From Elusimicrobia bacterium CG_4_9_14_3_um_filter_62_55 (GTDB lineage: Bacteria > Elusimicrobiota > Elusimicrobia > UBA1565), in NCBI GenBank assembly GCA_002790095.1, contig PFUL01000047.1, positions 1-64,000 of the forward strand: a stretch of DNA of 64,000 bases. The letters are read 5' to 3'. A program made the translations under genes and the position numbers. Shown piece by piece: positions 1 to 64,000 of this stretch (within the stretch, counting starts at the first letter, position 1; every line of letters starts with the position of its first letter). A model generated the notes under the pieces. That model did no database searches and had not been told where the DNA came from. It was given only the letters and a program-made list of their open reading frames with translations.

Positions 1-177
1 TCTCGGCACTTACCCCGGCGGGACTTTCACCCGCTGGCCAGGCACAGCTTTCAGGGCACGACATTGAGGGGAGTGTAACAAGGGGCCCCCTCGCGGGCAA
101 GCCCAATTTTACTGGGGTCAGACCCCAGTAAAATCAAGGCCGAGTCTTTCCAAGTTTTAGATCCGCTTCACAAGGTC
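1..177. other. Leading intergenic edge
   Basis: No confident gene. A 25-codon open frame enters from the left edge on the plus strand and stops at 76-78; it could be the tail of a gene outside the window, but I do not recognise it. A small hairpin (GCGGG at 18-22, CCCGC at 30-34) lies inside it. The palindrome at 106-134 is listed separately. Confidence 0.3.
106..134. repeat. REP-like 29-bp palindrome, copy 1
   Basis: A perfect inverted repeat: the arm ATTTTACTGGGGTC (106-119), one loop base A at 120, then GACCCCAGTAAAAT (121-134). The same element recurs at 3400-3428 with T as loop base and one arm mismatch, so the copies are in opposite orientation. They bracket the three genes between them. 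The GGGGTC/GACCCC core resembles palindromes seen beside REP-associated transposases in other bacteria; no transposase is present here. Confidence 0.8.
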
Positions 178-1350
178 CTATTCAATTCCAGCGGACGCAG
201 CGCCCGCTGCCCCCAGGGCGAAGGCACGCGGGATATAGGGCGCGTCGGAATCCCGCGGGGGCTCCGATCGCGGCGTAGGGAGGCCCTGCGGGGACTCGTG
301 GTTTCCGGCATCCGGCGGAGATTTGCGGGAGTCTTCGCGCGCTTTACGTGCTTGCCGCTTACGGTAATCTTTCCAGAAGCGCCTTCCCGCCAAGCGAAGA
401 GCGGCGTAATCTCGCGGTGGGTTCGCCCGATCGATCAGCGTCTCGACGCAGCGCGCGACGTTGCTTTGGGAATGCTCGGTCAAATAGAGGCTGTTTCGGA
501 AGACCCGATCACTCCAGCGGGTCTTGATCGTGGTCATCGAGTCGTTGCAGACCTGCTCGTCATCGGGCCAAACGCAGGCCGTAACGAGGCGAAATTTCAC
601 TTCAGGGGTCATTTCTCTAGAGTCGATTCCACCGCGTTGGGAAATATCAAGCCAATGGAAGGTCTCGTGATAGAGAACCCCGGCAAGCCTTTGCGAAGAC
701 TCGAACGCGCTCTGGTTGATCCAAACAGCGCCTGTTCGCCCCTGCGTGAAGGCGGAGACGGGTCCCAACGGAGATTGAGCCTCCTCACTCTTAATCTCCT
801 TTTGCGTTTTAAGACGACCTCGAGTCTTGCCCTTGTCGAACGTCTCCGCGCGATTGAATTGAGGTTGCCATTCGGCGAGGCCCAACGATTCCGTTCCGGG
901 AAGGCGGACAAGCCCGGGGTTTAGACGGTAGTAAACCGTGACCGCTTCGATCGCCTCCCGCGTGGTCTCATCCGTTCGGCCCATTTGTTCGCGGTAGCCC
1001 TGCGCGGCCGTTCGCAAGGCCTTGGCGGCATTTTCGAAGCGCAGGCGAGATTCCCCATGATTCGCCCATTCGTCCCACGCCTTTCCCAACCGGGATTTAG
1101 ATTCGAAGTCTCGTGTTGCGGCGAAAAAAGCCTCGCGCGCCTTGTCCCATATCAGGGAGGCCTCGATCTCGAGGGAAATCTCGGTTTTGGCGGCGTCAAT
1201 TTTAGACTGCAAAGCCGGCGTCACGACGGTCGTCTTGCGGGGATTGGGATAATAGGTCGAAAGCGGGCGAGTCGGATCGGAATCGATTTCTTGTCCGAAG
1301 GCAACCGTCCCCAGCAGCATCAATAGTAATGTCACCGAAAACCGAGTCAT
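178..1350 (-). CDS. Secreted HExxH-motif protein (putative metallopeptidase)
   Basis: A 390-residue protein. I chose the ATG at 1350 because it overlaps the upstream stop as ATGA and gives a clean signal peptide (MTRFSVTLLLMLLGTVAFG), so the product is probably exported. At about residues 228-232 it reads YHETFHWLD, an HExxH zinc-protease signature in a helix context. The C-terminal 60 residues are rich in Arg, Lys, Pro and Ser. I cannot name a peptidase family, and the third zinc ligand is not obvious. It is co-transcribed with the membrane-anchored gene upstream. Confidence 0.6.
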   Translation of the reverse strand: MTRFSVTLLLMLLGTVAFGQEIDSDPTRPLSTYYPNPRKTTVVTPALQSKIDAAKTEISLEIEASLIWDKAREAFFAATRDFESKSRLGKAWDEWANHGESRLRFENAAKALRTAAQGYREQMGRTDETTREAIEAVTVYYRLNPGLVRLPGTESLGLAEWQPQFNRAETFDKGKTRGRLKTQKEIKSEEAQSPLGPVSAFTQGRTGAVWINQSAFESSQRLAGVLYHETFHWLDISQRGGIDSREMTPEVKFRLVTACVWPDDEQVCNDSMTTIKTRWSDRVFRNSLYLTEHSQSNVARCVETLIDRANPPRDYAALRLAGRRFWKDYRKRQARKAREDSRKSPPDAGNHESPQGLPTPRSEPPRDSDAPYIPRAFALGAAGAASAGIE

Positions 1351-2291
1351 GGCCGGTCGACTCGAAAGCGCAGTTCTCGCGATTGCACCTGTACGAGATA
1401 GTCGTGCGGCAGCCTCCATTCCACGTTCGGGAAGAAGTCCAGCCCGTAGAGATTTAATATTGCCGCCCCAAGTAGAAGTGCGTTCGGGATCCGGTGGTAA
1501 TACGGCAGCACCGGTTCGGCGCTGATCTTACGCTCGAATTTCGCGCGGATCGTATACTCGCCGGGCCGCTTGAAGACGCGATCGTCCAAGATTCGATACC
1601 CGGCCGGCGGCACGACGGCACCGGGGGGAATCGAGCGCGGGATCAGTCTCTCGCCGTGATTGCCGGTACTCCAATCGACCGCCTCGACCCGTTCGAGCGG
1701 GTGAAGCGTGCTCGGGACCGTGGTGATGGACTCCCCGGGCGGTAACACAAAAAACGAGTTTGCATCAGTAAGACTGAATTTTTCATAGAGGGCCCTTTCC
1801 GCGTCGTTGTCCCCATCGTAAAGGAACTTGCTCTGACCCCGATAGCGTACCGGCTCGATGCTATTGCCGTTCGGATCGGTTATTTCCAGACTTAGGCCTC
1901 GACCCCAATTGCGGCCGTAGCCCATTGCCGCGGTTTCCGCGGTTTGATAAAAATCGGAGGCATCGAGGTTTCCCAGTTTGTAGCAGGACACGTTCGTCAT
2001 CGAGATTCGGTACCAAAGTGTGTAGCGAGTCCCGATCGGCGCCTTCGGCTGGTACAGCTCGAGTTCCAGCCGCAGCGGTCGGCAATGCGGCCTGTAGACG
2101 GCGAGCTTGTCCTTCTCCTCCGGCGAAGCTGCTTCAAGGCCGAGATCACGGCAAGGCTGCGGACAGGAACCTAGCGAGGTAAACGCCCAACGCGTCGCAA
2201 GCACCGATATCCAACAGTAGACGCCGACAAACGTGAGTATCCCCAAATACCATTTTAGACGACGGCGCAACGGCTTCGGGGCGCGGGCCAT
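1347..2291 (-). CDS. Membrane-anchored protein of unknown function
   Basis: A 314-residue protein starting with a basic stretch (ARAPKPLRRRLKW) and one hydrophobic helix at about residues 14-34, so it is a type II anchor or uncleaved signal. The rest is predicted to be beta-rich and extracytoplasmic, with several Cys residues shortly after the helix (CPQPC and a later C) that could form disulfides. I recognise no family. The start is supported by a TACAAT box 6 nt upstream (2298-2303). Its stop overlaps the start of the HExxH gene by 4 bp, so the two are translationally coupled. Confidence 0.6.
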   Translation of the reverse strand: MARAPKPLRRRLKWYLGILTFVGVYCWISVLATRWAFTSLGSCPQPCRDLGLEAASPEEKDKLAVYRPHCRPLRLELELYQPKAPIGTRYTLWYRISMTNVSCYKLGNLDASDFYQTAETAAMGYGRNWGRGLSLEITDPNGNSIEPVRYRGQSKFLYDGDNDAERALYEKFSLTDANSFFVLPPGESITTVPSTLHPLERVEAVDWSTGNHGERLIPRSIPPGAVVPPAGYRILDDRVFKRPGEYTIRAKFERKISAEPVLPYYHRIPNALLLGAAILNLYGLDFFPNVEWRLPHDYLVQVQSRELRFRVDRP

Positions 2292-2297
2292 GGGGTT

Positions 2298-2303
2298 ATT
2301 GTA
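2298..2303 (-). promoter_or_regulatory. -10 box TACAAT for the gene starting at 2291
   Basis: TACAAT on the minus strand ends 6 nt before the ATG. No good -35 is visible at 16-18 nt. It fits the near-leaderless pattern seen throughout the window. Confidence 0.45.
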
Positions 2304-2432
2304 GCCTCATGAGGGCCGACGGCGGTGGGCCCCCGGGTCCGGGGCTTAGCGAACAACCGCCCCATAGAACGATGGGTCTATTTCCGCTTCAAAACTACCC
2401 CCTCGGCCCTTTCGAGGTCGAGTCGACTCGGG

Positions 2433-2438
2433 TATTCT
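2433..2438 (+). promoter_or_regulatory. -10 box TATTCT for the gene starting at 2447
   Basis: TATTCT lies 8 nt before the ATG. The -35 position (2410-2415, TTTCGA) is a weak match. Confidence 0.4.
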
Positions 2439-2446
2439 CGATTGGC

Positions 2447-3386
2447 ATGAAGACACTCGCGTTTCTATTCCTAGTCGCGGCGGGGTCTTCGTACGCCGGG
2501 GATACGATCTCTCTCCAGGTCGATTGCGGAGACGGAGCGGGGATGATTTCAGGCCACATTCACCCGATCGGCGGCGTGGTCGTCGCGGACACGGCCTACG
2601 CCGCGCCGAGCGCCTTCGTCGACAAAGACGCCTTCCTATGCGGGCGCGCGCGCGTTTTGGGCAATGCGTCAATTCTCGGCCGTGCGGTGATCCGAGACCG
2701 CGCCGTCATCGATGGATGGGCGCAGATCGGCGGAAACGCGATTGTCGCAGAAGACGCCCGCGTCCATGGGAACGCCCTCGTAATGGGACAAGCACGGATT
2801 TACGGTCACGCGGAAATTTTCGGGGGGTGCCGAAGTGCTCGGCGCGGCGAAAGTCTTCGACGGCGCGGTGGTAAAGAACCGCGCGATCGTCGAAGACGAA
2901 GCGCAGGTATCGGGGGAAGCACGCGTGCTGGAGAGCGCTTGGGTCGGCGGGCGGGCGACGATAACGGGGACTTCGCAAATTTTCGGCATGGCGAAGCTTT
3001 TCGACGAAGCCGCCGTTTCCGGAGATTCAAAACTGGCGGCCAACGCTCAAGTTTTCGGCCAAGCGATGATCGTAAATTCACGCATCTACGACAACGCCCG
3101 GGTTTACGGCGCCAGCTCGGTCTCGAATTCGATCGTCAGAGACAACGGCTGGGTGTTTGGTAAGGCAAGCCTGTCGGCTGAGTCAACCGTCAGGGACACG
3201 GCATGGGTTGAAGGGGAATCTTCTCTGCGCACTTGCGACGTTTCGGGAACCAGCTATTTATCGGGTAAGCTGGAATGCGTCCGCAGCCGCGTTTGCGCGA
3301 AGTCGAAGATATCGTTTTGGCATAGGGTCTACCGAATCCAGGATTTCGTTATTGATGAATGCGCACCTCCCATTCAAATTCAATAA
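2447..3386 (+). pseudogene. Hexapeptide-repeat left-handed beta-helix protein, frameshifted
   Basis: The ATG at 2447 opens a signal peptide (MKTLAFLFLVAAGSSYAG) followed by short repeats of the kind A.V.(G/D)NA.I...A.V, typical of left-handed beta-helix proteins. The frame runs to a six-G run at 2822-2827, after which the repeats continue in the +1 frame to the stop at 3386. Removing one G restores a continuous repeat (GGAEVLGAAKVFDGA) and gives a 312-residue protein. The break may be a real mutation, a slippage/phase-variation site, or a sequencing error. The repeat domain resembles acyltransferase-type helices but no catalytic His is evident; a structural or polymer-binding role is as likely. 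Confidence 0.7.
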
Positions 3387-3399
3387 AGTTCCGATTTGG

Positions 3400-3428
3400 A
3401 TTTTACCGGGGTCTGACCCCAGTAAAAT
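3400..3428. repeat. REP-like 29-bp palindrome, copy 2
   Basis: Left arm ATTTTACCGGGGTC (3400-3413), loop base T at 3414, right arm GACCCCAGTAAAAT (3415-3428), with one mismatch between arms. It is the inverted-orientation partner of 106-134 and sits in the short gap before the acyl-CoA dehydrogenase gene. Confidence 0.8.
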
Positions 3429-3448
3429 TTGATACTTTCGACGTGCCC

Positions 3449-4888
3449 ATGGCCGAGTCACAGGAATACGTCGGCGCCGCCGGAACGAACTATTTCGAAA
3501 CCGACCTTCTGGTCCGGGAATTGGTCGGCGCGGCTCTGCCGGATGAGCGGCGCGACGCGGCTCTCGCGGAATTAAGCGCCTTCGGACGGGAATGCGGCGA
3601 GACCCTCGCGCCGCTGATCGAGACCTCCCATCGCGACGAGAACAGGCCGCGCCTGCTCCAATTCGACCGCTGGGGAAACCGCATCGACAAAATCGCGTAC
3701 TGCGCTGAGCAGGTCGAGGCGCGCCGCCGCGCGATGGGCGGCGGGCTGCTCCCGCCGGTGCCGCTGGTCGAGCGGATGACGAAGGCCTATCTGCTCAACC
3801 AAAACGGGGAAGGGGGAATCACCTGTCCGTTGGCGATGACCGACGGCCTTGTGCAGCTGCTCGACTGGAAGGGCACCGAAGCGCAGAAGGCGCGCTACCT
3901 CCCTTTGCTCAACGACGCGTCGGTGGACACCCCTTTGACCGCCGGACAGATGGTCACCGAACGCCAAGGCGGCAGCAACGTCGGCGAAAACGAAACCCGG
4001 GCGGTGAAGCAAGACGACGGGTCCTGGCGGCTTACCGGGCTGAAGTGGTTCTGCTCCAATCCCGGCGAACTGTGGGTGACCACCGCCAAACCCGAAGGCA
4101 GTGATCTCGTCGGGCTGTTCCTGATGCCGCGGCGCCTGCCCGACGGCTCGCTCAACGCGTGCCGGATTCTCAATTTAAAAGACCTCAGCGCCACCTGGGG
4201 GAAGGCCACCGCCGAGATCGAATTCGAGGGCGCCTACGCCGAGGCGATCGGACGTCCGTCGCACGGGATGGCGCTTCTGCTCGGCACGGTGCTGCGCACC
4301 TCGCGCATCCACGTCGCCGCCGCGAGTCTCGGCTTCGGCCGCCGCGCCTTGGTCGAGGCGGAACTCTGGTGCGCGCAGCGCCGCGTGCTCGGCAAACCGA
4401 TCGCCGAACTGCCGCATGTCGCCGCGACGCTTCAGCGCATGCGCACGCGCCAGAAAGGCGCGACCTTGGCCGTGTACCGGATGCTCGCCGCGGTCGACGC
4501 CGGCGACCCCTCGGCCGACTCCTTGGTGCCCCTCCTTAAGATAGGCGTCTCGCGCGACGGCAGCGAACAGGTGCGCGACGCGCGGCTGCTGTTCGCCGGC
4601 AACGCGGTGCTGCGCGACTTCTCGATTTTGCCGCGCTTGGCCGAGGACGCGATCACCCAGGAAATCTGGGAAGGCACGCATCCGATCATCGCCGGCCACG
4701 CGCTCAAGGCCCTGCGCCGCGAGCGCTCGCGGGAGGCCTTTCTCTCCATGCTGCCGGACGCCTCGGCGAATCTGCTCTCCGAGCGGCTCGGCATGTACGA
4801 CGAGTCGGAGGCGGTTTCCGTCTGCGAACACGCGTACGATTCGCTCAAAGACGCGTTGATGCTCAGCCGGGAGTCCGTCCCGGTTTGA
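3449..4888 (+). CDS. Acyl-CoA dehydrogenase family protein, AidB-like
   Basis: A 479-residue flavoprotein of the acyl-CoA dehydrogenase superfamily. The middle domain carries MVTERQGGSNVGENETRA and GLKWFCSNP, which are the AidB-branch versions of the FAD/substrate-binding segments. The C-terminal EIWEGTHPIIAGHALKA corresponds to the catalytic-Glu region. AidB relatives bind FAD and DNA or nucleotides, while true acyl-CoA dehydrogenases desaturate acyl-CoAs; sequence alone does not decide. I chose the ATG at 3449 over an upstream in-frame start because the extension would read through the palindrome. It ends overlapping the TTG start of the ABC ATPase gene. Confidence 0.8.
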   Translation: MAESQEYVGAAGTNYFETDLLVRELVGAALPDERRDAALAELSAFGRECGETLAPLIETSHRDENRPRLLQFDRWGNRIDKIAYCAEQVEARRRAMGGGLLPPVPLVERMTKAYLLNQNGEGGITCPLAMTDGLVQLLDWKGTEAQKARYLPLLNDASVDTPLTAGQMVTERQGGSNVGENETRAVKQDDGSWRLTGLKWFCSNPGELWVTTAKPEGSDLVGLFLMPRRLPDGSLNACRILNLKDLSATWGKATAEIEFEGAYAEAIGRPSHGMALLLGTVLRTSRIHVAAASLGFGRRALVEAELWCAQRRVLGKPIAELPHVAATLQRMRTRQKGATLAVYRMLAAVDAGDPSADSLVPLLKIGVSRDGSEQVRDARLLFAGNAVLRDFSILPRLAEDAITQEIWEGTHPIIAGHALKALRRERSREAFLSMLPDASANLLSERLGMYDESEAVSVCEHAYDSLKDALMLSRESVPV

Positions 4889-5646
4889 TCCGCTTCGAAA
4901 AGGTCGCGGTGCGCTTTCCCGGAGGCGTCACCGCGCTTCACGAACTCGATCTCGAAATCCCGAAAGGTCAATTCGCGGTGCTCGTCGGCGCCAGCGGCTC
5001 CGGCAAGACCACCGCGCTTCGCCTCGTCAACCGCCTGCAGGACGCGAGCTCGGGGCGAGTCCTCGTCGACGGCGTCGACGTTCAAGAGCGCGACCCGATC
5101 GAACTGCGGCGCTCGATCGGCTACGCGATCCAAGGCGTCGGCCTCATCGCGCACATGAGCGTCGCCGAAAATGTGGCGCTGGTGCCGCGGCTGAAGGGGG
5201 CCTCGCCCGAAGAACAGCGCGCGATCGCGCGCGCGGGCCTCGCGCGCGTGCGGATGCCTCCGGATCAATTCCTCGACCGCTACCCGCACGAACTCTCCGG
5301 CGGCCAGCGCCAGCGCGTGGGCCTCGCGCGCGCGATGGCGGCCGATCCGGATTTGGTGCTGCTCGACGAGCCCTTCGGCGCGCTCGACAATGTCGTCCGC
5401 GAGGAAATCCAAGACGAGTTCAAGGAGATTCTCGGCGGCCTGCACAAGACCATCGTGCTCGTCACCCACGATATGCACGAGGCGATCCACATGGGAGAGC
5501 GCATCCTCGTGATGAACGCCGGGCGGCTCGTGGCCGACGGCACGCCGGAGGAGGTCGTGCTGCGGCCGAAGGACGAGTTCGTGCGCAAACTGCTCGGCCG
5601 CCGCCGCAGGGAGCTCGAGAACTACGTGAAGGAGCTCCGCGGGTGA
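4885..5646 (+). CDS. Osmoprotectant-type ABC transporter ATP-binding protein
   Basis: A 253-residue ABC ATPase starting at TTG (4885), which overlaps the preceding TGA. It has Walker A GASGSGKT (35-42), an ABC signature LSGGQRQR (about 136-143), Walker B LVLLDEP and the switch His in VLVTHDMHEA. It is most like OpuBA/OpuCA/ProV ATPases for glycine betaine, choline or carnitine uptake. It lacks the C-terminal tandem CBS domains that sense ionic strength in many OpuA/OpuC proteins. The next gene is its permease fused to the binding protein (GTGA overlap), so the transporter is complete in two genes. Confidence 0.88.
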   Translation: MIRFEKVAVRFPGGVTALHELDLEIPKGQFAVLVGASGSGKTTALRLVNRLQDASSGRVLVDGVDVQERDPIELRRSIGYAIQGVGLIAHMSVAENVALVPRLKGASPEEQRAIARAGLARVRMPPDQFLDRYPHELSGGQRQRVGLARAMAADPDLVLLDEPFGALDNVVREEIQDEFKEILGGLHKTIVLVTHDMHEAIHMGERILVMNAGRLVADGTPEEVVLRPKDEFVRKLLGRRRRELENYVKELRG

Positions 5647-7217
5647 GCACCGACCGCTCGTTCTGGGGCTACTTCGCCGCGAACCACGCCGAGATAGGGC
5701 GGCTGACGCTCGAGCACTGCGCAATGGTCGGCGCCGCGATGGCTCTGGGCGTGCTCGTCGGCGTGCCGCTGGGCATCCTTCTGACGCGCAAGCGGCGGCT
5801 CGCGCCGCTGATCCTCGGGACGACGACGACGCTGCAGACGATCCCCAGCGTCGCGCTGCTCGGCCTCTTGATGCTGCTCCCGGTGGTCGGAGGAATCGGC
5901 ATCCGCCCGGCGATCACGGCGCTGTTTCTCTACTCGCTCTTGGCCATCGTCGAAAACACCTTCGCGGGCATCGAGCAGGTTCACCGCCCCACCGTCGACG
6001 CCGGCCGCGGCATGGGGATGACCGACGCTCAGATCCTGACCTTTATCGAACTCCCGCAGGCTTTGCCCATCATCGTCGCCGGCGTGCGCATCTCGGCCGT
6101 GGTCTGCGTCGCGACCGCGACCGTCGCCTCCTACATCGGCGCGGGGGGACTCGGTGATTTGATCTTCCGCGGAGTCGGGCGAGCCAACAACGCGATGGTC
6201 GCCTGGGGCGCGCTCCCGGCGATCGCGCTCTCCTTGATCGTGCACAAGGCGCTCTCCGCCTTCGAGGCGCGGCTGAAGGAAGGCCCCGCCGGGGATTACC
6301 GCCGCGTGCTGAAGTGGATCGGCACGCTGAGCGCGGCGGCGCTGTTGGGCTTCGGGCTCTGGGCCGCCGGACTCGGCGGCACGGACACCGTCGTCATCGG
6401 TTCCAAGCCCTTCACCGAATCGGAGCTCGTCGGCGAGATGGTCGCCCAACTCGCCGAGGCCTCCGGCGCGCAGGTCGAGCGCAAGTTCTACATGGGGGGA
6501 ACGGTCTGCTTCGAGTCCGTGAAGGGCGGCACGATGGACGCCTATGTCGAGTACACCGGCACCGGTCTGATGTCGCATCTCGGGCTTCCGGCAATGACGG
6601 AATCGGCCCGGGTCTACGCGAAGGTCAAGCGCGAGTACGCCCAGCGCTGGGATCTGGACTGGCTCGCACCGCTCGGCTTCAACAACACCTACGCGATGGC
6701 GATGCGCCGCGACGAGGCCGAGCGGCGCGGCATCGCGAAGCTCTCGGACCTGCGCGGCCGAAAACTGCGCTGCGGCTTCGATGAAGTCTTCGCCGACCGC
6801 CCCGACGGCTACAAGGGGATGCTCGCGCGCGGGCTGTCGTTTTGCGCCTCGGTGAAGCAGATGAACTCGGGGCTGATGTACCAGGCCGTCGCGAAGCGCG
6901 AGACCGACGTCATCGACGCCTACGCGACCGACGGCCGCATCGTCTCGCTGGACCTGAAGATTCTTGAAGACGACCTAGGCTTCTTCCCGCCCTACGACGC
7001 GGCGGTGCTGGTGGGGCCGAAGCTGTTCCGCAAAGCCCCCGGCCTGCGCGAGAAGCTCGAAGAACTGGCCGGGAGCATCGACGACTCGGAAATGGCCCGG
7101 CTCAACGCGGAGGTGGATTCGAAGAAGCGTCGGGCGGCGGAGGTTGCGCGGGAGTTTTTGACGGGGAAGGGGCTGCTGCAGCGTGCGGCGCAAACCGGCG
7201 GGCCGGAGTCACCGTGA
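5643..7217 (+). CDS. Osmoprotectant ABC transporter permease fused to substrate-binding protein
   Basis: A 524-residue fusion. Residues 1 to about 220 are a BPD-type permease with five or six membrane helices and the coupling segment DAGRGMGMTDAQILTFIELP, like OpuBB/OpuCB. After a further helix (about 223-243) a type II binding-protein domain of the OpuBC/OpuCC/ProX kind begins near residue 247 (VVIGSKPFTESELVGEMVAQ) and includes DAYVEYTGTGL. Tethering the binding protein to the permease is known for OpuF and Helicobacter ProWX. The likely substrate is a quaternary amine, but the specificity is not proven. The GTG start overlaps the ATPase stop as GTGA. Confidence 0.9.
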   Translation: MSTDRSFWGYFAANHAEIGRLTLEHCAMVGAAMALGVLVGVPLGILLTRKRRLAPLILGTTTTLQTIPSVALLGLLMLLPVVGGIGIRPAITALFLYSLLAIVENTFAGIEQVHRPTVDAGRGMGMTDAQILTFIELPQALPIIVAGVRISAVVCVATATVASYIGAGGLGDLIFRGVGRANNAMVAWGALPAIALSLIVHKALSAFEARLKEGPAGDYRRVLKWIGTLSAAALLGFGLWAAGLGGTDTVVIGSKPFTESELVGEMVAQLAEASGAQVERKFYMGGTVCFESVKGGTMDAYVEYTGTGLMSHLGLPAMTESARVYAKVKREYAQRWDLDWLAPLGFNNTYAMAMRRDEAERRGIAKLSDLRGRKLRCGFDEVFADRPDGYKGMLARGLSFCASVKQMNSGLMYQAVAKRETDVIDAYATDGRIVSLDLKILEDDLGFFPPYDAAVLVGPKLFRKAPGLREKLEELAGSIDDSEMARLNAEVDSKKRRAAEVAREFLTGKGLLQRAAQTGGPESP

Positions 7218-7227
7218 GTTGGGACTT

Positions 7228-7605
7228 CTAGAGAATTCTTCGCTGAAGATATTCCTGCATCTCTTGGGGCGCATGATCGGAGATTATGAGCCCCTCACGG
7301 ATTCTTTTCAGCAACTCCGGCGAGCAGGCTTCTCGCGCTTGGGCGTACGCGGCGTCAATCATCCAGTCTAGGTCCGTAGTCTTAAACAGCCTGGCATCCG
7401 AATATTGGATGACGCTTTTTTTGGATATGAAGGGATGTCCCGCCGTCAATACGACAGTATCATCCTTGAACAGTTCGAAGCTCGTTAGATTGACCGCTAA
7501 GAAGTTTTTCTCCAAATCGGGATCGGTCAGCACAAACCACAAGTGCTCCTTTCTATCTGGAAGCCCGAGGGGCATTAGAAAAGTATCCCCGGAACGGATG
7601 GGCAC
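7228..7605 (-). CDS. Putative toxin partner of a Panacea antitoxin (PemK-like fold)
   Basis: A 125-residue protein with GTG start at 7605, directly after the TAA of the Panacea gene, so the two are one transcript. The first half (GDTFLMPLG, HLWFVLTDP, FLAVNLTSFELFKDDTVVLT, GHPFISKKSVI) has the alternating beta pattern of small PemK/MazF-like RNase toxins seen beside SocA/Panacea genes. The second half is helical. I infer the toxin role from gene order and the general pattern. No catalytic residue can be assigned with confidence. Confidence 0.6.
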   Translation of the reverse strand: MPIRSGDTFLMPLGLPDRKEHLWFVLTDPDLEKNFLAVNLTSFELFKDDTVVLTAGHPFISKKSVIQYSDARLFKTTDLDWMIDAAYAQAREACSPELLKRIREGLIISDHAPQEMQEYLQRRIL

Positions 7606-8148
7606 TTACTTGGAGGCAATCAAGGACGACAACGACGAGAGACTTTCCAACTCACCCTTGATTGATTCAATTTCTGCAGGGGTTCGATCCCCGAACTTCA
7701 ACACATCGGAAAATCCAACAGGAATTGAGCTTCCATTCGGATCAATCCATTCCGGCAAGGTGTGGGTATAGTCACGCAATTCCCACCGAGTCTTCGAGCC
7801 GAATTCGGCAAAAATCTCGTCGAGCAGCTTGATTTCAGCCTTTGACAGCTTCCCAGTCGAAGGATCTTTCTTGAGGCGAATCTCTCGGTCGCCGAAAAGC
7901 TCGAAGGTCGAATTCCAAACAACTCCATCCTCATCGCCGTTAATCAAATCAAGCGTTCCACTGAGAACCATCCCATGCGGCATCGAGACAAACTTGTCAA
8001 AAGTAATCGGGCGGCCCCACTTCAAGAGCGCGGCCCTGTCAGCGAGGTAGAGAAGCTTGACAAGCTTCATGTAGCTCATATAGCCCTGGCTTCGCTTCTT
8101 CACGAGGTAGGCCGCTACTTGGGTGATTTTCTCTTCTTGGAGATTCAT
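7606..8148 (-). CDS. Panacea (SocA-like, DUF4065) antitoxin
   Basis: A 180-residue protein. Residues 1 to about 130 fit the Panacea/SocA-like domain: KITQVAAYLVKK, MKLVKLLYLADRAAL, then RPITFDKFVSMPHGMVLS, which is close to the usual family core. Panacea domains are promiscuous antitoxin modules found with many unrelated toxins. The C-terminal ~50 residues probably form the toxin-specific part. The gene precedes the putative toxin, with a consensus promoter ending 10 nt before its ATG, so the mRNA is predicted to be nearly leaderless. Confidence 0.85.
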   Translation of the reverse strand: MNLQEEKITQVAAYLVKKRSQGYMSYMKLVKLLYLADRAALLKWGRPITFDKFVSMPHGMVLSGTLDLINGDEDGVVWNSTFELFGDREIRLKKDPSTGKLSKAEIKLLDEIFAEFGSKTRWELRDYTHTLPEWIDPNGSSIPVGFSDVLKFGDRTPAEIESIKGELESLSSLSSLIASK

Positions 8149-8158
8149 CTCAATCTCA

Positions 8159-8186
8159 ATTATAGGGGGGGCCCTGGAATTGTCAA
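8159..8186 (-). promoter_or_regulatory. Consensus sigma70-type promoter of the toxin-antitoxin operon
   Basis: On the minus strand TTGACA (8181-8186) and TATAAT (8159-8164) are both perfect, with a 16-bp spacer containing a GGGGGGGCCC block. The -10 ends 10 nt before the ATG at 8148, leaving a leader of only about 3-5 nt. Confidence 0.9.
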
Positions 8187-8700
8187 GAGCGGGTGCCCTC
8201 CAGGTTTTCCTACTTTCCTCAACACGCTCCCGCGCGTCACGCGCCTGCCCGCGTAGAGCCGGAGAAAATCAAAGCAACGGCGGCGGCATCATTTACATAT
8301 CGGGAAATGTAAAAAGCGCCACGTTCATAATGCTTTTTGAAAAAATCCGATTTACCTTTAGACCGGGCACCCCGTGGGGGCATCCAGCCTCGGCGAGCAA
8401 GCGCTCCGAGGAAGGTTTCGGCGGCGCGCGGCGGCGTCGAGATCCGGCTTGGAACCGAAACCCTCGACTAGGCCGATGGGTTCAAAACCCCCGACGCCGA
8501 CGCCGCCCGACGCGCCTTGCGTCTTGCCGACGAGATTCTAATAGCGCTCGGCGGGGCGCTGCGCCTGGAAGCCGACGCCCTGGGACAGCCTTGGGTTCTC
8601 GTCGCGCTGCACCGGCGGTCGAGCGGGAATTCTTGACGGCGGAGGGGCTGCTCCTGCTGCTGGCGCTTTCGCAAAACGACGATTATTCTAGAGTCTAGGT
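8187..8700. other. 514-bp gene-poor gap with an inverted repeat and possible gene relic
   Basis: No intact gene is visible. At 8292-8313 there is a dyad TTTACAT-N8-ATGTAAA that looks like a repressor operator but has no neighbouring regulator. Around 8476-8632 one frame reads like a protein fragment (ending LGQPWVLVALHRRSSGNS) without a start codon. In another frame EREFLTAEGLL near 8625 resembles the end of the transporter gene at 7217 (AREFLTGKGLL). Both suggest decayed coding DNA. The long plus-strand frame across the gap has no convincing protein features. Confidence 0.4.
8684..8689 (+). promoter_or_regulatory. -10 box TATTCT for the rhomboid gene
   Basis: TATTCT lies 11 nt before the ATG at 8701. 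The -35 region is weak and no Shine-Dalgarno sequence is present. Confidence 0.35.
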
Positions 8701-9861
8701 ATGATCGAGGATGGAAATCGTTGTCCGGTCTGCGACGGAGCCCTCGAGCGTCTCGGGCTCGGCGGCAAGGTCGTGATGCGCTGCCCCCCCTGCGGCGCCA
8801 TGTGGTACGGCCCGCGGATCTTCAAGACCTGCGCAGAAGCGATCGGTGCGCGGGGCGATCCCGGCGACAGCGACTGGCAGCCCGAACGCATCGTCAACCG
8901 CTACCAAGTTCTCGAGTCGGCGACGTTGCTGTGTCCCGCGTGCGGCGAGCGCATGGACAAAGTCCCGTTCTACGGGAAGGAGGCGATCGTCGTCGATTTC
9001 TGCGAGGGCTGCGACGGTCACTGGGCTGCGGACAAACAACTGCGCGAGGCCGCGAAATATCTGCGCTGGAACCCCCAGCCGGACGCGCCGGAGCCGGAGA
9101 AGGACGCACCCTTTGAGGAGACCGGCGGTCTCAGCGAAGGCGATCGCAAGGCGGCCTTCGTCGTTTCGATGCTCAACCCCTTCGCGCTCAGCCTGCGTCT
9201 GCCGTACAAGACGGATGTCCCGGTCGAGCGGCGTCCGATCGTCATGCTCGTGATCTCGGTGCTCTGCATTTTCGCCTTCCTCTACATGCCGCGGGATCCG
9301 CGAGAGACATTCTACTTCCTGAGATTTTTTGCGATCACGCCCTCGATCGTCTTGTCGGGCAACAATTACCACTCCTATCTCACGCACATGTTCCTGCACG
9401 GAGGGATGCTGCATCTCCTCGGGAACCTCTATTTTCTCGCGGTATTCGGGCGCAATGTCGAGAGCGGCCTCGGGCGCCGCGACTTCACGATGATCTACTT
9501 CGTCAGTGGGATCAGCGCCGCGCTCATCCAGGTGCTGTTGAGCCGCGACTCGGGCGTCCCGATGATAGGGGCCAGCGGGGCGATCTCAGGCGTCCTCGGC
9601 GCCTACCTTTCGCTTTATCCCGACTCGAGCGTCACGATCTGGTTGCGCCCCAAGCATATCCGAAAATTTTCCGCGCGCTTCTATCTCGGCGCTTGGTTCG
9701 GCGTCCAGGGCCTCTACTACCTGCATCAGGCATGGACGGGACGGTCGACGGGCGTGGCGTTCGCCGCGCACCTCGGGGGTTTCGCGGCAGGTTGGTGGCT
9801 CGCCCCGGACCCCCTCCCCGTTCAGCCGCCTGCGGCGGCCCAAGCGACGCAGCGCGCGTAG
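8701..9861 (+). CDS. Rhomboid intramembrane serine protease with N-terminal double zinc ribbon
   Basis: A 386-residue protein. The cytoplasmic head has two four-Cys sites: C8/C11/C28/C31 and C78/C81/C101/C104, matching zinc-ribbon pairs. After a linker, a rhomboid core begins near residue 178. It has the HGGMLHLLGN segment (233-242), the catalytic Ser292 in GASGAISG, and His357 in AAHLGGFAAGWW, which gives the Ser-His dyad. The protease should cleave transmembrane substrates inside the inner membrane. The zinc ribbons may bind a partner or nucleic acid. Its 3' end overlaps the convergent thioredoxin-like gene by 40 bp. Confidence 0.88.
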   Translation: MIEDGNRCPVCDGALERLGLGGKVVMRCPPCGAMWYGPRIFKTCAEAIGARGDPGDSDWQPERIVNRYQVLESATLLCPACGERMDKVPFYGKEAIVVDFCEGCDGHWAADKQLREAAKYLRWNPQPDAPEPEKDAPFEETGGLSEGDRKAAFVVSMLNPFALSLRLPYKTDVPVERRPIVMLVISVLCIFAFLYMPRDPRETFYFLRFFAITPSIVLSGNNYHSYLTHMFLHGGMLHLLGNLYFLAVFGRNVESGLGRRDFTMIYFVSGISAALIQVLLSRDSGVPMIGASGAISGVLGAYLSLYPDSSVTIWLRPKHIRKFSARFYLGAWFGVQGLYYLHQAWTGRSTGVAFAAHLGGFAAGWWLAPDPLPVQPPAAAQATQRA

Positions 9862-11318
9862 TTCTCGGTTTGAACGCCCGGGAGCGAGACGGCGCCGACG
9901 CCCGCGAGCCACGCCCGGGCCGTCGCCCGGTCTTGCGCCGTGCACCCGCAGAAGACCATCGCCGTGCGGGTTCTCAGGTCGCCGGGGAAGGCCCATGCGT
10001 AGGCGGCGAGACCCTGCTGCATGCGCTCCCAGCGGATCGGCGTTCTCTCGAAGAGGACAGGCGCAATGCCTGCTTCCCCGATCCGCATCGCGACGAGCGC
10101 GTAGCCCGAGTCCGGCGGCAGTTCCTCAAGCGACTGTCCGGCCTCTTCGGCGATTGCCGCCATTTCTTCGAAGCTTCCTCCCCATCGCGGAGACCGCGCT
10201 GCGGCCAATAGAAAGTAGAGGTCCTCGTCGTAAGGATTCACGGAGCGTCCCTCGTTGAAGACCTCCCGCAAGCGCGCAGGTTCCCACTCGAGTCCTTTCC
10301 CGACGGTGAGCAGCGCCCGGAAGAGCGCGGGATGACGCTCGCCGCCCGCGCGCAGCGCTTCGAGGTCGGCGAGCGCGCCGCGAAGGCCCTCGTGAAAACG
10401 CGCGAGACTCTCCTTCGGCGTCTCAGCGGCGGATTTGCCGCCGCGGGCGCGCCACGCCTCAGCGATCGTGTGCTCGATCGCCGCGAACCGCGCCAACCGT
10501 GATTCCGGCGCGGCGCTCCGCCAGTCTTCGGCGAGCGACTCGTCTTCGTCGAGGGCCTTAGCCGCCGTTTGGAGCAAGGCGCCGAACGCGAGACTGCCGT
10601 TGAAGAGGCGCCGCCGGGCGGCGGCCGTCTCCTCGAAAGCGCGGTCAAGCTCCGCGAACCGACGCTCGCCGAGCAGGCGTTCATAGGCGGCGATCATCTC
10701 GCGGGTTTTTACGATAGGGGCGAAGTCTTCGGGCCGGTCCGGCATGGGGCTCGGTAGCGGCGGAGGAGTGAGAACCGACGGTAACTCCACGCTCGGTGAC
10801 GGGGACGGCTTGCCGCCGAATTCGGGAGCGGCGCCTGCCGAGGCGCGGCTCAGGAAGCGCCGGAACTTCCGCCTGTCGTAGGAATCGAGATCCTCGAGTT
10901 CCTCGGTGTCCTTCGACCAAAGGACGCGGCCGTCGGTGTCGAAGACGAAAAAATGCGGAATGCCCGGGACCGGCGGAAGCATCGGCATGAGCGCCGCACC
11001 CATCGAGCCGTGGTCTACTGCCACCTTCAAGCGAACGAATCGCTCGTCGCGGTAGCGCGCGAGCGCGGGGTTCGCAGTGAAGAAGGCATCCATGCGCCGA
11101 CACCAGAGGCACTCTTCGCTTCCGATCTCTAGAAGGATCCGTCGCCCGGACGCGCGCGCGATGTCCTGCGCGGTCGTGAAGTCCTCGCCGACATTCCGCA
11201 CCGGATCGTACCGAGCCGGCAACGGTGCGCGCACGGTAAAGCCGGGATTCCCCGTATAGTGGAGGATTCCAGCCGCTAGAAAGGCCAATCCCGCCAGATG
11301 GAGCGGTTTAAGCGCCAC
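9822..11318 (-). CDS. Membrane-anchored thioredoxin-fold protein with a large helical C-terminal domain
   Basis: A 498-residue protein with a GTG start at 11318, supported by TATACT 6 nt upstream. An N-terminal hydrophobic helix (about 5-21) anchors or exports it. Residues 45-155 are thioredoxin-like with a CLWC active site (C70, C73) in ILLEIGSEECLWC and a cis-Pro segment PGIPHFFVFD. The remaining ~330 residues are Ala/Glu/Arg-rich helices that I do not recognise, possibly TPR-like. A periplasmic thiol-disulfide role is likely; whether it reduces or oxidises is unknown. Confidence 0.72.
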   Translation of the reverse strand: MALKPLHLAGLAFLAAGILHYTGNPGFTVRAPLPARYDPVRNVGEDFTTAQDIARASGRRILLEIGSEECLWCRRMDAFFTANPALARYRDERFVRLKVAVDHGSMGAALMPMLPPVPGIPHFFVFDTDGRVLWSKDTEELEDLDSYDRRKFRRFLSRASAGAAPEFGGKPSPSPSVELPSVLTPPPLPSPMPDRPEDFAPIVKTREMIAAYERLLGERRFAELDRAFEETAAARRRLFNGSLAFGALLQTAAKALDEDESLAEDWRSAAPESRLARFAAIEHTIAEAWRARGGKSAAETPKESLARFHEGLRGALADLEALRAGGERHPALFRALLTVGKGLEWEPARLREVFNEGRSVNPYDEDLYFLLAAARSPRWGGSFEEMAAIAEEAGQSLEELPPDSGYALVAMRIGEAGIAPVLFERTPIRWERMQQGLAAYAWAFPGDLRTRTAMVFCGCTAQDRATARAWLAGVGAVSLPGVQTENYARCVAWAAAGG

Positions 11319-11324
11319 CGGATG

Positions 11325-11330
11325 AGTATA
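11325..11330 (-). promoter_or_regulatory. -10 box TATACT for the thioredoxin-like gene
   Basis: TATACT on the minus strand ends 6 nt before the GTG start at 11318, again predicting an almost leaderless message. Confidence 0.45.
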
Positions 11331-11502
11331 GGCGCGAAAGACGGTTTCGGCTAGACGCGGACGCGGACGCCTCGGTGACCGTGTTGGTCAGAGTTCGACG
11401 GCGAAAACTGGCTTTGACATCATCCTGGAAGTCCCGCTCACGCTCCTGCCGATGCCCCCAACGACAGCCGAAACGCCGCTTCCGGCCCGCCTCCCGATTT
11501 GC

Positions 11503-11508
11503 CATAAT
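11503..11508 (+). promoter_or_regulatory. -10 box CATAAT for the exbB-exbD-tonB operon
   Basis: CATAAT lies 8 nt before the ATG at 11517. There is no Shine-Dalgarno sequence and the -35 is poor. Confidence 0.35.
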
Positions 11509-11516
11509 CGTCGTCG

Positions 11517-12131
11517 ATGAACTCCGTTTCCTTATTAGACATCCTCAAGGCGGGCGGCCTCACGCTCGCCGCGCTGATCGCTCTCTCGGTGTACTCCCTC
11601 GCGATCATCGCCCAGCGCTGGAAGCTCTACCGCCGCAGCGTCACCGGCTCCGCCGATTTCCTGCCCCGTGCCCGCAAACTGGTTAAGGAGGACAAGCTCA
11701 AGGACCTCTCGGCGCTCGCACACCGGCACGGCGGGCCGGCCTCCAAGGTCGTCATGGCCGCGCTGACCGGACCCAGCGGCAAAGGAGAACGCCGCGCCGC
11801 CGCCGAACGGGAGCTCGAGATGCAGATCGCCGCGCTCGAACACGGGCTTCCCGTACTCGGCACCATCGGCTCGACCGCGCCGTTTATCGGTTTGCTGGGG
11901 ACGGTGCTCGGCGTGATGCGGGCGTTTCGCGACCTCGCCGGCGCCTCCAACGCCGGACCGGGCGTCGTGGCCGTCGGGATCTCCGAGGCGCTGATCGCGA
12001 CCGCGGCGGGACTCGTCGTCGCGATTCCCGCGATCATCGCCTACAACTACTTTACGACGCGCGCCAACGGCTTCGCCGACGAGCTGCGCTGGACCGCCGA
12101 CGAGATCATCGAAAAGCTGACGGAACGCTAG
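11517..12131 (+). CDS. exbB: MotA/TolQ/ExbB proton channel family protein
   Basis: A 204-residue protein with a first membrane helix at about 14-32, a cytoplasmic segment, and two more helices at about 116-138 and 158-180. The family core is visible as LGTIGSTAPFIGLLGTVLGV and GISEALIATAAGLVVAIPAI, where the channel threonines sit. With the next gene it forms the proton-driven ExbB-ExbD (or TolQ-TolR) motor of the inner membrane. The TonB-type protein encoded third in the operon favours ExbB over TolQ. Confidence 0.92.
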   Translation: MNSVSLLDILKAGGLTLAALIALSVYSLAIIAQRWKLYRRSVTGSADFLPRARKLVKEDKLKDLSALAHRHGGPASKVVMAALTGPSGKGERRAAAERELEMQIAALEHGLPVLGTIGSTAPFIGLLGTVLGVMRAFRDLAGASNAGPGVVAVGISEALIATAAGLVVAIPAIIAYNYFTTRANGFADELRWTADEIIEKLTER

Positions 12132-12140
12132 GACGCCGCC

Positions 12141-12554
12141 ATGGCCCACGGCAAATTTGAACGACGCAAACCGATCGCCGAGATGAACCTCATCCCGCTG
12201 ATCGACGTGTCGTTGATTCTCGTGATCATTTTCATGATCCTGACGCCGGTGCTCGTGCAGCATCAATTGACCGTGCGCCTGCCCAAGGCGACTCAGGGCG
12301 ACCCCGGCGACGCGAACGCGGCGATTTCGGTTCAGATCGACAAGCGCGGCGGGGTCACCGTCGACGGGCGTCCGGTCAAGCCGGAGCAGTTGGAAAACGA
12401 ATTGATGCTCCGCGCGGGCCGATCGAAGAACAAGACCGTTTTGGTGCAGGCCGACAAGCAGGTCCCGGTCGAGAAGGTCGTGTTCGTGCTGGATATCGCG
12501 AAGAAGCTGAAGGTCGGCTCGCTGGGCATCGGAGTCCTCCAGGAACGCAAGTAG
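12141..12554 (+). CDS. exbD: ExbD/TolR biopolymer transport protein
   Basis: A 137-residue protein with a short cytoplasmic N-terminus ending in AEMNLIPLIDVSLILVIIFM. That segment is the single membrane helix with the essential proton-carrying Asp (about residue 24). The periplasmic domain follows (VRLPKATQGDPGD..., then a VLVQADKQVPVEKVVFVLDI segment). It starts 9 bp after exbB and pairs with it as the motor. Confidence 0.93.
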   Translation: MAHGKFERRKPIAEMNLIPLIDVSLILVIIFMILTPVLVQHQLTVRLPKATQGDPGDANAAISVQIDKRGGVTVDGRPVKPEQLENELMLRAGRSKNKTVLVQADKQVPVEKVVFVLDIAKKLKVGSLGIGVLQERK

Positions 12555-12572
12555 TCCCCGGGGGGAGTCGTC

Positions 12573-13331
12573 ATGGACGAAACCAACGGCTCGCTTAAAC
12601 CTTTCCTCACCGCCTCGGCGGGCGCGCACGCCGCGGTCGTGATCGCGCTGGCGCTGGCGGCCGGACGCTCGGTGTCCGCGCCGAACAAGGTCTATCGCAT
12701 CGACTTTATCGGGGATACCGGCACGATTCTAAACCGGAACGTGACCACTTCGGGGGCGGCGCCGGCCCCCGCTCCCGCGCCGCAGGCTCCAAAACCGCTC
12801 GGACGGCCGGCGCTCGCGCCGATGCGCGACCCCGACGCGGTCTCGCTCGGACGACCCAGCTTCGCGACCTCGAAACTCAAACCGAGCTTTCTTAATCCGC
12901 GTTCGAAACCCGATCCGAAGGCGGCGGCTCCGACCGCGGCGGCGGCGCAAACGTCTTCCGAGCCCGCGCCCCGACCCGCGGAGGGGAGCGGATCGGGCAC
13001 CGGGGAAACCGCCGGTGCAGGTTCCGGATCCGCCGCGATTTCCGCCGACATGCCCGACTTCCCGTACCCGTGGTATCTGCAGCGTCTGCGCGCGACTCTG
13101 TGGCATCGTTGGTCGGCGAAGATGCCGGCCGGGCCGGCGGAATGCGGGGTGGTGTTCACGGTGATGCCCGACGGCAAGGTCGTCGATCTGCGCGTGGAGA
13201 CCACCTCGGGCGACGCGGCCTATGATCTCGCCGCGCTGACGACCGTGAAGGACACGGCGCCGTTTCCGCCGCTGCCGCCTCGCTTCGAGGAGAAATTCCT
13301 GAAGGTCCACGTTCAGTTCAAGGCGAACTGA
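12573..13331 (+). CDS. tonB: TonB-family energy transducer
   Basis: A 252-residue protein with one N-terminal helix (about 14-30), a long Pro/Ala/Ser-rich periplasmic spacer (about 50-145), and a C-terminal TonB domain from about 158 (PYPWYLQRLRATLWHRW) through FTVMPDGKVVDLRVETTSG to the final beta strand. It has a good Shine-Dalgarno (GGGGGAG, 7 nt from ATG) and closes the ExbB-ExbD operon. Together the proteins should energise an outer-membrane transport step. No TonB-dependent receptor is encoded in this window, so the cargo is unknown. Confidence 0.88.
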   Translation: MDETNGSLKPFLTASAGAHAAVVIALALAAGRSVSAPNKVYRIDFIGDTGTILNRNVTTSGAAPAPAPAPQAPKPLGRPALAPMRDPDAVSLGRPSFATSKLKPSFLNPRSKPDPKAAAPTAAAAQTSSEPAPRPAEGSGSGTGETAGAGSGSAAISADMPDFPYPWYLQRLRATLWHRWSAKMPAGPAECGVVFTVMPDGKVVDLRVETTSGDAAYDLAALTTVKDTAPFPPLPPRFEEKFLKVHVQFKAN

Positions 13332-13420
13332 GTTATCCTCGAACTGGGTTCGCGACGGGTTTGTGGATATCCTGCGCGTTCGGGCGGAATCAGCTTCTAG
13401 GTCCTCTATTTCCAATCTGC

Positions 13421-13426
13421 TACAAT
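13421..13426 (+). promoter_or_regulatory. -10 box TACAAT for tRNA-Ser
   Basis: TACAAT lies 9 nt before the mature tRNA 5' end at 13436. The -35 match is weak. Confidence 0.45.
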
Positions 13427-13435
13427 GGCCCGATT

Positions 13436-13522
13436 GGAGAGATGCCTGAGTGGCCGAAAGGGCTCCCCTGCTAAGGGAGTAGGCGGGAAACCGCCTCGAG
13501 GGTTCGAATCCCTCTCTCTCCG
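13436..13522 (+). tRNA. tRNA-Ser (anticodon GCT)
   Basis: An 87-nt class II tRNA. The acceptor stem pairs GGAGAGA (13436-13442) with TCTCTCC (13515-13521), with G as discriminator. The anticodon stem CTCCC/GGGAG encloses GCT at 13470-13472, reading AGC/AGU. A long variable arm (AGGCGG...CCGCCT) identifies tRNA-Ser, and the T arm is GAGGG-TTCGAAT-CCCTC. CCA is not encoded. Confidence 0.97.
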
Positions 13523-13556
13523 AACGATTTCTTCGTAGCTCCCACGATTCTCGTCC

Positions 13557-13586
13557 CATAGGACTCCCAGCGCTGGGAGTCCTATG
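13557..13586. repeat. 30-bp perfect palindrome, repeat family 2, copy 1
   Basis: A perfect dyad centred on AGCGCT at 13569-13574, with arms built on AGGACTCCC/GGGAGTCCT. It lies 35 bp after tRNA-Ser and may also work as its terminator, although no T-run follows directly. The 3' flank (GCGTTTTCAGCCGCGCTTCGC) is related to the flank of the copy at 13956. Confidence 0.8.
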
Positions 13587-13623
13587 TGCGTTTTCAGCCG
13601 CGCTTCGCCCAGATGAGCGGCAT

Positions 13624-14115
13624 TTGGGGAACAAAATGATGCCGTCAATCGTATATGTGGGTATGGAGAGTGAGGATGTTTCGGTCCTGATTAATGATAT
13701 CGGCAAGCGCATCTTTATGATTCGGGGACGACGAGTCATGCTCGATCGGGATCTGGCGGAGCTATATGGGGTTACGACGTCGAACCTCAACAAGGCCGTA
13801 AAGCGCAATAGCGACCGTTTCCCAGTTGATTTCATGTTTCATCTAACCACGATCGAGCATCGGGCTCTAAGATTCCAAATTGGAATCTTAGAGAAAGGGC
13901 GCCATTCGAAGTACTCTGCCCGTGCATTTACCGAACAAGGTGTGGCGCAAACACTTAGGACTCCCAGCGCTGGGAGTGCTAGGCCGCTTTTAAGCGCGCT
14001 GCGCTCTCTTCTCGGACAGCAGAAACGTCGCAAGCGTCAAAAGCGCAGCGCGGCCAGCGGGAACAGCGTCATCGTCATCGCGTCCCGAAGCGGCGCCTCC
14101 AACGGCTTGAACTGA
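13624..14115 (+). pseudogene. Truncated ORF6N-domain protein
   Basis: Reads as an ORF6N (KilA-N-associated) DNA-binding domain: IRGRRVMLDRDLAELYGV, LNKAVKRNSDRFPVDFMF, then AFTEQGVA. The family normally continues from GVA into MLSSVL and a further helical domain. Here similarity stops exactly where a palindromic repeat begins (13956), and the last ~50 codons are basic, repeat-derived sequence that also runs into the 3' end of the giant gene. I read it as an intact reading frame with a destroyed C-terminus. The start is uncertain: the adjacent ATGs at 13636 and 13639 do not decide it, and the domain begins near codon 20. Confidence 0.7.
13956..13981. repeat. Palindromic repeat family 2, copy 2
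   Basis: Shares the GGACTCCCAGCGCTGGGAGT core with 13557-13586 but has one mismatched arm pair (13959/13978). The 3' flank (CCGCTTTTAAGCGCGCTGCGC) is similar to that of copy 1, so the repeat unit is longer than the palindrome, about 50-60 bp. It sits inside the ORF6N frame. Confidence 0.8.
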
Positions 14116-17100
14116 TTCATCATCTCGCGGTAGGCCCGGGCGCGCTCGGCGTGCTGCTCCGCCCCGATGCGGACTTCCAGATCCGCTCGCACGCGGTCCA
14201 CTTCGATATGGCCCGGGCGTGAATCCAACGCCCCGTCGCCGTCGGCGTCCACCAAGCCGCCGGCGTCCTTGAGCACGCCCCGCACAGCCGAGCCGCCGAC
14301 GCGCGTGCGCAGCGTCGCGCGCGGATAGACTCCGGCGCGCCCGCGCACGGTTTCGAGGAAGGTCTCGCGCACCCCGCCCTGGAACGCCGCGAGGATGCGG
14401 CCGCGGGCGTCCTCGAGATCCTCTTCGGCGTACTGCACGGCGCGGCGCATGGCCCCGGTGCCGAAATGGATGTTTTGCTCCGCGGTTCTCGGGTCCTTCT
14501 CATGCACCCATTCCCCGGGAAGGAGGGCGCCGTCGGTGCGCACGCGGTCGGGGTATTGGCTGGGGTCCTGGTAGCGGTCGACCGGGTCGGGCAAAATGTC
14601 GAGGAAGTCGATGAAGTGCACGATCTTCCCGAACACTCCGCGGCGCACCGTCGCGCCGCCGTCGCCGCGGTACATGTAGACGCGGCCGATGTAGCCGTGC
14701 TGGTTCGGATCGCGGCCGGTGATGATCTCGATCGGGGTCTGCACGATGCCGCGGGGGATTTCCAGAACGATGTCGGGCCAGTTGCGCACATTCGTGCCCC
14801 AATTGTCCACATCGTCGAGCCCGTCTTCGGCCTCGGCCTTGCGGCGTTCGAGGAACGAGCGCCCCAGGCGCACCGCCGTGCGGGCCTCGGGATCGAGGTA
14901 GCGGCGCAGACGATGGATCGGGGCGATCTCGCCCCGCCGCGGGTCCCAGATTCTCCCCGACATGTCCTCGAGCAGCCAACCCTTCGCGGCCTCGAGTACC
15001 GCTTTGTCGCTGCGGAAGACGCGCAGCAGCGCGCCTTCGGCGTCGAGCTGTACAGCCGAGACCGGGCCGGAAATCCAGGTTTCGGGAATCCCGCCGAAGC
15101 GCCAGCGCCGCTCGACTCCCTCGACCGCGATCTCGGCCAGTTGTCCGCCGGGCGCTATTCCCCAGCGGATCGCGCTCGTCAAATGAAAGCGGAGTCCCTT
15201 GGAGCGCTCCGGGTCCTTGCGCGCCTTCTGCAGTTCGGCGTCGTTCATGAATACCGCGGCGATGCGTCCTTCGGCGTCCAACGCGAAGGCATAACCCTCG
15301 AGCTTGAGGGAAATCCAACCCATCCGCAAAGATCGGCGCGCCTCGGATTCGGCCTCGCGAGCGAACGCCTCATAGCCGCGCCGTCCGGACTGCAGCTTCG
15401 CCGCGGACGGGGCCTCGTTGGAGCCGAGCAAGGATTCCAAACTGCCGTAGCGTCCCTCCGCCGGCGCCTCGCCTTCGGCGATCACATAAACCGCCACGGA
15501 ATCGGGATCGGCCATCCGGGCCTCGACCGGATGCAGCGCCCGGCGCAGACCGGAACGCCGGTCGGGATTCTTCCGGAAATACAGCACGCGCCCTTGACGT
15601 TCCAGTTCGCGCAAGCGCTCCAACGACAGGCCGCCGCGGGAGGCGCCGTCGGGTCCGACGAGCGCGAAATCGGAGTCGCGGGTCGCGCGCTCGACGGAGA
15701 CTTGCTCGCGGCGCGCCTCTTGGGCGCGCTCCGCCTCGCGCGCGCGGTCGCCCGCGGCGTCGGCGCCGGTCGCGATCCGCCGCGCGCCGAGCGCCGCGGG
15801 GTCGGAGGCGGTCTTTCCGGCGTGCTCCGGGGGGAGAATCCAGCCCGAGCCGCCGGCCTCGAGGAAGCGGCCCGCCCGCTTCAGTCCTTCCACGTCCGCC
15901 GGAGTCAGCCAGCGGGCCACCGAACCGTCCGCGTTCAGTTCCGCCGACACCGTCGGGAGTTCGGAAGGCCGCGCGAGCCAGCGTTCGCGCAGCGAGCGCA
16001 AATGCGCGATGCGCGACGCGGCGGCGCGTTTCACGTCGGGCGCGGCGCGGTTCCATTCGGAAGCGGCGAGCCGGGCTTCTTCGATCGCGATCAGGGCGTC
16101 CGCGGCCAAAAGCCCGCGGCCGCGCGTCAACAGACGCCGCCGCCGCTCGGCGCTCGTTCGCAGATCGAAGAAACTGTTGAGGAGGCGAGCACCGCGCTCA
16201 GACTCGCGAAGCGCTTTCGAGCCGTAGGCTTCCACGACCTCGCGGTCGAACTCGGACAGAGCGGTCAAATAGGCGTCGAGCATCCGGTCCTTCAGGAGGA
16301 AGTCCTCGGGCCGGTTTCCGCCTTCCAGATAGCTTTCCAGCAAGGCGTCCCGGGCGTAGGCGGCGTCGCGTTCGAGACGCGCGATCCGACGAAACGCCGA
16401 GCGGACTTCGGCGCTCTCGTCCTTGAACAGTTCTTCGCCAACGCGCGCCATCATGTCGCGGTCCCGTTTCAGACGCGCTCCGGCCGCCCCGCTTTGACGG
16501 GAAAGATCCTCGAGCAGCCAGCGATGCAGTTCGCGGCGCCCGCCGCCGGCCTGTTCCGACATCGCTTCGACCAAGGCTTCCAAACGCGCCGATAAAATCC
16601 GGCGGCGGCCTTCGACGTCCGCCTTCGTCAAAAGCGCCAGTCTCTCCTCGGCGGAAATCCCCGGGTGGTGGCGGACGAGTTCGGCGTCCCGCTCCATGCG
16701 GCGGTACTCATCGGCGAGAACGGCCAGCATCGTGCGATCCTCGGCCGAGATCCACCCCGAACCGTCGAAGAGTTTATCGAGCTGCGCGGCGAAATCGGCG
16801 TCTTTCAAACGCTCCGCGAGGTAGGCGGCCATCTCGCGCACGGCCCCGGCCTTTTTGGAGACGCCGGATTCCCGGATCGGGCGGGAGCGGCCGGCCGAGG
16901 AGCCCGTCGCGCGCTGGCCGAGAGCCTCGAGTTCCGTGACGAGCCTGATGAAATCCATCCGAACCGAGGCGAAGGTTCCGAGCAGTTCGTTCCAGGCCGC
17001 GGCGACCTCGAGTTCCGCCGCGGCGGCTTCCTCGGAGCCGATCGTCCCGCGTTCGGCAAGCACCAAGGCCGCGTCGAGGTTGCCGCGCGCCGCCGCGAGG

Positions 17101-20100
17101 CGCTCGCTTTGGGCCTCGATCAGACGGGCCCCGTCGGACACGGCGACCATCAACGAGTGAAGGCGCAAAGACAAAGTCTTCAGCCGGTCGCGGCTCTCGA
17201 GTTCCTGCCGCAGGGCCTCGGCGAGAATCCCCTCCAGACTGCGCTGGATGCGCTCGGGATCGGGCGCCTGAAGGAACGCCCCCGAGACCCAGCGTCCGCG
17301 GAAGCGTCCGAACGCGCCGACCGGCGTGAACCCTTTGTAGCTCATGCGTTCCGCGACGAGATTGGCCTGAAGCTGCAAAGAGGCGTTCGGCGCGGAGAGC
17401 CCGTCGGGAAGACCCTCGGGAAAAAGCGAGGAGCGCATCGCCTCGAGGTTGGTCTCTGCGATCTTGTCGGCGAGGGCGCGCGCGGCGCTCTCGGGGGAGG
17501 AGGATTCCTCGAGGGGGACGATCGCGAGGAAGCCTTCCAAGCTCAGGGGCGTCCCGATCTGCGCTGAAACCTCGGCCAGATCGCGCTCGAGGCCTTCTTC
17601 CAGACCGGCGGCCAGCGCGCGCTGCGGCTCGCCCCGACCGCGGGCCCAGCGCAGCAGCCCGGCGCGCAACCGCATGCGTCCGAGCAGGACCTTCGCGCGG
17701 CTTTCGGCGCGGGCGAGCGCGGCCCGGTGAATCTCGTCGGCCCGCTCGCGCTGCAGCGCGGCGAGCGCGAGCAAGGCCTCGGGCGGCGTGGTCCGGCTCT
17801 CGAGACGGACCTCGACCCAGCCCTCGATGAAGTCCTTATTGATCGGATCGCTTCCGATCGTTTTGCGCGCGTGGAAGAAGCGGACCCCGCCGATGGCGGT
17901 GATCGACTCGGCGTCCGGCGTGAAGCCTCCGGAACCGTCGAGGCCGGGCATCGGCTCCCGGGCGCTCAAGACGGCGACGAGACGGTTTTCGAGCTCCGCG
18001 AACGAACCCGGCGCCGAGCCGCCGTCGGAGGCGTCGCCGGCGCCCGGCTCCGCGCCGAGCATCGCGAGGCGCGCGTCGATCCGGCGCAGTTGGTTGAGCA
18101 AAAGGACGGCCTGCAGGCGCCCGTCGGCGTCGCTGCGTTCGCCTGCGATCCGCAGGGCTCGGACCGTCGTGCGGCGTTCGGCTTGCAGGCCGGCGCGATG
18201 CGCCGCGAGGCGTCCCCGGAAGTCCATCAACTCGCGTTCCGCCGCCAAGGTCGCGTGCCGGGCGCGCGCGACGAGTTCGGGGGAAGCGTCGCCGGAACCG
18301 GAGAGGGCGGCGACCAGACGTCCGAGCGAGCGTCCGATCAAGGAGACGGGGTCCACACGGATGTCCTGCACCTTGAGATTCTTGTCGACGATGGTCTCGA
18401 CCGCGCGCGCGATGCGCACGCGCTCCGAAAGCGCGGCGAGTTGGGAGTCCAGCGTCCGGTGGCGCGCGATGCGGGCGGAGAATTGGGTGAGCGCCGCGTC
18501 CGCGCCGAGCGCGGCTTCCACGGGAGCGTCGTAGGACCGCCCGAGAAGGTGGTTGAGCGCCGCGCGCAGCTGGGACTGACGGGAACGCAGCGCCGCGATG
18601 CGGAGCCTCAGCGCGACGCGCGCTTGCCCCGAGGCTCCGGGCAGCATCTCACGCTCTAAGATCGCGAGGGCTTCCTCTCCCGACTGATGCGCGCTGTAGG
18701 CTTCGAAGAACTGCAGCGCGAGATCCCCGGCGACGGTGTTCATCATGTGTCCCGCCAGACGCAGTTCGGCGCCCTGACGGCTCCCTTCCAGCGCCGCCAA
18801 CTCGGAATGCTTCATCCGCAGCGAGAACACGGGATAGACGCCCAGCCCGGTGATGCCGATCGCGGGGATCAGGGCGATCCCGGTCGCGGTGATGTTGGCG
18901 CCGATGTTCAGATCGACGGAGACCTTCTCGATGCGGCGCTCCGCGGCTTCCAGCAGCTGCGCGGCGGCTTGCGAGCGCTTCGCGAGCCCGGCGAGACCCG
19001 CGTCGCCGGATTCCACCGCGTCGAGCGTGCTGTCGAAGTTCGACACGCGGGTCGGACCGGAAGGGAGCGCGCCCTGCTCGAACAGCGAATCGGCCTGGCC
19101 GTCGTCGAGCCGGGCCCAGGCGCCCTTGAGCGCCGCGCGAACGCGGGCCTCCAAGAGCGAACGCATCGTCCAATGCCAACGGCGCAACGCGGCCCAAAGC
19201 TCGTCCTGGCGCGCCAAGCCGTTGCGGTATCGGCGGATGGCGTCGACCACGGCCTGCGCGGCGGGGGGGCCTTCCGGCTTCAACAGCGCGATCTGGGCCT
19301 CGTAGCCTTCGGCTTCGCGCCGCTCGGCGGCGGCCTTCAGCCGCGTGTCGCGATAGGTTTCGTACATCTCCATCATAATCGCGTCGCCTTCGAGTTTGAG
19401 CGCCTTGTCCCGGCGTTCGCTGTAGGGATCGTAGATGGGGACCCGGATCGAAATGCCGCCGCCCAGCACCTGGTTGGCGAGCAGATCCTTGAATTGAACG
19501 CCGAACCAAAGCGTCATCTCCTCCACCCACGGAATCCAGTCCATCAGGTTGAACGACGCCTCGGGAAGGTTCAAGGCCCCGGGAGCCAGCTTCGAGAAGA
19601 GTTCCGCCAGCGGCTTGGGCTGAGCGAGCGCGTCTCCCAAGATCACCATCAACCGGTCCATGTCGCGGGGATTGGCGTCCTCGAACGGGAACGCGGCCTC
19701 CGGCGGGCGTCCGGAGAGCATGTTGTAGCGCAGGCGCGCCTGGCGCAGGCGCGCCTCGGCCTCGATGACCTTCGCGGCGCCGTCCTTGGAAAGCGTTTCG
19801 TCCGGGCTGTTGGCGGCCATGTAGAGCGCGATCTCGCGCTCCCAGCGCGCGTTGAGGATTTCCGCGATCGCCGCCTGCCAGCGTTCGGTGAGGTCGAGAA
19901 GCCGCGTCTGCAAGAGCAGTCCGGCGGCGTAGACCCCCGCGATCCGCTTGCCGACGAGCGCCCTTTGGGTTTTCGTCATCGTCCATTCGGTCTGCGTTCC
20001 GACTTGGAAGCCGCCGCCCGCGGCCCGGTCCGCGGTGCTGTCGCCGACCGGGTTCGTCACGAAACCGACGAAGCCGCGGGTCTTGATGTTGTCGAGAACG

Positions 20101-23100
20101 GCCCCGGCCTTGCGCAGTTCCTCGATCTCGCGCGTCAACCGCCCGACTTCCAGCGTCAGCAGCTTGCGTCCCACGTCCGCCTCGAACACCCGCTTGAGCT
20201 CGAACACCAGTTGATCCTGGACTCCGTCGCGTTCAAAGAAGTCCACGAGGTCCTTATTGAACTGCGCCAGCGTCCGGCCGCCGAGCAAATCCTCCCCGGT
20301 GCGTCCGGCCACAGCGCGCCAAAGTTCGCCCAAGGTGAAGGTGCTGTTGAGTCCGATCGTCAGACGCTTGTTGAGCCCGACATGCGGACTGCCGTAGCTC
20401 ACGCCGACTTCGGTATTGGACCCCATGCGCTTTTTCAGCTCGATCAGGTAAGACGAAGCGTCCCCGAGGAACTTGCCCTCGGCCCCGAGCACGATCCCTT
20501 GGTTGGGAAGTTCGAAGCTCGCCCGCACGGTCCCGGTGTTGTACTCGGTTCCGAGTTCGCCGGTCCCGGAGACCTCGGTCCGCACGGGAACCCCGTTGAC
20601 CTCGAACGCGAAGCCCTTCACGATCGTCGCGCCGATCGTTTTCTGGTCGATGTCGTCGGTTCCCGACACCTGGGAAAGAAAAACATCCAGCTTGAAGGAA
20701 TCGGCCGTGTCGAGCGCCTGCTGCAGGTCCACGCCCACGCCGACCTTGTCGCGCCGAAAGCGCTTCGTCTCGCCTTCGGCGCCGATCACGAAATCGGTGT
20801 CGAGTCCAGGATCGTAGCCGGTGAAGTCCAGGTTGATCGTCTGGAGGAATTTCCGGGGGTCTTTCGCGAAGAGTTCGGCGTGCTCGGCGTTCAAGCTCAT
20901 GATCTTGTTGAACTTGATCGAAGACTTCAGGTTGCCGCCGGCGAAATAGGGCTGCCCCTTCGGGTCGGTCACCGAGAAGTCGCCGAACCCGGCCGCCCCG
21001 AAGTAGAGCTTGCCGTCGGCCAGCATCAGCGCGAAGTCCTCGAACACCATCATCCGCGACTCTTTCATCTGAGAGACCGTACTCAGATCGTCGGGGATGT
21101 TCTGCGCGAGCCGATGGAAGGTCACGTCGAGATAATTGACCCAGTTCTCCCCCTGAAGAGATTCTACGCGAACGGTGACGCCTTGGTCGCCGTACGGGGC
21201 GTTCGTCGCGTCCGGCGGGCTCAGGAACCGGTGTCCGACCACGCTGACGTTGTTGTCCCAAAGCTTCAGGACGTTGCCCAAGGTCACCTGGCTCGAGGTC
21301 TCCAGGCCGTGCGGCGTGGAGAACTCGCTGTTGTAGACGAGATAGAAGCCGTCCGGATCGTCGCCGATCTCCATCATGCCGGTATTGGGGAGCAGTTGGG
21401 TCAGCGCCATCGGATCGGCGAGCAGCGCCTCGCGCAGGCGCACAATGTCGCGCGCCGAGGAGTCCGGCGTGAAGCCGGCGAAGAGCTGGCTCAAAAACGA
21501 CTGGAAATTCGACTTCTTGATGATGAGCGACTGCGGCGCGTTCGGCGAGGCCGCCAGCCACGCGGGGGCGCCGAATCCGACGGCTTCGACGCGGTCGGCG
21601 AGATCCGGGGGGAGATCGCCGAGATCGACTCCCTCGAGCAGTTTCTCGAGCGAGCCGCGCTCGCCGTCGAGCGTCTTCAGCGTCTTCTGGAGCGTCCCGT
21701 CGGCGCCTTCGAAGCGGCGGCGGCTCTTATGGTGCTCGATGTTCGATTCCAGCACCGCGCGCGTGCGGTCTTGGATTTTCGAGAGACTGTCGGCGATGCG
21801 GCGCATCGCGCTTTCGTGCGGATCGTTGAGCTGGCGCAGCCATTCCTCGACGGATTTGCGCTGGTCGGCGAATTCCTTCGCGCTGTCGGAGAGCTTCTTG
21901 CGAAATTCCCGGAGCGCCTTCGCTTCGGCGTCGAGCGCCTCTCCCGAGGAATCGTGGATTTCGCGCACCGAGTCGTAGTAGCTCGCGACGTCCTCGACGG
22001 TTTCGAATCCGCCCTCGTCCCAGCCCCTTTTCGTGCGGAACAACCCCTCTCCCTCGGCGGCGATGGAGGAGACGACCCCGTAGACGCCCACCTTCCGGGC
22101 GTAGAGCGCCTCCGCCGATTCCGAACGGGAGCCGACATAGGCCGAGTCGGCGTCGAGATCGGAGAAGACTCGGTCGAGAATTCCGGAGGCCTTCAGCAGA
22201 TACGCCTCGAAAATCGGGATTTGATCTTCCAGGGACTCGCGCGACGCTTCGATGACGCCGTTGGTGAACAGATAGCGCGCGATCGTCTCGGTCAACGAGT
22301 CTCCGCCCGGGCGGTTCGTGCTTGGGACGAGGCGCTTGACGGCGTCGAGCGCGAGAATCGCGGTGTGCTGCCCGTCAGGAAGCGTCATCGGGGGCTGCTC
22401 TCCGCTGGGGATCTCGGCGCCGTCCCCGCCGACCCCGAGCCCGCCCTCTTCGGAACCGGAGGCGAGACCCTCGTCGCCGATGACGCGGAGGATTTCGGCC
22501 AAATCCTGAACCTTGCGGGAATCGATAAACGCGCGAAGCCGCGTCCCGTCGGATCCGTCCGGGCGGATGCCGGTCGGCATCGCGAAGCGGGCGATCAAGG
22601 AATGCTTTCCCTGCGTCCGCTGATCCAACTGGGCGAGGATGCCGTTGACCTCGGCGGCCGTGGCGTCGATTTGGGCGGCGCGCCGCGCGCGTTCCGCCGA
22701 GAGCTCCGCGATGCGTTGGACGAGCGAGAAGGCCATCGTCTCACCGAAGACCTCTTCGGTCTCGGCGTTGGCCGGGTCCTTGCGGCGGCGGATCTCGCTT
22801 AAGAAATCATCGACCAAGACCCGGTACTCTTGGAAATCGGCGCGCTGCTTCTCGATATTCGCGCGCGCGGCCGACGCGTCCCCTTCGGGGGCTCCCTGAG
22901 AGGCCAGGCTCCACGGCATCGTCTGGAAGTAGGAGTCGTGAATGCGCTCGTAGAGGTTCTTCTTTTCCTTAAAGAGCACCGCGTAGGAGTCGCCGGACGC
23001 GTTCGGATCGGCCGAAGCGATCTGCTCCTCCTGGAAGGGAATCATGTCGGAAACCAAAAAGCGGCGCAGGCCCTCGAGCATCGGCTTCAATTCAAAGGAG

Positions 23101-25796
23101 AGCAAGGCGCGCTTGCGGTCGATCAGCGCCTGATTGCCGGACGGGGGGAACCCCGTCCGCACGAAGGATTCATCCAAAGAAACGTCCGCGAGAACCGCGT
23201 CGACGCCCGCGACCGCCGCGCGGAAGCTCGTTCGGGCCTTCGGGAGGACGCCGCCGAGCGCTTGATCGATCGCCTCGACCGTCGCGTCGGCCTGAGCCCA
23301 GACGATGACCGCGTCTCCCAAGAACGGGAGCAGCCGCGCCGCCTCGATCTTCTCGATCTGCGCCAAAAGCGCGTCGTCGCCGTCGGGAATGGCAAGCGCC
23401 GTCAGTTTCTCCGCGAACTCCGGGAGGACCTGGCGGTAGCCCTCCACCGTGCGACCGGAAAGCGCCGGGAGAGAAGGCGCGCCCGCGGCGCTCATCGCGC
23501 GGGAAGCCTCGTCGATCGCGGCCGCGAAGCGCTGGGCGTCGGCGCGGGCCTTCTCCGCTTTTGCCCGCTCCTGTTCCTTGTAAACCGGGAGCGACTCGGG
23601 AACCGCGTCTCCGAAATCGTCGATTTCCCGGCGGGTATTGCCGGCGTCGAGCATCGCCTCGACGCCGTCGAGAGTCTTTTTGAGATCGGACCGCTCGGTT
23701 TCCCAATGCCGGCGCCGCGCCGCAAGCAGGGCGAGGACGGCCGCTGCGTCAGGGTTGGAAACCGAATACTCGGGCACCCCGGGGACGGCCGCGATCAGCA
23801 CGCCGGCGAATTCGACGGGAACGGAGTCCAACTGCCCCTCTCCGTCGCGAATCTTGGATAGCATCTCCTCGACATCGGCCAAATCCCGGCGCAGTCCGCT
23901 CAGCGAGAGCTTGGAAATGGAACCGTCCTCGTCGGGCCGTCCGTCGCGCCGCTTCGCCGCGAGTTCCGGCAGCAGCGCGAGACGCCGGTCGTATTCCGCG
24001 ACCGCCGAACCGCTCGCGCCGCCGTCGCGCGCGTCGACAAAATCGAGCAATCCCTTCACGTCGCGCCGGTAGGCGTCCAAGCGCGCGACGAGCCGCTCGG
24101 CCTCACGCGCGAGATCGGCAAACAGGACGATGTTCTTGTCGTCGCCGGCGAGTTTGTCGCGAACCTTATCCTCCCACTCCTTGCGCCGGGCGGCCAATTC
24201 CTTTGCGGCCTCGCCCTCGTCTCCGCTGCGGCGACGGCGGTCGGCGATGGCCTCTTCGCGCCGGTCGAGCAGCGCGTCCATTCGGCGAACGGCCTCCTCC
24301 GCGGCCTTCAGCACGTTGAGGCTGTAGGAAAGATCCATCACCATCGCGAGACGGGCGTAATTTTTCTGGAATTCAAGCTGATCCCGCCCGTCCCGGCGGC
24401 GGCGAAGCGCCGCGCCGCGAAGGCGATCCGCCACCGCGAGCATCCGGGCCGCGGCCTCGCGCTCGGCGACTTCCGCCTGCGAGCGGGCCTGAAGCTCCTC
24501 GACCTTGGCGACGCGCTCGCGCAAGTCCTTCTCCAGCGGAGTTCCCGCGAGGGGGGGCGTGTTCTCCGGCCCGCCCGGCAACCGGGGGCGGTCCGGGTCC
24601 AGCAGCGAAGCGACCCGTTTGCGTAAATCCTCGAGCGTCGCGCGGTCCAACTCGCCGGCTTCCGTCCGTCCCGTGGAGGCGTGCTTTGAGCGGTCGAGCA
24701 ATTGCTCGTGCGCAGCGAGCACGGCATCGACGTGCGCGACGGCTTGTGCGGCTCCGGGGATGCCGGCCAAATCGCCCTTCTGGCCGAGCTTCGCGAGCCC
24801 CGTGAGCGCGTCCCGGCTGAGGCGCAGCGCCCGAGTCTGCTCGTCCAACCGGGCTCGGACGCGCTCGGCCTCGGAAGCGTCCACCGCCGCGGCGAGGGCG
24901 GCGTGCGAAGAGGCGATCTCGGTTCCGAGTTGGGCGGTGCGCGTGCGAACGGCCTGGTACGCGCCCTCGATCGCGTCCCGCCGCGACATGGCGACGGCGG
25001 CGTCGCGGCGCCGCGGCGCGGGGGCGTCCGCGGCGGGGGCTCGGGTTTTCGACAATGCCGGGCGCGCGGTCATCGCGCGCGCCCGCGCGAGGGCCTCGCC
25101 GGAGCGGCTCATCATCGCGTCAAACGCCAGCGGTTCGGTGATCCCGAGGAGGGTGCGCAGCGCCTGCAGTTCACGCAGGGCTTCGGGTCCCGGCTTTCCG
25201 CCGCGCAGATGACGGTCGATCCATTCCCGAAGCGGGGCTTCGTCGCCGCGCGGGACGCCGAGTACCGGGAGCCGGGTCTCCGCGCCGCCGGTCGCCGGGT
25301 TCGGCGCTTGAAGTCCCTTTTCCAGCGCGAGGAGTTCGAAGCGCCGCAACAGGCCGCTGATGCCGGCGGCCTCGGCGGCGACTTCTCGGCGCCGGTTTTC
25401 ATCCAGCCCCGCGCCCCGCTCCCAGCGTTCCCGCAAGCCCGCCAACGCGTTCCACAGCCGGGCCTCGTGGTCACGGCCCCCCGCCGCCAAGTCCAGGGAA
25501 CTGCGGCGGTACGGTTCCAGTCGCCGCCCGATGGGGTCCAGCACGGCGCCTCCGGCGCCGAGAGCGGCGGCATCGGGGAGGGCGGACGCGGGGATTGCCG
25601 GCACCGAACCCGCGCCGTCGAATGCGGAAGCGGCGGCCAGGGGCACGGCGGCCTGAGTCAGCGCCCCCAGAGACGCGCGGCGCTGCGCGGCGGCGGAACG
25701 CGCCAAAACGGGGACGGGAAAACTCGAGGAGATCAGAGCGGCGGCCAACACCCAGGAGGCGCCTTTGCGGAAGGATCGGAGGTTGAGAACTCTCAT
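14037..25796 (-). CDS. Giant secreted coiled-coil protein with TolC-like segments
   Basis: About 3,919 residues from ATG 25796 (the TTG just before it is less likely). Residues 1-34 are a signal peptide (KGASWVLAAALISSSFPVPV). Residues 35 to ~1450 are charged, helical and coiled-coil-like. About 1460-1830 is beta-rich with YNSEFSTPHGLETSS and ELKKRMGSNTEVGVSYGSP. From ~1925 to ~2960 at least five units recur in which a short beta segment leads into long helices, near 1925, 2100 (GGGISIRVPIYDPYSERRD), 2290, 2630 and 2820. This is the layout of TolC/outer-membrane-factor proteins. About 3270-3600 holds short repeats (LDAEGxxxxVF...). A DADGDGALDS calcium-loop-like motif is near 3850. It lies 172 bp downstream of three kinase genes on the same strand. 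An export-channel or cell-surface scaffold role is inference. Confidence 0.75.
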   Translation of the reverse strand: MRVLNLRSFRKGASWVLAAALISSSFPVPVLARSAAAQRRASLGALTQAAVPLAAASAFDGAGSVPAIPASALPDAAALGAGGAVLDPIGRRLEPYRRSSLDLAAGGRDHEARLWNALAGLRERWERGAGLDENRRREVAAEAAGISGLLRRFELLALEKGLQAPNPATGGAETRLPVLGVPRGDEAPLREWIDRHLRGGKPGPEALRELQALRTLLGITEPLAFDAMMSRSGEALARARAMTARPALSKTRAPAADAPAPRRRDAAVAMSRRDAIEGAYQAVRTRTAQLGTEIASSHAALAAAVDASEAERVRARLDEQTRALRLSRDALTGLAKLGQKGDLAGIPGAAQAVAHVDAVLAAHEQLLDRSKHASTGRTEAGELDRATLEDLRKRVASLLDPDRPRLPGGPENTPPLAGTPLEKDLRERVAKVEELQARSQAEVAEREAAARMLAVADRLRGAALRRRRDGRDQLEFQKNYARLAMVMDLSYSLNVLKAAEEAVRRMDALLDRREEAIADRRRRSGDEGEAAKELAARRKEWEDKVRDKLAGDDKNIVLFADLAREAERLVARLDAYRRDVKGLLDFVDARDGGASGSAVAEYDRRLALLPELAAKRRDGRPDEDGSISKLSLSGLRRDLADVEEMLSKIRDGEGQLDSVPVEFAGVLIAAVPGVPEYSVSNPDAAAVLALLAARRRHWETERSDLKKTLDGVEAMLDAGNTRREIDDFGDAVPESLPVYKEQERAKAEKARADAQRFAAAIDEASRAMSAAGAPSLPALSGRTVEGYRQVLPEFAEKLTALAIPDGDDALLAQIEKIEAARLLPFLGDAVIVWAQADATVEAIDQALGGVLPKARTSFRAAVAGVDAVLADVSLDESFVRTGFPPSGNQALIDRKRALLSFELKPMLEGLRRFLVSDMIPFQEEQIASADPNASGDSYAVLFKEKKNLYERIHDSYFQTMPWSLASQGAPEGDASAARANIEKQRADFQEYRVLVDDFLSEIRRRKDPANAETEEVFGETMAFSLVQRIAELSAERARRAAQIDATAAEVNGILAQLDQRTQGKHSLIARFAMPTGIRPDGSDGTRLRAFIDSRKVQDLAEILRVIGDEGLASGSEEGGLGVGGDGAEIPSGEQPPMTLPDGQHTAILALDAVKRLVPSTNRPGGDSLTETIARYLFTNGVIEASRESLEDQIPIFEAYLLKASGILDRVFSDLDADSAYVGSRSESAEALYARKVGVYGVVSSIAAEGEGLFRTKRGWDEGGFETVEDVASYYDSVREIHDSSGEALDAEAKALREFRKKLSDSAKEFADQRKSVEEWLRQLNDPHESAMRRIADSLSKIQDRTRAVLESNIEHHKSRRRFEGADGTLQKTLKTLDGERGSLEKLLEGVDLGDLPPDLADRVEAVGFGAPAWLAASPNAPQSLIIKKSNFQSFLSQLFAGFTPDSSARDIVRLREALLADPMALTQLLPNTGMMEIGDDPDGFYLVYNSEFSTPHGLETSSQVTLGNVLKLWDNNVSVVGHRFLSPPDATNAPYGDQGVTVRVESLQGENWVNYLDVTFHRLAQNIPDDLSTVSQMKESRMMVFEDFALMLADGKLYFGAAGFGDFSVTDPKGQPYFAGGNLKSSIKFNKIMSLNAEHAELFAKDPRKFLQTINLDFTGYDPGLDTDFVIGAEGETKRFRRDKVGVGVDLQQALDTADSFKLDVFLSQVSGTDDIDQKTIGATIVKGFAFEVNGVPVRTEVSGTGELGTEYNTGTVRASFELPNQGIVLGAEGKFLGDASSYLIELKKRMGSNTEVGVSYGSPHVGLNKRLTIGLNSTFTLGELWRAVAGRTGEDLLGGRTLAQFNKDLVDFFERDGVQDQLVFELKRVFEADVGRKLLTLEVGRLTREIEELRKAGAVLDNIKTRGFVGFVTNPVGDSTADRAAGGGFQVGTQTEWTMTKTQRALVGKRIAGVYAAGLLLQTRLLDLTERWQAAIAEILNARWEREIALYMAANSPDETLSKDGAAKVIEAEARLRQARLRYNMLSGRPPEAAFPFEDANPRDMDRLMVILGDALAQPKPLAELFSKLAPGALNLPEASFNLMDWIPWVEEMTLWFGVQFKDLLANQVLGGGISIRVPIYDPYSERRDKALKLEGDAIMMEMYETYRDTRLKAAAERREAEGYEAQIALLKPEGPPAAQAVVDAIRRYRNGLARQDELWAALRRWHWTMRSLLEARVRAALKGAWARLDDGQADSLFEQGALPSGPTRVSNFDSTLDAVESGDAGLAGLAKRSQAAAQLLEAAERRIEKVSVDLNIGANITATGIALIPAIGITGLGVYPVFSLRMKHSELAALEGSRQGAELRLAGHMMNTVAGDLALQFFEAYSAHQSGEEALAILEREMLPGASGQARVALRLRIAALRSRQSQLRAALNHLLGRSYDAPVEAALGADAALTQFSARIARHRTLDSQLAALSERVRIARAVETIVDKNLKVQDIRVDPVSLIGRSLGRLVAALSGSGDASPELVARARHATLAAERELMDFRGRLAAHRAGLQAERRTTVRALRIAGERSDADGRLQAVLLLNQLRRIDARLAMLGAEPGAGDASDGGSAPGSFAELENRLVAVLSAREPMPGLDGSGGFTPDAESITAIGGVRFFHARKTIGSDPINKDFIEGWVEVRLESRTTPPEALLALAALQRERADEIHRAALARAESRAKVLLGRMRLRAGLLRWARGRGEPQRALAAGLEEGLERDLAEVSAQIGTPLSLEGFLAIVPLEESSSPESAARALADKIAETNLEAMRSSLFPEGLPDGLSAPNASLQLQANLVAERMSYKGFTPVGAFGRFRGRWVSGAFLQAPDPERIQRSLEGILAEALRQELESRDRLKTLSLRLHSLMVAVSDGARLIEAQSERLAAARGNLDAALVLAERGTIGSEEAAAAELEVAAAWNELLGTFASVRMDFIRLVTELEALGQRATGSSAGRSRPIRESGVSKKAGAVREMAAYLAERLKDADFAAQLDKLFDGSGWISAEDRTMLAVLADEYRRMERDAELVRHHPGISAEERLALLTKADVEGRRRILSARLEALVEAMSEQAGGGRRELHRWLLEDLSRQSGAAGARLKRDRDMMARVGEELFKDESAEVRSAFRRIARLERDAAYARDALLESYLEGGNRPEDFLLKDRMLDAYLTALSEFDREVVEAYGSKALRESERGARLLNSFFDLRTSAERRRRLLTRGRGLLAADALIAIEEARLAASEWNRAAPDVKRAAASRIAHLRSLRERWLARPSELPTVSAELNADGSVARWLTPADVEGLKRAGRFLEAGGSGWILPPEHAGKTASDPAALGARRIATGADAAGDRAREAERAQEARREQVSVERATRDSDFALVGPDGASRGGLSLERLRELERQGRVLYFRKNPDRRSGLRRALHPVEARMADPDSVAVYVIAEGEAPAEGRYGSLESLLGSNEAPSAAKLQSGRRGYEAFAREAESEARRSLRMGWISLKLEGYAFALDAEGRIAAVFMNDAELQKARKDPERSKGLRFHLTSAIRWGIAPGGQLAEIAVEGVERRWRFGGIPETWISGPVSAVQLDAEGALLRVFRSDKAVLEAAKGWLLEDMSGRIWDPRRGEIAPIHRLRRYLDPEARTAVRLGRSFLERRKAEAEDGLDDVDNWGTNVRNWPDIVLEIPRGIVQTPIEIITGRDPNQHGYIGRVYMYRGDGGATVRRGVFGKIVHFIDFLDILPDPVDRYQDPSQYPDRVRTDGALLPGEWVHEKDPRTAEQNIHFGTGAMRRAVQYAEEDLEDARGRILAAFQGGVRETFLETVRGRAGVYPRATLRTRVGGSAVRGVLKDAGGLVDADGDGALDSRPGHIEVDRVRADLEVRIGAEQHAERARAYREMMNQFKPLEAPLRDAMTMTLFPLAALRF

Positions 25797-25968
25797 CAAG
25801 CTGGGACCTTGAGACCCAACCAGTATAGGCCTAGGACCTACTCAGGAAATAGGGTGCTTGGACCTTCGAGAGGGTGGGCCCAAGGGCCCATAATGTCAGA
25901 CTTAAGAATGAAGAAAGAGGGGGTTTGCCCGACGGCTGGCTTAATGTCTAAAGTTCGACGCTTTCGAT
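25797..25968 (-). promoter_or_regulatory. Leader of the giant gene with GGACCT repeats
   Basis: The plus strand shows GGACCT at 25804, 25834 and 25860 (AGGTCC on the coding strand), spaced 30 and 26 bp. A TATACT box (25822-25827, minus strand) could be a -10. A tight dyad TGGGCCC-AA-GGGCCCA lies at 25875-25890. A similar GGACCT array precedes the subtilisin gene. Confidence 0.4.
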
Positions 25969-28392
25969 TTAGGACGCGCGCGCGGATTTTGGGTCGAGCA
26001 GTTCCAGGAAGCGCGCGAATTCCTGAACCGAAGGGGAACGACGTTCGAAATCGGGCTCCAAGAATTTCACAAAAGAGGCTTGCGCTTGCGGAGACAGTTC
26101 CGGCAGGGCGCGGAGCAGAGCGGCGGCGGCGTCCTCCGGCGTCGTTTCTCCATCCACCGTGAAGGGACGGCGGCCGACGAGCATCTCGAACGCGCAAACG
26201 CCCAGCGAATACAGATCGAACGCGGCGCTGACGACGCCCCGGGACGCCTCCGGCGGGCGGTATCCCGGAGTTCCCACTAAATGAGAGGTCGCCGAAGAAG
26301 GAATGCGCTCCCCGGGACGCGGGAGCAAGCTCGGGCCCGCGGAATCCTCGAGCGCCCGGGCGATCCCGAAATCCATGATCTTCACATGCCCTTCGTCGGT
26401 CACCATGATGTTGGCGGGCTTTAAATCGCGGTGTACGATCCGGTTCGCGTGAGCGGTCGCGAGCGCCGAGCAAACCGCTCCCAAAATCGAGCGGACCTCG
26501 AAAGGGGAGAGGCGCTTGCGTTCGGCCAAAATCTGCTGAACGGTCTTTCCCTGCAGCAATTCGAAGACAAGAAAGACTCCCTCGGGAACTTCGAGAACCT
26601 CGTAGATATCCACGATGTTCGGGTGCTGCATGGAGGCCAACGTCCGGGCTTCTTTCAGGTGCATTTGGGGGACATCCTCGTTCACGGCGATCTGCTTGAT
26701 TGCGATCCGACGGCCCAAGGTCTTGTCCTCCGCCTCCCAGACCTGTCCCCAGGCGCCGCGACCGATCGTCCGCCCGAGTTCGTACTTGCCCGCGAGCAGC
26801 GGACGCGCTTTCGCGGCGGAAGCGGGCTCCGGGCGAGACACGGCGACGGCGGGGGGCAAGATGCCGTCCGAGTCGTCCGCGGCTTTCAACTTCTTCCACG
26901 CAAACGAGGCCAAGAGACCCGAAACCGCGCAGCCCAGCAGCAGCACCCCCAACAGGATGAGCGGAGGCGAATCAGTCCCGCGCTCCCCTTCGGGGATGGC
27001 GGTCACAGCGTCCAACAAGCGCCGAGTGTCGGTCGCGTTAGGATCGAACACGCGCTGACCCGCCAACGCGTCGCGGTAGGTCTTGCCGAAGCGTTCCGGG
27101 TCCAATTCCGCGGCTTTTTTCAAATCCGCGAGCATTGCGTCCCGGCGCCCCATCTGCTCGAAGCCGAACGCGCGAAGCGCGAAAGCCCGGGCGTCGCTCG
27201 CGTCGCGCTCGATCGCCAAGGAAGCGGCGGCGGCGGCTTCTCCGCTTTTTCCCAAATGCAGCTGCGCGAAGGCCAGTTCACGGTAGCCCTCGCCGTCGCC
27301 GGGCGCGCGTTTGATCGATTCCAACGCGGCTCGTTCGGACTCGGCGAAGAGATCGAGACGGCGCTTTCCCGTCTCCTGCGTCGCCAATCCGCTGAGGGCT
27401 TTCGCTTTGAGCAGCCACGCGGCGGGATCGGTAGGATCCGCGGCGATCGCCTTTTCGGCCTGCTCGTACGCCCTCCGGTAATCCCCGGCGTTGAGTTTCC
27501 GGCGTCCGGCCCGCACCTGGTCGCGAGAGCGCTCCCGGACCGCCTCTTTGCGCGCGCGAAGCCCGTCGGCGCTCCCGACGGTTGTGAACCGCTCCTGCGT
27601 TCTATCCCGGAGACCGTCCCCGCCGCCCAAAAGCGGCGCCACACGCGCAAGCGGCGATCGGCCCCGGAGCGCCTTTGCCGACGCCAAGCGCGCCCCGGAG
27701 TCCTGAATCGGGGCGGCGTAGGTCCGCGAGAGTTTGGTCTCGCCCGGCAACAGCGGGCCGCCGTCGGCCTGAGCGGCGGAGGGGGCGTCGCCGCCCTCGG
27801 CCTGGGCGGCAGCCGCCCGGCGCGCGTATTCCGCGGCCTCATCCTCTCCTAAGTTCACGATCCCGGGGTCCCGGGTTTCCTTCGTATAGCCCCGGTGCGT
27901 TCCGGGATCGATCTCGCGGCCGCCGCCGATTTCGGGGGATCCCACCTCGTAGGTTCCCAATCGAGCCCCGCCGAACTCCGACCCTTGCGCGCCGCCGTCC
28001 TCGCCGCTGAGTCCGGCCGCGTAATCCTGAGCCTGCTTGATTTGCTCTACCCGCTGCCCATCGCGGTACTCGCCGTATTGCGCCTTGTAAGCCTCCTCGG
28101 CACGCAAATAATCGTCGGCCGTCTTGGCGACCTTCTCTTCGGAAGAAGCCACTTTCTCCTGCTTGCTCTTGAGATAGGCCTGAGCGTCCTGCTCGCACTG
28201 AGCCGTTGCGCAGGCGGCGAGTTTCTGCTCGGCCTGCCGCTCATAGGTTTGCCATCGATCGAGTTCAGCGGAGGCCGCCTCAAATCGCTGGGACGCGCTG
28301 ACGACGCTTCCGATCAGCGGATCCGTCTCCTTCCCGTCCGAGTCCGCGAAGGCAGGTGCCGCGAACAACAAAAGCGGCAGGATCGCGATCAT
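25969..28392 (-). CDS. Ser/Thr protein kinase with extracytoplasmic TPR region (kinase 1)
   Basis: An 807-residue protein with signal peptide 1-16, a coiled-coil region (about 30-125), a linker, and TPR-like helices (about 290-435). A conserved juxtamembrane block GQRVFDPNATD precedes a membrane helix (about 477-499), and the kinase domain runs from about 537 to 795. Kinase motifs are G-loop GRGAWGQVWEA, Lys566, HRD at 654-656 and DFG at 674-676. All catalytic residues are present, so it should be active. The order signal-TPR-TM-kinase is the reverse of PknB types, whose kinase is N-terminal. Its ATG overlaps the kinase 2 stop as ATGA. Confidence 0.88.
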   Translation of the reverse strand: MIAILPLLLFAAPAFADSDGKETDPLIGSVVSASQRFEAASAELDRWQTYERQAEQKLAACATAQCEQDAQAYLKSKQEKVASSEEKVAKTADDYLRAEEAYKAQYGEYRDGQRVEQIKQAQDYAAGLSGEDGGAQGSEFGGARLGTYEVGSPEIGGGREIDPGTHRGYTKETRDPGIVNLGEDEAAEYARRAAAAQAEGGDAPSAAQADGGPLLPGETKLSRTYAAPIQDSGARLASAKALRGRSPLARVAPLLGGGDGLRDRTQERFTTVGSADGLRARKEAVRERSRDQVRAGRRKLNAGDYRRAYEQAEKAIAADPTDPAAWLLKAKALSGLATQETGKRRLDLFAESERAALESIKRAPGDGEGYRELAFAQLHLGKSGEAAAAASLAIERDASDARAFALRAFGFEQMGRRDAMLADLKKAAELDPERFGKTYRDALAGQRVFDPNATDTRRLLDAVTAIPEGERGTDSPPLILLGVLLLGCAVSGLLASFAWKKLKAADDSDGILPPAVAVSRPEPASAAKARPLLAGKYELGRTIGRGAWGQVWEAEDKTLGRRIAIKQIAVNEDVPQMHLKEARTLASMQHPNIVDIYEVLEVPEGVFLVFELLQGKTVQQILAERKRLSPFEVRSILGAVCSALATAHANRIVHRDLKPANIMVTDEGHVKIMDFGIARALEDSAGPSLLPRPGERIPSSATSHLVGTPGYRPPEASRGVVSAAFDLYSLGVCAFEMLVGRRPFTVDGETTPEDAAAALLRALPELSPQAQASFVKFLEPDFERRSPSVQEFARFLELLDPKSARAS

Positions 28393-30029
28393 ACCCCGCG
28401 GGCCTCCGCCGCGGAACCGAGTTGGTCGAGCCGCGCCCGGAAATCCCGCGCGGACGCGACTCGGTGCTGCGGGTTCGGGTGCAGCGCGTCGGAGATCAGC
28501 GCGTCCACCGTCGGGGGAATCGAGCCGTCGTGCTGAGACGCGGGGATATACTGCCGCTCCAACTTCAGCGCCATGCCTCCCCGGGAGTCGTAGGGAAGGC
28601 GGCCGGTGATCATCTCATACAGACAGACGCCGAGAGAAAATACGTCGGAGACCGCGCCGACGGCGCCTTGTTCGGCCTCGGGGGCCATGTACACCGGAGT
28701 GCCGACGATCGTGCGGGTATGATCCATGACGATCCCGTTTCCGCCGTCGGCACCCTCTTCCCCGGAAACATCGACGACCGTGTTGACCTTGCGGGCGATG
28801 CCGAAGTCCATCACCTTCACGAAGCCCTGATCGGTGAGCATGATGTTGGCGGGCTTTAAGTCCCGATGGACGACGCCGCGCGCATGCGCGAATTCGAGCG
28901 CCTCGCAGACCGGCCGCAGGATTGCGACGGTCTCGGAGAGGGGGATGCTGTGCTTCTCCGCCAGCAGATGCTGGACGGTCTTGCCGCGGGCCATCTCGAA
29001 GACAAGGAACAAACCCACGGGGAGATCCAAAATCTCGTAAATGCCGATGATGTGCGGATGGTGAAGACCCGCGACGGTCCGCGCCTCCATCATGTAGTAC
29101 TCCCGCCCGCGGTCTCCCATCGCGTCGAGATCCTCGGTCATGCGCTTGATCGCGACGATGCGCCCGAGCGTGAGGTCCTGCGCCTCCCAGACCTGTCCCA
29201 TGCCGCCGCGTCCGATAATCCGGGAAAGTTTGTATTTGCCGGCCAGGGGGGCGCCGTCTTCGACGCTTTCCGAACGGGCTTCGATCGCGTTCTGTCCGGC
29301 GCGATCGGCTTCGCGGCGCTCCGACATTTTCTTGCGCGTGTACCAGGCGAACCCCAGAAATCCCATGGAGACGACCACCCCGATTCCGACCGCGCCGAGG
29401 ATTTGAACGCTGATCCCGCCCCCTCCGGGGGAGATTTCGGCGGCGCCGCGCCGCCGGAAAATTCGGTTGCCGCTGCGGGCCCTGTCCCGATGGCCTTTAA
29501 AGGCGGGGGAAAGAATCGCCGCGCGTTCGATATTCTCAAGCTTCAGAGCGTGCTCCCCGAGTTCCTCATAGGCGAAAGCACGCAGCGCGAACGCCATCGC
29601 ACTGCGTTGGTTGTGGCGGATGGCCTGGCTCGCGTTGGCCACCGCGGACCGGGGGTCGCCGAGATTGAGCTGGGCCCACGCGAGGTTTTCGAAGGCGGCG
29701 GGATTGCGGTTGTCGGGGCTCATGCCCCCGGTTAGCTCCAAGGAATGCATCGCGGCTTCGACCGCTCCGGAGTAGTTCTTCAAGTTGTTGTAGGCCGTCG
29801 CCAACTTGTTGTACGCGGAAGGATTTTCCGGCGCGAGATCGAGAGCCTGGCGCAGCGAGACCGCCGCGCCGGAGAAGTCCGGAGGACGCGCCGACATCGC
29901 GCGGTCGGCACGGGCGATCAATTCCACGGCCCGGCGCTCATCCGGGGAAAGCCGACCCCTGCGCTGGGCGAGGGCGGCCGAGGGGAGTGCGAGAATCACG
30001 ACGGACAAGAACAGCCGATGCTTAAACAA
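28389..30029 (-). CDS. Ser/Thr protein kinase with extracytoplasmic TPR region (kinase 2)
   Basis: A 546-residue protein with a TTG start at 30029, preceded by GGAGAGG and giving a good signal peptide (MFKHRLFLSVVILALPSAAL). TPR units occupy about 30-175. ARSGNRIF marks the juxtamembrane block shared with its paralogues. The membrane helix is at about 207-230 and the kinase runs from about 266. Motifs are GRGGMGQVWEA, Lys295, HRD 388-390 and DFG 408-410, with an activation segment ending GTPVYMAPEA. An acidic Gly-rich insert lies after DFG (about 420-432). It shares an operon with kinases 1 and 3. Confidence 0.88.
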   Translation of the reverse strand: MFKHRLFLSVVILALPSAALAQRRGRLSPDERRAVELIARADRAMSARPPDFSGAAVSLRQALDLAPENPSAYNKLATAYNNLKNYSGAVEAAMHSLELTGGMSPDNRNPAAFENLAWAQLNLGDPRSAVANASQAIRHNQRSAMAFALRAFAYEELGEHALKLENIERAAILSPAFKGHRDRARSGNRIFRRRGAAEISPGGGGISVQILGAVGIGVVVSMGFLGFAWYTRKKMSERREADRAGQNAIEARSESVEDGAPLAGKYKLSRIIGRGGMGQVWEAQDLTLGRIVAIKRMTEDLDAMGDRGREYYMMEARTVAGLHHPHIIGIYEILDLPVGLFLVFEMARGKTVQHLLAEKHSIPLSETVAILRPVCEALEFAHARGVVHRDLKPANIMLTDQGFVKVMDFGIARKVNTVVDVSGEEGADGGNGIVMDHTRTIVGTPVYMAPEAEQGAVGAVSDVFSLGVCLYEMITGRLPYDSRGGMALKLERQYIPASQHDGSIPPTVDALISDALHPNPQHRVASARDFRARLDQLGSAAEARGV

Positions 30030-30050
30030 GAAACCTCTCCCAACGACAGG

Positions 30051-32525
30051 CTATACCGTCTCGACGTTTTCCGGCACGGCCGCGAGCCGCTCGGCGAAAA
30101 GCCGGGCGCTGCTCAGACGCGCCCCGGGGTCGGGCGCGAGCGAATCGCGCAGCAACCCCGCCAATTCCGGCGGCGCGTCTTCGAGGATCAGCTCTCCGCC
30201 GCCCCCTGTTTCCGGCAAACGTCCGAAAAGCAACTCATGCAGGCAGGCCCCGAGCGCGTAAACGTCGGACCGCGCGGAGACCGTCCCTTCCTTCGCCTCG
30301 GGCGCCATGTAGCCCGGGGTCCCGGCGAGCGTACGCGTTCGGATCGTCGGAACACCGGACTCCGCGAGCGGCGCTGGCGCGGCCGGATGGGCGAGGACGG
30401 CGCCTTGGCGCCGCGCGATTCCGAAATCCATCACCTTCACGAATCCCTGCGTCGTGAGCATGAGATTCGCCGGTTTCAAGTCCCGGTGGACGACCCCGCG
30501 CGCGTGGGCTTCCTCCAGACCGGCGGCCGCCGCGAGCAGAATCCGCTTCGCGTTCGCCAACGGGAGGCGATGCTGTTCGGCGAGAATCTGCTGCACCGTC
30601 TTGCCGTCGAGCATCTCGAACACGAGATACAGCCCTTCGGGACGATCGAGCACCGCGAAAATCTCGACGATGTTCGGATGATTCAACGCGGCGAGCGTCC
30701 TGGCTTCCTCGAGGAACTCCGCGCGGCCCTTGGTGGAGTCCGCGATCTCGCCGACCGCCATCTTCTTGATCGCGACGGTTCTTCCCAGCGAGTGATCGAC
30801 GGCCTCCCAGACCTGTCCGAAGCCGCCTCGCCCGACGACCTTCGTCAGTTCGTACTTCCCATCGAGCATCGCCTCCGCCTCCGACGGAGGGACCGCGGCC
30901 GCCGCCGCGCGGGAGAGCCCTTCCCTCATCTTCTCCACCGACGGAGGAATCGCACGGTACGCGCGCACCGTCGATGCGAACCCGGCGAGGATCAGCAAGC
31001 CGGGAAGCAGGAACCACCATTTCGAGCGAGAGGGTCCGCCCTCGCCGTCTTCGGGGAGCTCGCCGAGCGCGTTCATGAGCGCGTCGGCATCGGTCACGTT
31101 CGGATCGAAAACCCTTTTTCCCTGCCGCGCGAGCATATAGTGCCGCTCGTATGCCTTATCGATCTCGGAAGCCCTCTTCAACGCTTCCAGGAGGCATTCG
31201 CGGTCGCCGCTCTGCTCACAGACAAACGCTTTGGTGGCCAACGCGCCGGTGAGAAATCGGTCTCCGGTCGCAAGCCGCGTCGCCGCCTCCGCGGACGCCA
31301 ACGCGTCCTTCAATCGCCCTTGCTTCTGCAGCGCCATCGCCATCACCGAGGCCGCCTCGGATTTCGTGTTCCGCGTCCGAGCGTGATCGCGGGCGAATTG
31401 AGCGAACTGCTCCGCTTCTTTGTAGCGCCCCAAACCGATCAGGGCCTTCGCCTTCGCGAGGTAGCCCAAGGAACTCTTTCCGTCGGCGCGGATCGCGGCC
31501 TCGGCTTGGCGGAGCGCCGATTCGTAGTCGCCGAGACTGTGAAACGACTGCGCACCCTGCAGGTAGCGCTGCCCGGCGGTCGAAATAATATCCGCGCGGT
31601 TCGGGTCGTTGCGGTCGAGCTCCGCTCGAATCTGCGCGATGCGCACGCCCGCGCCGTCGGCGCCGAGGATTTTTCCGGACACCTCCCGATTCGCCCCCTC
31701 AAGGCCCTTCGCGGAAACATCGACAAGCCCCCACTTCTTATCCAAAGCCGACGCGCCCAATTTCGCGCTCGCCAACTGGGCGTCCACCGACGAGGAAACC
31801 CCGCGCACCTCGCGTCCGCGCCCGATAGAGGGGGCGCCCATCGCCCCGTAATTCGAGAGAAGGGCGCCGCTGTTGAGCACCGAGGCCTGCATCGGGACGG
31901 GATCCGCCTCGATTTCTTCATCTTCCTCTTCCGTTTCGCCGACCGGGACCCGATCGTCGCCCGGGAGCGTCTCCGGAGGCGTCACCGCGATCCGGTCGTC
32001 TTCGGGATTCGCCGAGCCGTCGAGGCCGTTGACCGGATCGGCCGCCTCGGCCGCCGCTTCAGCGGCGTTGACCTGAGCGTCGGGTTCCGGATTCTGCTGC
32101 GGCGACGGTTTGGGATCCTTGCCGCCTCCGGAACTGTCCCCGCCCCAGCAGATAATTCCGAAGAGGATGCACTTCTTGCCGCTGGACCCGCCCTTGCTCT
32201 TGCCGTAGCCGTCCTTTCCGTCGCCGTCCTTGCCGTGACTCCCGCCCTTTCCGTGACCGCCGTCGGGGCCGCCTTTTCCGTGGCCGCCGCCGACCCACGC
32301 GAACGGATTCGCGGGAGCTTTGTGGCCGCCGCCTTTAAATCCGCCGGAGGTTTTTCCGCCGCCCCATTTCGCGGGGCCGGATTTCGAATCCCCGGATTTC
32401 GAGCCGCCGACCTTCGTCTTGCCCTTGAAATTTCCGCCGAAGGCGAAGGAAGAAGCCGGCAGCGCCGCCGCCAACGAAACGACGAGGGCCGTTAAAAGGA
32501 CGCGATCGTTCGATTTCCGGTACAT
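30051..32525 (-). CDS. Ser/Thr protein kinase with Gly/Lys/His-rich and TPR extracytoplasmic region (kinase 3)
   Basis: An 824-residue protein starting at ATG 32525, with GGAGG just upstream and a signal peptide. Residues about 29-135 are low-complexity Gly/Lys/His/Asp, ending in KKCILFGIICWGG. An acidic stretch follows (about 185-210), then TPR units (about 315-460) and GKRVFDPNVTD (about 470-480). The membrane helix is at about 502-521. The kinase starts near 558 with GRGGFGQVWEA, Lys587, HRD 680-682 and DFG from 700. As first gene of the cluster it has a TTGACA-N17-AATACT promoter. The peculiar N-terminus may bind polyanions, metal or cell wall. Confidence 0.87.
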   Translation of the reverse strand: MYRKSNDRVLLTALVVSLAAALPASSFAFGGNFKGKTKVGGSKSGDSKSGPAKWGGGKTSGGFKGGGHKAPANPFAWVGGGHGKGGPDGGHGKGGSHGKDGDGKDGYGKSKGGSSGKKCILFGIICWGGDSSGGGKDPKPSPQQNPEPDAQVNAAEAAAEAADPVNGLDGSANPEDDRIAVTPPETLPGDDRVPVGETEEEDEEIEADPVPMQASVLNSGALLSNYGAMGAPSIGRGREVRGVSSSVDAQLASAKLGASALDKKWGLVDVSAKGLEGANREVSGKILGADGAGVRIAQIRAELDRNDPNRADIISTAGQRYLQGAQSFHSLGDYESALRQAEAAIRADGKSSLGYLAKAKALIGLGRYKEAEQFAQFARDHARTRNTKSEAASVMAMALQKQGRLKDALASAEAATRLATGDRFLTGALATKAFVCEQSGDRECLLEALKRASEIDKAYERHYMLARQGKRVFDPNVTDADALMNALGELPEDGEGGPSRSKWWFLLPGLLILAGFASTVRAYRAIPPSVEKMREGLSRAAAAAVPPSEAEAMLDGKYELTKVVGRGGFGQVWEAVDHSLGRTVAIKKMAVGEIADSTKGRAEFLEEARTLAALNHPNIVEIFAVLDRPEGLYLVFEMLDGKTVQQILAEQHRLPLANAKRILLAAAAGLEEAHARGVVHRDLKPANLMLTTQGFVKVMDFGIARRQGAVLAHPAAPAPLAESGVPTIRTRTLAGTPGYMAPEAKEGTVSARSDVYALGACLHELLFGRLPETGGGGELILEDAPPELAGLLRDSLAPDPGARLSSARLFAERLAAVPENVETV

Positions 32526-32578
32526 GTCGAGCCTCCGCACACCGCCGGAGGAGGGGGGCCGCCCGGCGCGCCTAACCC

Positions 32579-32607
32579 AGTATTGGGCGGGAACCCTCAA
32601 TTGTCAA
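32579..32607 (-). promoter_or_regulatory. Promoter of the kinase cluster
   Basis: TTGACA (32602-32607, minus strand), a 17-bp spacer and AATACT (32579-32584). The start site should lie near 32572, leaving a ~47-nt leader with a Shine-Dalgarno sequence, unlike the leaderless genes. Confidence 0.7.
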
Positions 32608-32674
32608 TATTTTAACGATGATTTACGAAATATTTACCTGGAGCCCGCGAGTCTGGGTCCCGGCTAAAATTTCC

Positions 32675-32680
32675 TATACT
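32675..32680 (+). promoter_or_regulatory. -10 box TATACT for the clpS-like gene
   Basis: TATACT lies 10 nt before the ATG at 32691. The -35 is poor and there is no Shine-Dalgarno sequence. Confidence 0.45.
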
Positions 32681-32690
32681 AAAGCGCACG

Positions 32691-32972
32691 ATGAACGGCA
32701 CCTCGATCCAAGAAGTCACCGATACAGAAGACAGCATCGGAACGGATTTCGGGTGGCGGGTCACGCTTTTCAACTGCGAATGCCACACGTTCGACGACGT
32801 CGAGCGGCAGTTGATCAAGGCGACCCGCTGCACGCTCTCGCAGGCGAGGCGCTATTCCTCGGAGGTGCACAACCGGGGAAGCGCCGTCGTCTACCGGGGG
32901 CCGCAGGAACGCTGCGAAGCGGTGGCCGGCGTACTGGAAGATATTCGATTGCTCGTGAAGGTATCCCAATAA
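32691..32972 (+). CDS. ClpS-like protease adaptor
   Basis: A 93-residue protein with the ClpS fold pattern: WRVTLFNCECHTFDDVERQLIKATRCTLSQA, then SSEVHNRGSAVVYRGPQERC and a final beta strand. ClpS adaptors deliver N-degron substrates to ClpA/ClpC. In the classical pocket the NDD triplet and a His contact the substrate N-terminus. Here the triplet reads N28-C29-E30 while His60 is kept, so substrate choice may differ. The TAA overlaps the ATG of the aldo/keto reductase gene (TAATG), so the two are coupled. No Clp ATPase gene is in the window. Confidence 0.75.
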   Translation: MNGTSIQEVTDTEDSIGTDFGWRVTLFNCECHTFDDVERQLIKATRCTLSQARRYSSEVHNRGSAVVYRGPQERCEAVAGVLEDIRLLVKVSQ

Positions 32973-33970
32973 TGGCGTCGACCACTGGACTCGCGCGAAG
33001 GCCTTTCGGCAGGACCGGACTCGAAGTCTCCGAAGTCGGTTTCGGAGGCTGGGGCATCGGCAAGTCGATGTGGGGACACACCGACGATGCGTCCTCGATA
33101 AAAGCCCTGCGGCGCGCGATCGAACTCGGCGTCACCTATTTTGATACCGCGGCGGTTTACGGTCACGGACACAGCGAACGGCTGATTGCGCGCGTGATCC
33201 AGGAAACGGGAGCGGCCGCGGTAATCGGGACGAAGGTTCCGCCTCAGAATATGGAGTGGCCGGCCCACGTTCGAACCCGACTCGGCCATGCGTTCTCGCC
33301 CGAATGGGTTCGCTTCTGCGTCGAACGCTCGCTGCGCAATCTGCGCCGGGATTCGCTGGACTTGGTCATGTTTCATGTTTGGACGGACGCTTGGCTCAAA
33401 GACCCGATGTGGGCGGAAACCCTCGGCGCGTTTCAGACGCTCCGGGACGCGGGGAAACTGCGATCGGTCGGAGTTTCCATCAACTCCGACAACCCCGACA
33501 GCGCGCTCGACGTCGTCCGATCCGGGATCGCCGATGGGGTGCAGGTGATCTTGAATCTCTTCGACCAGAGACCGCTGACCCGTCTCTTCCCCCTGTGTTT
33601 AGAGAAGGGCGTCGGCGTCGTCGTTCGTTGTCCGTTCGACGAGGGCGGCCTGACGGGGACCTTAACACCCGATACCCGCTTCGCGCCGGAAGATTTCCGC
33701 AGCTACTACTTCGGCGGGAGCCGCCTCGAGGAAACCTGCCGCCGGGCCTCGGCTTTGGAGGAACGGCTGGTTCCCCGACACGCCGAAACCCTCGCTCAAG
33801 CCGCGATCAAGTACTGTCTCAGCGTTCCGGCGGTCTCGACGGTGATCCCCGGCATGCGGACCGCCTCCCACGTAGAACTCAACGTCGCCGCCGCGGACGG
33901 CCGCTATTTCGACCCCGCGCTGCTCGATGAACTCAAGTCCCACGCGTGGGTCCGTGATTTTTATAAATAA
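32972..33970 (+). CDS. Aldo/keto reductase
   Basis: A 332-residue (beta/alpha)8 NAD(P)H oxidoreductase. The catalytic tetrad is visible as Asp58 and Tyr63 (FDTAAVYGHGHSE), Lys88 (VIGTKVPP) and His135 (LVMFHVWTD). The cofactor segment VIPGMRTASHVELNV is at about 290-305. The ATG at 32972 overlaps the clpS-like stop. The substrate is unknown; relatives reduce a wide range of aldehydes and ketones. Confidence 0.92.
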   Translation: MASTTGLARRPFGRTGLEVSEVGFGGWGIGKSMWGHTDDASSIKALRRAIELGVTYFDTAAVYGHGHSERLIARVIQETGAAAVIGTKVPPQNMEWPAHVRTRLGHAFSPEWVRFCVERSLRNLRRDSLDLVMFHVWTDAWLKDPMWAETLGAFQTLRDAGKLRSVGVSINSDNPDSALDVVRSGIADGVQVILNLFDQRPLTRLFPLCLEKGVGVVVRCPFDEGGLTGTLTPDTRFAPEDFRSYYFGGSRLEETCRRASALEERLVPRHAETLAQAAIKYCLSVPAVSTVIPGMRTASHVELNVAAADGRYFDPALLDELKSHAWVRDFYK

Positions 33971-33998
33971 CATCCATAATTCCGTAACACTTGTTCCT

Positions 33999-34004
33999 TA
34001 AAAT
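33999..34004 (+). promoter_or_regulatory. -10 box TAAAAT for the TPR-metF-omp85 operon
   Basis: TAAAAT lies 10 nt before the ATG at 34015. The -35 (33976-33981) is weak. Confidence 0.4.
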
Positions 34005-34014
34005 CATTAGGGCA

Positions 34015-37002
34015 ATGGGTAGAGGCCGACAGGCCGTGGGGGCGATCACGCTTCTCACGGTTCTCTTCGTCGTCGTTGGGGCGCGCGCAGCGGATCGCGC
34101 GAAGGGCCGCGCCCTGTTTGAACAAGCCCTTGAACAGTATCACCGCGGAGAGTTTCACGACGCCCTTTCCAGCGTTTCCAACGCGCTCCGCGAGCAGTCT
34201 TCATTTCCCGCGGCGGAGTCCCTAAGAGCGCAATTGCGCCATATCCTCGGCGACCGTGCCGGAGCGCTTCGCGACGCCCGGGAGGCCGCCAAGAGTTCCG
34301 CCCGAACGCCGGAAGAGCTGACCTTCCGCGGGAACGCGCGCCTGATCGTCGGGGATTGGAAGGGAGCGATGACCGATTTCGAGAACGCGCTCGCCAAGGA
34401 CGCGGATTTCGCCGAGGCGGCGCTGGGACGCTCGCGTGTTCACCGGCTGAAAAACGATCTCGCCTCCGCCCTCCGGGATATCCGCCGGGCGGTTAAGCTC
34501 GACGGAAACCATTTGGTCGCCCGCTACCACCTGGCGTGGGCCTATCATGACGCGAAACAGGATGACCGCGCGAAAAAGGAGCTTACCCGCATTCTTAACC
34601 GCAACCGGAATTTCGCGCTCGCCTACGGGCTCTTGGGGACCGTCTTCGCCGAAGCGAAGGACTCGAACCGAGCGCTCGCCTCCTACTCGAAAGCCATCCG
34701 GCTCTTCCCCGATTACAGCTACGCCTATCTCGCCCGAGCGATGGTGTACCTCGAACGAAAGAACCAGACTTTGGCCGATAAGGACTTTCAGGAGGCGATC
34801 CGAACGGCTCCTTCCGACTACGCCCCTTACTTCAACCGGGGGGAAATCCGGCATCGGCGGGGCGACGAAGAAAGCGCGCTCTCGGATTTTCGCGTGACGT
34901 TGAAAATGGACATCCCCAATCCGCCGGCGGCGCACACGATGGGCGATCATTTCGTTCAGGCCAAGCAGCACGAAGAGGCCGCGGCGATGTTCGGGAAAGC
35001 GATCGCGGCGACATTCTCGACCCCCGACCGCCGCTACGACGGTGATTTGGGGGATCTCTATGTCAAGCGCTCGGCCTCTCTCGAGGCTTTGAACGAATTC
35101 AAAAGCGCCCTCCGGGACCTCAACGACGCGGTCCGCGTCAGTTCGATGTCCGCGAGGGTGTGGACGACCCGCGCGGAGTTCTTTCTGAGGCGGGGGCAGG
35201 ACCGTCTCGCCGGCAAGGATCTCGACAGGGCGATCGAACTCGAAGAGCATTACGCTCCCGCCCTGATGGCGCGGGGCAAACTTAAGGAAAACGGAGGCCG
35301 ATACGAGGAGGCGTTGATCGACTTTTCCTCGGCTATCGAAGCCGACGACACCCTCGCGGAGGCCTACAGCCGCCGGGGAAGGCTCCAAACGAGAATCTAC
35401 GCGCGCTTCGCGAAAGCCGTCGTCGATTTCTCACGCGCGGCCGAGTTGGATCCTCGGAATGCGGAATATTTTTTGGACCTGGGAGCCTCCCGCCTCAGAG
35501 TCGGGGATTTCTGGAAGGCGGTGGAGTCTCTCGACAAGGCGCTTCTTCTCAAGGCCCCCGAACCGATCGTTCTTCGGTACCGCGCCGAGGCCTATTACGG
35601 ACTCGGCGACATCGCGCAGGCCGCGAAGGACATCGAGTCGTCCATCCAGCAGTCGCCGAATTCCTCGGAGAGCTTTACCGCGCTCGGACAATTCCGGATG
35701 CGTTCCCGCTTGTACCCTCAAGCCATCACCGATCTCGACCAGGCGATTTCCCTCGACCGCGACAACGGGGCGGCCTACCGCTACCGGGGTCAAGCCTACG
35801 CGGGCTTGGGAGATTACCGGAAGGCCATTCGGGATCTGGAGAAGGCCGTGAAATACGAGCGCATCCCCCTCGAGTCGCTCTCGCTGCTGTGCCACGCGCA
35901 GAGACTGGCGAAGCGGGAGAAATCGGCGATCGACAGCTGCAACGCCGCGCTGCGCATCGACGAGCAGTATCCCGCTGCTTTGCTGCAGCGGGGTCTCGCC
36001 TTCCTACAGATCGGCGACTACGCCCGCGCGGTCCGCGACCTCGACGACGCCCAGAGACTCGATGCCCCGCTGCCCCAGATGCTTTTGGCGCGCTCGATCG
36101 GCCACGCGGCGCTCCGGCAGTACAAGCAAAGCGACCGCGCCTACCGCGAAGCGATGATGCTCGATTTCCAGGTGAAGTCGGCGGAACTGACCATGGGAGA
36201 GGATCCGGGCGCGGCGTGGGATTACAGCGCCCGCATCGACGCGATGGAAGGACAGCTCGAACGCGACGGCGACGACCCCTACACGCATCTGGTGCGCGGG
36301 AACGCCCTCGACAACGCCGGTCACTACGACCGGGCCATCATCGAATACACGCGCGCGCTCGAGATGGACGGAAAACTCACCCAGGCCTATCTCGCCCGCG
36401 GCTCGGCGCTCTCTGCGCAGGATTCGCTCGACGCGGCCGAACAGGACTTCCGGCGGGCGGCGAGGCTCTCGCCGGAAGATCCCCTGACCCACCTCAGCCT
36501 GGTGACGCTGCTGACGGCCCGGCGCAAGTACCCGGCCGCCCTGAAAACGGCGATCGAGGCCCTCCGGCTGCAGGGGGAAGAACCCGATCCAAACCTCTTT
36601 GTCAAGGCGGGCAATATTCGCTACTTCTCCAACAAGATATCCCGCGCTAGAGAAAACTTTCAATATGCGATAAAATTCTCGCCGATGAACGCGTCCGCCT
36701 ACAACGGTCTCGGACTCTGCGAGTTCTCGCAAGGGCAGTATCAGCGCGCCCTCGCGGATTTCAGCAAAGCCGTTAAACTGCACCCGGATTACGACCGCTA
36801 TTATCGCAACCGAGCCGCGACCTTCGTAAATCTCGGCATGTATCAAAACGCCGCGGCGGATTACCGACTCGCCCTCACGGTGAATCGCGACCCGATGATG
36901 GTCGACGAATACCAGAAGCTGATCAAGAACAGCGAGGCGCGCATTCCGGCGCAGCAGTCCTCCAAAGGGGCGAGCGAAGCGAAATCATCCTCCACTCAAT
37001 GA
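34015..37002 (+). CDS. Large secreted TPR-repeat protein
   Basis: A 995-residue protein from ATG 34015; a TTG eight codons upstream is less likely. Signal peptide (RQAVGAITLLTVLFVVVGARA), then continuous TPR units to about residue 960, roughly two dozen by eye, with typical pattern A..YR..A......Y..A..D...A. The last ~30 residues are a Ser/Lys/Ala-rich tail. It is likely a periplasmic or outer-membrane-associated scaffold. Its TGA overlaps the metF ATG (ATGA), and the Omp85-type gene follows metF, so an assembly role with that barrel is possible but unproven. Confidence 0.85.
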   Translation: MGRGRQAVGAITLLTVLFVVVGARAADRAKGRALFEQALEQYHRGEFHDALSSVSNALREQSSFPAAESLRAQLRHILGDRAGALRDAREAAKSSARTPEELTFRGNARLIVGDWKGAMTDFENALAKDADFAEAALGRSRVHRLKNDLASALRDIRRAVKLDGNHLVARYHLAWAYHDAKQDDRAKKELTRILNRNRNFALAYGLLGTVFAEAKDSNRALASYSKAIRLFPDYSYAYLARAMVYLERKNQTLADKDFQEAIRTAPSDYAPYFNRGEIRHRRGDEESALSDFRVTLKMDIPNPPAAHTMGDHFVQAKQHEEAAAMFGKAIAATFSTPDRRYDGDLGDLYVKRSASLEALNEFKSALRDLNDAVRVSSMSARVWTTRAEFFLRRGQDRLAGKDLDRAIELEEHYAPALMARGKLKENGGRYEEALIDFSSAIEADDTLAEAYSRRGRLQTRIYARFAKAVVDFSRAAELDPRNAEYFLDLGASRLRVGDFWKAVESLDKALLLKAPEPIVLRYRAEAYYGLGDIAQAAKDIESSIQQSPNSSESFTALGQFRMRSRLYPQAITDLDQAISLDRDNGAAYRYRGQAYAGLGDYRKAIRDLEKAVKYERIPLESLSLLCHAQRLAKREKSAIDSCNAALRIDEQYPAALLQRGLAFLQIGDYARAVRDLDDAQRLDAPLPQMLLARSIGHAALRQYKQSDRAYREAMMLDFQVKSAELTMGEDPGAAWDYSARIDAMEGQLERDGDDPYTHLVRGNALDNAGHYDRAIIEYTRALEMDGKLTQAYLARGSALSAQDSLDAAEQDFRRAARLSPEDPLTHLSLVTLLTARRKYPAALKTAIEALRLQGEEPDPNLFVKAGNIRYFSNKISRARENFQYAIKFSPMNASAYNGLGLCEFSQGQYQRALADFSKAVKLHPDYDRYYRNRAATFVNLGMYQNAAADYRLALTVNRDPMMVDEYQKLIKNSEARIPAQQSSKGASEAKSSSTQ

Positions 37003-37865
37003 GGATTCCGAGCCTTTACGGCCGCGGTACGCCTGTCTTTTCTTTCGAATTCTTTCTTCCCAAAGCCCCGTCCGACATGGATCGCTTTAGAAAAACGGTC
37101 GTCGCCCTGAAGGCGCTCGCGCCGGACTTCGTCTCCCTGACCTACGGGGCCGGCGGCTCGGCTCGTACGCAAACGATCGAAACGGCTGAAATGATCAAGC
37201 GCGAGATCGGCATCGAGACCGCGTGCCACCTGACCTGCGTCGCGCACACGAAGGCGGAAATCGACGAGATTCTGGACCGCATCGAGCGCTCGGGCATCGA
37301 AAACATCGTCGCGCTGCGCGGCGACATGCCCCAGGACCGGGAACCGATCCCCGCGGCGCGCCGCGAACTCCCGTTCGCCGCTGATCTCGTGCGCCGCATC
37401 CGGGTCCGCGGCGGATTCGCGATGGGGGTCGCCGGGTATCCGGAGACCCATCCCGAAGCGGTCTCCCCCGAAGCGGACCTGGCGCGCTTGAAGGAAAAAG
37501 TCGACGCCGGCGGAGAGTGGGTCATCACCCAGCTCTTTTTCGACAACGCGGTTTATTTCGACTTCGTCGACCGGGCCCGGAAAATCGGAATCCAATGCCC
37601 GATCGTGCCCGGGATCATGCCCGTCGCCAGCATCAAGCAGACGAAGCGCTTCACCGAGATGTGCGGCACCTCGCTGCCGAAGGAACTGCGAGATGGACTC
37701 GACGCCGTCGCCGACGATCCCGAGGGGATCACGCGCTTCGGCATCGACTACGCGACGCGTCAATGCAGGGGCCTGCTCGCCGGAGGCGCCCCGGGCGTGC
37801 ACTTCTACACGCTCAACAAATCACGAGCGACGGCGACGATTCTCGCGAAACTCCGAGACTCCTGA
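36999..37865 (+). CDS. metF: 5,10-methylenetetrahydrofolate reductase
   Basis: A 288-residue FAD enzyme reducing methylene-THF to methyl-THF, the methyl donor for methionine synthesis. Family residues are in place: Glu17 in FSFEFFLPK, Asp109 in VALRGDMPQD and Gln178 in ITQLFFDN. VPGIMPVASIKQTKRFTEMCG matches the C-terminal core. It is translationally coupled on both sides, with ATGA overlap at its start and an overlap at its stop (37865), between a TPR gene and an Omp85-type gene. That is an odd setting for a housekeeping enzyme. Confidence 0.94.
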   Translation: MRIPSLYGRGTPVFSFEFFLPKAPSDMDRFRKTVVALKALAPDFVSLTYGAGGSARTQTIETAEMIKREIGIETACHLTCVAHTKAEIDEILDRIERSGIENIVALRGDMPQDREPIPAARRELPFAADLVRRIRVRGGFAMGVAGYPETHPEAVSPEADLARLKEKVDAGGEWVITQLFFDNAVYFDFVDRARKIGIQCPIVPGIMPVASIKQTKRFTEMCGTSLPKELRDGLDAVADDPEGITRFGIDYATRQCRGLLAGGAPGVHFYTLNKSRATATILAKLRDS

Positions 37866-39523
37866 TGCGCGGGCTGGGTCTCGCCGCGCTGGCGCTGGTG
37901 GCGGCGGCCCCCTCCCTCGCACAGCCCGTATCGAAGGTCTCGATCGAGCGGAGCAACGTCTTCAACCCGGCGGTGCCCGGAGAGGATTGGTGGCCGTTTC
38001 AAACGGCCAACCGCATCCATTTTCTGACGCGCGAACACATCGTCGAGCACGACAACCTTCTCCCGGTCGGAGCTTTTTGGGACCCGCTGAAGGCCGTTGA
38101 GACGGAGCGCAATCTGCGCTCCCTCGGGTTTCTGCGCCACGCGTCGGTCGACCCTAAATTTCTCGACGACGGAACCGTGGACCTGCGCATCCGCACCCAG
38201 GATTCCTGGACCTTGGTCCCGCAGTTTTCGCTCGGCACCGAGGGCGGGGATGATTTTCTGATCTTCGGCGCGCAGGAGGGGAACCTGCTCGGACTCGGCA
38301 AGGGAATCAGCTTGTTTCATTCCCAGGTGGGCTCCGAGATTCGAAACGATCTTCGCTACACCGATCCGCGACTGTTCGGCACCTGGAACGAACTCACGAC
38401 GCAATTCGCGGACACCAGCCGCGGCACGGAATCGGGGGTCCGCGTGACGAAGCCCTTCTTTTCGCACGACGCGCCCCACGCCTGGGAAGCCTCCTGGGCG
38501 CGCATCGTTCAGGAGAACTCGCTTTACGAAAACGGAGACGAGATCTCGAAATTCGACGCCGACTTCCGCGCGGTACGCTCCCGCTTCGGGGCGAGGGTCG
38601 GGCAGATCGGCGACACGACCCACCGGGTGAACCTAGGGACGCTCTACGCCAAGTCCGATTTCGCAGCGACGAGCGAAACCCGCGCGGGGTCGCTGCCGAG
38701 CGATCGGGAACTGTCGGGACCGCTGTTCGGGTATTCCTGGATCCAGACCCGCTACCGCTCGGAGCGGAACATCGACCAGATGCAGCGGACCGAAGACTAC
38801 AATCTGGGCAACGACTTCTCGATCGAGGGAGGGCCGATGCTGGAATCCTGGGGCAGCGATCGCGACCGCTGGATGCTTCACGCCTCGGACCGGCAGGGCA
38901 TCCCGTTCGGCCCGGGACGCTTCGCGTTGACCGAGGTCGGCGTCGAAGGCCGCAGCGCCGGCGGAAGCGTCGAAAACGGCATCTTCTTCGCCAACCTCAA
39001 TCTCTTTTGGAAAACGGGCTGGATTCTCGATCAGACCTTCGTGGGCCACCTCGAGTTCAACTCGACGCGCCGGCTTGACGGGGAGAGGCAATTGGTTCTC
39101 GGGGGGGATACCGGCCTGCGCGGATACAAGAACAACGCCTTCACCGGGCAGCGCTCTCTGCTGCTCAACCTCGAGAATCGGCTGTTCTGGGATCGGGAGC
39201 TCTGCCACCTCGTCTACATGGGCGGAGTCGTGTTTTTTGACTCGGGGGTTATCGCCTCAAGCGCCCGGGGCTTGGCGAACCGGGTGAAAAACGACGTGGG
39301 CGCCGGCCTGCGCTTCTCCCCGTCGCGCTCGTCGTCCGGCGGCGTCGTCCGCATCGACGTCGCGTACGCGATCAACGAGGGACCCGGAGGCAGCCGCTGG
39401 GTCGTTTCCGTGCGCGGCGGGCACGCCTTCTCGCTGTTCGGCAGCGCGAACCGCGGGACCCGGCGCCACCCCGATTCCGCTCTGGCCGAAGACGACCCCT
39501 CCATCCGCCTCCGCCGCCGTTGA
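37865..39523 (+). CDS. Omp85/TamA-type outer-membrane barrel protein
   Basis: A 552-residue protein; the ATG at 37865 overlaps the metF stop and gives a signal peptide (MRGLGLAALALVAAAPSLAQ). About residues 60-120 look like one POTRA domain (ERNLRSLGFLRHASVDPKF...DGTVDLRIRTQDSW). The rest is a beta-barrel pattern with the Omp85 signature LGGDTGLRGYKNNAFTGQ at about 410-430 and alternating strands to the end. One POTRA suggests a TamA-like or specialised member, not the main BamA. It is followed by an AsmA-like gene, recalling the TamA-TamB pairing. Confidence 0.82.
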   Translation: MRGLGLAALALVAAAPSLAQPVSKVSIERSNVFNPAVPGEDWWPFQTANRIHFLTREHIVEHDNLLPVGAFWDPLKAVETERNLRSLGFLRHASVDPKFLDDGTVDLRIRTQDSWTLVPQFSLGTEGGDDFLIFGAQEGNLLGLGKGISLFHSQVGSEIRNDLRYTDPRLFGTWNELTTQFADTSRGTESGVRVTKPFFSHDAPHAWEASWARIVQENSLYENGDEISKFDADFRAVRSRFGARVGQIGDTTHRVNLGTLYAKSDFAATSETRAGSLPSDRELSGPLFGYSWIQTRYRSERNIDQMQRTEDYNLGNDFSIEGGPMLESWGSDRDRWMLHASDRQGIPFGPGRFALTEVGVEGRSAGGSVENGIFFANLNLFWKTGWILDQTFVGHLEFNSTRRLDGERQLVLGGDTGLRGYKNNAFTGQRSLLLNLENRLFWDRELCHLVYMGGVVFFDSGVIASSARGLANRVKNDVGAGLRFSPSRSSSGGVVRIDVAYAINEGPGGSRWVVSVRGGHAFSLFGSANRGTRRHPDSALAEDDPSIRLRRR

Positions 39524-39546
39524 GGCCTCTGTCCATTTGTTAGAAT
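39520..39546 (+). promoter_or_regulatory. Possible promoter of the AsmA-like gene
   Basis: TTGAGG (39520-39525), a short 15-bp spacer and TAGAAT (39541-39546), which ends 6 nt before the GTG start at 39553. The short spacer makes it tentative. Confidence 0.4.
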
Positions 39547-39552
39547 CACGGC

Positions 39553-41598
39553 GTGAAGACCGTGCTTAAAATCGCGCTGGGATTCGTCCTCCTGGGCCTC
39601 CTCGCCTCCGCCGGGCTGGTGGTCGCGCTGAAAATTCTTTACCCGCCGGAACGCATCAAGGCGATCGCCGTCTCCCAACTCGTCAAATCGTTGGGAAGAG
39701 AAATCAAATTGGCCGAGGCTTCCATCGGCCTGGGCGGCGTCTCGTTGGAAAAACTGGAAGTTTCCGAGGTTCCTAATTTCGCCGCCGGAACGGCGGCGAC
39801 GCTGAAATCACTCTCGCTGAAAGTGGACCTGCGGCCGCTGTTGTTCAAGAGGGAATTCCGGGTCAAGGAACTCGCGCTCGACGGCCTTTCGGTTCACATT
39901 GTGGCCGATAAAGACGGCTCGATGAACGTCGCCAAAGGGACCGGAAAATCCGACTCGCCCGAAGCGGGGGGCGCGGTTGCGCCGGTCGTGTCCCTCGAAC
40001 GGCTCAGCGTGAGCGACGGATCGCTGCGCTACGAGGATAAAGCCTCCGGAACGAAGGCGTCCGTCTCGGGCCTGTCGCTCACCGCCTCCGGAGCCGGACT
40101 GGCGGAGCCGTTCCCTCTCGCGCTGAAGTCCGCCGTCACGCTGGACGGGAAGAAGGGCGAAATCGATTTCGAGGGAACGCTCGACCCGAAAGGGGCGAAC
40201 ATCGACGCGGCCGGAGTCGCGATCGACGCGCTCGTTCTGGTTTGGGAGGGAAAGCGTTATTCTCTCGCGGGGACACTGAAGCCTCTCTCCGCTCCCGCCG
40301 GGAAACTCACGGTCGGCCTTCCCGCCCTCGAAGCGGGAGGCGTCTCGATCCCGGCGCTGTCGGGGACGCTGCACGCCGCGGTCAAGAACGGGCTGATCGC
40401 GCTGACCCGACTCGACTTAAAAGGAGACGAAGCGGCGCTGAAGGGAAGCGTCGTCCAAACGAAATCCAGATGGACGCTGAGCGGACTCGCCGCGTCCCTC
40501 GGCGGGATTTCGGCGACTTTGGACGGGACCTACGCGGAAGCGGGCATCGATCTGAGACTGCGCGCGGACGAACTCGACCTCGAGAAGGCTCGGCGCTGGG
40601 TTCCGGCGCTCAAGGAGATGAACGCCGCGGGGACCGCCTCGGTGGACCTGAAGGCGAAGGGGAGGACGGACTCGCCCGCGCTTGAAGGGAAGCTGCGATT
40701 GGCGAACGCTGCGCTGAACGCCTCCGGACAGGCGCTCACGGGGCTCAACGGTCGGTTGTCGTTCACGCCGGAAACGGCCGACGCGGCGCTCAAGGGCGCG
40801 CTCAACGGCGCCGCGTTCGACGCGCAGTTGGCCGCGCGCGGCTACCGCACGAACCGCCCGAAGATCGAGCTGACCGGAACGCTCGCGAAGCTCGACCTCT
40901 CGAAACTTCCGGAATCGTCCGCCGCGAAAGACGAGGCCGCGCCGAAGCAGGACGGGGGGAAGGAGAGCCCCGCGTCGTTGAAAACGCTTGTCGACGCGAA
41001 AGGATCCCTCACGATCGGGGCGATCGTCCACCCGCGCTTTCAAGCCTCCAAAACGACGATGCTCTGGGACCTGCGCGAAATCGGAAGCGATCTCTCCTCC
41101 CTGGACGGGACGGTCTCGTTCTCCGTCGGCGCGGGGAAATTCGAGGACTTAAAACAGTTGGGTGCTTCAAACGGGCTGGTCAAGGTGGTGCTCCTTCCGA
41201 TCATGATCATCCAAAAGGTCGCGGGGCTCGTGAAGGTTCCGTTGTTCCCCAATTTTGACAAGGTCGACTTCAAGGAAATCGTCGGCGACTACTCCGTTCA
41301 GAACGGACGGATGACGGTGAAAAAATCCCACCTCGACTCGAGCGCCGCGTTCGTCACGATGGCCGGAAGCGCCGACCTCGGAAAGGAAGCGCTCAACCTG
41401 AAAGTCGACGCGAAGCTCTCGGGCGCGTTGAAGGCTCCGATCGCGTTTCAGATCACCGGAACGATCTCCGATCCGAAGGTGAAGCTGGACGCCGCATCGG
41501 TGCTCAAGCAGCCCGAGGTGAACAAGGCGCTCGAACAAGGCAAGGACCTGCTCAAAAAGCAGGGAGAACAGCTGCTCAAGGGCCTGTTCGGCCGCTGA
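39553..41598 (+). CDS. AsmA-family inner-membrane/periplasmic protein
   Basis: A 681-residue protein with GTG start. One N-terminal membrane helix (about 3-25) is followed by an AsmA N-terminal motif (LYPPERIKAIAVSQLVKSLGREIKLAEASIGLG), then long beta-rich repeats and the C-terminal AsmA-like segment (GDYSVQNGRMTVKKSHLDS ... LKVDAKLSG ... FQITGTISDPKVKLD). AsmA/TamB-type proteins are bridge-like carriers thought to move phospholipids to the outer membrane or help barrel assembly. It lies 29 bp after the Omp85-type gene, so a joint function is plausible. Confidence 0.85.
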   Translation: MKTVLKIALGFVLLGLLASAGLVVALKILYPPERIKAIAVSQLVKSLGREIKLAEASIGLGGVSLEKLEVSEVPNFAAGTAATLKSLSLKVDLRPLLFKREFRVKELALDGLSVHIVADKDGSMNVAKGTGKSDSPEAGGAVAPVVSLERLSVSDGSLRYEDKASGTKASVSGLSLTASGAGLAEPFPLALKSAVTLDGKKGEIDFEGTLDPKGANIDAAGVAIDALVLVWEGKRYSLAGTLKPLSAPAGKLTVGLPALEAGGVSIPALSGTLHAAVKNGLIALTRLDLKGDEAALKGSVVQTKSRWTLSGLAASLGGISATLDGTYAEAGIDLRLRADELDLEKARRWVPALKEMNAAGTASVDLKAKGRTDSPALEGKLRLANAALNASGQALTGLNGRLSFTPETADAALKGALNGAAFDAQLAARGYRTNRPKIELTGTLAKLDLSKLPESSAAKDEAAPKQDGGKESPASLKTLVDAKGSLTIGAIVHPRFQASKTTMLWDLREIGSDLSSLDGTVSFSVGAGKFEDLKQLGASNGLVKVVLLPIMIIQKVAGLVKVPLFPNFDKVDFKEIVGDYSVQNGRMTVKKSHLDSSAAFVTMAGSADLGKEALNLKVDAKLSGALKAPIAFQITGTISDPKVKLDAASVLKQPEVNKALEQGKDLLKKQGEQLLKGLFGR

Positions 41599-41630
41599 TC
41601 TGCCCGTAACGTTCGCCGCAGGGCTGAAGA

Positions 41631-42803
41631 TTAGGGTTTTTCGGCCAGAATCTGCTTAATGACGGCCTCGGGACCGTCGAGAATCGAGCCGAAGGTGAGG
41701 TAGAGATGCCACGCCCGCTCGATCGTTGGCGTGATCATGTGCCGGGTCTGGGGCAAGGTCTCCACATACTGCTTGTACCAGTGACGCAGGGTCTTCGCGT
41801 AATGACCGTAACGGAAGTAGACCTTGCGGATCTTGAATCCGATCGTCTCCATCGCCTTGATGTGCTGGTGGACGGGAAATTGATAGTGGTCCGGAAAGAC
41901 GTAGCGCTGCGAGAACGTCCCGGAAAGGGTGTTGTAGTTGTTGAGTCCAGCCGGGTTCGCCTGCGGGATGATGCCGTGCATCCAGAACCGCCCGCCGCGC
42001 TTGAGCAGACCGTAGATATGCCGGTAGTAGCGATACAGTTCGCTCTTGTCGAGATGAGAAACCATCCCGCAGGTGTAGATCTTGTCGTAGCTCCCGTCCG
42101 GGGGAATATCGAGATAGTGCGTCCGCCTCATGCTCTTGGAGAAGCCGTTGTCGACCTGATTCTGCGAAAGCGTGATTCCCATCGCGTTCCTGCAGCCGAA
42201 TTCCTTCTCCACCAAATTGACCTGGTAGCCGTAACCGCAGCCGATGTCTAAAAACTTGTCGCTCTCCTGAACCTCGAGTTCCGAGGCCGCCATGTGGAAC
42301 TTATGGTGCTGCGCGTCCTCCAAAGCCTCGTCGTCCAGGTTTCCGATCGCGTTCGCGTCCTTCCACATCGCGCAGGAATAGGCCTTCGTTCGTTTGTCCA
42401 GGTAGGCTTCGATGAATTCGTTGGGCAAATCGTAGTGGGAAGAGACGGCGATCAGTTTCCGCCGCACCGACGACGGAAACAGCATCGTTCCCATGTATCG
42501 GACGCGGTTGAAAAGCCCCACCTTCCACTCGGCGTCCTTGCGGACATGGCGTCGCAGACCGACGATCGAGTAGATGTCCCCGTTGAGTTCGCATTCGCCC
42601 TCAACGTAGCGGTCCAGAAATGAAGAAAGCCGGGCCCGGGCGAGATCGCGCAGCGGATCTTCGGTCCGACAGGCGATTTCGGCGCGTTCCGGACCCGAAC
42701 CGAACGACGCGGCGCGACCTTGGTAGCTTAAGCGAACAGTCCACGGGAGCGTGGGGAACATCTCCGCGAGCGTCGCGGAAGCCTTTTCGAGATAGATCGA
42801 CAT
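41631..42803 (-). CDS. Cyclopropane-fatty-acid synthase-like SAM methyltransferase
   Basis: A 390-residue protein of the CFA synthase/mycolic acid methyltransferase family. It has YDLPNEFIEAYLDKRTKAYSC (about 124-144), the SAM-binding LDIGCGYGYQ (about 185-194), ITLSQNQVDNG, and a C-terminal domain with HWYKQYVETLPQ. It is expected to methylate or cyclopropanate unsaturated acyl chains in membrane lipids. A TACATT box 8 nt before the ATG gives it its own likely promoter, although it follows the Lnt-like gene by only 25 bp. Confidence 0.87.
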   Translation of the reverse strand: MSIYLEKASATLAEMFPTLPWTVRLSYQGRAASFGSGPERAEIACRTEDPLRDLARARLSSFLDRYVEGECELNGDIYSIVGLRRHVRKDAEWKVGLFNRVRYMGTMLFPSSVRRKLIAVSSHYDLPNEFIEAYLDKRTKAYSCAMWKDANAIGNLDDEALEDAQHHKFHMAASELEVQESDKFLDIGCGYGYQVNLVEKEFGCRNAMGITLSQNQVDNGFSKSMRRTHYLDIPPDGSYDKIYTCGMVSHLDKSELYRYYRHIYGLLKRGGRFWMHGIIPQANPAGLNNYNTLSGTFSQRYVFPDHYQFPVHQHIKAMETIGFKIRKVYFRYGHYAKTLRHWYKQYVETLPQTRHMITPTIERAWHLYLTFGSILDGPEAVIKQILAEKP

Positions 42804-42811
42804 CGGAACTT

Positions 42812-42817
42812 AATGTA
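42812..42817 (-). promoter_or_regulatory. -10 box TACATT for the CFA-synthase-like gene
   Basis: TACATT on the minus strand ends 8 nt before the ATG at 42803. Confidence 0.4.
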
Positions 42818-42828
42818 TCACCTAATCC

Positions 42829-44409
42829 TCAGGATTTCAACGGCCCCCGGCGCCGACCCGCGACGAACAGCGCCGCGGCGAGCAGCAGCGCCAGGCGGTA
42901 CAACGCCGGGCCCAGCGCCCCGGCGACCGGGGCTCCGTCGAGCAAAGGGACGTTCGCCCGCAGCACCCCTTTCCCGTCGATCGGGATTTCATCGACGAGA
43001 CGCCCGACCGCGTCCACGACGCTGCTCATTCCGTTGGGGGTCGAACGAATGAGATACCGCCGCGTTTCGATCGCACGAAGACGCGTGACGGCAAACGCCT
43101 GAAGGGGCTGTACGCTTCGGTCGCGGGACCATTGATCGCTGGAAGGATTGATCAGGACCTGCGCTCCGGAGCGGGCCAAATCCCGGGCGCTCCCGGGTTT
43201 CATGCCGTCGTAGCAGATATAAACGCCGACGCGGGCGTCTCCGACCCGGATCGGTTCCTGCGGGCCGGGCTGAATGCGGTTCATCCTCGGAGTCAGGCGA
43301 TAGAGAAACGGGAATACGCTCCCCATCGGAAAATACTCGGACAACGGCGTAGGACTGCGCTTATACGAAACCCCTTCGATCCCGCGCTCCGGACCGAACA
43401 AAACCGACGCGTAGCGCTGACCCGAACCTTCGACCTGGGCCAGCGTGGTCACCAGCGACCTCGCCGGGTACGGCAGGTCGCGGCCGAGAACGGCCGCGGC
43501 GTCCTCCCCGTGAATCGTCACGCGCCCCTCGGCCGAAACGCGCAGACGGCGCTCGTAGGTGTTTTGGGGCCAGACGATGAGATCCAGAGGACCCGCCTCC
43601 AGCGCCTCTTCGCTCAACGCGCGATAGGCCGTGAGATTGGCCTCGACGAACTGCCCCGTTCGCCTGCGGGAGAAGGGAATCGAGGCCTGAACCAGCGCTA
43701 TGCTAAGCGTGCGCCCTTCTTCGACCCGGCGTGCGACGCCTGCGTCCACCGCCCGCATCCGCAAGATTCCGTAGCCTTCGTTGAGCGCGAGGAGGCCGGC
43801 GGCCGCGGCGAGCGGCGCCCAACGGCGAAGTCCTCTCCCTCGTCCGACGACGCTGAGAAAGATTCCCGCGTTCGTGACGGCGATGATCCAGGCCACGCCG
43901 GCCGCGCCGAACAAATCGAGCGACTGCACCAGCGGCAAATGGAACAACTGCGTAGTCGCGATCGGCGCGGGAAATAGCGGGGGGAAATACCCGTCGACGC
44001 AAACCCAGGCAGGCAGGCTCGCCGCGGCGAGGGCCGCGGCTTCCGAGAGACCCGCGCGCGCGAGCCCGTCGGCGAGAAACCGGATCAGCCAGGCCGCGAG
44101 GGCCACCTCCAATCCGAGATACGCGATGATGCCGAGGAAGAAAATCCAGCGCAGTCCCGGCAGCCCGGCGGAGTATTCGGCGACGACCGGGGGGAACCAA
44201 TACAACCCGACGCCCCATGCGAGCGTTCCGAACAACCATCCGAGCAGAAAGGCCCGGAGCGGTCGGACTCCCCGCAAACAGGCGACGAGCGGCGCAAGCG
44301 AGAGCAATAGGGCGAAACCGAATCGTCCGGGAAGGAACGCGGCCCCGGTCGCGAACGCGCCCCCGGCGAAGAGCAGCGCCGCTCCCAACGCGCGCGGACT
44401 CAACCGCAT
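42829..44409 (-). CDS. lnt: Apolipoprotein N-acyltransferase-like protein with altered catalytic Glu
   Basis: A 526-residue protein; ATG 44409 is preferred because the upstream extension is basic and overlaps the divergent gene. Residues 1-210 contain six to eight membrane helices. From about 233 a nitrilase domain follows, as in Lnt, which N-acylates lipoproteins at the inner membrane. The nitrilase triad would be Glu-Lys-Cys. Lys350 (VSYKRSPTPLSEYFP) and Cys399 (VGVYICYDG) are present, but the Glu position reads Gln282 in LIVWPQNTYE, with a Glu four residues later. The protein may be inactive, use another Glu, or act on a different substrate. Confidence 0.8.
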   Translation of the reverse strand: MRLSPRALGAALLFAGGAFATGAAFLPGRFGFALLLSLAPLVACLRGVRPLRAFLLGWLFGTLAWGVGLYWFPPVVAEYSAGLPGLRWIFFLGIIAYLGLEVALAAWLIRFLADGLARAGLSEAAALAAASLPAWVCVDGYFPPLFPAPIATTQLFHLPLVQSLDLFGAAGVAWIIAVTNAGIFLSVVGRGRGLRRWAPLAAAAGLLALNEGYGILRMRAVDAGVARRVEEGRTLSIALVQASIPFSRRRTGQFVEANLTAYRALSEEALEAGPLDLIVWPQNTYERRLRVSAEGRVTIHGEDAAAVLGRDLPYPARSLVTTLAQVEGSGQRYASVLFGPERGIEGVSYKRSPTPLSEYFPMGSVFPFLYRLTPRMNRIQPGPQEPIRVGDARVGVYICYDGMKPGSARDLARSGAQVLINPSSDQWSRDRSVQPLQAFAVTRLRAIETRRYLIRSTPNGMSSVVDAVGRLVDEIPIDGKGVLRANVPLLDGAPVAGALGPALYRLALLLAAALFVAGRRRGPLKS

Positions 44410-44412
44410 GCT

Positions 44413-44441
44413 TTGCCCGCGAGCGGGGATTGTGATACCTT
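44413..44441 (+). promoter_or_regulatory. Possible promoter of the CPBP protease gene
   Basis: TTGCCC (44413-44418), a 17-bp spacer and TACCTT (44436-44441), ending 6 nt before the ATG at 44448. Confidence 0.4.
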
Positions 44442-44447
44442 CCCGGG

Positions 44448-45137
44448 ATGCCCCGCAAACACCTTGCCGCCGCGGCCGTCGCATTGGTCGTCCCCGGCCT
44501 CGGCGCGTTCGTCGCGTTCGTCGTCCTCGGCGGTTCTCCGGCGGGAGAGGCCGTCTTCGCCGCTTCGAAAGTTTTTTTGCTGGCGTGGCCCGCCTTTTGG
44601 ACCTTCGCGGTCGACCGGGCCGATCTTCGCGTCCTCGCGAATCCTTCCGGCGCACTGCGCCTGCGCCCGTGGGCGCTCGGATTGGCGACCGGGAGCTTCT
44701 TCGCGTTCCTGATTTGGCTGGGATGGACCCTCGGCCTCGACATGATGCTGGCCGAGCATCGTCCGGCGGTCGAGGCGGCCGTCGCCCGTTGGGGCAGCCG
44801 GAATCACTTTTGGACCTGGGCGCTGCTGATGAGCGTCCTGCACTCCGGCGTGGAGGAGATTTACTGGCGCGGCTTCGTCTTTTCCCGCCTGCGCCCCTGG
44901 GTCGGTGACGGCGCGGCCGCTCTGGTTTCCTCGGCGGGATTCGGGGTCCATCACGGCGTGCTGTACGCCGCGACGCTGGACGCCGCCTCCGGCGCGTTTC
45001 TGGCCCTCGCGGTCGCGATCGCCGCGGGCGCGTGGTGCCTGCTTTACCAAGAGGAGAAAACGCTGTGGGCTTCGTGGGCCAGCCATCTCGTCGCGGATCT
45101 CGCGATCTTCGCGATCGGGGCCCATTTCCTTTTCTAG
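44448..45137 (+). CDS. CPBP-family intramembrane metalloprotease/glutamic protease
   Basis: A 229-residue protein with about six membrane helices. Family motifs are EEIYWRGF (Glu136-Glu137, Arg141), FGVHHGVLY (His168/His169) and ASHLVADL (His213). These correspond to Rce1/CPBP (ABI) motifs 1-3. Members process prenylated proteins in eukaryotes and have bacteriocin self-immunity or regulatory roles in bacteria; the substrate here is unknown. It is divergent from the Lnt-like gene and overlaps the convergent gene at 45134 by 4 bp. Confidence 0.87.
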   Translation: MPRKHLAAAAVALVVPGLGAFVAFVVLGGSPAGEAVFAASKVFLLAWPAFWTFAVDRADLRVLANPSGALRLRPWALGLATGSFFAFLIWLGWTLGLDMMLAEHRPAVEAAVARWGSRNHFWTWALLMSVLHSGVEEIYWRGFVFSRLRPWVGDGAAALVSSAGFGVHHGVLYAATLDAASGAFLALAVAIAAGAWCLLYQEEKTLWASWASHLVADLAIFAIGAHFLF

Positions 45138-46087
45138 CGGTCTTTTTGTCCGGTCTGAGCGCCCATATAGGCCGAGAGCAGCGCGGGATTCGCCGTCATC
45201 CCTTTCAGAATCCCCGGATCCTGCAGCATTTGCGCGGCGATCGGGTTCTTATCGATGATGGTCCCGACGGCGTCGGGGTCGTTCATGATCTGCTGCAGCG
45301 CCGGGCACTCAAGGAACGCGCCCATCATCTTCGAACTCGCGAACGCCGAAGGCGTCTCGGAATTCCCTTTCAGCATGGTGTTCATCACCTTAAGTTCCAA
45401 TCCCGAAGCGGTATTCGCCGGGTTCGAGTAATGCGACATCGCCGCGCTCTTGCTGCTGCAGTTGCGCTGCGCGCGAGGCCGGGACATGAAGCCCTTCACG
45501 ACGAACTCGTTGTCAAGGATGTACTTGGTCAGCTTAGGGTTGTTCCCTATCTTTTCGATGACGGCTTTAAACAGCGCTTTATCCTGACCCAAGGAGAAGG
45601 CGTCGTCAGGTGTTTTGATCCCGGCGCCGATCGAGGCGAGCTGCGCCTGTTCCGCGGCCGAGAGTTTGATCATCGACCAGCCCTCCTTGCTTTCCTCGTA
45701 GGAAACGGCTTCGGCCGCGTTCGGCATCGCTCGTCCGCCGGCGGGCTCGGCCTTTTCCCTGCCCTCGTCCGGGCCTTGCTGTCCCACCGGTTGGCGGCCG
45801 CGTTCGAGCAGCTTGGAGGTCATCTCATCCTGTTGGATCATCATCCGATCCCCGCCGGCCGCGCGTCGCGCGGCCTCCTCCTCCTCTTCGCGGCGCTGCA
45901 GTTCCTCGGAAAGCAGCGCGCTGGGTGGAAGGGAAGGGGCCTCATCCGAGACCGATCCCCTGACGACCGTCCCGGGCGGCGGAGGGGGTTCTCCGCGGAA
46001 TAAAACGAAAACGGCCAGCAGGCCTGTCGCGATAAAAACGCCGACCCCGAGAAACACCCCGGCCTTCGATTTCGGTTGAGATTCCAT
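45134..46087 (-). CDS. Membrane-anchored protein of unknown function
   Basis: A 317-residue protein with one N-terminal helix (about 10-29), a Pro-rich and acidic linker (EELQRREEEEEAARRAAGG), and a C-terminal domain (about 140-310) of short helices rich in N-P and M motifs. The segment DKNPIAAQMLQDPGILKGM and the NPALLSAYMG near the end resemble STI1/DP-type helical repeats. I cannot assign a function. The upstream TTGACA-N17-TACACT promoter, 9 nt from the ATG, is among the best in the window, so it is separately and probably strongly expressed. Confidence 0.6.
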   Translation of the reverse strand: MESQPKSKAGVFLGVGVFIATGLLAVFVLFRGEPPPPPGTVVRGSVSDEAPSLPPSALLSEELQRREEEEEAARRAAGGDRMMIQQDEMTSKLLERGRQPVGQQGPDEGREKAEPAGGRAMPNAAEAVSYEESKEGWSMIKLSAAEQAQLASIGAGIKTPDDAFSLGQDKALFKAVIEKIGNNPKLTKYILDNEFVVKGFMSRPRAQRNCSSKSAAMSHYSNPANTASGLELKVMNTMLKGNSETPSAFASSKMMGAFLECPALQQIMNDPDAVGTIIDKNPIAAQMLQDPGILKGMTANPALLSAYMGAQTGQKDR

Positions 46088-46096
46088 ACGCTTTGG

Positions 46097-46125
46097 AGTG
46101 TAGCCGGAGCCGGCTCGACTGTCAA
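46097..46125 (-). promoter_or_regulatory. Strong promoter of the gene starting at 46087
   Basis: TTGACA (46120-46125), a 17-bp spacer and TACACT (46097-46102) on the minus strand. The -35 overlaps the TGA of the upstream radical SAM gene, and the -10 ends 9 nt before the ATG. Confidence 0.8.
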
Positions 46126-47810
46126 GAAGAGGACGAAGGAGCCTGCGCCGTTTCTTCTTCCCGCGGAGGTTCGGCGATGACCAGATGGCGCCGGCGGTTG
46201 TAGGCCTCCTCTCCTAATTTCTCTATCTCGCGGATATGCTCGTCCAGATCCGCGACGACATGTTCCGTCTGCGGCCCCAGATGGAGGTAGTAGACCGTCA
46301 TCGCGCATGCGGTCACGAGCCCGGAAAGACCCTTCGTCAGGCCGTAGGCCAAAGTCTTCGCCGTCTCCCACCACATGCCCGGTCTCCCCGCGACCACCGC
46401 GAACCCATGCAGGTACATGCGGGCGAATTTCGGCAAAGACCACAACGACGGTTTGTGCTTGACCGAATGGGGACGAAACAAACCGATGAAGGTGCGCACC
46501 CGCTTAAAATATGCGGTGGGCGTGAACAAATGCGCCCGCAGATTGCGAAACTCTTTGAGAATCGTAAGGCGCGGACGGTGCGAAACGTAATTGAGTCCTT
46601 GCGTAATCTGATCGTACTTGCGGCCCTCGCCCCAGGAATCCGCCCCCGGCGCCCGAACCAACAGGCGGCCCTCCTTGCGCAGCCGCCTCTCCAACTGCGT
46701 CCCCGGAAGCGCGACGAGCAATCCGCATCCGGCGATGATGATGCCGAGTTCCTCGATGCAGGTCTTGTGCGCGTGGGAGGTGTTCGGACTCTCACCGTCG
46801 AAGCCGAACAAAAAGCCCGAATGCACCATGATCCCCGCCTCGTAGATTTTCTTGACGCTCTCGAAGATCGGCTTAAGGACGTTGTGCTTCTTGTTGGTGA
46901 TCGCCAGCACGTCCGGCTCGGGAGTCTCGATCCCGATGTAGACCGTCCGGAAATCGACGTCGGCCAGCAGTTGGAGCAATCCCTCGTCGTGCGCGACCGT
47001 CAAGGTCAACTGCGTCGAAAAGTAAAACGGCCAGCCCCGCTCTTCGAGCCAACCCCGCAGGTAGCGCAGCATCTCTTTGACGTCCTTTTTATTCCCGATC
47101 AGGTTGTCGTCGACAATCCCGACATGCCCGCGGTGACCGGCGTCGTAAAGGCGCTGCAGCTCGGCGCAGAATTGTTCGGGAGACTTGACCCGGGATTTGC
47201 GGCCGTAGAGTTCGATGATGTCGCAGAACTCGCAGTCGAACGGGCAGCCGCGCGAGTACTGAACGCAGGCGTACAGGTAATCCCCGGGATCCACGAGATC
47301 GTAGCGGGGCGGCGGGACGACGCTCAGGTCGGGCTTTTCGCCGTTGGACCGGAAGGTTCCGCCTTTCTCGCCGCGCGTGAGCGACGCGACGAAGGGGGGG
47401 ATCGTGATCTCGCCCTCATCGAGCACCCGCCATTCGGCCTCGGCGTACAACTCGGGACGATGCGTCGGGTCGGGACCTCCGACCCCGGCCGGTTTTCCGT
47501 GGGCGTGCGCGCGGGAGATGATCCAGCGCATCTCCGGTTCCTGCGTCAGCATGCCGCCGGTCAAAACGAGATCCGCCCAATCGATCAAGGATTCGTCGAG
47601 GTCGTACGCGTTCATGTCCACGTACTTGAAATCCCACTCCTGAGGAAGCAGCGCGGCCACCGTCAGCAAGCCCAACTGCATCGACGTGTACTTGCGGCCC
47701 GCGATGCGGCAGGTTTCCTTCGCGTTGTAGAAACTGTGCTGCCGAAAGCGGGGAACGATGAGGAGGGCGCGAAACGGCCGGTCGGACATAATCCCGCTCA
47801 TAAAGGTCAT
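46122..47810 (-). CDS. B12-binding-type radical SAM protein (copy 1)
   Basis: Up to 562 residues. An N-terminal Rossmann-like cobalamin-binding-type domain (about 10-140, with VLTGGMLTQ and VGGPDPT) lacks the DxHxxG motif. The radical SAM core follows, with Cys189, Cys193 and Cys196 in YSRGCPFDCEFCDIIELYG to hold the 4Fe-4S cluster. A C-terminal region has a DUF4070-type segment (about 390-480) and an amphipathic or membrane-near part. Relatives include hopanoid methylases and many uncharacterised enzymes. Three in-frame ATGs (47810, 47801, 47789) are possible starts. Confidence 0.83.
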   Translation of the reverse strand: MTFMSGIMSDRPFRALLIVPRFRQHSFYNAKETCRIAGRKYTSMQLGLLTVAALLPQEWDFKYVDMNAYDLDESLIDWADLVLTGGMLTQEPEMRWIISRAHAHGKPAGVGGPDPTHRPELYAEAEWRVLDEGEITIPPFVASLTRGEKGGTFRSNGEKPDLSVVPPPRYDLVDPGDYLYACVQYSRGCPFDCEFCDIIELYGRKSRVKSPEQFCAELQRLYDAGHRGHVGIVDDNLIGNKKDVKEMLRYLRGWLEERGWPFYFSTQLTLTVAHDEGLLQLLADVDFRTVYIGIETPEPDVLAITNKKHNVLKPIFESVKKIYEAGIMVHSGFLFGFDGESPNTSHAHKTCIEELGIIIAGCGLLVALPGTQLERRLRKEGRLLVRAPGADSWGEGRKYDQITQGLNYVSHRPRLTILKEFRNLRAHLFTPTAYFKRVRTFIGLFRPHSVKHKPSLWSLPKFARMYLHGFAVVAGRPGMWWETAKTLAYGLTKGLSGLVTACAMTVYYLHLGPQTEHVVADLDEHIREIEKLGEEAYNRRRHLVIAEPPREEETAQAPSSSS

Positions 47811-47832
47811 ATACCCGCCGGCGTACTCAGTG

Positions 47833-48393
47833 TCAAGGGTTCGCCGCCCGCGCGGAAAAATGACGGAACCATAGAAAAAGTCCCGCGAATTCCACGAAAT
47901 GGAACACGCTCGCGGGAGGAAATCCCCCGAGCGGCGGGCGCAAGCCGAGCAGCACGGCGCCCGCGCCCATCAGCGCGCTTCCCGAAAGAAAGCACCGGGA
48001 AGCCGGCAGGCTCGAAAACAGAATGAAAGACGCGGCCGCCGCGTCGAGTGTGAAATTGACAAGAGCGAAATCGAAGGAACCCGTCACCCCCACTCCCGCC
48101 AAATAGAGCGCGAGTTTGGCGTCCCAAACCCGCCGCCATCGCAACGGGCCGACCTCCCGGATCAAGGACCATCCGGAGAAACCGAAAACCGCCAGCGCGC
48201 CGCGCCAGGCGAGTTCCAAGGGGAACGGGGGGAGCGACGAACGAAATCCGTGCCGGGTTCCACCCACGAGCGCGACGAACGCGAGGCCCCAAAACAGCGC
48301 GCGGGGCCCCGCGCGAAGCCTCGATCCCATCGCGAAAAGCCCTCCGGCCAGCAGCCAATCGGTCGCCGCCACGACCGGCTCGTCGAGGATCAC
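47833..48393 (-). CDS. Small multi-pass membrane protein
   Basis: A 186-residue protein with GTG start overlapping the upstream radical SAM stop (GTGA). About six hydrophobic helices are visible, with short loops (RLRAGP, RHGFRSSLP). It resembles DUF6962-like membrane proteins in general pattern, but I cannot confirm the family. Its place between two paralogous radical SAM genes, tightly coupled to one and 22 bp from the other, suggests a partner for a membrane-lipid modification step. Confidence 0.6.
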   Translation of the reverse strand: MILDEPVVAATDWLLAGGLFAMGSRLRAGPRALFWGLAFVALVGGTRHGFRSSLPPFPLELAWRGALAVFGFSGWSLIREVGPLRWRRVWDAKLALYLAGVGVTGSFDFALVNFTLDAAAASFILFSSLPASRCFLSGSALMGAGAVLLGLRPPLGGFPPASVFHFVEFAGLFLWFRHFSARAANP

Positions 48394-50000
48394 GCCGCGG
48401 CCTCTTCCTCGAGACGGCGCGATGCGTGATAGGCGCTTTCACCGGCCCGTTCGACCTCGGCGAGCTGCGCGTCGAGCCGCCGCGACACATAGACCGTCTG
48501 CTTTTCAAAATGGAGAAACGCGGCGCAGTAGATGACGGCCAGATTCAACCCGGACATGCCGAATCGCAGGCCCGCGGCGATCGCGGCCAGAAACGATCCC
48601 CACAGATCCGGCCTCGCCGCGTACATCCCCAACACCCGCAGGAAGCCGGACACCTGGCCTGCGAGCGCCGCCCCCGGGCTCCGGTATCGCAGCGCGGGAT
48701 CATGCCGCTTCAGAAAACGGATCACGCGCTGAAAATAGAGCCGCTTTTCGTACAGGGCGTTCAGCGCCCCCTTGAATTCCCGGAGGATTTCAGCCCTCGG
48801 GCGAGAAGGGACATAATTGAGCCCGAAGGACAGTTGGTCGTCTTCTCCGGCCTTTTGGCGAAATCCGCCTTCCGGCTTCAGAAGACGGCCCTCTTTGCGC
48901 AGGCGCCGTTCCAACTGAGTATTGGGGACCGAGGTCAGCAATCCGAACATCGCCATCGGGATATCGGCGGCTTGAACCAAATCGACGATCGCGGCTCCCG
49001 CGCCGGTCTTCTCTCCGTCGAATCCGAGAATCAATCCCGCCGATACGATCATTCCGAAGGAATCGATCTTACGGACGCTGTTGACCACGGGCTCGAGCGT
49101 GTTCTGTCTTTTCTGAGTGATCCGAAGAAGTTCCGGATCGGGCGTTTCGATCCCCAAAAAGACCCGCTTGAACTGCGCTTCGCGCATCAACCCCATTAAC
49201 TCCTCGTCCTGCGCGAGCGTCAGCGTCGCCTCGGTTCCGAAGTAGAACGGCCACCCGCGCTCCTCTTGCCAGACGATCAACGCGCGCAGCATCGGCTTCA
49301 CTTCCTTCTTGTTGCCGATAAAATTATCGTCGACGATTTCGACGCCCCCGCGGTAGCCCCGGTTGTAGAGGGCGTCCAGTTCCGCGATGAATTGAGTCGG
49401 GGTTTTCGTGCGCGGAACGCGTCCGTACAACTCGATGATGTCGCAGAACTCGCAGTTGAACGGACAGCCGCGCGAATACTGAACCGCCGGGTAAAGATAA
49501 TCCTCCATCCTCACCAGGTCGAAGCGCGGGACCCCAACGGCCGTCACGTCGGGCTTCGGGTCGGGCCGGCGGAAAACGCCCGATCGTTCCCCGCGTTCGA
49601 GGGCGGCTAAAAAAGCCGAGAGGGTGTTTTCGGCCTCGTCGAGCACGAGGAAGTCGGCGGCCGCGTATTTGTCCGGTTGGGAGGTTGCGTCGGGTCCACC
49701 GACCACGACGGGTTTCGATCGGGCCCGTACGCGGTCGATCAGTTCGAGCGTCCGGCGCTGCTGCGTGATCATCCCGCCGGTCATGATGAGATCCGCAGCG
49801 TCGATCTCCTCGTCCGTCAGCGTCCGGCAATTGAGATCCGCCAGCGAGAGTTCCCAGTCCGCGGGAAGCAGCGCGGCCATCGTCATCAATCCCAACGGCG
49901 GCATAAAATGTTTGCGCCCGGCAAGACGGTACAGCGACTTAGGGTTCCAGTAGCTGAATTCGGAAAACGCCGGATAAACGAGAAGCGCCCGCAATTTCAT
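48390..50000 (-). CDS. B12-binding-type radical SAM protein (copy 2)
   Basis: A 536-residue paralogue of the protein at 46122, alike along its full length. I chose ATG 50000 because it fits the paralogue N-terminus and has a TACACT box 11 nt upstream. The cluster-binding Cys179, Cys183 and Cys186 lie in YSRGCPFNCEFCDIIELYG. The N-terminal Rossmann part has IMTGGMITQ and VGGPDAT, and DxHxxG is again absent. The C-terminal region has a hydrophobic segment (about 455-500) that could sit at the membrane. First gene of a three-gene operon, divergent from the TRAP transporter operon. Confidence 0.85.
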   Translation of the reverse strand: MKLRALLVYPAFSEFSYWNPKSLYRLAGRKHFMPPLGLMTMAALLPADWELSLADLNCRTLTDEEIDAADLIMTGGMITQQRRTLELIDRVRARSKPVVVGGPDATSQPDKYAAADFLVLDEAENTLSAFLAALERGERSGVFRRPDPKPDVTAVGVPRFDLVRMEDYLYPAVQYSRGCPFNCEFCDIIELYGRVPRTKTPTQFIAELDALYNRGYRGGVEIVDDNFIGNKKEVKPMLRALIVWQEERGWPFYFGTEATLTLAQDEELMGLMREAQFKRVFLGIETPDPELLRITQKRQNTLEPVVNSVRKIDSFGMIVSAGLILGFDGEKTGAGAAIVDLVQAADIPMAMFGLLTSVPNTQLERRLRKEGRLLKPEGGFRQKAGEDDQLSFGLNYVPSRPRAEILREFKGALNALYEKRLYFQRVIRFLKRHDPALRYRSPGAALAGQVSGFLRVLGMYAARPDLWGSFLAAIAAGLRFGMSGLNLAVIYCAAFLHFEKQTVYVSRRLDAQLAEVERAGESAYHASRRLEEEAAA

Positions 50001-50011
50001 GACTGTTTCCC

Positions 50012-50040
50012 AGTGTAAGGCGGTTTTGCATGTAGAGCAA
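50012..50040 (-). promoter_or_regulatory. Promoter of the radical SAM operon
   Basis: On the minus strand TTGCTC (50035-50040), a 17-bp spacer and TACACT (50012-50017), 11 nt before the ATG at 50000. It overlaps the divergent promoter at 50026-50054. Confidence 0.6.
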
Positions 50041-50054
50041 GGATTTTTTACAAT
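50026..50054 (+). promoter_or_regulatory. Promoter of the TRAP transporter operon
   Basis: TTGCAT (50026-50031), a 17-bp spacer and TACAAT (50049-50054), 9 nt before the ATG at 50064. Confidence 0.6.
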
Positions 50055-50063
50055 ACCGGGAAC

Positions 50064-50912
50064 ATGATCCGAGGTCCCAAACCGCATATATTAAGGATAG
50101 TCGCGCTCGTCGGCCTTTTCGCGGCCTCCGCGTGCAGCATCCGCACCCTCGCGGTCCGAACGACCGCGGACGCGGTCTCGCACGGAATCCCCGCCTTCTA
50201 CGAAGAAAGCGATCCGGTTCTCGCCCGGCAGGCCATGCCCGGACAATTGAAGCTGCTCGAGGTTCTGCTGCGCAACGATCCAAAAAACGCCCAACTGCTC
50301 GCGGCTCTCACGGAGGGATACGCGGGATACGCATTTCTCTTCTTGGAGGACGCGCAGCCGGACCGCGCCGCCGGCCTGTACAAGCGCGCCTCGGAATTCG
50401 GAATGCGCCTGCTCTCCCCGGACGCGGATTTCGACGCCTGGCTCGACCGCACGGGGACGAAGGATCTTCCCGGGTTGTACTGGACGGCGAGCGCCCTCGC
50501 GGGATGGGCCAACCTGGACCTCAGCAATCCCGACGCGCTCGCCGCGGTCCCGAATGCAGAAAAAATGATGACCCGCGTGCTCGTGCTCGACGCCTCCTTC
50601 CAATATGGGGGCGCGGACGCGTTTTTCGGCGTCCTGAATTCCGCGCGGCCCGTGATCGCGGGCGGCGACCCCGTAAAAGGCCGAAACCACTTCCTCCGCG
50701 CGCTCGCGTATTCGGACGGAGCCTTTCTCCCGACCAAGCTTCTGTACATGAAGTACTACGCGACGGCCGCGCTCGATGAAGCGCTTTTCCGCCGGCTGCA
50801 CCATGAAATCGCGGAGGCCGACTCCGGGGCGCTGCCGCAGATGCGGCTCGCCAATGAAGTCGCCAAACTCAAAGCCGCACGCCTCATGGAGCAGATCGAT
50901 GACCTTTTCTAA
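50064..50912 (+). CDS. TRAP transporter TatT component family lipoprotein
   Basis: A 282-residue protein with a lipoprotein signal (GLFAASAC, lipid-modified Cys24). The helical TPR-like body has QLKLLEVLLRNDPKNAQLLAALTEGYAGYAF and later ALAYSDGAFLPTKLLYMKYYA, features of the TatT family. TatT (as in Treponema) forms a periplasmic trimer that docks the binding protein DctP. The next genes encode DctP, DctQ and DctM, so this is a TPR-associated TRAP (TRAP-T) system. It overlaps the dctP gene by 14 bp. Confidence 0.85.
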   Translation: MIRGPKPHILRIVALVGLFAASACSIRTLAVRTTADAVSHGIPAFYEESDPVLARQAMPGQLKLLEVLLRNDPKNAQLLAALTEGYAGYAFLFLEDAQPDRAAGLYKRASEFGMRLLSPDADFDAWLDRTGTKDLPGLYWTASALAGWANLDLSNPDALAAVPNAEKMMTRVLVLDASFQYGGADAFFGVLNSARPVIAGGDPVKGRNHFLRALAYSDGAFLPTKLLYMKYYATAALDEALFRRLHHEIAEADSGALPQMRLANEVAKLKAARLMEQIDDLF

Positions 50913-51933
50913 ACTCGCGTTTGCCGCTCTTGCCGCGCTCTTCTTGGGCGACCCCGTCTGCGCCGCCCCGATTAAATTCGCGACCCTCGCTCCGGACGGC
51001 ACGGACGCGATGAAGGTGATGCGTCAAATCGACGAGGAAATGCAAAAGAAGAGCGGGGGGAAGGTCAAGTTCAAGTTTTACGCCGGAGGGCGCCAGGGCG
51101 ACGAAAAGGACATGGTCCGCAAGATTCGCGTGGGCCAACTGCACGCGGGCGGCTTCACCGGAGTCGGCCTCGGCGAGGTCTCCCCTGAAATCCGGGTTCT
51201 AGACGCCCCATGGCTGTTCGAGAATACCGGCGAGGTCGACCACATCTACGAAAAATTCGCCAAGGATTTCGAAGACGCCTTCCGCGAGAAAGGCTACGAG
51301 CTTCTGGGCTGGACCGAAGTCGGTTTCGTCTACGTCTTCTCCAACGAACCGGTCCGGACCGCGGAGGACATGAAGAAGCTGAAGATCTGGGTTTGGGAGG
51401 GGGATCCGATCGCGGAGGCGGCGTTCGGCGCCATTGGAGTCCACCCGATACCCCTCTCGATCACCGACGTGAACTCGTCGCTGCAGACGGGACTCATCGA
51501 CGCGGTTTACTCGGCTCCTCTTTACGCCATCGCCCTGCAGTGGCACGAGAAGACCCAGCACATCTACTCGGTCCCGCTTGCCAACGCCACGGGCGCGGTG
51601 TTGATCGCGAAATCCGCGTTCGACAAGCTTTCTCCGGAAAACCAAAAACTGCTCAAAGAGGTCTCCGCGAAACATCTGCGCACGCTCAACGAGAAAACCC
51701 GACGCGAGAACGAACGCGCGATCGCGACGCTCAAAAAGCAGGGGCTGAAGTGGAACACCCCCCCCGCCGCGAAAGACCGGAAGACCTTCATCAATGCCGG
51801 CAAGAAGGCCCGCAAGGAACTCGTGGGACGGCTTTACTCCCAGGAACTCCTCGACCGCATCGAATCGGCTCTGAGCGCTTTTCGCGCCGAGGCCAAGAAG
51901 ACCGGCGGCGGAAAGAAGAAGTCGGGTTCGTGA
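50899..51933 (+). CDS. dctP: TRAP transporter substrate-binding protein (DctP family)
   Basis: A 344-residue periplasmic binding protein with a signal peptide (SKLAFAALAALFLGDPVCA). It starts IKFATLAPDGTDAMKVMRQI and contains FKFYAGGRQGDEKDMVRKIR and the segment DMKKLKIWVWEGDP, where the family Arg that salt-bridges carboxylates would lie (LKIWVWEGDP carries no Arg). VNSSLQTGLIDAVYSAP follows. The unusual WVWEGDP in place of the common R(V/I)P/R-containing stretch suggests a ligand other than a simple dicarboxylate. The C-terminus is basic (KKTGGGKKKSGS). Confidence 0.88.
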   Translation: MTFSKLAFAALAALFLGDPVCAAPIKFATLAPDGTDAMKVMRQIDEEMQKKSGGKVKFKFYAGGRQGDEKDMVRKIRVGQLHAGGFTGVGLGEVSPEIRVLDAPWLFENTGEVDHIYEKFAKDFEDAFREKGYELLGWTEVGFVYVFSNEPVRTAEDMKKLKIWVWEGDPIAEAAFGAIGVHPIPLSITDVNSSLQTGLIDAVYSAPLYAIALQWHEKTQHIYSVPLANATGAVLIAKSAFDKLSPENQKLLKEVSAKHLRTLNEKTRRENERAIATLKKQGLKWNTPPAAKDRKTFINAGKKARKELVGRLYSQELLDRIESALSAFRAEAKKTGGGKKKSGS

Positions 51934-52454
51934 ACGCGCTTAAAGCCCTCGAACGCCGCGTCCTCTCGGTCGAAAAAGCGATTCTCATCGTCTTCGTGGT
52001 CTTGATGGTCTTCCTGGCGTTCCTCCAAGTCGTGCTGCGCGGCGCCTTTTCCGCGGGACTGCTCTGGGCCGATAGTTTTCTCAAGCACTTGGTGTTATGG
52101 GTCGGATTCCTCGGGGCTTCGGTCGCGGCTCACGAGGACAAGCAATTCGCGATGGACGCCGTCACCCGCCTCTTTCAAGGGAAAATCGCCGCGGCCTTGG
52201 AACTTGTCGTGGCGCTGTTTACCGCGGGCGTTTCAATCCTCCTCACCCGCGCGTCCTGGACTTTTTTGGAAATGGAACGCGAGGCCGCCTCCGTGCTCTT
52301 CTCGATCGGACATTGGCACGCCCCCACGTGGATCTTCGAAGTCATCCTGCCGGGAGGTTTCGGGCTTCTGAGCTTCCATTACGGAGTGAAGGCGCTAAGA
52401 GCCGCCGCCGAACTCGCCGGCTTCTCCGCCCCGGAAGAGGACGCCTCGGCGTGA
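51930..52454 (+). CDS. dctQ: TRAP transporter small permease (DctQ family)
   Basis: A 174-residue protein, GTG start overlapping the dctP stop as GTGA. Four membrane helices are visible, with the family segments FLQVVLRGAFSAGLLWADSF and LVLWVGFLGASVAAHEDKQF. It is the small subunit that scaffolds DctM in sodium-driven uptake. Confidence 0.9.
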   Translation: MNALKALERRVLSVEKAILIVFVVLMVFLAFLQVVLRGAFSAGLLWADSFLKHLVLWVGFLGASVAAHEDKQFAMDAVTRLFQGKIAAALELVVALFTAGVSILLTRASWTFLEMEREAASVLFSIGHWHAPTWIFEVILPGGFGLLSFHYGVKALRAAAELAGFSAPEEDASA

Positions 52455-53728
52455 CCGGCATTCTCGTCGCCCTTGGAACGCTGATTCTCGCGGCGATCGG
52501 AACGCCCGTCTACGCGCTGCTGGGCGGACTCGGTCTGCTCTTCTTCAATTGGGACGGCACGGACGCTGCGGCCGTCATCATTGAAACCTATCGCCTCGCG
52601 AGCCTGCCCGCCCTGATCGCGATTCCGCTTTTTACCTTCGCCGGATTTATGCTCGCGGAGTCCAACGCGCCTAAACGGCTGCTGGCGCTTTCCCGCGCGG
52701 TTTTCGGCTGGATGCCGGGCGGCCTTGCGGTGGTCGCCCTTGTGAGCTGCGCGATCTTTACCGCCTTCACCGGCGCCTCAGGCGTGACCATCATCGCTCT
52801 TGGAGGGCTTCTGTACCCGATGCTTCGCGAGCAGCACTACCCCGAAAAATTTTCGCTCGGGCTGATGACCTGCACGGGAAGTCTCGGGCTGCTGTTCCCG
52901 CCGTCGTTGCCCATCATCCTCTACGGCCTTGTCGCCAAGGTGTCCATCGACGACCTCTTCGTGGCCGGGGCGGTTCCCGGGATTCTGCTGATTCTGATCC
53001 TTTGCGTTTACAGCATGGTCGTGGGCCTCAAGACCGGCCACAAAGGGACCGCGTTTTCCTGGGCGGAAACGGCGACGACCGCCCGAGAGGCGATCTGGGA
53101 AATTCCTCTTCCGTTCGTTATCATCGGGGGGATTTACGGAGGGGCCTTCACCGCGACGGATGCGGCGGCCGTCATGGCGTTCTACGTCTTCGTCGTCGAA
53201 GTGTTCCTCTACCGCGACATCAAGTTCTCCGATCTTCCGATGATCATCACGGAAAGCATGGTGCTCGTGGGGTCGATTCTGATCGTCCTGGGCTGCGCCC
53301 TCGGCTTGACCAACTACATGATCGACGCGGAGATCCCCGATCGGCTGTTCCAATGGATGAATCTGTACGTGCAGTCGAAGGTGATCTTCCTCATCGTTCT
53401 TAATATTCTGCTCCTGATCATCAACATGGTCGAGATCTTTTCGGCGATCATCATCGTCGTCCCGATCATCATCCCGATTGCGGCCCAATACGGAATCGAT
53501 CCCGTTCATCTTGGGATTATTTTTCTGCTGAACCTGGAAATCGGCTATATGACTCCGCCGCTGGGCCTGAATTTATTCCTTTCGAACCGCCGTTTCGATA
53601 AACCGCTTACGACGCTCTACAAAGCCTCGTTCGTGTTTTGGCTGATTCACGTCGTGATGCTGATATTCGTAACCTATATGCCCCATTTGAGCCTCTGGCT
53701 GCTCCGCTGCAAGAGCGCCACGCCTTAG
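52451..53728 (+). CDS. dctM: TRAP transporter large permease (DctM family)
   Basis: A 425-residue protein, GTG start overlapping dctQ as GTGA. About 11-13 helices form the ion-coupled elevator-type transport domain. Family motifs include IPLFTFAGFMLAESNAPKRL, TGASGVTIIALGGLLYPML, LLFPPSLPIILYG and GYMTPPLGLNLFLS near the C-terminus. Confidence 0.94.
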   Translation: MTGILVALGTLILAAIGTPVYALLGGLGLLFFNWDGTDAAAVIIETYRLASLPALIAIPLFTFAGFMLAESNAPKRLLALSRAVFGWMPGGLAVVALVSCAIFTAFTGASGVTIIALGGLLYPMLREQHYPEKFSLGLMTCTGSLGLLFPPSLPIILYGLVAKVSIDDLFVAGAVPGILLILILCVYSMVVGLKTGHKGTAFSWAETATTAREAIWEIPLPFVIIGGIYGGAFTATDAAAVMAFYVFVVEVFLYRDIKFSDLPMIITESMVLVGSILIVLGCALGLTNYMIDAEIPDRLFQWMNLYVQSKVIFLIVLNILLLIINMVEIFSAIIIVVPIIIPIAAQYGIDPVHLGIIFLLNLEIGYMTPPLGLNLFLSNRRFDKPLTTLYKASFVFWLIHVVMLIFVTYMPHLSLWLLRCKSATP

Positions 53729-53736
53729 GAGACTGA

Positions 53737-54654
53737 ATGCGACCCAAGAAGATCACCGCCGCGCAAACCCGGACGATGCTTAAGAAAATCGTCGGATCGC
53801 CGACCTATCGGAAGGCCTACCGCGACCGGGAGTTTATGGATCTCGAGGAGCTCCGGCCGATCCGCATTCAGCTCGAACTTCTTAAACCGGAAATGAGGCT
53901 TGCGGAGCTCGACGTCCGTTCCACGGTCGTCGTCTTCGGGAGCGCGCGAACCCAGTCGCCCGAAACCGCCGCGCGCCTTCTGCGCGACGCTCAGCGCGCG
54001 CTCAAACGCCGTCCGAAAAACGCGGCGCTTCAAGCCGCTCTCGCCCGCGCGAAAAAGCAAGTGACGGCCTCACGGTACTACGACGAGGCGCGGAAATTCG
54101 CCGGCCTCGTCACGCGGGCATCCCAGGACGACAAAAAGCGCGACTTCGTGATCGTCACCGGAGGAGGACCCGGAATCATGGAAGCCGCTAACCGGGGAGC
54201 CTGGGAAGCGAAAGGAAAGAGCATCGGACTCAACATCACGCTCCCGCACGAGCAGTGGCCGAATCCCTATATGACGCCGGAACTCTCCTTTCAATTTCAT
54301 TACTTCGCGATCCGCAAGATGCATTTTCTTATGCGCGCCCGCGCGATGGTCGCCTTCCCGGGAGGTTTCGGGACGCTCGATGAACTCTTCGAGACCCTGA
54401 CGCTCGTTCAGACCGGGAAGAAGCATAAATTCCCGATCCTACTTTTCGGCCGCGCGTTTTGGACGAAGGTGATCAACTTCCAGGCCCTCGCCCACGAAGG
54501 GGTTATTTCTCCGAAAGATATCGGTCTAATCCGGTTCGTCGAGACGGCGGAAGAGGCCTGGGCCGCGATCCGGTCCTATTGGCGCAGCAACGGGACGAAG
54601 TCCAGGCCCCGCCGCAGCTTTTTTTCCGGCCATTCCGACGAGGCAAACGCCTGA
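53737..54654 (+). CDS. LOG family (lysine decarboxylase-like) protein
   Basis: A 305-residue protein with TAGGAGA as Shine-Dalgarno. The Rossmann core has VVVFGSARTQSPE (about 64-76), VTGGGPGIMEAANRGAWEAKG (140 on) and PGGFGTLDELFE (208-219). The two glycine-rich motifs define the LOG family, whose characterised members release free cytokinin bases or act as nucleotide 5'-monophosphate phosphoribohydrolases. A ~50-residue N-terminal helical extension precedes the core. The conserved Arg and catalytic Glu (RKMHF, TLDE) are present. It is coupled to the next gene (TGATG). Confidence 0.88.
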   Translation: MRPKKITAAQTRTMLKKIVGSPTYRKAYRDREFMDLEELRPIRIQLELLKPEMRLAELDVRSTVVVFGSARTQSPETAARLLRDAQRALKRRPKNAALQAALARAKKQVTASRYYDEARKFAGLVTRASQDDKKRDFVIVTGGGPGIMEAANRGAWEAKGKSIGLNITLPHEQWPNPYMTPELSFQFHYFAIRKMHFLMRARAMVAFPGGFGTLDELFETLTLVQTGKKHKFPILLFGRAFWTKVINFQALAHEGVISPKDIGLIRFVETAEEAWAAIRSYWRSNGTKSRPRRSFFSGHSDEANA

Positions 54655-55145
54655 TGGCCGTCGCGATGCCGGGCGTGCCGACGGGAACGACCGCGGTCGA
54701 ACGCCAGTTTGTCGCGACGGCGTTCGTGGTCGACGGGGACAGCACGCTTCTCCTGTACCACAAGAAGCTGCAGATGTGGCTGCCTCCGGGGGGGCATATC
54801 GACCCGGGGGAAACCCCCGATGAAGCCGTCCGCCGCGAAGTCCGCGAAGAGACCGGCCTCGAGGTCGAGATCGTCCCGGATGACGGGCCCTCCGGCCCGT
54901 CGGATCCGGGCGTCGCGACGCTGCACCGCCCCCGCATCGTCCAACTCGAAGACATCCCGGACCCGAAAGGATTTCACCAGCACATCGACCTGATCTACTT
55001 CTGCAGGCCGGTGGGGGGACGGCTGAATCCGGCGGAAGCCGAACTCGAGGCGCTTCGCTGGTTCACGTACGAGGAATTGGCGGACGGCGCGATCACGCAC
55101 GAGGTTCGCGACAGCGCGCGGCGCGCGATCGAGGAACTCGCGTGA
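54654..55145 (+). CDS. NUDIX hydrolase
   Basis: A 163-residue protein whose NUDIX box reads G(x5)E(x7)REVREETGL: GHIDPGETPDEAVRREVREE. The metal-binding glutamates are all present. NUDIX enzymes cleave nucleoside diphosphate-linked compounds; the substrate is unknown. The ATG overlaps the LOG stop, and its own stop overlaps the next GTG start. Pairing with a LOG-type nucleotide hydrolase suggests nucleotide clean-up. Confidence 0.93.
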   Translation: MAVAMPGVPTGTTAVERQFVATAFVVDGDSTLLLYHKKLQMWLPPGGHIDPGETPDEAVRREVREETGLEVEIVPDDGPSGPSDPGVATLHRPRIVQLEDIPDPKGFHQHIDLIYFCRPVGGRLNPAEAELEALRWFTYEELADGAITHEVRDSARRAIEELA

Positions 55146-56332
55146 TTCGTCCCGCCGTTCTCGCGCTGGCGGTTCTGACCGCCGCCTCCCCCGCGCGGGG
55201 AAAGGGGGATTTGCTTGAAGCGGCGGATGATCCTCTGCTGCAGCAGGGACTCGTCCACCTCTACAATCTCGACTACGACCGCACGCTCGAGAACGCCCTT
55301 CAGTTCCGCAACGCTCATCCGGCGAATCCTCTCGGCCATCTCTTTATCTCGGGCGCTCTCTGGTGGCAATACACGACGGAAGCCGAGCAGATGCGGCCGG
55401 ACAACAAGTTCCTCGAACGTTTCGACGCCAATGTCGACGCGACCGTGGAAGCGGCGAAGCCTCTTATGAAGGCCGACGATAACGCAGTGCAGGCGGATGG
55501 TTTTTTCGCCGCGGGAATGGTGCTCGGCTTGCGCGGGCAGATGAAGCTCGCTAATGGAAACTTCATCGGCGCCTACCGCGACGGGAAGAAGGGCATCAAG
55601 TATCTCAAAAAGTGCGTCAAACTGGACCCGAACTACAGCGACGCTTTGATGGGCCTGGGAATCTTCGATTATCAGGTGGCCGTGCTCCCCGGCGTTATCA
55701 AGTTCGGGGCGAAACTGCTTTTCCGGGGCACCGGGGACGCCGCCCGCGGCCTCCGGCTGATCCGCACGGCGATTTCAAAAGGGCGGTTCGCGAACAATCA
55801 GGCGGCCGGGTTCCTGTTGACGATCTACATGACAAACGAGCTGGACTACCGGCGCGCGTTCGACGTCGTACAGGACATCCGGCGCAGTTTTCCCAGCAGC
55901 CCCTACTACGCTTTTCTCCACGCCGCGCTGCTCGAGCGCAACGGCAAGCCGGCGGAGTCGCGCGCCGCGATGCGCGCGCTCTTCGATCGCCTCATGACCG
56001 AGCCCGACCGTTTCGCGCGCAAGCAGTTGGGAACGATCTGCGGGCAATTCGGCCCGCAGTGCCTCGAACGAAGCCACCTCATCGCGGCGGAGCGCTGGAT
56101 CACCAACGCCCTCTCCGAACTTCAGGAAGACTCCGAGTACAAATCGATCTTGACGCTGTACCACGGCCTGACCCACGACCTGTTGGGACAACGCGAGGCC
56201 GCGATCCGCGACTTCGAACGCCTCAAGGCCCTCCCGCCCGCAGTTTCCTCGCGGGAGTGGGGGAAACGCTGCTTGGAAACGGCATGCGGGCAAGCAGACG
56301 CGATCCGCCTGCTGCGCGGCGGACGACCCTAG
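55142..56332 (+). CDS. Secreted TPR-like protein of unknown function
   Basis: A 396-residue protein with GTG start overlapping the NUDIX stop. Probable signal peptide (VLALAVLTAASPARG), then helical repeats: QQGLVHLYNLDYDRTLENAL, FFAAGMVLGLRGQMKLANGN, LKKCVKLDPNYSDALMGLGI. A central segment YQVAVLPGVIKFGAKLLF is unlike TPR and could insert in or touch a membrane. Last gene of the TRAP operon. It overlaps the convergent subtilisin gene by 4 bp. Confidence 0.7.
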   Translation: MIRPAVLALAVLTAASPARGKGDLLEAADDPLLQQGLVHLYNLDYDRTLENALQFRNAHPANPLGHLFISGALWWQYTTEAEQMRPDNKFLERFDANVDATVEAAKPLMKADDNAVQADGFFAAGMVLGLRGQMKLANGNFIGAYRDGKKGIKYLKKCVKLDPNYSDALMGLGIFDYQVAVLPGVIKFGAKLLFRGTGDAARGLRLIRTAISKGRFANNQAAGFLLTIYMTNELDYRRAFDVVQDIRRSFPSSPYYAFLHAALLERNGKPAESRAAMRALFDRLMTEPDRFARKQLGTICGQFGPQCLERSHLIAAERWITNALSELQEDSEYKSILTLYHGLTHDLLGQREAAIRDFERLKALPPAVSSREWGKRCLETACGQADAIRLLRGGRP

Positions 56333-58863
56333 CCGGCCATCGTCGTTTCCGGCGGCGGGGTGGGCTCCAGCTCGGAGCGCTCCTTGGCCATTTGGATTAG
56401 AGGCTCGACCCCGGTCGGTTCCAACTCTCGAACGAGGGTCATCGGCTTCGTCGCCCGGATTTCTTCGAGCGCCCGAACCAAGCCGTCCTCGGTATTGATG
56501 ATCCGGCCGGTCTGGGTGTCGAGCAGTCCGATCTCCGTAAGCTCGTAGCGGCGCTGCGCCTTCACCTTCTCCACGTCCTTCGTGGTCAGACGCATCGAAA
56601 GGGCGAAGGCGATGTTGCCGACCGGAATGCCGAGCTTGACGCGGTCGATCACGGCCGCCGCGACATTGCCGCCCTGCATCAGACCGGAACCCTGCTGCTC
56701 CTTGGTCTTTCCGAGATCCTTGGCGGTCTCCATCAACGCGGCCCGCACCTGGAACGCGTCGTAGTCGACGCCCTGCTCCTTAAGATAGCCGATCAAAGAT
56801 CCCGCGCCGCCCGTCACCTGAGGAGCGGCCATCGAGGTCCCCGACATCTTGCGGTAGGCCTTGTTCCCGGAGAGCGCGCACGCCTCGTCGGGGTCCTTGC
56901 CGGAACGGGGGGCGATCACGCCGGGGCCGTAGACGCATTTGCCGTTGGTGGGTTCGGCCTTGATCGAAGCCAACCGGCCGGCGGGGTCCTTCTCCGCCGC
57001 GTTTTCCACCATAATCGTCTTCTGCTCGATCGCCGACAGATCCACGTCGCCGGAAACCGCCACGATGTCCGGCTTCACATAAAGCTCCTTGCCGTCGGGT
57101 CCGAGGATCGGCCCGCGCGAGGAGAAGAAAGGAGTCTCTCCTTCCTTGTTGACGCCGCCCACGGTCAGAACGTAGCGCGCGTTGCCGGGGGAACCCACCG
57201 TGCTCGCCCACGGGCCTTCGTTGCCCGCGGCCGCGACGACCAGAACGTTGTCCTTCGCGATCAAGGTGTTCGCCATCGACCCGAGCGGATCGACGTTCGG
57301 CGTTCCGGGACCTCCCAGGCTCATATTGATCACGTCGGCCTTTGCGGTGCCTTCCTGCTGAGACGCCATCCACTTCATCGCCGCGAGGATGACGCTCTCG
57401 TCGGTCTCTCCCTCGGTTCCGAAAACCTTCGCGATTTTAAACCGCGCATCCGGGGCGACGCCCTTGTATTTCCCGTCGGACTCCTTCCCGTTGCCTCCGA
57501 TCGTCCCGGCGACGTGGGTACCGTGGCCGACGACGTCGTCGGTCCCTTCCCCTGTAAAGTCCATATAGGAAACGACGCGGCTGCGCCCTTTCTCGTCCTT
57601 CATGTCCGGATGGTCGATGTCGATGCCGGAGTCGATGATGCCGAAAATCGCACCGTTGCCGGTCATCCCGCGAGCGTTGAGGCCTTCCGCGTCGACCATC
57701 GACCGGCTCTCCACCAGCTTCGGAGAGACCCGCCCCTTCGTCTCCAATCCCAAACCGGACGGAATCGGGAGGAACTGGGCGCCCAACAGCGGCATGGCGG
57801 GAGAGGCGGCCATCGCGTCGGCCGCGGCCTTCGCGGTCGATTTGAACACCCGCGCGGGGCGGCTCATGACGCCTTCGGTCTCTTGAAGCGTCTTCCCCAA
57901 TTCAATCGCCGAAGCGAGGGGAAGATCGACGGTGACCAGATTATCGACGGCGCGCACGATTCGCGCCCCGTGACGCTGGAAGAGTTGGGCGTCGAGCATC
58001 GTCGCCTCGTAAATTTGATTCTCGCGTCCGTTCGTTTCATCGACCCGGAAAACGTCCTGATCGACCGCGTGCTTCGCGGCGACGATCACGCGGACCATTC
58101 CGGTCTTCTGATCGACTTTATAGCCCGAAAGTTCACCGCCGGTGCCGGTCACGCTCTTGAGCCCGCCCGGCTTCGCGACGGCCGTTTCGACCTGGTTCCA
58201 ATCGAAGTAGCCTATTTGATGCGTGCGTCCATCGAAGGCCGCATCGGGAGAAGTCGCCGCGGCCTTGGCATGGCTTAACTCCGCGGCGGTGCGCCCGCCG
58301 ACCGCGTTCAGACCGCCGATCTTCGGATCCGAAACGGGGCAAAAGCCGCCCTCCGCTTTGCCGCACATGATGACCGGCGCCCCCAACATCTGCTTGGGCG
58401 GGGCTTCGAGCAACTGTCCGTCCTGGGCGGTCAAAATGTCGAGAAGCGCCTGCTTGCCGAGGGGGGTCAGCACCGGTTTTCCGTTCGCGTCTAATTTCAG
58501 GAACCGGTTGTCGAAAAGTTTATCGGCGGGCATCCGGGGCGCAAGATAACTGCGCATGGCCATGGCCATCCCCGTTTCCGGATCGTCCTCCGGGAGCTTG
58601 GAGAAGAACGTCAAGAGGCGCTTCGTGACTTTGTCGCCTACCGGGCGGCCCGGACCGAGAGCGTCGGCGCCCACGTGGAAGGTGGTCCCATCCGGAGAGA
58701 CGCTCAGCCCGAGCGAGAGGCTGGTCTTGGCGATCAAGTCGATCTGAGGAGCGGAATACTCCTCCAGAAGCGCGGGGGCGAGCTTGGGAAACGCCGTCGG
58801 CACCGCGAGAACGGTCGTGGTGTTCAAGCTCACCGCTAAAATGGACGCTAGAATCCGCTTCAT
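56329..58863 (-). CDS. Secreted subtilisin-like serine protease (S8 family)
   Basis: An 844-residue protein from ATG 58863, which has GGGAGGA 4 nt upstream; the GTG codon just before is less likely. Signal peptide 1-21. Residues about 22-380 are a long propeptide-like and insert region. The S8 domain starts near 395 with Asp411 (IIDSGIDIDHPDM), His447 (VVGHGTHVAGTIGG), oxyanion Asn548 (VAAAGNEG) and Ser677 (MSGTSMAAPQVTGG). A ~90-residue insert lies between the PA-like stretch after FSSRGP and the Ser motif. The C-terminal ~100 residues are helical and Glu/Pro-rich. The triad is intact, so an active extracellular or periplasmic protease is expected. Confidence 0.92.
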   Translation of the reverse strand: MKRILASILAVSLNTTTVLAVPTAFPKLAPALLEEYSAPQIDLIAKTSLSLGLSVSPDGTTFHVGADALGPGRPVGDKVTKRLLTFFSKLPEDDPETGMAMAMRSYLAPRMPADKLFDNRFLKLDANGKPVLTPLGKQALLDILTAQDGQLLEAPPKQMLGAPVIMCGKAEGGFCPVSDPKIGGLNAVGGRTAAELSHAKAAATSPDAAFDGRTHQIGYFDWNQVETAVAKPGGLKSVTGTGGELSGYKVDQKTGMVRVIVAAKHAVDQDVFRVDETNGRENQIYEATMLDAQLFQRHGARIVRAVDNLVTVDLPLASAIELGKTLQETEGVMSRPARVFKSTAKAAADAMAASPAMPLLGAQFLPIPSGLGLETKGRVSPKLVESRSMVDAEGLNARGMTGNGAIFGIIDSGIDIDHPDMKDEKGRSRVVSYMDFTGEGTDDVVGHGTHVAGTIGGNGKESDGKYKGVAPDARFKIAKVFGTEGETDESVILAAMKWMASQQEGTAKADVINMSLGGPGTPNVDPLGSMANTLIAKDNVLVVAAAGNEGPWASTVGSPGNARYVLTVGGVNKEGETPFFSSRGPILGPDGKELYVKPDIVAVSGDVDLSAIEQKTIMVENAAEKDPAGRLASIKAEPTNGKCVYGPGVIAPRSGKDPDEACALSGNKAYRKMSGTSMAAPQVTGGAGSLIGYLKEQGVDYDAFQVRAALMETAKDLGKTKEQQGSGLMQGGNVAAAVIDRVKLGIPVGNIAFALSMRLTTKDVEKVKAQRRYELTEIGLLDTQTGRIINTEDGLVRALEEIRATKPMTLVRELEPTGVEPLIQMAKERSELEPTPPPETTMAG

Positions 58864-59065
58864 CACTTCCTCCCAGGGAGGTCTCCGAGGCCTCGCTGCC
58901 CCAAGGACCTATCCCAAAGATACCCGAATGCCTTATATGGGCAAGTTCCAGTAGACCTATGGGGTCATTACCTAAAGGACCTAGATTGTGTCCAAGGCTT
59001 TACGAAGGATTTACCCTTGCGCGGATTCGTCTTGAATTTGAAACACAACGCCCGTACACTCCACG
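58864..59065. promoter_or_regulatory. Divergent intergenic region with GGACCT motifs
   Basis: GGACCT occurs at 58905 and 58977, and AGACCT at 58953, on the plus strand (AGGTCC/T reading toward the subtilisin gene). They have spacings of about 48 and 24 bp, resembling the array upstream of the giant gene. The promoter for the plus-strand FliF-FliG-like gene is listed separately. Confidence 0.4.
59032..59060 (+). promoter_or_regulatory. Promoter of the FliF-FliG-like operon
   Basis: TTGAAT (59032-59037), a 17-bp spacer and TACACT (59055-59060), only 5 nt before the ATG at 59066. Confidence 0.55.
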
Positions 59066-60466
59066 ATGGATATGTCCTTAATTTTGACCCTGTTGACCGC
59101 GGCTGTTTTCGCGACGGATGTGATGCCCGTTTCGGATGAGGGAGATCTCGGAGACCGGGCGGCGTTCGAGCGGACGCTCGAAGCAAAGATCGACGCAGCG
59201 CTTGACGCGATGCTCGGACCGGATGCGGCGCGCAGCTTCGTCCGGGCTTCGGTCGAAGAGATTCCGGAAAGCGGCGGACGCTCTCTTTCCAACGATTCCT
59301 CCGATGAAGCGGCCCTCTGGGACGAGATCCGGGGGAAGCTCGACGACCTACCGCCGGTGCTTCCAGGCTATAGGATTCCGCGCTCCTTAAAAGCCGAGGT
59401 TCTTTCCCGGGTCGCCCAAGCCGCGGCGCCGCGGCGCGTCGAGAGTCGAAAACGCACCGTGTTGACCGTCTCGCTGCTCGTTGATGAAAGCGTCGAGGCG
59501 AAATCGCTCACTCCGGCGACCGCCGCGCTCGCCCACGCGGTCGGTCTCGACCCCGACCGGGGGGACATCCTTCAAATCACTCGAACCCGGCTGAGACCGA
59601 CCTGGGTTTCGCTAATCCGGGGGGAACGCTTCCGCGGCTTTGCGCTCGCCGCGTTCTCCGTGGCTCTCGGCGCCTCGCTTCCGCTTTTGGCCGCGTGGTT
59701 GCTCTGGAAGCCCGGAAAACGCACCGAACCGGAAAAGAAAGTCTGTTCGCAACCGCTGGAAGCGCCGCCCCTCGACGCCGATTTCAATCCGATCCCGTTC
59801 TGGAACGACGCGCGCTACGCGAGGGCCGTCGCGGATTTTCTTGCCCACGAGCCGCCGGAAGCGGCGGCCGCGGTTCTCTCCCTTCTTACCTATGACGCGG
59901 CCGGCGACGTCTTCCGTCTGCTCCCGGAGGCGGCGCGGCGCGGCGTGGCGGCGCTCTTGGCCGCGGAAAGCGGCGTCGGGGCCAAGGACCTCTTTCACAC
60001 GGGCCAGTTGCGGCGTCGCCTGCGGGAGCATTTGGCCTCCTACGCGCGCGGCCCGGGACTGCTCGAAGAATTGCTGTTGCGCGCCCCACAGCCGCTGCGG
60101 GACGGCCTGCTCGGAGATTTGCACCGCGTCGATCCCGACGCCGCGCGCCGGATCCGGCGCGCGGTGCCTTCGTTTCGCGATCTCGCGAGAGCCGATGAAA
60201 ATTCCCTGCGCCTGTGTCTGAGCGTTCTCTCGACCGCCGACTTAGTGCGCGCGCTGTACGATTTTGATCCTGCCCCGCGGGAAAAGATGCTCGAATCCCT
60301 CCCGATTCTACTCCGCGAGGAAATTCGGGAGCAACTGCGCTCGTTCGTGCCCGACTCCATGGAATCCGTCGAAACGGCGCGATCCCGCATTACCGCCCGC
60401 TGGCGGCGCCTCGAACGGGACGGCCGGGTGAGCTCGTTGTTATCCGCTTCGGCGGATTCCGCTTAA
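59066..60466 (+). CDS. FliF C-terminal/FliG-like fusion protein
   Basis: A 466-residue protein. A short hydrophobic N-terminus (about 3-17) may be a signal. Residues about 30-175 look like the membrane-proximal ring-building part of FliF: FERTLEAKIDAALDAMLGPD, then RKRTVLTVSLLVDES and ALAHAVGLDPDRGDILQI. A membrane helix follows (about 190-213). Residues about 243-450 resemble FliG middle and C-terminal domains: PEAAAAVLSLLTYDAAGDVF, LLEELLLRAPQPLRDGL, ALYDFDPAPREKMLESLPIL. In flagella FliF forms the MS ring and binds FliG, the rotor switch. Here the two are in one chain, RBM1/RBM2 are missing, and no other flagellar gene is nearby. MgtE-N-type helices are an alternative reading for the middle part. 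Confidence 0.72.
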   Translation: MDMSLILTLLTAAVFATDVMPVSDEGDLGDRAAFERTLEAKIDAALDAMLGPDAARSFVRASVEEIPESGGRSLSNDSSDEAALWDEIRGKLDDLPPVLPGYRIPRSLKAEVLSRVAQAAAPRRVESRKRTVLTVSLLVDESVEAKSLTPATAALAHAVGLDPDRGDILQITRTRLRPTWVSLIRGERFRGFALAAFSVALGASLPLLAAWLLWKPGKRTEPEKKVCSQPLEAPPLDADFNPIPFWNDARYARAVADFLAHEPPEAAAAVLSLLTYDAAGDVFRLLPEAARRGVAALLAAESGVGAKDLFHTGQLRRRLREHLASYARGPGLLEELLLRAPQPLRDGLLGDLHRVDPDAARRIRRAVPSFRDLARADENSLRLCLSVLSTADLVRALYDFDPAPREKMLESLPILLREEIREQLRSFVPDSMESVETARSRITARWRRLERDGRVSSLLSASADSA

Positions 60467-60515
60467 TAAATCGGCAATCCTGCACCATTATCCTCATACA
60501 GTCCCGGGGACGAAT

Positions 60516-61541
60516 ATGTCCGAACAAGACCCCTATCGAGATTGGCTCGAAGAATTCAACCGCGAGGTGGACCAGGCTCTGCAGGAGTCGGGTACCGGGG
60601 CGGGCGGGCGCGCACCGGTCGCCCGCGCAATGACCGATTTCGAATCGTGGTGGCGGCACCAAGACACCGATTTGGACCACGATCCCGATCCGGGACTCGA
60701 AAGCGCGCAAATCAACAAGGAACTCGAATTCGCCCGGCGCGAAGTCCTATTGCTCAAGGGGGAACTCGAGCGCCTTCGCGGGAAGGACGGCGTCGCCGAG
60801 TCCGCGCGCAGCGCGGAGCGAGTTCGCGAACTCTCAGAAGAGAAGGCCCGCCTGCACGAGAAGGCGCGCCGGCTCGAACAGGAGAACGAGGAACTCCACC
60901 GGCAAGACGCGGCGCTGCAGAGTCAAATCGCCGATCTTCGCGTGCAAACCTCGAAAGCCCACGACGATTACGAAAATCAGATCCGCCGGCTCGAGGATAA
61001 GAGCAGCGGCCTCCAGGAGCAGATACGCGCCCTGACCGAGAGTGAGAAATTTCTACAAGCCGAGTATGCCAAGCAAACCGAACGCTTGGCGCGGTTCGAA
61101 AGCGGGCTGAAAGACGCCTACGAGGTCAAGAGCCGCTGCGAAAATGAGAACCGCGAACTTCAGGCCCGCATCGAAGACCTTGAGGCCCGGCTCAACGAAG
61201 ACGCCCAACGCCAGTCGGAACTCCAAGGCGCGCTCGGCGAACTGCGTTCGCAGGCCGGCAGCCTCCAGGAGAAGCTCGTACGGGGCCGTGAGGCCGTGGA
61301 CGCTCAGTTGGCCCAAACCCGCGCGGCCACGCTCGACTCGGCCCGTCAAACCGAGGCGTCCGAACGCCGCCTTCTCGATCAGCAGCGCGAAGCCGAAGAC
61401 CGCCTCCGCGAAACCACGCGCTATCTCGAACTGAAGCTCCGCGAAATGCAGAGCGAGAACAAGGACCGTCTTTGTGAATTCCGAGAAGTCCTCGACGCGC
61501 TTTCCCGCCTTCGGGTCTCCCGCACCGGAGAGAATCGGTGA
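60516..61541 (+). CDS. Coiled-coil protein, partner of the FliF-FliG-like fusion
   Basis: A 341-residue protein with no signal peptide or membrane helix, so probably cytoplasmic. After an acidic head (about 1-65) nearly the whole chain is heptad-type coiled coil (LKGELERLRGKD, RLEQENEELHRQ, LQARIEDLEARLNED). It starts 49 bp after the fusion gene with GGGGA upstream of the ATG. It overlaps the next gene as GTGA, so all three are probably co-expressed. No family is recognised. Confidence 0.75.
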   Translation: MSEQDPYRDWLEEFNREVDQALQESGTGAGGRAPVARAMTDFESWWRHQDTDLDHDPDPGLESAQINKELEFARREVLLLKGELERLRGKDGVAESARSAERVRELSEEKARLHEKARRLEQENEELHRQDAALQSQIADLRVQTSKAHDDYENQIRRLEDKSSGLQEQIRALTESEKFLQAEYAKQTERLARFESGLKDAYEVKSRCENENRELQARIEDLEARLNEDAQRQSELQGALGELRSQAGSLQEKLVRGREAVDAQLAQTRAATLDSARQTEASERRLLDQQREAEDRLRETTRYLELKLREMQSENKDRLCEFREVLDALSRLRVSRTGENR

Positions 61542-62704
61542 AATACTGGGTGTATCTCAACGGCGAGGTCCCCGGCAGCTACACGCCGGAAGAACTGGTC
61601 GGTATTCCAGGGGTCGGGGAAACGACGATGGTCTGCCCGTCGGAGGGGGGGATCGAGGAACGCAACTGGCTGCGCGCCGGACAATTCCCCGACATCCTCG
61701 ACGCGATCCGCCGCCTGGAGCGCCCGCCGACGGCGCCCCAAGCGCCGATGCCGCGCCATGACATTGACCCCGGACGCCCTCTCGACCCCAACGATATTCT
61801 CAACGACTCGAGCAGCCGTCTCTTCCGGCACGTCACCGACTTGATGAAGGAACTCGAAAACCGCCGCGCGGAACGGGCTATGACCCAATCGCTGCAGCGG
61901 CAGGTCATCGAACTGAAGAACGAAATTCTCGCGATGCGCGAGCGCAACCAATACCTTCAGGACCGCGCGGATCTGATCCCCGGGTTTCAGGACCGGGAGC
62001 AGCGGCTGACGAAGGATTTTGAAGCCCTGCGGCAAAAGCTTCAGGAAAGGGAAGCCCAGCTTCGCGGCGCCGAAGCGGATTTGGGTAAGAACAAGGACGC
62101 GCTCGAAAAGGCCCGCCGAGTCGAGTCGTCGGCCGCCGAAGAGCTCAAACGCCAGGCCGAGGTCATCGAAGACCTTTCCGGACAGTTGGCGCAAAAAGAA
62201 TTCACATTGGCAAAGGCGTTCGGAGTGATCCGGCGCCTCGAGGAAGTCATGGGAGACCTGCTGCCCTCGACGGTCTCCGGGATCTCCAGCGAAGTTCCGG
62301 GCTATAAGAACGAAGAGGCGCCCCCTCCGCCGCCTCCCGAAGACCCGCCGATTCAGGTGCGCACGCGCGTTTCGGAACCGGAGCCGGAGCCGGAACCCAA
62401 GCCGGAGCCGCAGCCGGAACAGGAACCGGAGCCCGTTTCGGAATCTTCGGGAAGAGGGCCGGAACCGGACCCGGTGATCCAGGAACTCGCCTCTTCCTCA
62501 TATACGGCCGATACCGGGGAACCCTGCAACCCGATGGACCTGCCCGCAGAGGGGGAGGTGACCCCCGTCCCGCCTCCATGGACGAAACTCGTGGAACGCT
62601 TCTCCGGCTTCATAAAAAAGAGCTTCTCGGGAAGCGCTCCGCCAGAACCGCCTTCCGCGCAGGCCCCCCCGGATTCGGACGACAAAACCCCTGATCAAAA
62701 CTAG
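61538..62704 (+). CDS. GYF-like domain coiled-coil protein
   Basis: A 388-residue protein with GTG start overlapping the previous stop. Residues 1-60 resemble a GYF_2 domain: WVYLNGEVPGSYTPEEL and ERNWLRAGQFPDI. Residues about 85-245 are coiled coil. About 265-320 is low-complexity Pro/Glu (EPEPEPEPKPEPQPEQEPEP). A last segment near 345-365 is weakly amphipathic (KLVERFSGFIKKSFSG). GYF domains bind proline-rich ligands, and the protein carries its own Pro-rich stretch, so self-association or partner docking is possible. The role is unknown; it is linked by operon to the FliF-FliG-like fusion. Confidence 0.75.
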   Translation: MKYWVYLNGEVPGSYTPEELVGIPGVGETTMVCPSEGGIEERNWLRAGQFPDILDAIRRLERPPTAPQAPMPRHDIDPGRPLDPNDILNDSSSRLFRHVTDLMKELENRRAERAMTQSLQRQVIELKNEILAMRERNQYLQDRADLIPGFQDREQRLTKDFEALRQKLQEREAQLRGAEADLGKNKDALEKARRVESSAAEELKRQAEVIEDLSGQLAQKEFTLAKAFGVIRRLEEVMGDLLPSTVSGISSEVPGYKNEEAPPPPPPEDPPIQVRTRVSEPEPEPEPKPEPQPEQEPEPVSESSGRGPEPDPVIQELASSSYTADTGEPCNPMDLPAEGEVTPVPPPWTKLVERFSGFIKKSFSGSAPPEPPSAQAPPDSDDKTPDQN

Positions 62705-62720
62705 CAGTCCCCTTAGGGGA

Positions 62721-62750
62721 TTGACAGCTTTGATCTTCCTATGCTTAAAT
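62721..62750 (+). promoter_or_regulatory. groESL promoter
   Basis: TTGACA (62721-62726), 18-bp spacer, TTAAAT (62745-62750). The -10 abuts the CIRCE operator, so HrcA binding would block transcription. Confidence 0.75.
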
Positions 62751-62776
62751 TAGCACTCAGTAGGGTGGAGTGCTAG
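62750..62776 (+). promoter_or_regulatory. CIRCE operator (HrcA binding site)
   Basis: TTAGCACTC, 9 bases, GAGTGCTAG: one base differs from the consensus TTAGCACTC-N9-GAGTGCTAA. CIRCE binds the heat-shock repressor HrcA, whose activity depends on GroEL. Confidence 0.96.
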
Positions 62777-62817
62777 TCACCTCCCCCGACGATACTCACC
62801 AACGGAGGAGTTACCAG

Positions 62818-63129
62818 ATGGCTGAAGCGACGCTTTCGAAAGTAAAGATCCAGCCCCTTGGCGACCGGGTTCTCGTGCAGCCGCTCGAGGCGAAGGAAGT
62901 CAAGAAGGGCGGAATTATCATCCCCGACACCGCGAAGGAAAAGCCGCAGGAAGGCAAAATCGTGGCGGCGGGCGCCGGAAAGAAGACCGATGAAGGAAAG
63001 GTTCTGCCGATGGACGTGAAGGTCGGCGACAGAGTCCTCTACGGCAAGTACTCGGGCACCGAGATCAAGATCGACGATCAAGAGTACCTGATCATGCACC
63101 AGGAAGACATCCTGGGCATCCTTAAGTAA
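62818..63129 (+). CDS. groES: Co-chaperonin GroES
   Basis: A 103-residue protein; ATG 62818 has a strong GGAGGAG (62804-62810). Typical sequence: [43 protein letters not shown] with the mobile loop, and a C-terminal [20 protein letters not shown]. It caps GroEL during folding. Heat-inducible through CIRCE/HrcA. Confidence 0.98.

Positions 63130-64000
<871 letters not shown>

Follow-up and report, generated by a model that had tools for sequence, protein, structure and literature searches.

A FliF-FliG fusion gene outside any flagellar locus in an Elusimicrobia genome and its probable kinship with a phylum-wide family often linked to MotA/MotB

The usefulness of a partial flagellar motor is a long-standing question, and a gene of Elusimicrobia bacterium CG_4_9_14_3_um_filter_62_55 raises it directly: what does a protein built from flagellar rotor parts do where there is no flagellar locus? 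The gene, termed here FusW, lies in the window, by which we mean the whole 64,000-nucleotide stretch that was analysed (contig C32 of a 4.31 Mb draft genome of 202 contigs, 95.4% complete). A sequence-only reading had described its product as a single chain of 466 residues in which a portion of FliF, without RBM1 and RBM2, is joined to FliG. Both points hold: a hydrophobic N-terminus, FliF RBM3, a membrane helix, FliG_M and FliG_C follow one another in one polypeptide, and RBM3 is all that is present of FliF.

59066..60466, + strand: FusW, FliF(RBM3)-transmembrane-FliG(M+C) fusion, 466 aa (Pfam, AF2 model, Foldseek)
59066..59131, + strand: hydrophobic N-terminus, about aa 1-22, either a signal peptide or an anchor (hydropathy 1.81 over aa 4-22)
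59147..59590, + strand: periplasmic RBM3/S-ring domain, aa 28-175 (alignment, AF2, Foldseek)
59624..59707, + strand: transmembrane helix, aa 187-214 (hydropathy, AF2 helix)
59795..60046, + strand: FliG middle domain, about aa 244-327 (Pfam, phmmer)
60119..60430, + strand: FliG C-terminal (torque) domain, aa 352-455 (Pfam, phmmer)

The FliG half was recognised directly, with Pfam matches to FliG_C (E 1.5e-15, 57.8 bits against a cut-off of 23.3) and FliG_M (E 1.1e-7, 32.4 bits against 25), and residues 242-455 align with the FliG middle and C-terminal domains in a phmmer search of solved structures (best E 1.8e-11). The other profiles expected from the sequence-only reading fared less well: MgtE_N (E 2.2e-5) fell slightly below its cut-off, YscJ_FliF_C (E 0.0026, 18.7 bits) fell below its cut-off of 23.8, and GYF_2 had no direct match in the neighbouring gene considered below. 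Weak when taken alone, the FliF identity of this part is secured through three paralogues in the same genome that pass the YscJ_FliF_C cut-off (C119, C106 and C90) and through the predicted fold. In the AF2 model (38-row alignment, mean pLDDT 82.7), a periplasmic domain of alpha-beta-beta-alpha-beta order is followed by a long helix spanning residues 187-214 and by the helices of FliG, and Foldseek matched the model to FliG (1lkv, E 8e-9) and to FliF RBM3/S-ring entries (probability about 1.00, E 0.01-0.03). FusW thus has the FliG_M and FliG_C of a flagellar-type rotor and, by way of its paralogues and the model, the S-ring domain as well; the LPG and RGD motifs of its RBM3 are kept across much of the fusion family.

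That the fusion stands outside any flagellar locus is also borne out. Genome-wide, FlhA/SctV (PF00771) had no match at E<=10, canonical FliF with RBM1/RBM2 (YscJ_FliF, PF01514) had none at E<=1, and the best FliM/FliN match (PF01052) was at E 0.51, below cut-off; controls were positive in each case, and no flagellar neighbour genes were seen at the fusion loci read in this genome. With FliG significant, FliF supported by paralogues and fold, and FlhA, FliM/N and canonical FliF not found in the genome, the findings that could have undone the sequence-only reading did not appear. Because the genome is a draft, an absent gene could fall in a gap, but the whole flagellar set could hardly be lost at 95% completeness.

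FusW is not the only such gene in its genome. Searches with the FliG_C and YscJ_FliF_C profiles located four more fusion-type loci, which lay beyond the scope of the earlier reading; at the three that include MotA and MotB, the channel prolines and membrane aspartate of the stator proteins are present.

C119: barrel gene, fusion with a TPR tail, coiled coil, FlbD (1.6e-21), MotA, MotB
C106: giant protein, barrel, histidine kinase, fusion, coiled coil, MotA, MotB
C198: fusion, MotA, two MotB
C90: TPR, fusion without FliG_C, coiled coil; no MotAB

Two further candidates were set aside, a FliG_C-like match on C73 that resembles an MgtE-type transporter and, on C101, a short frame. Elsewhere in the window, a MotA_ExbB family gene (11517-12131, + strand; the top PF01618 match of the genome, 4.4e-32), next to a short gene, is probably of the ExbB/TolQ type, and an ORF of 3920 codons occupies 14037-25799 on the - strand.

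Such genes are widespread in the phylum: FliG_C passed its cut-off in 151 of 341 Elusimicrobiota genomes (95 of the 192 good ones), and FlhA was found in five (three of the good ones), four of which also have FliG_C. This distribution bears on the proposal, made for the chlamydial FliF-FliG, that such a fusion is part of a type III secretion system, here an unrecognised one. Chlamydiaceae, which have an injectisome, do carry a natural FliF-FliG fusion (PMC4768692), but with no FlhA/SctV homologue in the FusW genome, and one in so few genomes of the phylum, we consider this explanation highly improbable for FusW. In the congener G001 (78% complete), contig C59 (L118:2889-5881) encodes a complete FlhA as well as a gene of the MotB type and has a GC content like that of other G001 contigs; G001 may be a close relative with a flagellum, or the contig may be foreign.

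Contig scans found no relative with the FusW protein as query, and the matches obtained in named genomes with an alignment of the TPR-tailed fusions (type A, the commonest locus type) were all to Elusimicrobia or Elusimicrobiota MAGs. Among plasmids, no record spanned most of the fusion architecture; the matches listed covered the FliG part only, were to ordinary FliG where annotated, and were rejected.

The synteny survey took in 69 loci besides the window, 70 sequences in all, in which RBM3 and FliG are joined in 62 frames. Among the 40 fusions not of the window type that have 8 kb of downstream room, MotA and MotB follow on the same strand in 27 and on either strand in 31, leaving 13 without a same-strand pair within 8 kb. 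None of the six fusions of the window type (W), the window locus included, has a stator gene within 8 kb, and FusW thus lacks the linkage of rotor and stator genes expected of a MotA/MotB-driven motor. At type A loci (n=25) the fusion has beside it a gene for an outer-membrane barrel and, in many cases, one for a giant secreted protein: a barrel lies upstream in 21 of the 22 with room, a giant protein upstream in 14 of 21, and MotA and MotB downstream in 10 of 16, counts that are approximate because the barrel label comes from weak UPF0164/Toluene_X matches and the profile also catches TPR tails. Several of the giant proteins have a C-terminal FlgD_ig domain. In four relatives (L068:6318-9548, L069:9026-11542, L070:8100-10667 and L072:6753-9620) one chain combines a histidine kinase with the rotor, a sensor built into the rotor, and genes for the barrel, MotA and MotB lie close by. 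Where a type A fusion has no MotA/MotB in its vicinity, a protein of about 1600-1870 residues can follow it immediately (L095-L099); the one that was scanned, in L097, has a C-terminal TPR.

Conserved synteny of this kind also weighs on the idea that the fusions are left over from a flagellum of their ancestors, with FusW in decay. Such an origin would suit the persistence of FlhA in five genomes, one of which (G166) holds a stand-alone FliG of 320 residues together with a FliG frame that, at 640 residues, is as long as a fusion, and decay would suit the W branch, which is long and has lost FliG_M in one member. We nevertheless think it quite unlikely, given that the open frames are conserved, that several paralogues occur per genome, that the link to stator genes is maintained over many families, and that the W genes stay together in two families (f1 and f3).

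Five FliG torque residues, in E. coli numbering K264, R281, D288, D289 and R297, were mapped onto the fusions by way of the Thermotoga sequence. In FusW these positions read Y, L, E, Q and S; only the equivalent of D288 survives (as E), and the conserved torque charges of a flagellar-type FliG_C are not there. Among the other fusions (n=57), D288 is D or E in 46 and K264 is K or R in 35, R281 is kept in five and R297 in none. On the stator side, MotA at fusion loci retains both channel prolines (42/42 and 41/42) and MotB its membrane Asp; at loci that bear FlbD, the MotA R90 equivalent is K or R in 16 of 16 and E98 is Q in 9 of 16. The EHPQ motif, with which FliG binds FliM, is eroded in the fusions (E-P-P-E in FusW), which agrees with the absence of FliM. 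In E. coli, MotA R90 pairs with FliG D288-D289 and MotA E98 with FliG R281, pairs whose numbering is that of PMC12505986. Of these contacts, R90/D288 is largely kept, and E98/R281 is lost on the rotor side and in part on the stator side, a pattern that fits, but does not prove, a real yet altered rotor-stator contact.

FusW could in principle work as a rotor by sharing the MotA/MotB of C119, C106 or C198, since three such sets are encoded in its genome, its FliG_M and FliG_C fold is intact and its D288 equivalent is kept as E. The loss of the K264, R281, D289 and R297 equivalents, and the lack of a stator gene within 8 kb of any of the six W fusions, make this unlikely in our judgement. The tree likewise sets the W-type fusions, found in f1 and f3, apart on a long branch (0.81, support 0.999); at the base of all fusions support is 0.078, so that their single origin is poorly supported. 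With its long branch, no nearby stator gene, most torque charges lost, and FliG_M deleted in the W-type relative in G004, the window branch is derived. In-frame TGA codons noted in f3 fusions most likely reflect matches that overrun the true stop, where the open frames end, and were discounted.

The neighbours of FusW offer another view of its role. The sequence-only reading had placed two coiled-coil genes behind the fusion in one predicted operon, and spacing agrees, with a 49-base gap between FusW and the first gene (WCC1) and a 4-base overlap between WCC1 and WCC2.

56329..58866, - strand: divergent subtilase (S8) (Pfam Peptidase_S8, 2.3e-48; synteny)
60516..61541, + strand: WCC1, coiled-coil protein 1, 341 aa, without a TM segment (ORF, Pfam scan, alignment, hydropathy)
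61538..62704, + strand: WCC2, GYF_2-like N-terminal domain, coiled coil and Pro/Glu-rich tail, 388 aa
62750..62776, + strand: CIRCE-type operator before groES, TTAGCACTC-N9-GAGTGCTAG (sequence)

The CIRCE-type operator marks the end of the fusion operon, so that groESL is probably transcribed as a unit of its own. WCC1 carries conserved Y.D...F.R.VD and WW motifs at its N-terminus. The GYF-like domain proposed for WCC2 was reached only by way of its relatives: Pfam gave no GYF_2 match in WCC2 itself, but did so at the same place in relatives with a homologous N-terminal domain (best E 1.7e-5, 24.9 bits against a cut-off of 25.8), which makes 'GYF_2-like' a fair, if indirect, label. The predicted model of WCC2 had no meaningful fold match, and relatives of full or nearly full length occur in about forty f1-f3 genomes. 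A GYF_2-like N-terminal domain also heads proteins of ~600-800 aa throughout the class (L135-L140 and many genomes), often two per genome, several of which seem to resemble one another at the C-terminal end as well and to contain a membrane segment.

The suggestion that the coiled-coil proteins are dedicated cytoplasmic extensions of the fusion is weakened by this comparison. The three genes do stay together in f1 and f3, but in genomes of the sister family f2 the WCC1-WCC2 pair adjoins groESL with no fusion upstream. The pair is therefore older or broader than its link to the fusion, and sharing an operon with FusW need not mean working with it. In several relatives, unlike at the window locus, a TPR gene separates the fusion from WCC1. 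Upstream, related genomes preserve the subtilase beside the fusion, a synteny that need not mean joint function.

Cumulatively, these results make it probable that FusW is a derived paralogue of a phylum-wide, flagellum-free FliF-FliG family, its ring now a scaffold or accessory structure, with stator-linked sisters that are ion-driven. Proteins of the family most likely form a ring in the inner membrane, crowned by FliG on the cytoplasmic side, and where MotA/MotB genes adjoin, ion flow would turn the ring in the absence of an export gate or switch complex. In type A, the rotor would be connected with a barrel in the outer membrane and in many cases with a giant secreted protein, which makes a gliding-like or surface-moving role plausible. 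FusW itself would most likely have kept ring formation while torque generation drifted away, so that it would now be an accessory ring or a scaffold in the membrane, with WCC1 and WCC2 perhaps at its cytoplasmic face. The repurposed ring scaffold of the sequence-only reading therefore survives in a FliF-FliG ring encoded by a genome without export or switch genes, not as a one-off but as a member of a phylum-wide family usually tied to MotA/MotB. Because of that tie, 'rotor' may be literal for the family; with most torque residues lost and no stator gene nearby, rotation is least likely for the FusW copy. More tentatively, Elusimicrobiota may possess a widespread ion-driven rotary machine, a minimal FliF-FliG ring turned by MotA/MotB, that drives outer-membrane and surface proteins and not a flagellum, with the window branch as a static or accessory scaffold.

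To the question of what a partial motor is for, these fusions add a concrete, phylum-wide candidate: a rotor/stator module without an export gate, which was duplicated several times in each genome and has outer-membrane genes joined to it. The searched literature on FliG-like proteins, on FliF-FliG fusions, on MotAB without a flagellum and on FliG/MotA in Elusimicrobia contained nothing on this family. Its nearest precedents are the fusion in Chlamydiaceae (PMC4768692) and a survey (PMC12199754) in which 11% of non-motile species had rotor proteins but no filament proteins, and which raised the possibility that such proteins serve another function.

With the flagellar rotor (FliF MS-ring and FliG, with MotA/MotB), the fusion shares RBM3, the second membrane helix, FliG_M and FliG_C, and the sister loci likewise encode MotA/MotB with channel prolines and a membrane Asp. 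It differs in that its FliF lacks RBM1/RBM2 and is joined to a FliG without the FliG_N domain, that its torque and FliM-binding residues are altered, and that its genome has no FliM/N, export gate (FlhA) or canonical FliF. The Chlamydiaceae fusion is likewise natural and found in bacteria not thought to be flagellated; the accessible text of PMC4768692 describes two of three globular domains kept, only the middle region of FliG, and the presence of FlhA and an injectisome, and no stator linkage is seen there, unlike at the Elusimicrobiota sister loci. Type 9 secretion/gliding and other 5:2 rotary motors (PMC9389320) belong to the same ion-driven motor superfamily. SprA_N (PF14349) had no match in the profile search, in which no control genome was positive either. 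The type A loci, with a barrel of UPF0164/FadL-like kind and with giant proteins, of which several have FlgD_ig at the end, come near to the Type 9/gliding motors; they differ from them in a stator of the MotA/MotB type and in the presence of a FliG-type rotor.
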